Source: a virus
IMG/VR virus record: IMGVR_UViG_3300030090_003975
Coordinates: 501 to 26,353 of that record
Length of the DNA: 25,853 nucleotides
Direction: 5' to 3' (one strand)
The position numbers and the translations under genes are program-made. The first letter of the stretch is position 1. Every line of letters starts with the position of its first letter. This document shows positions 1-25,853 of the stretch, piece by piece. The notes below the pieces were generated by a model. It ran no database searches. It was not told where the DNA came from and saw only the letters and a list, made by a program, of their open reading frames with translations.

Positions 1-929
1 AAATCAAACATAGTACTATCCATACAACCTATTACTCTAGGTGTAACACATAACGCTGGATTATCTATATCAGCTGCTGGGTTAAACTCTAAGTAAGCTG
101 GATTAGGACAACCAACAACAGGTATCCAACTACAGTCTTTCATTAAAAATACATCTGACGTATCTCCATTACCAAAGTTTAAGTTATCACCAGGTGTTAA
201 ACTATATATAGTATCACCACACTCGTCTGTAACTAAAGCATAACCATCCACACCACCAAAACAACTACCACATATACCGTCGCCATACGAGTCATATATC
301 ATAAATCTTACCGTATCATCTATAGGTACACATATTGTCTGAGTATACAAATTACCAGTACCTATATTGTAAAAGTAGCCTTGCGGTAAGAAAAACAAGG
401 TACTATCATCTTGGTTTAATATACGCATAGATGTTTCGCCTGCGTACGTATCTGGTATAAATTCAATGGTTATAGAGGTTTTTGTAGTATCAGCACAATC
501 ATCTTGCGGTGGTGGTATTGCTAAACATACGTCTGGTATATTAGCTAATGGATTATAATTATCATATGAAGGATCCATACAACCCTCAATACATGTAAAC
601 TCACTAGCATATATTGTATCAGTAAAAGTACCGTCAGTCATTTCTAAAAACATCCAAAAACCATCCGAGCTAGCAAATGGATCCCCAGGACTATAATTAT
701 TATAAAAAGAATAATTAGTTATATTTTGATCATACCAGTTCCAAGAATATGTATTATAAGGCGTTCCTCTATGAACATTAGCTATAGTACAACCACTATC
801 TAATGGTTGCCATTCTACCCAAGTTCTAGCATAACCATACATACACGTATCTGTAGCTGTTAATGTTGGTACACAATTTTGTGAAAAACTAAATATTGGT
901 AATAACAATAATAGTAATAATTTTTTCAT
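1..929 (-). CDS. Secreted Cys-rich protein with GCMDP-type repeats (3' end outside window)
   Basis: An open frame runs from ATG at 929-927 to the left edge without a stop, giving 309 codons, so the C-terminus is missing. Residues 1-17 form a signal peptide (MKKLL, a Leu run, then SFSQ), typical of flavobacterial export. The mature part is rich in Cys, Asp, Tyr and Thr. Three copies of a short motif are visible: GCMDPSYDNYNP (from residue 116, closing with Cys135), GCPNPAYLEFNP (273-294) and a third starting GCMDS at 301, cut by the edge. Between copies 1 and 2 lies DSYGDGIC (213-220). Both motifs are known to me from extracellular and type IX-secreted proteins of marine Bacteroidetes, where they look like small Cys-stabilised surface modules. 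I infer an exported surface or adhesive protein made late in infection; the substrate is unknown. It is the last gene seen in the leftward run, 7 bases after the microprotein gene. Confidence 0.85.
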   Translation of the reverse strand, partial: MKKLLLLLLLPIFSFSQNCVPTLTATDTCMYGYARTWVEWQPLDSGCTIANVHRGTPYNTYSWNWYDQNITNYSFYNNYSPGDPFASSDGFWMFLEMTDGTFTDTIYASEFTCIEGCMDPSYDNYNPLANIPDVCLAIPPPQDDCADTTKTSITIEFIPDTYAGETSMRILNQDDSTLFFLPQGYFYNIGTGNLYTQTICVPIDDTVRFMIYDSYGDGICGSCFGGVDGYALVTDECGDTIYSLTPGDNLNFGNGDTSDVFLMKDCSWIPVVGCPNPAYLEFNPAADIDNPALCVTPRVIGCMDSTMFD

Positions 930-936
930 TTAATTT

Positions 937-1074
937 TTATTTTTTAGGTACGCAATTAGGCACAGTTCTTCCTCCCTTTTTTTTCATACCAATAGCTTCA
1001 TAACCTTTCCAACAAGGATTTTTCATTTTTTTCTTTTTAAAAACGCTATTAAATTTATTCGTATTTGTTCTCAT
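937..1074 (-). CDS. 45-residue basic microprotein with CWKGYE...PNCVP motif
   Basis: This short frame starts at ATG 1074-1072 and stops at TAA 939-937. It has a Lys-rich N-terminus followed by NPCWKGYEAIGMKKKGGR and VPNCVPKK. The CWKGYE / GMKKK / PNCVP pattern recurs, in my memory, as a short tail or stand-alone protein in many marine phage genomes; its function is unknown. Two Cys (21 and 41) flank a basic stretch, so a small metal-bound or disulfide-closed knot is possible but unproven. It fits exactly between its neighbours (4 bases after the basic protein gene, 7 bases before the secreted protein gene), and with the recognisable motif this makes it a real gene. An internal Met at residue 17 is an alternative start. 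Confidence 0.75.
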   Translation of the reverse strand: MRTNTNKFNSVFKKKKMKNPCWKGYEAIGMKKKGGRTVPNCVPKK

Positions 1075-1078
1075 ATTA

Positions 1079-1321
1079 TTATTTTTTCATTCTTTTTGTT
1101 GCAGCAGCTTTAAACATTTTCATTGCTGATGGTTTTAACATTTTAGCAGGTGAAGCTAGTATTTTAGCTTTTAACTCAGGCGGTAAATTTTTTTGCTTGC
1201 CTACTAATGCTTTTTTAGCTGGAGACTTTTTCCCCATTGCTTTTGCTGGAGACTTTTTCCCCATTGCTTTTGTTGGTGCTGCTTTCATTCTTTTTGCAGC
1301 TGAAGGTTTTTTCATTGCCAT
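1079..1321 (-). CDS. Small Lys/Ala/Pro-rich basic protein (histone-H1-tail-like)
   Basis: The 80-residue product is dominated by Lys, Ala, Met and Pro and has very few acidic residues. It contains repeats of the KSPAKAMGK type, including two identical 9-residue units encoded by an exact 27-bp tandem duplication. Composition resembles histone H1-like tails and the KKSPAK-type proteins common in marine phages. Binding and charge neutralisation of nucleic acid is a plausible role, but no fold is recognisable. The start overlaps the stop of the PAP2 gene by one base (TAATG), which suggests translational coupling. The antisense frame is also open here; that follows from the repetitive, stop-poor sequence and is not taken as a gene. 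Confidence 0.75.
   Translation of the reverse strand: MAMKKPSAAKRMKAAPTKAMGKKSPAKAMGKKSPAKKALVGKQKNLPPELKAKILASPAKMLKPSAMKMFKAAATKRMKK
1218..1271 (-). repeat. Exact 27-bp tandem duplication inside the basic protein gene
   Basis: Units at 1218-1244 and 1245-1271 are identical, base for base, and in frame. Each encodes nine residues of the KAMGKKSPA type. The perfect identity suggests recent slippage or duplication, so copy number may vary between related phages. Confidence 0.9.
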
Positions 1322-1848
1322 TATACTTTGTTTTTAATATGGTTATACATTAATTTTCCTAATTTTTCACCCGCAATATTATCTGATTTATAATGCGTGT
1401 GAGCTACTGATCTGCTATGAATTATATCTCTAGCTAGTTTTTTTAACTTATTTTCTTTTTCTGGATATTTATCAGACAAAACTAAAGACAACAATGTTGC
1501 TGTAGTTGCGTGTCCAGATGGATAAGCTGGAGTTTCCATTGATTTTAATTTTATATCTTTAAGCTCTATACCTTGTTCTTTTGCCAACACAGCTGGTCTT
1601 TTTCTATTAAAATGTTTTTTTAATTTCATTATAACAGGTAAAGAACTTGATATTAATTTATCAATTAGCGGATCGTTTCCAACTATTTTTTTAAAGTTTG
1701 CTCCTCCATCATCCATTTCTTTAACAAACTTTTTTTTAATAGGTATTTTTTTTAATTCTTTTATTTCGTTTTTAGTAGTAATAGAATTATCACTTGGAGG
1801 TTTTTGTTTTTTAAAACTTGATGTATTAAAATCTTTTAACATTTCCAT
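1321..1848 (-). CDS. PAP2-family phosphatase (acid phosphatase / haloperoxidase-like)
   Basis: The product has 175 residues and all three motifs of the PAP2 (type 2 phosphatidic acid phosphatase / class A acid phosphatase / vanadium haloperoxidase) superfamily: KX6RP with Lys77, Arg84-Pro85; PSGH at 110-113; and SRX5HX3D with Ser145-Arg146, His152 and Asp156. In this family one His forms the phospho-enzyme and the second activates it, so the enzyme should be active. There is no signal peptide and no clear membrane helix; the first 60 residues are Lys-rich and lack the fold, so it looks like a soluble cytoplasmic form. The substrate is not visible; nucleotide monophosphates, small phosphoesters or a lipid phosphate headgroup are possible. 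The start (1848, or a second Met at 1842) overlaps the stop of the preceding gene, and the stop overlaps the next start by one base. Confidence 0.88.
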   Translation of the reverse strand: MEMLKDFNTSSFKKQKPPSDNSITTKNEIKELKKIPIKKKFVKEMDDGGANFKKIVGNDPLIDKLISSSLPVIMKLKKHFNRKRPAVLAKEQGIELKDIKLKSMETPAYPSGHATTATLLSLVLSDKYPEKENKLKKLARDIIHSRSVAHTHYKSDNIAGEKLGKLMYNHIKNKV

Positions 1849-2207
1849 CTTCTTCTTGCCGCCTTACCTCTTTCTCCAGTCCAACCTTTAGATCTTGCGC
1901 AAAAAGATTTTCTACGTTTTGCTGCTTTACTACCTGGTTTAACTTTTCCTGTTACAGCTGTTTTAAGCTTACTTCCAGGGTTTTTGCGTCTATATTCTTT
2001 AACTCCCTTAGCGGTCATCCCAGCGCCCTCTTCGACTGTTCTAAAGTTTCTACCTTTACCTTTTGTTGTTTTGCGCGGCTCGTTACTATGTAATGGTGAC
2101 CCTGTGTTTCTACGTCTACCACAACTAGTTACGGGAAAAGGATTACCATCTTGAATGTATCCTTTAGTTTTTTTAAACATACTGTTTTGTCTATGTGTTC
2201 CTGGCAT
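1836..2207 (-). CDS. Basic phage protein with SFCAR...RRRWKC C-terminus (DUF6321-like)
   Basis: The product has 123 residues and is very basic. Its second half contains GAGMTAKGVKEYRR, NPGSKLKTAV, SFCAR (101-105) and a terminal RRRWKC. The same order (Gly-rich GMTAKG, NPGSKLK, SFCAR, terminal WKC) is familiar from small proteins of cyanophages and other marine phages that I associate with DUF6321; I cannot confirm the family name here. Cys29, Cys103 and Cys123 could take part in metal binding. The role is unknown; charge and context allow nucleic acid binding. It starts 2 bases after the thioredoxin-like gene and its end overlaps the PAP2 start by 13 bases. Confidence 0.8.
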   Translation of the reverse strand: MPGTHRQNSMFKKTKGYIQDGNPFPVTSCGRRRNTGSPLHSNEPRKTTKGKGRNFRTVEEGAGMTAKGVKEYRRKNPGSKLKTAVTGKVKPGSKAAKRRKSFCARSKGWTGERGKAARRRWKC

Positions 2208-2209
2208 AA

Positions 2210-2572
2210 TTAAAAATCGCTCATTATTTGATTACTTATTTCTTCTTGCACTTCTTCTTTTGTTGCTGCTAATGTAAAACTAAGGTCAGCTTGAAACCTA
2301 GCAACTTCTTCACCATCTTTAAATATTATTATAGTAGGTACGGATGATATTTTATATTTTTTAGCTTCATTAGGATTAGCAGCTATATCAGTATAAGCTT
2401 TAGTTTTACAGTCTTTTAAATCCATAACCCAAGACACATCATTAGCTTTATTCCAACCAGCATTAAATTGTACTACTTTTATTTGACCAAAACCAATACT
2501 AGCTAATAACATAAAAGTAATTATTAACATATACATAATTCTAGTAGGCCAAGTAAGTTCAGAATTTTCCAT
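2210..2572 (-). CDS. Membrane-anchored thioredoxin-fold protein lacking CxxC
   Basis: The product has 120 residues. Residues 11-30 form a hydrophobic segment (signal anchor or uncleaved signal peptide). The rest follows the thioredoxin pattern: a strand (IKVVQFNAGW, 31-40), a helix, the YTDIAANP element, then SVPTIIIFKDGEEVARF with the family's cis-Pro at 79. The position where CxxC should follow the Trp is occupied by NKAND, and the only Cys is Cys55, so dithiol redox chemistry is not expected. A binding, chaperone or adaptor role on the outer face of the inner membrane is more likely. The start overlaps the stop of the preceding membrane protein gene by one base (TAATG). Confidence 0.8.
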   Translation of the reverse strand: MENSELTWPTRIMYMLIITFMLLASIGFGQIKVVQFNAGWNKANDVSWVMDLKDCKTKAYTDIAANPNEAKKYKISSVPTIIIFKDGEEVARFQADLSFTLAATKEEVQEEISNQIMSDF

Positions 2573-2883
2573 TATCTATTATATAATTTATCTTCTATTT
2601 TTTCTAACGACTCTTTTATTTCTTTAACATCTTCTTGTGTTGTCATAATAGTATTACGTATCATTTCATCTTTCATTTGAAACTCCATACGCGTAACTTC
2701 ATCTGGTGGTAGTTTTTCTATCCACTCAGGATTCCACTCATTAGCAGGTAATTCTTTTGCGTCTGCTATATCTGCTTGTAGTGTAAACCACATACCAGCT
2801 AAAGTTGCTATTGCAAACCCAGCTCCTATTATTGTTTTAATACTTAGTTTAAAACTAGTATCTTCATTTAATTCTTTTGCCAT
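2572..2883 (-). CDS. Small single-pass membrane protein with C-terminal coiled coil
   Basis: The product has 103 residues, with one hydrophobic helix at about 15-36 (IKTIIGAGFAIATLAGMWF). A Pro/Trp/Glu-rich linker follows, then an amphipathic charged C-terminal helix with heptad spacing (VKEIKESLEKIEDKLY). No family is recognised with certainty. Size and topology would fit a lysis-associated (holin- or spanin-like) protein or an anchor for the neighbouring thioredoxin-fold protein; neither can be shown from sequence. It lies one base after the beta-barrel-like gene and overlaps the next start. Confidence 0.75.
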   Translation of the reverse strand: MAKELNEDTSFKLSIKTIIGAGFAIATLAGMWFTLQADIADAKELPANEWNPEWIEKLPPDEVTRMEFQMKDEMIRNTIMTTQEDVKEIKESLEKIEDKLYNR

Positions 2884-2884
2884 T

Positions 2885-3964
2885 TTAAAAAACTGTATAA
2901 TTTAATCCTATTTTAAAATCGTACCATTCTCTGTTCCAGTACTTATTATATTTACCTTCTATAAAATAACCTAACTGCTTGTTTACTTTTATACCATAAA
3001 TTAATCCACCAGAATAATCATACCATTGGCCATCGACATAATTATGATAACTAAACTCACTACCATCATCGTAATGCCAAGGCAGTAAATTACCCCAAGC
3101 ATGTAACCATGTGTTTTTACTATATTTATAATAATCAAACCCTACAACTATAGAGTGTTGTATTGTTTTTTTTAATTCATTTCTTTTCTTTTCAGTATAA
3201 TCTGACAGGACTTGTGGTATTACAACAGCTTCCCAAACTTCAGCGCTAGTAGCAACTAATTCTCCGTTCGGATTATAATACTGGCTATTTGCAACGTCAA
3301 CATTATACCCTTCTTCTAACGCTAAATAAGTATAATGAATATTACCATTACTTAACATCCAATCATCTAAGGCATTATAACCATATGGTTCGGCTAAACG
3401 ATGTGTTAGTCCTATATTCCAAGATAAATTAGCATTTTTCCTATGTCTATAACGTTCTGACGCTTCAAAATATTTTACATCTGCAAAACCATCTTCAAGG
3501 TACTCTAGTTTTAGAGCAAAAAAGTTTACACATAATTCATCAGGACAACCATCGTCAGAACTAAATCTAATAAAATGATGTTGATCCATATAGTCTACGC
3601 CTTCTTGTCTTTTATAATCTACTTCAAATAAATACTCAACCCCTCTAACTTTACCCACAGTAGCCGCGTCACTGTAATTAGATTCCGTGCCATCATAAAA
3701 AGTATTAGCTTTATTTTCATATCCAAACCTAGCTATCTTACGTAAACCTATGGTAAAATTATAGTCATAAGGAGTTGATATAGTTTGCGTAGATAAACCG
3801 TTGTCTACAGAAAATACATCAACATCAGATAATGATGTACCGCCGTTTACAGCGGCGTAAAATGTAGAAAACTTTAACAAGTCTTCAATATCTTCCTTTT
3901 TAAAAGTTTGACAAACTACTAAACTAGGTAGTAATAGCAGTAATATTATTAGTTTTTTCACCAT
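2885..3964 (-). CDS. Exported beta-barrel-like outer-membrane protein
   Basis: The product has 359 residues. The signal peptide is at 1-19 (MVKKLI, a Leu run, then SLVVCQ). The mature chain is rich in Tyr, Trp, Asn and alternating polar/hydrophobic segments such as YFIEGKYNKYWNREWYDFKI, and ends GLNYTVF. A terminal Phe after an alternating strand is the classic signature of outer-membrane beta-barrels recognised by BAM. Cys18 follows LVV, a poor lipobox, so lipoprotein export is less likely. A phage-coded outer-membrane protein could mask or replace a receptor (superinfection exclusion) or alter permeability; this is inference. Gap to the giant gene upstream is 38 bases, with no terminator seen. 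Confidence 0.78.
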   Translation of the reverse strand: MVKKLIILLLLLPSLVVCQTFKKEDIEDLLKFSTFYAAVNGGTSLSDVDVFSVDNGLSTQTISTPYDYNFTIGLRKIARFGYENKANTFYDGTESNYSDAATVGKVRGVEYLFEVDYKRQEGVDYMDQHHFIRFSSDDGCPDELCVNFFALKLEYLEDGFADVKYFEASERYRHRKNANLSWNIGLTHRLAEPYGYNALDDWMLSNGNIHYTYLALEEGYNVDVANSQYYNPNGELVATSAEVWEAVVIPQVLSDYTEKKRNELKKTIQHSIVVGFDYYKYSKNTWLHAWGNLLPWHYDDGSEFSYHNYVDGQWYDYSGGLIYGIKVNKQLGYFIEGKYNKYWNREWYDFKIGLNYTVF

Positions 3965-4002
3965 TTTTATATAATCACTTATTTTTTTAAATCTTTACTT
4001 TA

Positions 4003-7000
4003 TTATCTCTTAGAAGATTTTCTTGTTGAGGTTTTTCTTTTTGACTGTTCTTCTAGCGTTTTTATTATATATTCATTTAAGTATTCTTCTATTATTTTTT
4101 TGTTTTCTTTTTTGCTTTTTAAATCAGATATTTTTTCTACTCTATTAGATTCATAATTTAATTTTTTTATTTCATCATCTTTTAAACCTAATTTTTTCAA
4201 AAGTTCTACTTGTTGCTCTTTATTTAAATCAAACAAAGATTTTTCAATTACTAAGTTTGGATCTTTTTTTATTTTTTCTTTATATTGTTTAGCTTCTTCT
4301 TTCTTTTTTTCGTTATTTATTTTGTTTAAATCTTTTTCTTGTTGCGTTTTTATCTTTTTTTGATTTGTTTTTTCTTGCTTTATTTCAGCTCTAGTAGCTT
4401 CTATATCTGGATCTTTAATACCTAAATCCCAAGTGTTCCAACCTAAAAGCAAAGCAGCTCTTTGCCAGTAAGTATTACTTGAATCCATAGCATTATCTAT
4501 GTTTAACATTTTATTTGCTAATCTACCAAGCGGTATGTTTGTAAAACCTTCTATTACATTACCCACAGCACCCCAAATAGGATTATCTAATGTTAAACCT
4601 CGTTTTTTAAACACTTCTCTATTATATTTTCTTGACTGTATGGATCTATATATCTTTCCTACTTTAGAACTTATAGGCGGGGAAAAACTTAAAAGCTGTA
4701 GTATTGTATACGTATGATCTGATTTTGTTAAAAACTCTTCATCAGTATCTTTAGCATCTTGTTTTTGGTATTCTATTGCCGCATTTTTTACAGCACTAAC
4801 CGCCCTGCCCCCAAAACCTATAGTTACTAACCAAGTATCTATCATACTGTTTAAAGCTCTATCTGTTCTTTTATCAAACTCTTCTTCATCATCAGTCATA
4901 GCAAGCATAGCTGATTGAAGAGCGTGGAATATAATATTCATGATAGCGCCATAATAAATTATTTTTGAAATGTGAGTTTTGGTATCACCTCTTTTGTTTA
5001 CTATATCTCTAATGGCTTTATTTATAATTCTACCAGCCTGCATTGGATAGTTAGCAAACGCTAATACTAATCTACCTAATGGACTTTTTTGTTGTTGAGA
5101 TAGCATGTCCGGTCTAGATGACTGCTGTGACACCTCTGTTATTTCTTGAAAATCTAAAAATGCTTGTTTTTCAGCTTCTTTTTGAGTCATACCTTCTTTC
5201 ATTAAAGACTTAACTCTATTTCTATAAAAAGCAGCTCCACCACTAGCGATAGCAAAACTATCTGCAATTTGTGTTGGTAAAAACCCTTTTTGTAACAACC
5301 AAGCTATAGCTGCTTTAGCTTTGTTTTGACTAGCTGCAACAGCTGCTGAAAGTTCTGCTTCATTAATACCTCTTCTGTTACCAGATCTTCTTTGTTTTAA
5401 ATAATCAGAATTAAATATCATTACAAAGTCTGCCCAGTATTGTTTTTGATTAGCAAATGCTTTTGCTGCTGCAAGTATACTGTTATCGCTCCAATTTATA
5501 TAGTTAGTTAAAGATATAGTTTGCAGTAACGCAGATCTCATGTTAAAGAACATAATAGCACCAACAGCATTATTAACCCAGTTCATATACATGTTTACAA
5601 GCCTATTAGTACCTTGTTTTCTGTTTCTACCAGTCTCCATGGTAAATAACATGTCTTCTAAAGCTTCTCTAAAGTTTTTACCGTATATAACTTGTATTTT
5701 ATTTAAATTTTCTTTAGAAAATATTTCGTTTTTATTTTGTATAAATTCGTTTAAAAATTTAGATCTTACATCTCCAATAGCACCATCACTCAACAAGTCA
5801 GAATTTATGTTTTCAACCAACCAGTGTTCACTTGGCTTAGCATAACCTTCTTTTCTTTTAGATATTCTACCAACTTTATCTGCAAACTGTTTTAACTCCG
5901 CATCATTTTTTACAAAATTATTTAATAACGTAGCATCTTTTTTTGATAAACCAGGTATTTCAAAACCTGCTTTTTTCCAAAGATAAACCCTAATAGCTTG
6001 ATCAACGGTAAATTCTACATTTTCATAACCATCAAACTCTTTAAGTTTTTTTGGTAAGTCTTTTTTAATATTTTTATAACTTTTTAATAATTGTTTGTAG
6101 TTTTCTGAAGCTATTTGTCTAGAAGCATTTAATTCATCTATACCTCGTGAAAAAGGATCAATTAAAGTTTTCTTAAAAAACTCCATTTGTTTTTCTCCTC
6201 TTTTTCCTTTATCTAAAAAGTTATATAACAAACCAACAAAATCTTGTGCTGACGCTGGTATTATTGATTTATATTTTGATTTGTTACCTCTTAATTTAGC
6301 TTGTGCATCAGAAAATTTTATAACAGCTTGAGTACCAGTTGTTTGTTGAATTATCTTGTTAAACTCTCTGTTTAAGTTACCTGCTTTACTAAACTGTATT
6401 TTAGCTTGTTGTACTTTTGATTTAACATCAAACTGATCTAACATGTTTTTAACAGCTTGTACATTTTGCAAGGCATCATCAGCAAAATAAAAATCATTAT
6501 AACCTTCGGCAACTTTATCAGCTATCCACAATGCTTTTGCTTCAGCTGTAGAGTTTGCTAAACCAGTTATATTTTTTAAAGGTATATTTAAGCCATTGGC
6601 TTTTAAAAAGTCATATATTGCTTTTGCAGACTCTGCTGGTCTAGCTGTTAAAACAAACATGTTTTCAGGGCCAAATTTACTTTGTAGTTTTAAAGCTTTT
6701 TTAAACAACGGCGCTGTTTTACCTTTTACAACTTTTGTAAATTCTGAAAAATCAAACTCATAACCTTGTCCCAATAAATCTTCATAAGTAGCGGCATATT
6801 GCTCTGCGTTTAGTTTACCTTTAGTACCGTCTGGCCTGGTATATCTAATCATTGACTTTGTTGTTGCTAAAGTATCATCAAAATCTAAAACAGTTATACC
6901 ACGCGTTAGATTGTTTAAACGAGAAACTAAAATTGCTTCATCTATAATTTTAGCATTATCTTCTACTTTACTAAACTGAATATCGGTGCGGTTGTCAAAT

Positions 7001-10000
7001 TCATACCCTTTTTCTTGTATTTCTTTTTGAACTTGAGGTAGATTCATTACGGTTTGTAAATCACCTTTTGTTTTATTTGTTTTATCTATTATTTTGCTAA
7101 GTGTTGTAGGTAATAAAATAACATAAGAATTATCTAACATCTTTTCTAAAGCTTTTATATTTTCTTTTGAAGGATTTTCAATAGTTCTATTTATTTCTTG
7201 TTTAATTTCATTTACTGGTGGCCTATGTTCTAATGTTGTTTTACCTTTATAATTTATTATATGACCAGCTGGTTTAGATAATTTCCTAACAGCTCCAACT
7301 TGATCTACTGATAATAAATTAATTATAGCTTTTTTATCTTCTATAGACTTATCAGATTTAATAACTTTAATAATATAATCTCTAGTTTTACGAGCTTCTT
7401 CTATCATGATTTCAACAGAACCACTTGGATCTATTTTTATTTCAATTATTTTTTTATAAGTTGTTAATTGATTACCAAGATAAAATATAGCTTTTTTTGT
7501 TTTTTCTTTGTTTACAAAATCTACACTAAACTTTTTATTATTAAGTGATTTTATTATTAATTCATATATCTGCTCGTTAGTAGTTATAGTTACACCATTA
7601 TAAACTACCTTTGCTGTTCTAGATGACTTACTATTGTTTTTTAACCAATCAATAATAACTTGATCTTTAGCATCCTTATCAGCGTTTTTATAATCTTGTT
7701 GTAAATCTTCAACAATCTTAGGAAAAGCTATATTTCTTATTTGTGCATCTGAAAATCTTTTAGCTTTACCTAGTAAATTATCTAAATGTTTTGGCGTTAA
7801 AGCACCATCATAAAGCGTGCTTTCAATTTGATAATTAGCAATACCTTCTAATTGTATTTGATTCCAAGTACGATCAACTATATTAGAAAAAGTACCACCT
7901 CTTTCTATTTCACTTTTTAATACTTCTGCTATTCGCACAACAGAACCGTAATTACCAGTTGGTTCTGTAGAGTTTATTAAATAGTTAAGAAAATCTATAG
8001 ATTTATTTATTTGGTTTTGACCCATTAACTTAGACTTGTACTTTCTATTTATTTCAAATAAATCAATTATTTTAGAAGAGTCATAAGCACGCGAAAACAT
8101 AACATCTGCTGGTCTACCTATAGTTACGCTTAATTGTTGTACGCTTGTAGCATCTACATCCATTTCAGCTAACATATCTTGAACCTCTTTACTTTGTCTA
8201 GCTTCCATTACAGCGTCTAGTACTAATCCGTTTACAATATTTTTTGTAAGACCATCTTTTCTAGTACCTTTTAATCCACTTCTAACCATTTTAGTAGGAT
8301 CTTTTTTAGAAGGTATAGATCCAGGCTGATCAGCATATTCTATAATTTGAGTTTGATCAGGTATTACCTTGTCGTATTCAGGAACTTTTTTGTCTTTATC
8401 ATATTTTCTTAAAGCATCTGGCGGTAATCTACCTTCGTTCACAGCTTTTTCAACGTCTCCTTTTCTAGTGAGTTGTCCTTTAAATCTAGTAAAAATTTTA
8501 TCTTGTTCAGCTATAAGTCTTTCTATTTGCACAAAATCAGCTGTTGATATAAGTTTAACTATATCTTCTCTAAACTGTTTTAAGTTTTCAAGATATATAT
8601 CTTTAGTGCCTTTAGGAACAACTTCTTTTGGTATACCGTATGATAACCAGTTTTTAATTTGTTTAAATAAAGGACTATTAAGGTTGTTATGTTCTTTTTG
8701 TAACTCTTCTAGCACAGCTCTTTCTCTAGCGGCAACATCTTTAATATTTCTAGTTTTAGCATATGCTCTTATTAAACTTTTTTTAGCGGCATCAAGAATC
8801 TCGTTATATATTTGACTTCCAGTTTCAAAACCAACTACTTTTCTAAATTTAGATTCTTTTTTAGCTTTAGTTTTAGCCTTTTTTCTAGCTCGAGCCGCTG
8901 GTGATATATCTTCTGTTTCAAAAGCTTCCATATCAACATCTTTTTCAGCAGCTACTTGAACTTTTGTTTCACCCTCTTTGGTTTTATCTTCTATAGGTTT
9001 TGCAAATTTTCCTTCTGCTGTTTGTTTATAAATTTTATTATAAACCTCAGCGGCTTTATTGTGTAATTGACTATTTATCCAGCCAAACAAGCTATCGTTC
9101 ATTTCAGGATTAAAGTTTCTTACATGTCTAGTTAGTTGTGCATATACATCACTAACAAAATCAGGTGGCACGTTTTCTACTTTATATTGTGCTCTAATTA
9201 AACCATCAAGTAATCTATTTTCTTGCAACTCACCCATAGCAAATTTATAACCTTGTTCTTTCCAAGATTTATTGTCCCAACCCATATTAGCTAAATCGTC
9301 AATCTCTTTTTTAGATGTTTTAGAAAATGCAAAATAATCATTACCTTTGTCTTTTGCTCCTTCAACTAATATTCCTTTAGCTCCATTATCTATTACTTTG
9401 TTAATAGCACTACTTTCATAGCCTTTTTTCATAGAAGCATTATAATCTTTTATAAAATTATATACGTCTTTACCAGTGTTAAATTTAATACCTTTTATTC
9501 CTATTCTTTGTAAAGTCTGTCTTATAAAATCACCTATTTTAGTAAAAAATCCTTCGTTATATTCTAATGTACCATCTAATATAGATTCAGACATTAAAGT
9601 AATAACTTCTTCGCCAAAATTTGCATCTTTTCTAAACTTTCCATCTTTGTCAAAAGTACCATATCTACTTAGTTTTTGTCTAAGTTTATAAGTACTATCA
9701 GTTTTCAACGTGCTAGTGTATTCAAGTAATGCATCGCCTAATTTAGTTCTAATAGAGTCATCACCTTTTATTGTGTTTTGCAAAGCAAAGTGTAAAAACT
9801 CATGAGCGGCCACAAATACATTTCCATTTTTATCTAATAAAGAAACTTGTTTGTTTATATATATAGTAGTATTTCCGTCTCTACGTCTATGTATAAAACC
9901 GTGAGAGTTAGGTCCTTGTTTCATTCTTTTAAAGTTATCACGCTGCTCTGCTCTAAGTGCTTCTAACTCTTTACGTATTTTATTTTTTTGAATTCTAGGT

Positions 10001-13000
10001 GTTTTAGGATTTTTTAATAACTCCTCAAACATTAATATTTCTTCTTTAATAAGAGCGGCATCTTCCATAAACAAATCTTCAAAATAATCTTTAACACTTT
10101 CATATGTTTCAAGCTCTTCAAAAGTAAGTCTAGCGCCTTTACCAACACCATATTTTTTATCTCTACGATCGTTGTATTTTTTAATTTTCTCTATAAGCCA
10201 CTTTTTATTTTCTTCATATTGTTTAACCTTTTTCTCTCTAGTCTCAACATTTTCATAAGGCTCTACAATTTGATTTCTTCTATCTTTTAGTTTATTTTCT
10301 TCTACACGACTATCTTTTATTCCTTCAATTTTTTCTTCTCTACTTAAGTCTTTATCCTCTCTTATATCGTCTTCTTTTTTTCTTTGCTCATGAAGTTTTT
10401 GATCTATTTCTATTAATTCTTCAACTTCTTTTTCACTCATCATATCAACGTTTTCGTTGTTGTTTTTGATGTAATCATTTTTTTCTAAAACAAGGTCCAT
10501 CCACTTGCTGATTAATTCAGCTTTTTTACTTTTGCTTAAGTTTTTAAACTTTAATTGATTTTCAATGTTTTTTAATTTATTGTTAAATATATCTATTTGG
10601 CTCTCATAAGTTCTACCTACAAAAGGTCTTATAAAATTATTAGCTAAAAGACCAGGCATCGTAATAGTTCTTTCCATAATAACACCTTGAACCATAGACT
10701 CAGGAACGTCTCTAAACAAACTCACTTCGTTCATACCATAAATAAATTTATCACCTGCGTTTTGCCCAAACAATGTTGCTGCACCTTCAGAAAGCGACTC
10801 ACTAAGCGTGTAGTAACCCCCAAGCAATAAACTTTTAGGCTGTAAAGTTTTTTTCATACTATCAACAAAGCCAGTGTGTACACGTTTATTTAAAGGATTA
10901 AGTTTCCCTCTTAATAAACCAAGTGTAACTCTTTCGGTAACAAACTCAGCCCCAAACATAAGACTAGCATGCATCCATCTTTGAGCCTCGCTATAGTCTG
11001 TTGTACCAAGAAAATTACTATGTCTAGAACGATCTAAACTGCTACCAGCAGCTGAGGCAGAAAGAATAGTTAAACCAGCTGTACCTCCACTGGCATATAA
11101 AATACCTAATTGTGGTAAAAATTGAGTTACAGATCCCCACGTGTACCTGCCATAATCTTCAGCTGATTCAAGTTGACCCCACTTTGGCATTGTTCTTACG
11201 CCATTGTGTAGTTCATAGGAAAACTTATTCCACTCACCTTTATAACCGCTAGTGTATTGACCGGTAAATTGACCATTTTTAAAAACAGGCATACCACCCC
11301 TCCATTCTTCAAAACTATCACCCCAACCTTTAAACGTTTCTGTAAGAGCTACAATAACTGGATATTGATCTGACCAATTACCTGGTATTACTTTTTCTAT
11401 ATTCATAGGTACCTCAGCTATTAAGCTTTCAATTGAACCAACTATATCTATTGCGCTACCTAACAACTTATATGCGCCAAACGTTAATGCGTGTCCATTT
11501 TTTGATATATGATTATAAAACTCAACAAGTTCTGTTTCGTCTTGAACAAGACTTTCTGCTTTTAATAAATATCCGTTGTACATGATTACATTATTTTTTT
11601 GTTGTTCATGTAAGGTTTTTATCTCTAGACGATCTTTTTCTAACTCTGCTTGAGCAACGTTATACTCTTGTTTTAAATCATTAGCTTGTTGAACAAGGGC
11701 GTTATATTGGTTATATTGAAACTCACCCCACTTAAAAGGACCATATGTTACTGGTTCTCCTAATTCATTAAAACTTGCTTCAATTTGCTCTGATTTAATT
11801 GTAAAATAGGTTGCTTTTTCTTTAGATTTTTTTTCATATAACGCTGTTAAATTTTTTATTTCAACACTATTTTTTTCAATAAAAGCTATAGAGGCATTTA
11901 AAAGTTTAATATTTGCTTTCGCCTCTTTAGTAATATTTTTTAATTCTTTCTCCGCGTCTTTTGCTAATTTAGCTTGTGTTTTTGGCATCGATAATTGCCA
12001 CCACGATTGATTTTTATCAATATAACTTTCAATGTTTTCTTTTGTTATTTCAGCAGCAGCTTCATCAATAAACATTTGGTTCATCTCTCTTCTAATATTT
12101 CTTTCAGTATTCCATTGAAAAGGAAACTCTTGTTGAACCACATGCTTACCATCTATGTATTGATACTTTTGTCCGTTTGATTGGTTTAAATAATAATCAC
12201 CGTTTTGAACAAATTCATCTCCAACACCTTCAGATGGAGTGTTATCAAAAACTTTATACAAAGGAACTCCTTCAAAATTTGGATCAAGAACAGCCGTTAT
12301 GTGTCTATATGGAGAATCATTACCAAACTCATCATAAAAATTAGATATTAATCCTCTTTCTTTGTCTCTAAGAAATAAAAGTTTTCTAGCTTTTATATAT
12401 TTAAAATATGTCCAACTACTCTTTATAGCCAGTTGTAATTTTCTTTCATTTTTAAATTTAGGATCATTAACAAGTGCTCTTAACTGTTTACACGACCAAC
12501 CTAAGTAACCGCTTTTTTTAACAGTACCACCACTATATTCACAAGCGTCATCTCCCCATACACCCCAAGCTAAATTATGTACAATATTTCCATTTTGATC
12601 TTTTACAATATAATTTTGTGTTTGATTTGGCGAACCTTCAACGATAAGTAATTCAGGATTATAATAATCACCTTGTTTTGCTACTAAAGCATTATATTTT
12701 CTAATTTTACTAAGAATATCATCAATAGCATTTTTATTTTTAGCAACCACAGCGTCTTCTTGTTTTTTCGACGGCATAAATCTATATGCGTTTTCTAACG
12801 CTGTAGAATTTTTTAATGATTGCTCACTGTCTAAATCCGTGCTATTACGGTATTTATTAATTTCATTTCTTTTTTTATTTTTTTCATACAAGTTGATTTC
12901 TTGTACCGTCATTTCAGTCCAAGTATTACCTTGATCACTTGACTTCATATATGGTCCCAATATCATATCCGGACCTCCACCTCTGTACCAAAAATTATCA

Positions 13001-13701
13001 TTAAGACCATCGCCATATTGATCATTTTCTTCTGTTTCTTTGTCTTGGTAATATCCAACAGGCTGTACAATACCATCAGTACCTCTACCATTTTTGTTAG
13101 CTAAAGCATGGGAAGGTTCTAAAAAATTAAAATCATTAGCATACATTGAATTTATTTCTTCCCAATTAATGTCTGCTATTTTAGGAATTTGATTAGGATT
13201 TGCATCAAAAGATCTTTTATCTATTGTACTAGCGTAAGCGTTTAATAATTCTGGATCAAAACCTTGTAAATCTGGAAATTTTTCACCTATAACACTCCAG
13301 AAGTCAAAATCTTCTTCTAAAATATTACCAGAATCAACACCTTCTTTATACCTGGATGGTGAAGAGTTTAGTGCTGTTATTACAAATTCTTTTAATACAT
13401 CTTTTAAAGCATTGGAGCTTTCAAGGGCAGTTGTTTTTGTTTGTTTTAATGGTGGTGGTGGTACAAACTCGTTTAAGTTTTTGCCTTGCTTATAATGACT
13501 AAAAGCAGCCATAGATATACGTCCCCAATCTCCATCAGCACCGTCTTTATTAGGACCAGTTTTACCGAGATTAGCGCCAAGGTCTATTAACTGCTGTTGA
13601 ACAAATGTAATTTGCTCTTTGTTCATCTTGACAATATCACTTGTGGTAATATTGTTAATATTTGTAATTTCTTTTATATCAAGTTCTCCTATATTATTCA
13701 T
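4003..13701 (-). CDS. Giant 3232-residue polyvalent virion/ejection protein (zincin + HAD + helical core)
   Basis: Predicted parts in order: residues about 28-72, a peptidoglycan-binding-like segment (VQQQLIDLGA, then DGDWGRISMAAF); 560-740, long coiled coils; about 858-888, a Gly/Ala-rich hydrophobic stretch; 1060-1290, highly charged coiled coil; HEFLH at 1300-1304, the zinc-binding motif of zincin peptidases; about 1520-1555, a helix pair around LFGWINSQLHNKA; a complete HAD signature with DFDDT (2273-2277), LTARP (Thr2352) and ADD (Asp2408-2409); about 2690-2940, a conserved core with NRLVNMYMNWVNNAVGAIMF and a hydrophobic helix near 2910-2935; 3100-3232, a Lys/Glu coiled coil ending in KTSTRKSSKR. 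This layout matches marine-phage large polyvalent proteins thought to enter the host with the DNA. By position it corresponds to T7 gp16, but it is about 2.5 times longer and I see no lytic transglycosylase. The ORF is intact, with no frameshift. The start at 13701 has an A/T-rich leader. Confidence 0.88.
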   Translation of the reverse strand: MNNIGELDIKEITNINNITTSDIVKMNKEQITFVQQQLIDLGANLGKTGPNKDGADGDWGRISMAAFSHYKQGKNLNEFVPPPPLKQTKTTALESSNALKDVLKEFVITALNSSPSRYKEGVDSGNILEEDFDFWSVIGEKFPDLQGFDPELLNAYASTIDKRSFDANPNQIPKIADINWEEINSMYANDFNFLEPSHALANKNGRGTDGIVQPVGYYQDKETEENDQYGDGLNDNFWYRGGGPDMILGPYMKSSDQGNTWTEMTVQEINLYEKNKKRNEINKYRNSTDLDSEQSLKNSTALENAYRFMPSKKQEDAVVAKNKNAIDDILSKIRKYNALVAKQGDYYNPELLIVEGSPNQTQNYIVKDQNGNIVHNLAWGVWGDDACEYSGGTVKKSGYLGWSCKQLRALVNDPKFKNERKLQLAIKSSWTYFKYIKARKLLFLRDKERGLISNFYDEFGNDSPYRHITAVLDPNFEGVPLYKVFDNTPSEGVGDEFVQNGDYYLNQSNGQKYQYIDGKHVVQQEFPFQWNTERNIRREMNQMFIDEAAAEITKENIESYIDKNQSWWQLSMPKTQAKLAKDAEKELKNITKEAKANIKLLNASIAFIEKNSVEIKNLTALYEKKSKEKATYFTIKSEQIEASFNELGEPVTYGPFKWGEFQYNQYNALVQQANDLKQEYNVAQAELEKDRLEIKTLHEQQKNNVIMYNGYLLKAESLVQDETELVEFYNHISKNGHALTFGAYKLLGSAIDIVGSIESLIAEVPMNIEKVIPGNWSDQYPVIVALTETFKGWGDSFEEWRGGMPVFKNGQFTGQYTSGYKGEWNKFSYELHNGVRTMPKWGQLESAEDYGRYTWGSVTQFLPQLGILYASGGTAGLTILSASAAGSSLDRSRHSNFLGTTDYSEAQRWMHASLMFGAEFVTERVTLGLLRGKLNPLNKRVHTGFVDSMKKTLQPKSLLLGGYYTLSESLSEGAATLFGQNAGDKFIYGMNEVSLFRDVPESMVQGVIMERTITMPGLLANNFIRPFVGRTYESQIDIFNNKLKNIENQLKFKNLSKSKKAELISKWMDLVLEKNDYIKNNNENVDMMSEKEVEELIEIDQKLHEQRKKEDDIREDKDLSREEKIEGIKDSRVEENKLKDRRNQIVEPYENVETREKKVKQYEENKKWLIEKIKKYNDRRDKKYGVGKGARLTFEELETYESVKDYFEDLFMEDAALIKEEILMFEELLKNPKTPRIQKNKIRKELEALRAEQRDNFKRMKQGPNSHGFIHRRRDGNTTIYINKQVSLLDKNGNVFVAAHEFLHFALQNTIKGDDSIRTKLGDALLEYTSTLKTDSTYKLRQKLSRYGTFDKDGKFRKDANFGEEVITLMSESILDGTLEYNEGFFTKIGDFIRQTLQRIGIKGIKFNTGKDVYNFIKDYNASMKKGYESSAINKVIDNGAKGILVEGAKDKGNDYFAFSKTSKKEIDDLANMGWDNKSWKEQGYKFAMGELQENRLLDGLIRAQYKVENVPPDFVSDVYAQLTRHVRNFNPEMNDSLFGWINSQLHNKAAEVYNKIYKQTAEGKFAKPIEDKTKEGETKVQVAAEKDVDMEAFETEDISPAARARKKAKTKAKKESKFRKVVGFETGSQIYNEILDAAKKSLIRAYAKTRNIKDVAARERAVLEELQKEHNNLNSPLFKQIKNWLSYGIPKEVVPKGTKDIYLENLKQFREDIVKLISTADFVQIERLIAEQDKIFTRFKGQLTRKGDVEKAVNEGRLPPDALRKYDKDKKVPEYDKVIPDQTQIIEYADQPGSIPSKKDPTKMVRSGLKGTRKDGLTKNIVNGLVLDAVMEARQSKEVQDMLAEMDVDATSVQQLSVTIGRPADVMFSRAYDSSKIIDLFEINRKYKSKLMGQNQINKSIDFLNYLINSTEPTGNYGSVVRIAEVLKSEIERGGTFSNIVDRTWNQIQLEGIANYQIESTLYDGALTPKHLDNLLGKAKRFSDAQIRNIAFPKIVEDLQQDYKNADKDAKDQVIIDWLKNNSKSSRTAKVVYNGVTITTNEQIYELIIKSLNNKKFSVDFVNKEKTKKAIFYLGNQLTTYKKIIEIKIDPSGSVEIMIEEARKTRDYIIKVIKSDKSIEDKKAIINLLSVDQVGAVRKLSKPAGHIINYKGKTTLEHRPPVNEIKQEINRTIENPSKENIKALEKMLDNSYVILLPTTLSKIIDKTNKTKGDLQTVMNLPQVQKEIQEKGYEFDNRTDIQFSKVEDNAKIIDEAILVSRLNNLTRGITVLDFDDTLATTKSMIRYTRPDGTKGKLNAEQYAATYEDLLGQGYEFDFSEFTKVVKGKTAPLFKKALKLQSKFGPENMFVLTARPAESAKAIYDFLKANGLNIPLKNITGLANSTAEAKALWIADKVAEGYNDFYFADDALQNVQAVKNMLDQFDVKSKVQQAKIQFSKAGNLNREFNKIIQQTTGTQAVIKFSDAQAKLRGNKSKYKSIIPASAQDFVGLLYNFLDKGKRGEKQMEFFKKTLIDPFSRGIDELNASRQIASENYKQLLKSYKNIKKDLPKKLKEFDGYENVEFTVDQAIRVYLWKKAGFEIPGLSKKDATLLNNFVKNDAELKQFADKVGRISKRKEGYAKPSEHWLVENINSDLLSDGAIGDVRSKFLNEFIQNKNEIFSKENLNKIQVIYGKNFREALEDMLFTMETGRNRKQGTNRLVNMYMNWVNNAVGAIMFFNMRSALLQTISLTNYINWSDNSILAAAKAFANQKQYWADFVMIFNSDYLKQRRSGNRRGINEAELSAAVAASQNKAKAAIAWLLQKGFLPTQIADSFAIASGGAAFYRNRVKSLMKEGMTQKEAEKQAFLDFQEITEVSQQSSRPDMLSQQQKSPLGRLVLAFANYPMQAGRIINKAIRDIVNKRGDTKTHISKIIYYGAIMNIIFHALQSAMLAMTDDEEEFDKRTDRALNSMIDTWLVTIGFGGRAVSAVKNAAIEYQKQDAKDTDEEFLTKSDHTYTILQLLSFSPPISSKVGKIYRSIQSRKYNREVFKKRGLTLDNPIWGAVGNVIEGFTNIPLGRLANKMLNIDNAMDSSNTYWQRAALLLGWNTWDLGIKDPDIEATRAEIKQEKTNQKKIKTQQEKDLNKINNEKKKEEAKQYKEKIKKDPNLVIEKSLFDLNKEQQVELLKKLGLKDDEIKKLNYESNRVEKISDLKSKKENKKIIEEYLNEYIIKTLEEQSKRKTSTRKSSKR

Positions 13702-13715
13702 ATTAATAATAATTT

Positions 13716-15278
13716 TTATCTACCTTCGTAATCAAAATCGTAATTAGGATCAATGTTACTATATATACCTCCATATACATTTATTAATTCGTGACGCGTG
13801 TGAACTGTTCTATCAGCACCTTTAAAAGGTGTTTTGTTAGGATACCCATGAGCTATATAATTACCTGAATCTGGATCAAACTTATATATTATTTTCTCTC
13901 TACCACCAAGAGTAATATATTGTTGGCCCTCAGCTATAGCTAGTACTGTATTATAATCTTCAACCTCATTACCTCTTGTTGGCGCTACTACAGTTTTACC
14001 AAATAATTCAATTGTAGTTTGTTTAGAGTCTTTTGGTAATCCTTTTGTGTATGATATTCTGTGTTTTTCTTGTATTATTTCTGCAAAATGTTGCTTTAAA
14101 AGAGATTTTGATCTTTCAAGATTAAAGTTAGGATTATCTATATCTGTTAAGACTTTAATCATTAAGTTATAATTTTCTCTAAATATTTTTGGATTTGCGG
14201 CGTTTTGAATATCGTTTTGATCTATAACACCATCTTGACCATGAACAGCAATCATTTCAGAAAACAACTCTAAAAATGTAGCATCCATTAACTCTAATTG
14301 TATACCGTATTTTCCACTAAATTTTAATTCTGTTAAAAAAGAAGGTCTACCAAGTGTTACATTTCTATTACTACCACCCATTCCAACTCTTCTTAAAGCT
14401 AAACTCCTAAAATGTTCTGGCGTTTGTATTATAACATCTAGTTGAGATAATATTTCATCCATGTTAATATCAGAATTTAACTTTAATTTTCCTCTTTCAA
14501 AAGCTTCGTCTTCCATGTCATTTACAAGTGCTAATAACTGAGTGTCTTTTTCTAATATAGCTGCTGGAAAATTTTTTCTCATTTGATCTATATTAAAAAC
14601 AGCCTCGCCCGTCATGTACTCTTCTGTTAAAAAACCAAGTTGAGAGGTTGGATCTGGATTTCTAACACTTCTATATGCTTTTTTAAAGTTTCTTGCATAA
14701 AAAGTTAGTTTACCATCTATAAATCCTACTTGCACATCTGGATCGTTATCTATATCAACACCCATCATTTTGTTTTGAGCGGCTATTACGTCCGTATCTA
14801 TAGCACCGTCAATCCATGAATCTCGAACTGAATATAAAGTTTCAAAAGTTTGTCTAGCGTTATAAGCTTCGTTAATAACCGATTTAAGCTCAGCACTTAA
14901 ACGAGTTCTTGCTCTTTGATTTTCAACATTATCATCTTTACCAAATGTGTTAACAGCCATAAACTCCTCTTGAAGTCTTCTTATTTCCATATCTAAAGCA
15001 TCAACAACTTTTTGACTCATTGTTTCGCCCTTATCAACAAGTTTTTCTTTTTGTGCTACTAATGTTTTTTGAAATGCATTTAACTGTTTTTGTCTACCAA
15101 CCTCCATTTTTTGTTCTTCCGCTATATAACTTTTAAACATATCGTCCATCATTTTAGCATAACTTGCTGTTGCGGCAAGATCACCTTTAAACAAAGGAGT
15201 CATGTCCGGGGTGTCTATCTTAGCTTTTGATAAACCGTGCTTTAAAGATAAATTTATTAATGAATTGTCTACTGCCAT
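13716..15278 (-). CDS. Internal virion protein, T7 gp15-like by position
   Basis: The product has 520 residues, is soluble and mostly helical by composition, with a long charged helix at about 45-110 (KSYIAEEQKMEVGRQKQL onward) and no signal peptide or membrane segment. No catalytic motif is visible. The role is assigned from context: it sits between a small Gln/Ala-rich helical protein and the giant ejection protein, the same order as T7 genes 14-15-16, whose products form the internal core and DNA-ejection channel. I do not recognise the sequence family beyond resemblance to uncharacterised structural proteins of marine phages. It ends 14 bases before the giant gene. Confidence 0.7.
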   Translation of the reverse strand: MAVDNSLINLSLKHGLSKAKIDTPDMTPLFKGDLAATASYAKMMDDMFKSYIAEEQKMEVGRQKQLNAFQKTLVAQKEKLVDKGETMSQKVVDALDMEIRRLQEEFMAVNTFGKDDNVENQRARTRLSAELKSVINEAYNARQTFETLYSVRDSWIDGAIDTDVIAAQNKMMGVDIDNDPDVQVGFIDGKLTFYARNFKKAYRSVRNPDPTSQLGFLTEEYMTGEAVFNIDQMRKNFPAAILEKDTQLLALVNDMEDEAFERGKLKLNSDINMDEILSQLDVIIQTPEHFRSLALRRVGMGGSNRNVTLGRPSFLTELKFSGKYGIQLELMDATFLELFSEMIAVHGQDGVIDQNDIQNAANPKIFRENYNLMIKVLTDIDNPNFNLERSKSLLKQHFAEIIQEKHRISYTKGLPKDSKQTTIELFGKTVVAPTRGNEVEDYNTVLAIAEGQQYITLGGREKIIYKFDPDSGNYIAHGYPNKTPFKGADRTVHTRHELINVYGGIYSNIDPNYDFDYEGR

Positions 15279-15299
15279 AGTTATTTTGTTTTTTTAATT

Positions 15300-16064
15300 T
15301 TACTGAAATATAGGGCCGTCTAATCCAGGAAATTTTATAGTTTTCATTTTTTCATATATATTTGGTAAAAACGGATTTCCTGTTTCTGCAGAGTAATCAA
15401 ATGCTCCAGCTTCACCTGCTTTAAACCCAGTTGACACTACGTTTTGTAGACCTGAAATTAAAGCTTGTTGTTGTGCTATTTCAGCGTTCATTTGGTTTGC
15501 TTGAGCTTGAGCAAAAGCTTGATTAGCTCCAGTTGCTTCACCCATCTGCATACCAAGCAATGTAGCTTGTCTATCTCTTATAGCTTGCTCAATGTTTTGT
15601 TCACCTTGTCTTTCTGCCATCTGCACTCTCATAGCACCTTGCGCTGCCAATCTTTGGTTTGCTGCTTCTTGTTGTCCTATATTAGCTGACAATCTTTGAA
15701 CTTGCAAAGCTCCTTGGTTTGCTAATGACTGTGCTAAACCCGCAATTCCACTTGCTCCAGCAGCATCACGTAATCCTCCTAACACATCTGATAATTGCTG
15801 TGAAGATTGCTGTGCTTGAAATTGAGCTTGTTGTTGGTTTATTGTTAAGTCCTCAAAAGTGTTTTCCATATCCTGAAAAGGATTTCTAAACTGCATATTC
15901 CTATATCTTTCCTTTTCTACATCTAACAGCGCTTGTTGTCTGTCTCTTTCTTTTTTTTGTTCTCTATATTGATCTTGTGCTATTTTTCTATTTTTACTTG
16001 CAGCGTCCATACCCATAAGACCTACAGCAACAGAACCAGCTACTGATATTGCACCCCAAGCCAT
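15300..16064 (-). CDS. Gln/Ala-rich internal virion protein, T7 gp14-like
   Basis: The product has 254 residues. It opens with a short hydrophobic helix (AISVAGSVAVGLMGMDAA), followed by a basic coiled coil (KNRKIAQDQYREQKKERDRQ). A long low-complexity helical region then follows, rich in Gln, Ala, Asn and Gly (about 70-210), ending in a Pro/Gly-containing tail. A small protein with an N-terminal hydrophobic helix and Gln/Ala-rich coiled coil is typical of the first ejection proteins (T7 gp14, P22 gp7), which insert into the outer membrane during DNA entry. The assignment rests on this composition plus gene order. The gap to the cupin gene upstream is 25 bases. Confidence 0.72.
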   Translation of the reverse strand: MAWGAISVAGSVAVGLMGMDAASKNRKIAQDQYREQKKERDRQQALLDVEKERYRNMQFRNPFQDMENTFEDLTINQQQAQFQAQQSSQQLSDVLGGLRDAAGASGIAGLAQSLANQGALQVQRLSANIGQQEAANQRLAAQGAMRVQMAERQGEQNIEQAIRDRQATLLGMQMGEATGANQAFAQAQANQMNAEIAQQQALISGLQNVVSTGFKAGEAGAFDYSAETGNPFLPNIYEKMKTIKFPGLDGPIFQ

Positions 16065-16089
16065 AATATATATTTTTTAATTAATATTC

Positions 16090-16584
16090 TCATTTTTTAT
16101 TTTTTAAAAATTCTTCATAATCATCCCAATCAAACACAACGTTTATCTTCGCTAATTCATCTAAATCTTGCGTGTTTGTTGGGTTAGCGTGTACCGTAAC
16201 TATTGTACAATCAGTGAGAGCATACACTATTCTTTTTGCACCTTGTGGCGAAACAATATAACAGGGTGCCACAAACTCATCAACACCATCTTCTTTTGTA
16301 CCCGCTAAAAGACCTGATAAAAGAAAAAACCCATAACTATGTTTATGTATTGCAGAAAAACCTAATTGTCCTTTTTTCATTTTCATTTCTCTCATATATA
16401 AACCTTCTGCAAAAGAATGTTTGTATTCCCAATGTCCTTCGGCATATGTTATTTCTTTACCATTACCTATAACATTTACACCATCTTCAATACTTATAAA
16501 ATAATCTTCTATTTTTTTTAATTTTTCTCTATAAGATTTAGCAGGTGTATTATCAATTATTTTTTGTAATTCGTTTTTAGACAT
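16090..16584 (-). CDS. Cupin-fold phage protein
   Basis: The product has 164 residues. After a helical N-terminus (1-35) a single cupin barrel can be followed. The first motif is HKH at 80-82 with the Gly of LLSG at 91; the second is SPQGAKR (Pro113, Gly115). A late VHANP (His132) is an extra potential ligand. The usual Glu of motif 1 is absent, so a metal site, if any, is non-standard (His80, His82, His132). Cupin-like proteins of this kind occur among structural genes of marine phages; the role is unknown, either a small enzyme or a virion component. It is preceded by the longest untranslated gap of the window (44 bases). Confidence 0.72.
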   Translation of the reverse strand: MSKNELQKIIDNTPAKSYREKLKKIEDYFISIEDGVNVIGNGKEITYAEGHWEYKHSFAEGLYMREMKMKKGQLGFSAIHKHSYGFFLLSGLLAGTKEDGVDEFVAPCYIVSPQGAKRIVYALTDCTIVTVHANPTNTQDLDELAKINVVFDWDDYEEFLKNKK

Positions 16585-16628
16585 AATTTAATTTAATTTA
16601 TATCTAATATAGTCACAGTTTTTGTCAC
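16585..16628 (-). promoter_or_regulatory. Longest intergenic gap; possible leader or promoter before the cupin gene
   Basis: These 44 bases contain, on the coding strand, two GTGAC direct repeats separated by 7 bases, then TATATTAGATAT, then three tandem AAATT units ending right at the ATG. TATATTAG resembles the Bacteroidetes -7 element TAnnTTTG with one mismatch, but no -33 TTTG is seen. The A/T tract may serve as a translation-enhancing leader in place of a Shine-Dalgarno sequence. This is suggestive only. Confidence 0.2.
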
Positions 16629-17018
16629 TTATTTACTGCTAATAGATACTTCTGATCCCACGGCAAATAGTTCGTTTTTGTTTGTATAATCATTATTTTT
16701 AAATTCACATAAAGCGTAGTAACCTTTTAAACTACTGCTATTTGCAGATAAATTTTTCTTAAAAGTAATAAAGCTTTGTGTAGATAATTGAAATATAGAA
16801 TTTACTTGATTAGCATTTAAACCCTGAGACGTAAAATTAAACCCAATAGAGTTAGAATTTATTTTTGTTACTTCACCAATTAACTTTGTTGTATTGTAAA
16901 TAGAAAACCCACCACTAGGTGCACTTATAGGATTGCAATACAAAAGATCACCTATTTGTAAAGAAAAATTTATATTAAAATTTAAATTATTTATTACTGC
17001 TTCTGTAGTTAGTGCCAT
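16629..17018 (-). CDS. Small structural protein, function unknown
   Basis: The product has 129 residues, is predicted beta-rich (alternating Asn/Ser/Thr and aliphatic residues) and has no signal peptide or membrane helix. The C-terminal third (SFITFKKN, SSLKGYYALCEFKN, ELFAVGSEVSISSK) resembles small virion proteins that I remember from marine phages, where they lie between tail genes. It could be a tail or head decoration component. It begins 6 bases after the 509-residue structural gene, which supports co-expression and a virion role. Confidence 0.68.
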   Translation of the reverse strand: MALTTEAVINNLNFNINFSLQIGDLLYCNPISAPSGGFSIYNTTKLIGEVTKINSNSIGFNFTSQGLNANQVNSIFQLSTQSFITFKKNLSANSSSLKGYYALCEFKNNDYTNKNELFAVGSEVSISSK

Positions 17019-17024
17019 GTTTTA

Positions 17025-18554
17025 TTATGTTGCGGTTAATATTTTTTCTAAATCAAGACGTAAAGTTACGTCTGATGCGCCAGATTCTAAAATTTCGATA
17101 TCACCAGTTATTGTAGCTATTCTACTAGCCCCACTGAATGTTAGTGTTATACCATCTTCTAAAGTTTGTGCAGCACTAAGAACTAAAGTCCCAGCGCCAT
17201 TAACAGTACCAGCGCCACTATCAACAAAAGGTACAGCCGAAGAAGTATCAATACCAATGCCAGTAACAGTACTCACATCGTCTAATATACCGTCTCTTTC
17301 TGCAACAGGTACACTAGTGCTATTACTAACAGCGCTTGTTGTTGTTGTTGTTACCGGTGTTAACTCTACTTTTAAGTTATTAAGTTTAATATTATAACCA
17401 CTAATGCTTTTAATAGATGAAGGTCCATAGCCATATATTTTTACAGCATTATCTTTTAAAGCATCTGCTTGTTTTTTGTTAAAAACAATATTACCAGCTT
17501 GACTAGTTATAACGCCATTTGTCACAGTAGGTGGGGCTGTTGATTCTACTGCTTTTACAAATTTTATAATAGCTTCTTCTGTATAAGAACTACTAATTAA
17601 ACCTTTTTTTAATGTTGTGGATGTTTTTGTTACAGTTTCTTCATAATTAGCAAGTGAAGAGCCAGCTGTAACATCATTACCTAAAACAAACATACCTTCT
17701 TGTAAACCAACAATATTATTTATCGGCCATCTATAATAAGTAGAACTACTAACATCTTCACCTGGAATAGCTAAACCTGCGCTTCCAATAGTTCTCTCCA
17801 CATAAGCCATAAAATCATTTTCTATGGGTTGTCTTTTTACAACAAAATTTCTAGTAGCGGCGGCTGTTGCTATTATAGTAAAAGATATTTTTTGTTTAGT
17901 TTTACTACCCTCAATAGTTATGGCATCTGTAGTTACAACCGTACTAGTAAAACCAGTTAGTGCATTTGGAGATATAGCTGACAGCGTAATAGTTTTGTCA
18001 GCGTGTTGATATATTTTTTTCAATAAAACTGCAGAATCAGATCCCGTGGAAGAATTAAAATCTATAGTGTTATCTGGATATCTAACCTCTTTATATTTAG
18101 TATGAACCGTATTGTGTTCTAAACTAGATATTAAATAAAAAGTATAATGATCGGTGTTAGTATCTGGAAGTCGCGGAAAACTAATTGTTCCTGTATATGA
18201 GTTGTTTTCAACAATATCTTTTAATTCATATGGTGTGGTCGTAAAAGTTTGTGTTTCAAAATTATAATAATTATTATGATTGTTTAATACTATTAAACTA
18301 AAAATAGCCCCATTATCTGCGTTAATAACAAAAGGTCTTTTCTCACCGTTTGAACTAATATTTTTTAAGTCTATAACAAAACTTTTTATAACCTTTGGTC
18401 TTTCTTCTTTAAAATCTTCATTATATAATCTTTCGTGTTCAGCGTCAGACATAAGCGTACCGTCTGGCATATAATGAAAACCAGGTGGCGCTTGTATTCC
18501 ATTTGTAGTAGTTCTAGTTCTAACTAAAGGTGAACTTCCATAACCGTTTGCCAT
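17025..18554 (-). CDS. Beta-rich phage structural protein (tail/fibre-like)
   Basis: The product has 509 residues. The N-terminus contains a distinctive PPGFHYMPDGTLMSDAEH segment (about 23-40). Most of the protein is Ser/Thr/Asn/Val-rich with alternating strand pattern, as in tail fibre or baseplate beta-domains. The last 110 residues include a Thr-rich linker (TPVTTTTTSAVSNSTS) and a compact C-terminal domain with LEDGITLTFSGASRIATITG and LRLDLEKIL. That domain recurs, as I recall, at the end of structural proteins of marine phages. There are no transmembrane segments. It lies 4 bases after the tail/stabilisation gene. Fibre and tail-accessory roles are both possible. Confidence 0.7.
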   Translation of the reverse strand: MANGYGSSPLVRTRTTTNGIQAPPGFHYMPDGTLMSDAEHERLYNEDFKEERPKVIKSFVIDLKNISSNGEKRPFVINADNGAIFSLIVLNNHNNYYNFETQTFTTTPYELKDIVENNSYTGTISFPRLPDTNTDHYTFYLISSLEHNTVHTKYKEVRYPDNTIDFNSSTGSDSAVLLKKIYQHADKTITLSAISPNALTGFTSTVVTTDAITIEGSKTKQKISFTIIATAAATRNFVVKRQPIENDFMAYVERTIGSAGLAIPGEDVSSSTYYRWPINNIVGLQEGMFVLGNDVTAGSSLANYEETVTKTSTTLKKGLISSSYTEEAIIKFVKAVESTAPPTVTNGVITSQAGNIVFNKKQADALKDNAVKIYGYGPSSIKSISGYNIKLNNLKVELTPVTTTTTSAVSNSTSVPVAERDGILDDVSTVTGIGIDTSSAVPFVDSGAGTVNGAGTLVLSAAQTLEDGITLTFSGASRIATITGDIEILESGASDVTLRLDLEKILTAT

Positions 18555-18558
18555 ATTT

Positions 18559-21500
18559 TTATGATATTGTGTTGTTATTTATTAATAATTGCGAAGCGTT
18601 TACTACTCCTATACCTTGATAAGTAAAATCTTCTTCTTCAATTTTATTTCCTTCTGCGCCTTTAATGTAGTTAAACCATTTATTTTCTTTTTCTATAAAT
18701 TCAACATTTGCGCCAATTTGCATATCGGTTTGTATGTTTTGTAAATACCAACCTTGTTTGTTTTGTAAATTAAAGTATTCGTTGTCTTCTAGGTCTTGTG
18801 TTATTTTTGCTTGAGAACCTTCATATACTAGTGTTTTAAAACTTTTAACTACACTAGGACTATCATTTAATAAAAAAGTTATAGTAGAAGGATCTGAAAA
18901 ACCGTAAAAACTATTAAAACCATTAGATTCAGTATGGTGTTGATATATTTTGCCTTGATAAAAAGTATAATAATCACTAGCCATACTTACACCACTTTCC
19001 ATTTGTATAAAAGATTTAAAACTAACCCAACCTTTTACATCTTCTTTGAAAGAAACAACATATCCAGGGTTACCAGTAGAATTTATATCAAATACATTGC
19101 TAACTTCTTGTTTTAAAGCTATGTTGTATTCATCTTTTTTATGATCATAACTACCAATTAACTTGTTACTAAGCTTTATATTATCTCTAAACCAATCTTT
19201 CATTCCATGATCAGATATAGGTGTTAATCCATCTCTTGATAACCTCATTACCGCGCCTCTTTGTTTGTCTGTAAAATAAGCTCTATATGATTCAGAAGCA
19301 AATGATTCTGGATTTTTAGATATACCATATTCACCAGCATAAGGTATTGTTTGCCCAAGAACATTTATATTAGCTACTAATTGAGGATTTCCATCGGCAT
19401 TATACACTGCATCTTTTGTTGCTAATATTTTCAATATTCTATCTTCACAAAGAGTAATTAAATCACCATCGGCTGTAGATCTTGAGTGTAGTTTTTGTAT
19501 ACTACCGTATATTGGATTTATTTCTTTTGTTATTTTTTCCGCCGTTATAAATTGATTTAAATTATTTGTAGAGCTAATAGAGTTGTACACACCTGAAAAT
19601 ATTAAACCGTATTTTCTTGTTTCTTTTTCTATTTTTTCTTCTAACGTAGAAGAGGCTCTTACGCCATTTGAAATAAAAGGTAAATTATAGTTATCTCTAA
19701 TTCTATTTGATTCAACACCATTTCCAAAAGAATAGCAATTATAATAATTTAAAGCGTGCCAAGCGTTCCAAGTAAAATTTTGAACAGTTAACTCGTTGCC
19801 ACTTATAGATTCAACAAGAGTTGAAAAAACACTACCATCTGGTTTGGTTATATGTACATAATCAGAATTACTAATCGTTATTGCATTTCCACTAATAACT
19901 ACAGGCGCTTGAGACAACTGCAACGTATTTCCTTCTAAAGCCAATATTGTTGTTCCATAAGGTATTGCAAAACCATTTACATTTGAGGCAGCGGTAATTG
20001 TACAATTTTCAAAACTACCTATTTGATAACTTTGTTGCCCAATTGTTTCTTCTAGTAAAGGTAAAAAACCTGAATCTGTTTGTTTTTCTAATTCTATAGG
20101 TATTAAATTACTTGCCTCATAATAAACGTCTAAATCAGGAGAGTCTTTAGGTTCTGTTTCCCATATAGCTGGATTTTCAGGTAAAGCTTCATTGTCATAA
20201 CTAGCTTCAATAAACTCCATAGTATAACCAACAGCATACAATAAACCGGTGCTAGCACCATTTGTACCACCACTGGCATTCTCTGTAAAAGCACCCTTAC
20301 CAGTCGTGCTTTTTTGTAAACTAATTCTAGCAGCAGAGTTTGGGCTATAGCCGTTCATAGTTCCCTGTACAAAAGTTATACTTGTATTAGGGTCTACACT
20401 TATAGTATGTCCTAAGTCTAAAGCTTCAACATAACCTGTTAAATATATTTTTACAGAAAGAGCGCCGCCATACATACCGTTATTTAAATCAACATCTTTA
20501 ACAACTAAATAAGGGCCATCGTTTGACGCACTAATAGGTGTTGGATCGTCACTTGGTGTTCTTACCGTGCCATCTTTATCTGTATACGAACTAACTACAT
20601 AACCAGGTACTACTCTACAAGGATTTCCATTTTGATCTGTTGCACTATTATAAGAGTCTAAAGTAACAACAATATAATGGTCATCTATACCTGTAGACGA
20701 ACTACCATCACCTCCAGTTGCACCAACATCAACATTGTTTCCATAAGGTCCATCGTTAGAGGTGTAATTAGAAGTAGTTAAGGTTGTTGTTATACCAGCT
20801 GGAGTAATTGGTCCTATATTTGGTTGATTACCACCTTGATCTACTGGTACCCAATCTAACATTCCAGGCTCATGTTCTTGAACCCACCGCCATCTTTTAT
20901 TAAAGTTAGTAGATAACTGTGCGCCATTGAAATGACCATCACCAAGCTCGTCAGGATCGTTAGCATAATCAACTCCTGCGCCCTCCATTAGCATTTGCCC
21001 AGGATTAGTATAATCTCCTTGTGAAAAATATCTTATAATATTCTGTTCGGTAACTTGATTGTTAAGGTGGAACTCTGTTTTATTTGGATCTTCTGCCCAT
21101 CTCCAAGTGTTACCAGGCGCAAGTCTATCAGTAAAGTTCGTTGTTGGTGGATCATTATAATGTGGGTTTCCTGTACCAATAGCAAAAAAGTTTGGAAAAT
21201 GAACCCCGTTTGTTTGTGATAAAGAATTAGAAAACACACCTAAATTACTACCTGATCCAGCAAATCCAGAGGCTCCGTTAATCTTGTCATTACCAGCGGC
21301 TTCATCATAAAATATAGGGCCTAACGTTAGTTTGAAATGATGATAACTAGATCCTGATTGTGTCAAAGCGTCACCAGATGGCGATCCAATGGCCCAAGAT
21401 GAAATACCTCCGATGTTCATATCACTGTGATCAAAAGGTACACCTTGACTACTTGGTAGTTGGTTAGGAGTAAAATTATTAGCACTAGCGGTAGACTTAT

Positions 21501-24500
21501 CAACGTGTTTATACATATCTAAAAACCAAACCTCATTGTCTCTCGCGTGTAGATCAGCAGGTTTATTGTCATCTAAATAAGCTATTGCTGCACTGTCTGC
21601 GTCGTTTAAATATACGTCAGTTTCGTATGTCCAATTAACGGTTTTCCAATTAAAGCCAGTATAATCATAAAACTCTCTATACCAAGGAGCACCGTTAGGA
21701 TCAAAACTATTTACTTCTACAGTCCCAACATTTCCAGGTGAGTGAAATCTATATTTAGAAGTAGAAACATCAATTGTACCATTTGAATCACCGTTAGAAT
21801 CTATTTGATTATTATGCCAATCTTTATTTCCATAATCATATCTTCTAAAGTAGGAAGCAAATTTACCAAAAGCATGACTATACGCCGATCCACCACCGTT
21901 TTGACCAGCATTAGGATCAACTCCGTGACCAGTTGCTTTCGTGCTGTGCAACACGTGATGGTTTTTACGCATAGAATATACTTTCTTACTACTCACTCTT
22001 CTCCAAGTTTGACCTAGAGTAGTGTCTTGAGAAATATAATTTCTAAAATTATCGTCTATATATATTTTTACAAAAAACTTACCATCAAATATAGGTAGAT
22101 TTTCAACTTTGTGTTTAACTATATTAATTACAGCATCATCTTGTATTTCACTTGAAGCTTGACCTGTTGGATCATCTGTTATAAAATTAACATCATCACC
22201 TAAAAACTCATCAACTTTAACGTAATATTTAGGATCAGAAACACCAGTATCGTTAACATCTGTTGTAATAGACGTTATTCTATACTCTTTACTTTTAACA
22301 CTAGAACCCTGCATTGTTAGTGAAAAATATAATTCACCATCTTCTATTTCATGTAAATTTCTACCAGAAGTATTTGAAAAAAAGTTGTAGTTTAATGTAA
22401 ACTCATCACTACCTGACGTTGGAGCATTAACAAGGGTGTTAATACCAAAAACATTACTATTAGCTGTATTTAAATGTTTTGCCCTTACAATATTTGTTAC
22501 TTTAGTTTTAACGTAATCAGGCGCCTCAGATTCTATTGCTAAAACTTTATACCTAGATTTATTGTCTACAGCTTCGTTAGTTTCTTGACCTTTTTTTAAT
22601 ATTAAAAAAGTATCTATATCTATTTTGTTTCTATCAGACGAAGGAAACGATAACCAAACATTACCATCCTCTGCATCGTACCAACGATCCATAGCCATAT
22701 TATAATACTCGCCAGAAGTTTGTTTTATATAAAACTTATAATACTTTTGGTTTCGAGGTAAACTAGATTTAAATCCTACTCTTAACCTATTTGCCTCGGG
22801 AGCACGTGAATAATCTACTTCAAAAGTTCCAGAAGGATTTGATATTACTGGTGTTTCTCTTCCATATTCATCTATAAAAACAACGCCAAGTTGATACTCT
22901 CTTAGTGATTTTATAGATTTTATAGAATTAGTTTGGTAAGAAGTCCAGCCTAAAGGATGGTTTGTGTTTAACAAATCTATTTTAAATTCAGGAGAATAAG
23001 GATTACCAGCAATATCAAAAACGTCCCAACCTTGCGTATAGTTACCATAAACAATTCTATTACCAGTTATTTCTTGTGCTAAAGCTGTTTTAGGCACGTT
23101 ATCCCAAGATCTTAACAATTGGTTTGAAGGCACGGTAGCTTTAATAGTTTCGTGTGTTATTGTATATAAATCTGCATTCCAATAATCATCAACCGAATCT
23201 TTTTTAATTGTATCTACAACATATATATTTGGAGAAGCGTCTTCTTTATATAAAATATCTATTTCAACTACATCTAAAGGCGTGTCGTTTAATCTAAAGT
23301 TTTTAACACCAATTTTAGTTAACAAGTTGGTCATACCTAAATTATAACCTTTTTTAGGGTGATAATCAAAAGAACCTGGTACAAAAGCTACTTGTGTAAA
23401 AGGTGAATAAGTAGAGTATTCACCGTCGCTATATTTATATCTTGTTGCAAACCTAGGAAATTTAAACTCAAAAAGCCTTTCGTAAGTGTCAAATAAATCT
23501 ATTGCGTATAATCTTTGTTGTGTAACAGGGTCTGCTGTAGGTGCAAAGCCACTTTTGTTCGTTATTTCTATTTCTACCTCAACAGGGGAAGCTGCACTTG
23601 CTGTAAAGCCATTTGTGCCAACACCTACTATATCTCCCTTTATTCTATAGTTTGTTATTGGTATTGAAGGAGGGTCTTGAGAACCACTAGATAATTCATC
23701 ATATTCTTTTAATACTACTGTGCTACCAATAGCCCAGTCTTTAAGTAAAAACTGCGAATTACCATAAATATCTTGACTAATCCTTATGGTTATTGTATCA
23801 CCAATAGCAACGCCAGAAAAATCATATGGATCTGAATTAAAAGGATTACTAGTTGTAATTATGTCATCATCGTCGTTAGCAAGAACACCTTGATCAACAC
23901 CTATTGTTATTGCTCCAGTATAAACTTCTGGCAAAGGTAACTCTAAACCACTATAATCTCTACCTGTTATTAAATCTAAAATAGGTGCTTTACTAGGTGG
24001 TTTTTTTATGACTGTAACATGTTTTTCTTCTAGTATTATATTATCAATAAGCCCTATATTAGTTTTTTCATTTATTAATCTTGTATAACTTCCTACAGGT
24101 GTTCCTTGTTTACATCTTGTTATGTTTATTTTTTTAGGTTCATTATAATTATCTGTCCAAAATAACATATCATCAATAATATTTATTCCTGTTATTATGT
24201 TTTCGGCTTGAAAGTTTAATGGAGGTTTATAATCATCTGTAGAAAAACTAAACTCTAAAGCCAAAATAGAACCAGCATTAAGCTCTGTTAGTAAATCATC
24301 AGGAGTATAACTTAAACCAACAGAACCAATAAATGCGTTAATACCAGCTCCAACAACCGGAGCAACTGGCGAAAACAAACCTGTCGTAGGAGTAGGACCA
24401 CCGGTAGAATAAGTGGCGCCGTTAGAAAAATCATAAGTATTTGTTATAACGGGAGGTTGGTTTGCAGACCAAGAAGGTTGTAAAACATGGACAGCTGTTA

Positions 24501-25044
24501 GGCTCATACCTTGCATAACAATATTAACTTGACTTGTAAAAAATGTTAAAAAAGTGTTTAAAAATATACCGCTTTGAGTTATAGCAGATTGCTGGAAAAA
24601 TTCATTCAAAGGTATTATAAGACTTGATGCTTCTACAACAACAGGTGATACAGTGTTGTCTTTATATTCTATTATACTAGAACCTTGAGATAAAACATTA
24701 AAATATGGTTCTTGAGTAGATCCAGTATTTGATGGAAAATCATAATTCATTGTAATATCTTCAATGTCAACAGTATTGCCAGCTGTTAAAAACCAATATA
24801 CTGCGTTATTTTTTTCATCTGCAATGCTACCAACACAAGTTTTACTGTTACCTATAATCAAATCTTGCTGACTTGAATTAAGTTTGTAATTACTCAAAAG
24901 ATTTTGAATAGTACCAACCTCAGAGCTGTCTGATGTAGATACTTGTATATTCATCGCATCTCTATAATCTCCATTTGGAACAAGTCTTTCATCAAGATCT
25001 TTATTCATTTTACCACCGGTAAAATTTTGTTTAATTTCTGGCAT
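18559..25044 (-). CDS. 2161-residue tail/stabilisation protein with marine-phage GGKMNKDLDERL signature
   Basis: The N-terminus contains FTGGKMNKDLDERLVP and NGDYRDAMNIQVS (8-36), a signature I know from large tail-tube or packaged-DNA stabilisation proteins of marine podovirus-like phages. The C-terminal part (about 1850-1960) contains IQKLHSRSTADGDLI, LCEDRILKIL, VLGQTIPYAGEYGI, YFTDKQRGAVMRLS and DGLTPIS, a repeated-strand region resembling the beta-propeller-like half of P22 gp10 / T7 gp12-type proteins. Between them lies a long segment (about 1015-1615) rich in Gly, Ser, Asn, Asp, His and Trp with low helix content, which looks like an inserted set of beta domains and explains the size (typical relatives are several hundred to about a thousand residues). 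It starts 3 bases after the connector-like gene. A virion tail role is well supported; the exact position is inference. Confidence 0.82.
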   Translation of the reverse strand: MPEIKQNFTGGKMNKDLDERLVPNGDYRDAMNIQVSTSDSSEVGTIQNLLSNYKLNSSQQDLIIGNSKTCVGSIADEKNNAVYWFLTAGNTVDIEDITMNYDFPSNTGSTQEPYFNVLSQGSSIIEYKDNTVSPVVVEASSLIIPLNEFFQQSAITQSGIFLNTFLTFFTSQVNIVMQGMSLTAVHVLQPSWSANQPPVITNTYDFSNGATYSTGGPTPTTGLFSPVAPVVGAGINAFIGSVGLSYTPDDLLTELNAGSILALEFSFSTDDYKPPLNFQAENIITGINIIDDMLFWTDNYNEPKKINITRCKQGTPVGSYTRLINEKTNIGLIDNIILEEKHVTVIKKPPSKAPILDLITGRDYSGLELPLPEVYTGAITIGVDQGVLANDDDDIITTSNPFNSDPYDFSGVAIGDTITIRISQDIYGNSQFLLKDWAIGSTVVLKEYDELSSGSQDPPSIPITNYRIKGDIVGVGTNGFTASAASPVEVEIEITNKSGFAPTADPVTQQRLYAIDLFDTYERLFEFKFPRFATRYKYSDGEYSTYSPFTQVAFVPGSFDYHPKKGYNLGMTNLLTKIGVKNFRLNDTPLDVVEIDILYKEDASPNIYVVDTIKKDSVDDYWNADLYTITHETIKATVPSNQLLRSWDNVPKTALAQEITGNRIVYGNYTQGWDVFDIAGNPYSPEFKIDLLNTNHPLGWTSYQTNSIKSIKSLREYQLGVVFIDEYGRETPVISNPSGTFEVDYSRAPEANRLRVGFKSSLPRNQKYYKFYIKQTSGEYYNMAMDRWYDAEDGNVWLSFPSSDRNKIDIDTFLILKKGQETNEAVDNKSRYKVLAIESEAPDYVKTKVTNIVRAKHLNTANSNVFGINTLVNAPTSGSDEFTLNYNFFSNTSGRNLHEIEDGELYFSLTMQGSSVKSKEYRITSITTDVNDTGVSDPKYYVKVDEFLGDDVNFITDDPTGQASSEIQDDAVINIVKHKVENLPIFDGKFFVKIYIDDNFRNYISQDTTLGQTWRRVSSKKVYSMRKNHHVLHSTKATGHGVDPNAGQNGGGSAYSHAFGKFASYFRRYDYGNKDWHNNQIDSNGDSNGTIDVSTSKYRFHSPGNVGTVEVNSFDPNGAPWYREFYDYTGFNWKTVNWTYETDVYLNDADSAAIAYLDDNKPADLHARDNEVWFLDMYKHVDKSTASANNFTPNQLPSSQGVPFDHSDMNIGGISSWAIGSPSGDALTQSGSSYHHFKLTLGPIFYDEAAGNDKINGASGFAGSGSNLGVFSNSLSQTNGVHFPNFFAIGTGNPHYNDPPTTNFTDRLAPGNTWRWAEDPNKTEFHLNNQVTEQNIIRYFSQGDYTNPGQMLMEGAGVDYANDPDELGDGHFNGAQLSTNFNKRWRWVQEHEPGMLDWVPVDQGGNQPNIGPITPAGITTTLTTSNYTSNDGPYGNNVDVGATGGDGSSSTGIDDHYIVVTLDSYNSATDQNGNPCRVVPGYVVSSYTDKDGTVRTPSDDPTPISASNDGPYLVVKDVDLNNGMYGGALSVKIYLTGYVEALDLGHTISVDPNTSITFVQGTMNGYSPNSAARISLQKSTTGKGAFTENASGGTNGASTGLLYAVGYTMEFIEASYDNEALPENPAIWETEPKDSPDLDVYYEASNLIPIELEKQTDSGFLPLLEETIGQQSYQIGSFENCTITAASNVNGFAIPYGTTILALEGNTLQLSQAPVVISGNAITISNSDYVHITKPDGSVFSTLVESISGNELTVQNFTWNAWHALNYYNCYSFGNGVESNRIRDNYNLPFISNGVRASSTLEEKIEKETRKYGLIFSGVYNSISSTNNLNQFITAEKITKEINPIYGSIQKLHSRSTADGDLITLCEDRILKILATKDAVYNADGNPQLVANINVLGQTIPYAGEYGISKNPESFASESYRAYFTDKQRGAVMRLSRDGLTPISDHGMKDWFRDNIKLSNKLIGSYDHKKDEYNIALKQEVSNVFDINSTGNPGYVVSFKEDVKGWVSFKSFIQMESGVSMASDYYTFYQGKIYQHHTESNGFNSFYGFSDPSTITFLLNDSPSVVKSFKTLVYEGSQAKITQDLEDNEYFNLQNKQGWYLQNIQTDMQIGANVEFIEKENKWFNYIKGAEGNKIEEEDFTYQGIGVVNASQLLINNNTIS

Positions 25045-25047
25045 GTA

Positions 25048-25853
25048 CTAGTGTTTAATTTGTTTTGATTTACCTCTTAATACCTGAGTAATTTCTTCTA
25101 AATTAATATTTGATAATCTTAATTTTGCTTTTCTAGTTTCAGCAAATTTTTCTTTTTTAAATCTTTGAACAATATATTCGGGTACGTTTGATCTAGTTGA
25201 TATTATTGCGTATGCTATACATTTATACATAGCCTCTTCCGCTAGCTTGTGTACCTGCATCTCTTTATCTGTACCTATACTGTCGCTTATATAATCTAAT
25301 ATTACGGTTTCACCACTTATATTAGAACTAAAATGTATTTTTCCAAGTCTTTGATCTATATAGAAAGATCCGTTAATCTGAGCGTGTTGAGGATCTAAAC
25401 CATATCTATTACCCCTCATTTTCCAATGAAGATCATCTTCGTAGTTTTGATTAATATGCTCCGCGTGTGTCAAACTTTTATAGTTTTTCCAAGTTGAAGA
25501 CTCGGTTTCATTACCAGCTGGTGATTTTAAATAATCATTAAACGTCCAGTTTCTAACAGATATATCATCTACATTATTTGTTTCTGTAAGCGTAGTGTTT
25601 GCATCAGTAAATTCATGAAAAGAAACCACAACTATATATACAGTGTTTATATTTTGAACATCTACCTTTTCTAAATACTTATCTGTCGTGTTATCTCCAG
25701 CAACAGTCCACTCCATATAACTACTATCACCATTATAGTTTTGTAAATCAAATATATCTACACTAGAATTTGGACTAGGTGTATCTCCAGCTGTAGTAGA
25801 AGTAAAATTATTAGTATTAGGATCTGGCATTGTGGTACTTAAACCAACTCTTA
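25048..25853 (-). CDS. Connector-like structural protein (5' end probably outside window)
   Basis: The first Met in the window is at 25830, giving 260 residues. The frame stays open for seven more codons to the right edge (RVGLSTT), with no in-frame stop, and this extension reads like protein. The bases before 25830 also lack the A/T-rich leader seen at other starts. The true start is therefore probably outside the window. The first part is Asn/Thr/Ser-rich; the middle has YIVVVSFHEF and FYIDQRLGKIHFSS; the C-terminus is helical and basic (VHKLAEEAMYKCIAYAI, VPEYIVQRFKKEKFAETR, LRGKSKQIKH). The C-terminal block resembles connector or tail-tubular proteins next to the stabilisation gene in marine phages. 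The stop TAG is 3 bases from the next ATG. Confidence 0.72.
   Translation of the reverse strand, partial: RVGLSTTMPDPNTNNFTSTTAGDTPSPNSSVDIFDLQNYNGDSSYMEWTVAGDNTTDKYLEKVDVQNINTVYIVVVSFHEFTDANTTLTETNNVDDISVRNWTFNDYLKSPAGNETESSTWKNYKSLTHAEHINQNYEDDLHWKMRGNRYGLDPQHAQINGSFYIDQRLGKIHFSSNISGETVILDYISDSIGTDKEMQVHKLAEEAMYKCIAYAIISTRSNVPEYIVQRFKKEKFAETRKAKLRLSNINLEEITQVLRGKSKQIKH

Follow-up and report, generated by a model that had tools for sequence, protein, structure and literature searches.

What use does a virus have for a single protein of 3232 residues in which a protease signature and a phosphatase signature occur together, and does such a protein act as one chain or as several? This question is raised by the window analysed here, that is, the whole stretch of 25,853 nucleotides corresponding to positions 501-26353 of a 36,206-base IMG/VR virus record (IMGVR_UViG_3300030090_003975). 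A preliminary description of the DNA had read the gene as an ejection-type protein at the position of T7 gp16.

The giant gene and its neighbours

The gene for the giant (13701..4003, minus strand) starts with ATG and encodes 3232 aa without interruption. Its product is classed as a giant polyvalent virion protein on the basis of the ORF itself, its relatives and synteny with virion proteins annotated by MS/MS. The single frame reported earlier was confirmed, and it is likewise intact in the relative L004, whose giant is 87% identical from end to end. Searching IMG/VR with the giant returned nine loci, and a search with an alignment of the HAD domain and C-terminal core returned at least 547 confirmed relatives, 80 of which were retained. 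Nearly all intact relatives carry both an HExxH motif and an HAD signature, with the zincin mostly some 800-1200 residues ahead of the HAD domain; the remaining modules are variable and the total length ranges from 2124 to 4318 aa. Two of the records, L003 (about 8317-9054 and 10952-12445) and L002 (2-1429), contain ORF translations with XXXX, due to short runs of unknown bases that lie outside the giant.

DNA-level comparison with known phages gave no match, nor did tblastn of giant residues 1068-3232 against a phage collection. Single-sequence scans of the giant with Pfam, PHROGs and NCBIfam produced no significant match. In particular, no named polyvalent domain (LPD, PBECR, ART and similar) rose above the single-sequence Pfam cut-off, LPD14 in one relative (E=0.0054) falling below it. 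Foldseek of the models against PDB yielded no match with E below 0.001, and against BFVD a single match, to an uncharacterised viral protein; no named fold was obtained in this way for the zincin part or the C-terminal core. A PDB search with sequence profiles covering the zincin plus cargo and the HAD plus core found no relative. The connection to cultured phages was obtained through the muzzle gene.

Upstream of the giant, on the same strand, lie genes of the terminase, portal and capsid types. The genes leading to the giant encode, in order, a ring-type virion structural protein of 260 aa (25048..25830, minus strand; phrog_13977, 5.6e-21; homologous to proteins of L013 and L014), a muzzle-type tail protein of 2161 aa (18559..25044, minus strand; phrog_14478, 3e-125; PF25729, 3.7e-8, above the cut-off), proteins of 509, 129 and 164 aa, a small protein of 254 aa (15300..16064, minus strand) and a mid-sized protein of 520 aa (13716..15278, minus strand). 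PF25729 is the C-terminal domain of the crassvirus muzzle, and the domain is also present in flavophages outside Crassvirales. The same block order (ring, muzzle, small, mid, giant) is found in cultured flavophages: Cellulophaga phi38:1, phi40:1 and Calle (Pervagoviridae), phi13:2, phi18:3 and Gundel (Pachyviridae), the elemoviruses and Panino. The records of phi40:1 gp97-gp101 bear the note 'annotation based on experimental MS/MS proteomics analysis', as do those of phi18:3 gp120, gp121 and gp123; the small, mid and giant proteins correspond to gp99-100-101 in phi40:1 and to gp120-121-123 in phi18:3.

The 254-aa protein is homologous to phi38:1 gp99 (1.7e-25), and gp99 of phi40:1 is among those with the MS/MS note. 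The 520-aa protein is the positional counterpart of phi40:1 gp100 and N4 gp51; it was also considered as a sequence homologue of phi38:1 gp100, and no homology was detected. Residues 843-1147 of the giant (10261..11175, minus strand) make up a domain common to the giants of phi38:1, Gundel, phi13:2 and elemo. Blastp with this domain found Gundel (3e-14) and phi38:1 (3e-7), and an iterated profile gave a far stronger signal; a role in packaging and ejection seems probable. Thus, the common gene block, together with the homology of this domain and of the 254-aa protein to phages annotated by MS/MS, makes carriage of the giant in the virion well supported, with the support coming from the proteins of relatives rather than from its own proteome. 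The MS/MS-annotated Cellulophaga giants have neither the zincin motif nor the HAD domain. The position typical of ejection proteins, as initially proposed, is also upheld, the 254-aa, 520-aa and giant proteins standing as in N4 gp52-51-50, phi40:1 and phi18:3.

Several small genes are found beyond the giant. A 175-aa PAP2 superfamily phosphatase is encoded downstream of it (window 1321-1848, minus strand; PF01569, 1.2e-9, above the cut-off). The window also encodes a 120-aa thioredoxin-like protein apparently devoid of the CxxC active site (2210-2572, minus strand; PF00085, 2e-5), a 123-aa basic protein (1836-2207, minus strand; DUF6321, 1.7e-11) and, after the latter, an 80-aa Lys/Ala-rich protein (1079-1321).

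The zincin and the domains that follow it

The HEFLH motif pointed out in the preliminary description (residues 1300-1304; 9790..9804, minus strand) lies within a zincin metallopeptidase domain delimited by conservation, profiles and modelling (residues 1222-1445; 9367..10038, minus strand). Alignment of 60 zincin regions, with identity to the window sequence down to 17%, left H1300, E1301, H1304 and E1365 as the sole invariant columns; E1365 (9607..9609, minus strand) is the candidate third zinc ligand. In the model, HEFLH occupies one helix and E1365 a later helix, with two strands between them. The metallopeptidases of polyvalent proteins are described with the same layout, HExxH and then a Glu on the following helix, in passages of PMC5512222. 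The sequence of the domain gave faint matches to M78/IrrE only, and none to a wall-endopeptidase family. A fold check of both catalytic segments, as had been suggested, succeeded in part: the DFDDT segment matched an HAD fold, but no zincin appeared among the matches listed for the model, most of that list being taken up by its other parts. The family zincin profile scored low in 15 of 74 relatives. Most of these (L027, L029, L039, L012, L071-L073 and others) have an Asp two or three residues after HExxH, which looks like a swap of protease type within the same slot; the combination of HExxH with a nearby Asp resembles a phage clade mentioned in a passage of PMC5512222.

The earlier reading correctly placed a zincin and an HAD domain in one virion-type protein, but missed a domain resembling region 2 of sigma-70 (residues 1460-1596; 8914..9324, minus strand), which was recognised by fold search, Pfam and profile comparison with PDB. 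Sigma factors made up all the listed fold matches for residues 1460-1564. The best of them, 4lup, aligned 87 of 91 residues at 3.1 A with a Z of 7.5, which is middling for a helical domain, and Foldseek gave RpoS a probability of 0.82. When the isolated domain was compared with Pfam, only Sigma70_r2 matched (E 0.17-0.2; 12 bits, the cut-off being 24), and in the record of the nearest relative this match reached E 0.007. A sigma factor also ranked first when the family profile was compared with PDB, in a collinear, weak match (E 0.077). These lines are individually weak and fall below every sequence cut-off, that of Pfam region 2 included, yet all of them point to one and the same stretch of residues. 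The domain was found after the zincin in 65 of 74 relatives.

Two cargo domains follow, M1 (residues 1607-1867; 8101..8883, minus strand), defined by profile comparisons and the model, and M2 (residues 1961-2229; 7015..7821, minus strand), defined by profile comparisons. Pfam recognised no sigma region 4, the part that binds the -35 element, in either. Alternative cargo is seen in the same slot elsewhere, with a weak GNAT acetyltransferase match in the Gundel giant gp74 (L018 26810-34255) and DUF3293 (1e-12) in elemo gp21.

Ordinary sigma factors of about 250 aa are encoded in six of 12 longer relatives; in L102 and L103, free-standing sigma-70-type factors of about 250 aa map at the opposite genome end. 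The phages' own sigma factors were considered as possible kin of the domain inside the giant and discarded, no relationship being detectable. None of the 12 relatives showed a multi-subunit-type RNA polymerase (PF04998) in a search whose control matched in 14 of 14 cases, with the proviso that the records may be fragments and that this profile may fail to recognise an enzyme as divergent as that of crassviruses. The giant has no Pfam match to a T7-type RNA polymerase, and a search of 12 relatives with PF00940 gave no match, its control giving none as well. The presence of their own sigma factors, combined with the lack of a detected multi-subunit-type polymerase, makes reliance on the host polymerase plausible. 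Judging from the modelled fold, residues 1460-1596 might act as a sigma-type factor on that enzyme.

The HAD domain (residues 2266-2435; 6397..6906, minus strand) was identified by alignment, modelling and fold search. It includes DFDDT at residues 2273-2277 and the DD pair at 2408-2409. D2273, F2274, D2275, T2277, T2352, R2354, K2389, D2408 and D2409 are invariant in 76 aligned HAD plus core segments; hence the full signature claimed between residues 2273 and 2409 is genuine, and DxDxT, the motif II Thr, the Lys and the motif IV DD are all present. The fold search was headed by the 3'-phosphatase of T4 Pnkp (Z 12.3; 123 of 142 aa aligned at 2.5 A), with bacterial Pnkp1 at Z 12.2 and other HADs at 10.4 and below. 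The phosphatase reading can therefore be kept in a sharper form, Pnkp-like instead of generic. Because the modelled fold is nearest to Pnkp, we infer that the domain would act as a polynucleotide 3'-phosphatase.

The rest of the chain is mostly a helical C-terminal core (residues 2443-3097; 4411..6375, minus strand), delimited by conservation and the model. As stated in the preliminary description, this core is conserved, being present in 83 of the sequences searched; among 63 pattern matches in bacterial genomes, none was a relative. In the L008 and L009 giants, two Cys/His repeats resembling DUF5763 and GvpO-N take the place of the C-terminal tail (residues about 2590-2664 and 3380-3450) and have the appearance of small zinc-binding units. 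A hydrophobic stretch had also been reported; no 19-residue window of the giant exceeded 1.5 on the Kyte-Doolittle scale, so the protein contains no clear membrane stretch.

A recurrent motif at the domain seams

The preliminary description was right that modules are present, but it overlooked a short motif, [VIAT]xFS[KR], repeated at the seams between them. In the giant the motif is represented on the minus strand by FSK at residues 1459-1461 (9319..9327), at the end of a disordered linker; FSR at 1869-1871 (8089..8097), seen in the sequence; FSK at 2243-2245 (6967..6975), in a disordered linker ahead of the HAD domain; and FSK at 2437-2439 (6385..6393), in the disordered linker from HAD to core. 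The segments of predicted disorder, 1440-1459, 2225-2245 and 2429-2440, adjoin or hold the FSK at 1459, 2243 and 2437. Another FS[KR] ('IFSKENLNK', about 380 residues after DFDDT) is part of the core and was excluded from the seam counts.

An unbiased tripeptide count placed SRS, FSK and KFS with the highest-ranking words of the zincin-to-HAD region, but not of the part ahead of the zincin. The full motif occurs 82 times from zincin to HAD against 6.95 expected (11.8x) and 45 times at the HAD-core seam against 0.78 expected, compared with 4 times upstream of the zincin against 4.6 expected (0.9x); these counts are inflated by kinship among the relatives, which the clade-wide statistics ignore. 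Merging related sites left 15 clusters of the motif, versus 3-8 for scrambled controls. None of 127 copies falls within the recognised domains, which span 40% of residues, whereas 23-53% of letter-scrambled forms do. The number of sites varies, from none between zincin and HAD in 13 of 67 proteins to nine FS[KR] in the L054 protein. The elemo and Gundel giants have HExxH and show no such motif pattern. On this distribution, the seam motif is a candidate processing site for the zincin.

We propose that the giant is an ejected cargo protein, cut by its own zincin at the seams so as to free sigma-like and Pnkp-like cargo, and we hold the chances of this being correct to be evenly balanced. According to this proposal, the virus is short-tailed and flavophage-like, and its virion would contain the giant and expel it into the host before the DNA. 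Along with the giant would travel the 254-aa and 520-aa proteins, which would form a channel across the envelope. Packaging and ejection would be the task of residues 1-1150, chiefly 843-1147, and the chain would then present the zincin, the sigma-region-2-like domain, two swappable domains, the Pnkp-like HAD and, last, the helical core. The zincin would cut its own chain, whether still in the head or already in the cytoplasm, at disordered seams of the form [VI]xFS[KR][SA]. The freed sigma-like piece could then engage the host RNA polymerase for early genes, while the HAD might remove 3'-phosphates and contribute to the repair of ends that host defence has damaged in tRNA, RNA or DNA. A bolder version, to which we give distinctly less credit, is that the polyprotein processes itself and that two products are thereby released in the new host: a sigma-like factor, which redirects the host RNA polymerase, and a 3'-phosphatase of the Pnkp type, which forestalls nucleic-acid damage. 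Injected sigma-type control would then take the place of a polymerase of the phage's own.

The most serious competitor, tentative in our view and clearly behind self-cutting, holds that the giant acts as a single uncut chain like the N4 vRNAP, the motif being a flexible linker or an aid to threading and unfolding through the tail, and the zincin having a structural, regulatory or host-directed role. The N4 vRNAP bears a zincin (HExxH) and is packaged uncut, as related in passages of PMC5512222; it is folded as beads on a string. The motif does sit in predicted disordered linkers, as any linker would, and some relatives have the family zincin without the motif. However, a generic linker would not be expected solely downstream of the zincin, and the identity of the motif is far more specific than disorder demands. 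Furthermore, in proteins with a low-scoring zincin the motif density is 0.80 per 1000 aa, down from 2.17 (P 0.0015, kinship ignored). The N4 precedent itself implies that cleavage prior to packaging is not required of a zincin in such a protein; if cutting took place after entry, self-processing by the zincin and the uncut packaging of the N4 vRNAP would both be accommodated.

Relatives have exchanged the modules on either side of the seams and kept the motif. One might thus regard the motif as a scar of module shuffling, left by homologous recombination at a common linker and with no part in cutting. We find this improbable: copies in one protein have no common DNA beyond the motif (flanks 34% identical versus 31% at random) and the motif serine is encoded by both codon families, AGY and TCN, so that there is little common DNA to recombine and selection acts on the peptide. 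Slightly more doubtful still is a wall-penetrating, T7 gp16-like protein with the zincin as peptidoglycan endopeptidase, as the faint M78/IrrE resemblance of the zincin points to no wall enzyme, Pfam finds no transglycosylase at E up to 1 (none had been seen before either), and the reported peptidoglycan-binding-like start (residues 26-75; 13477..13626, minus strand) is confined to the nearest relatives and reduces to a non-significant PG_binding_1 match in L004 (E=0.15), with no match in the window protein.

Returning to self-cutting by the zincin, its interest extends beyond this locus. No domain is commoner in polyvalent proteins than the zincin, for which self-cutting has been proposed since 2017 (passages of PMC5512222). 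In the literature searched, we found no cutting site named for polyvalent zincins. Here, a family of at least 547 marine phage proteins has a short motif whose occurrence is restricted to the domain seams beyond the protease, and this restriction opens the self-cutting question to direct test. If the proposal is true, the sigma-2-like domain would be the means by which a phage seizes host transcription at entry, no RNA polymerase having been found in it. The Pnkp-like HAD, for its part, suggests that the particle carries the means of mending nucleic-acid ends.

Comparison with known systems

The preliminary description had suggested a little-described type of ejectosome. Giant virion proteins bearing zincins are in fact already counted among the 'polyvalent proteins' of phages and conjugative elements in passages of Iyer 2017 (PMC5512222), whose zincin (MPTase) hub class is among the systems closest to the giant. 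Like these, the giant is multidomain, is encoded among late virion genes, and combines a zincin, in which HExxH is joined by a Glu of the helix after it, with functionally unrelated enzymatic and regulatory domains. It differs from them in its sigma-2-like and Pnkp-like HAD cargo, in its repeated seam motif and in the lack of any Pfam polyvalent domain above cut-off. The word sigma does not occur in PMC5512222, its passages drawn on here name no cutting motif, and we found no description of this particular cargo set and seam motif in the literature searched.

Individual domains have counterparts elsewhere. The HAD resembles T4 Pnkp and bacterial Pnkp1 in fold and in the full set of HAD motifs, the T-x-R of motif II among them; it differs in having about 12% identity, no detected kinase domain and a place inside a virion giant. 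Residues 1460-1564 recall sigma-70 region 2 in their predicted fold and, through a collinear match, weakly in sequence, whereas the Pfam score stays below cut-off and no region 4 is recognised.

Among phages, crassviruses are alike in having a muzzle-type gene nearby and large proteins that are carried in the virion and should exit before the DNA does (C1, C2 and gp47/49/50 of crAss001; PMC10172136). crAss001 carries RNA-polymerase-related proteins (PMC10172136), unlike the 12 relatives searched with PF04998, where none was found. The cultured flavophage giants phi38:1/phi40:1 gp101, phi18:3 gp123, phi13:2 gp127, Gundel gp74 and elemo gp21 match in position and in homology to residues 843-1147; they differ in lacking the DFDDT HAD and a series of seam motifs, and only those of elemo and Gundel have the zincin motif. 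In N4 (Schitoviridae), gp50 (the vRNAP), gp51 and gp52 are likewise a giant, a mid and a small protein adjoining head genes, a likeness of position only, as no sequence homology of the small and mid proteins to gp52 and gp51 was detected. N4 gp50 is itself a giant of about 3500 aa in which an HExxH domain is followed by a large helical C-terminal part. It has two FS[KR] only. No RNA polymerase domain was found in the present giant, where, in contrast to N4, the zincin precedes the cargo. Thus, the arrangement is like that of the N4 gp50-51-52 ejection cassette, and the anatomy of the giant places it with the polyvalent proteins.
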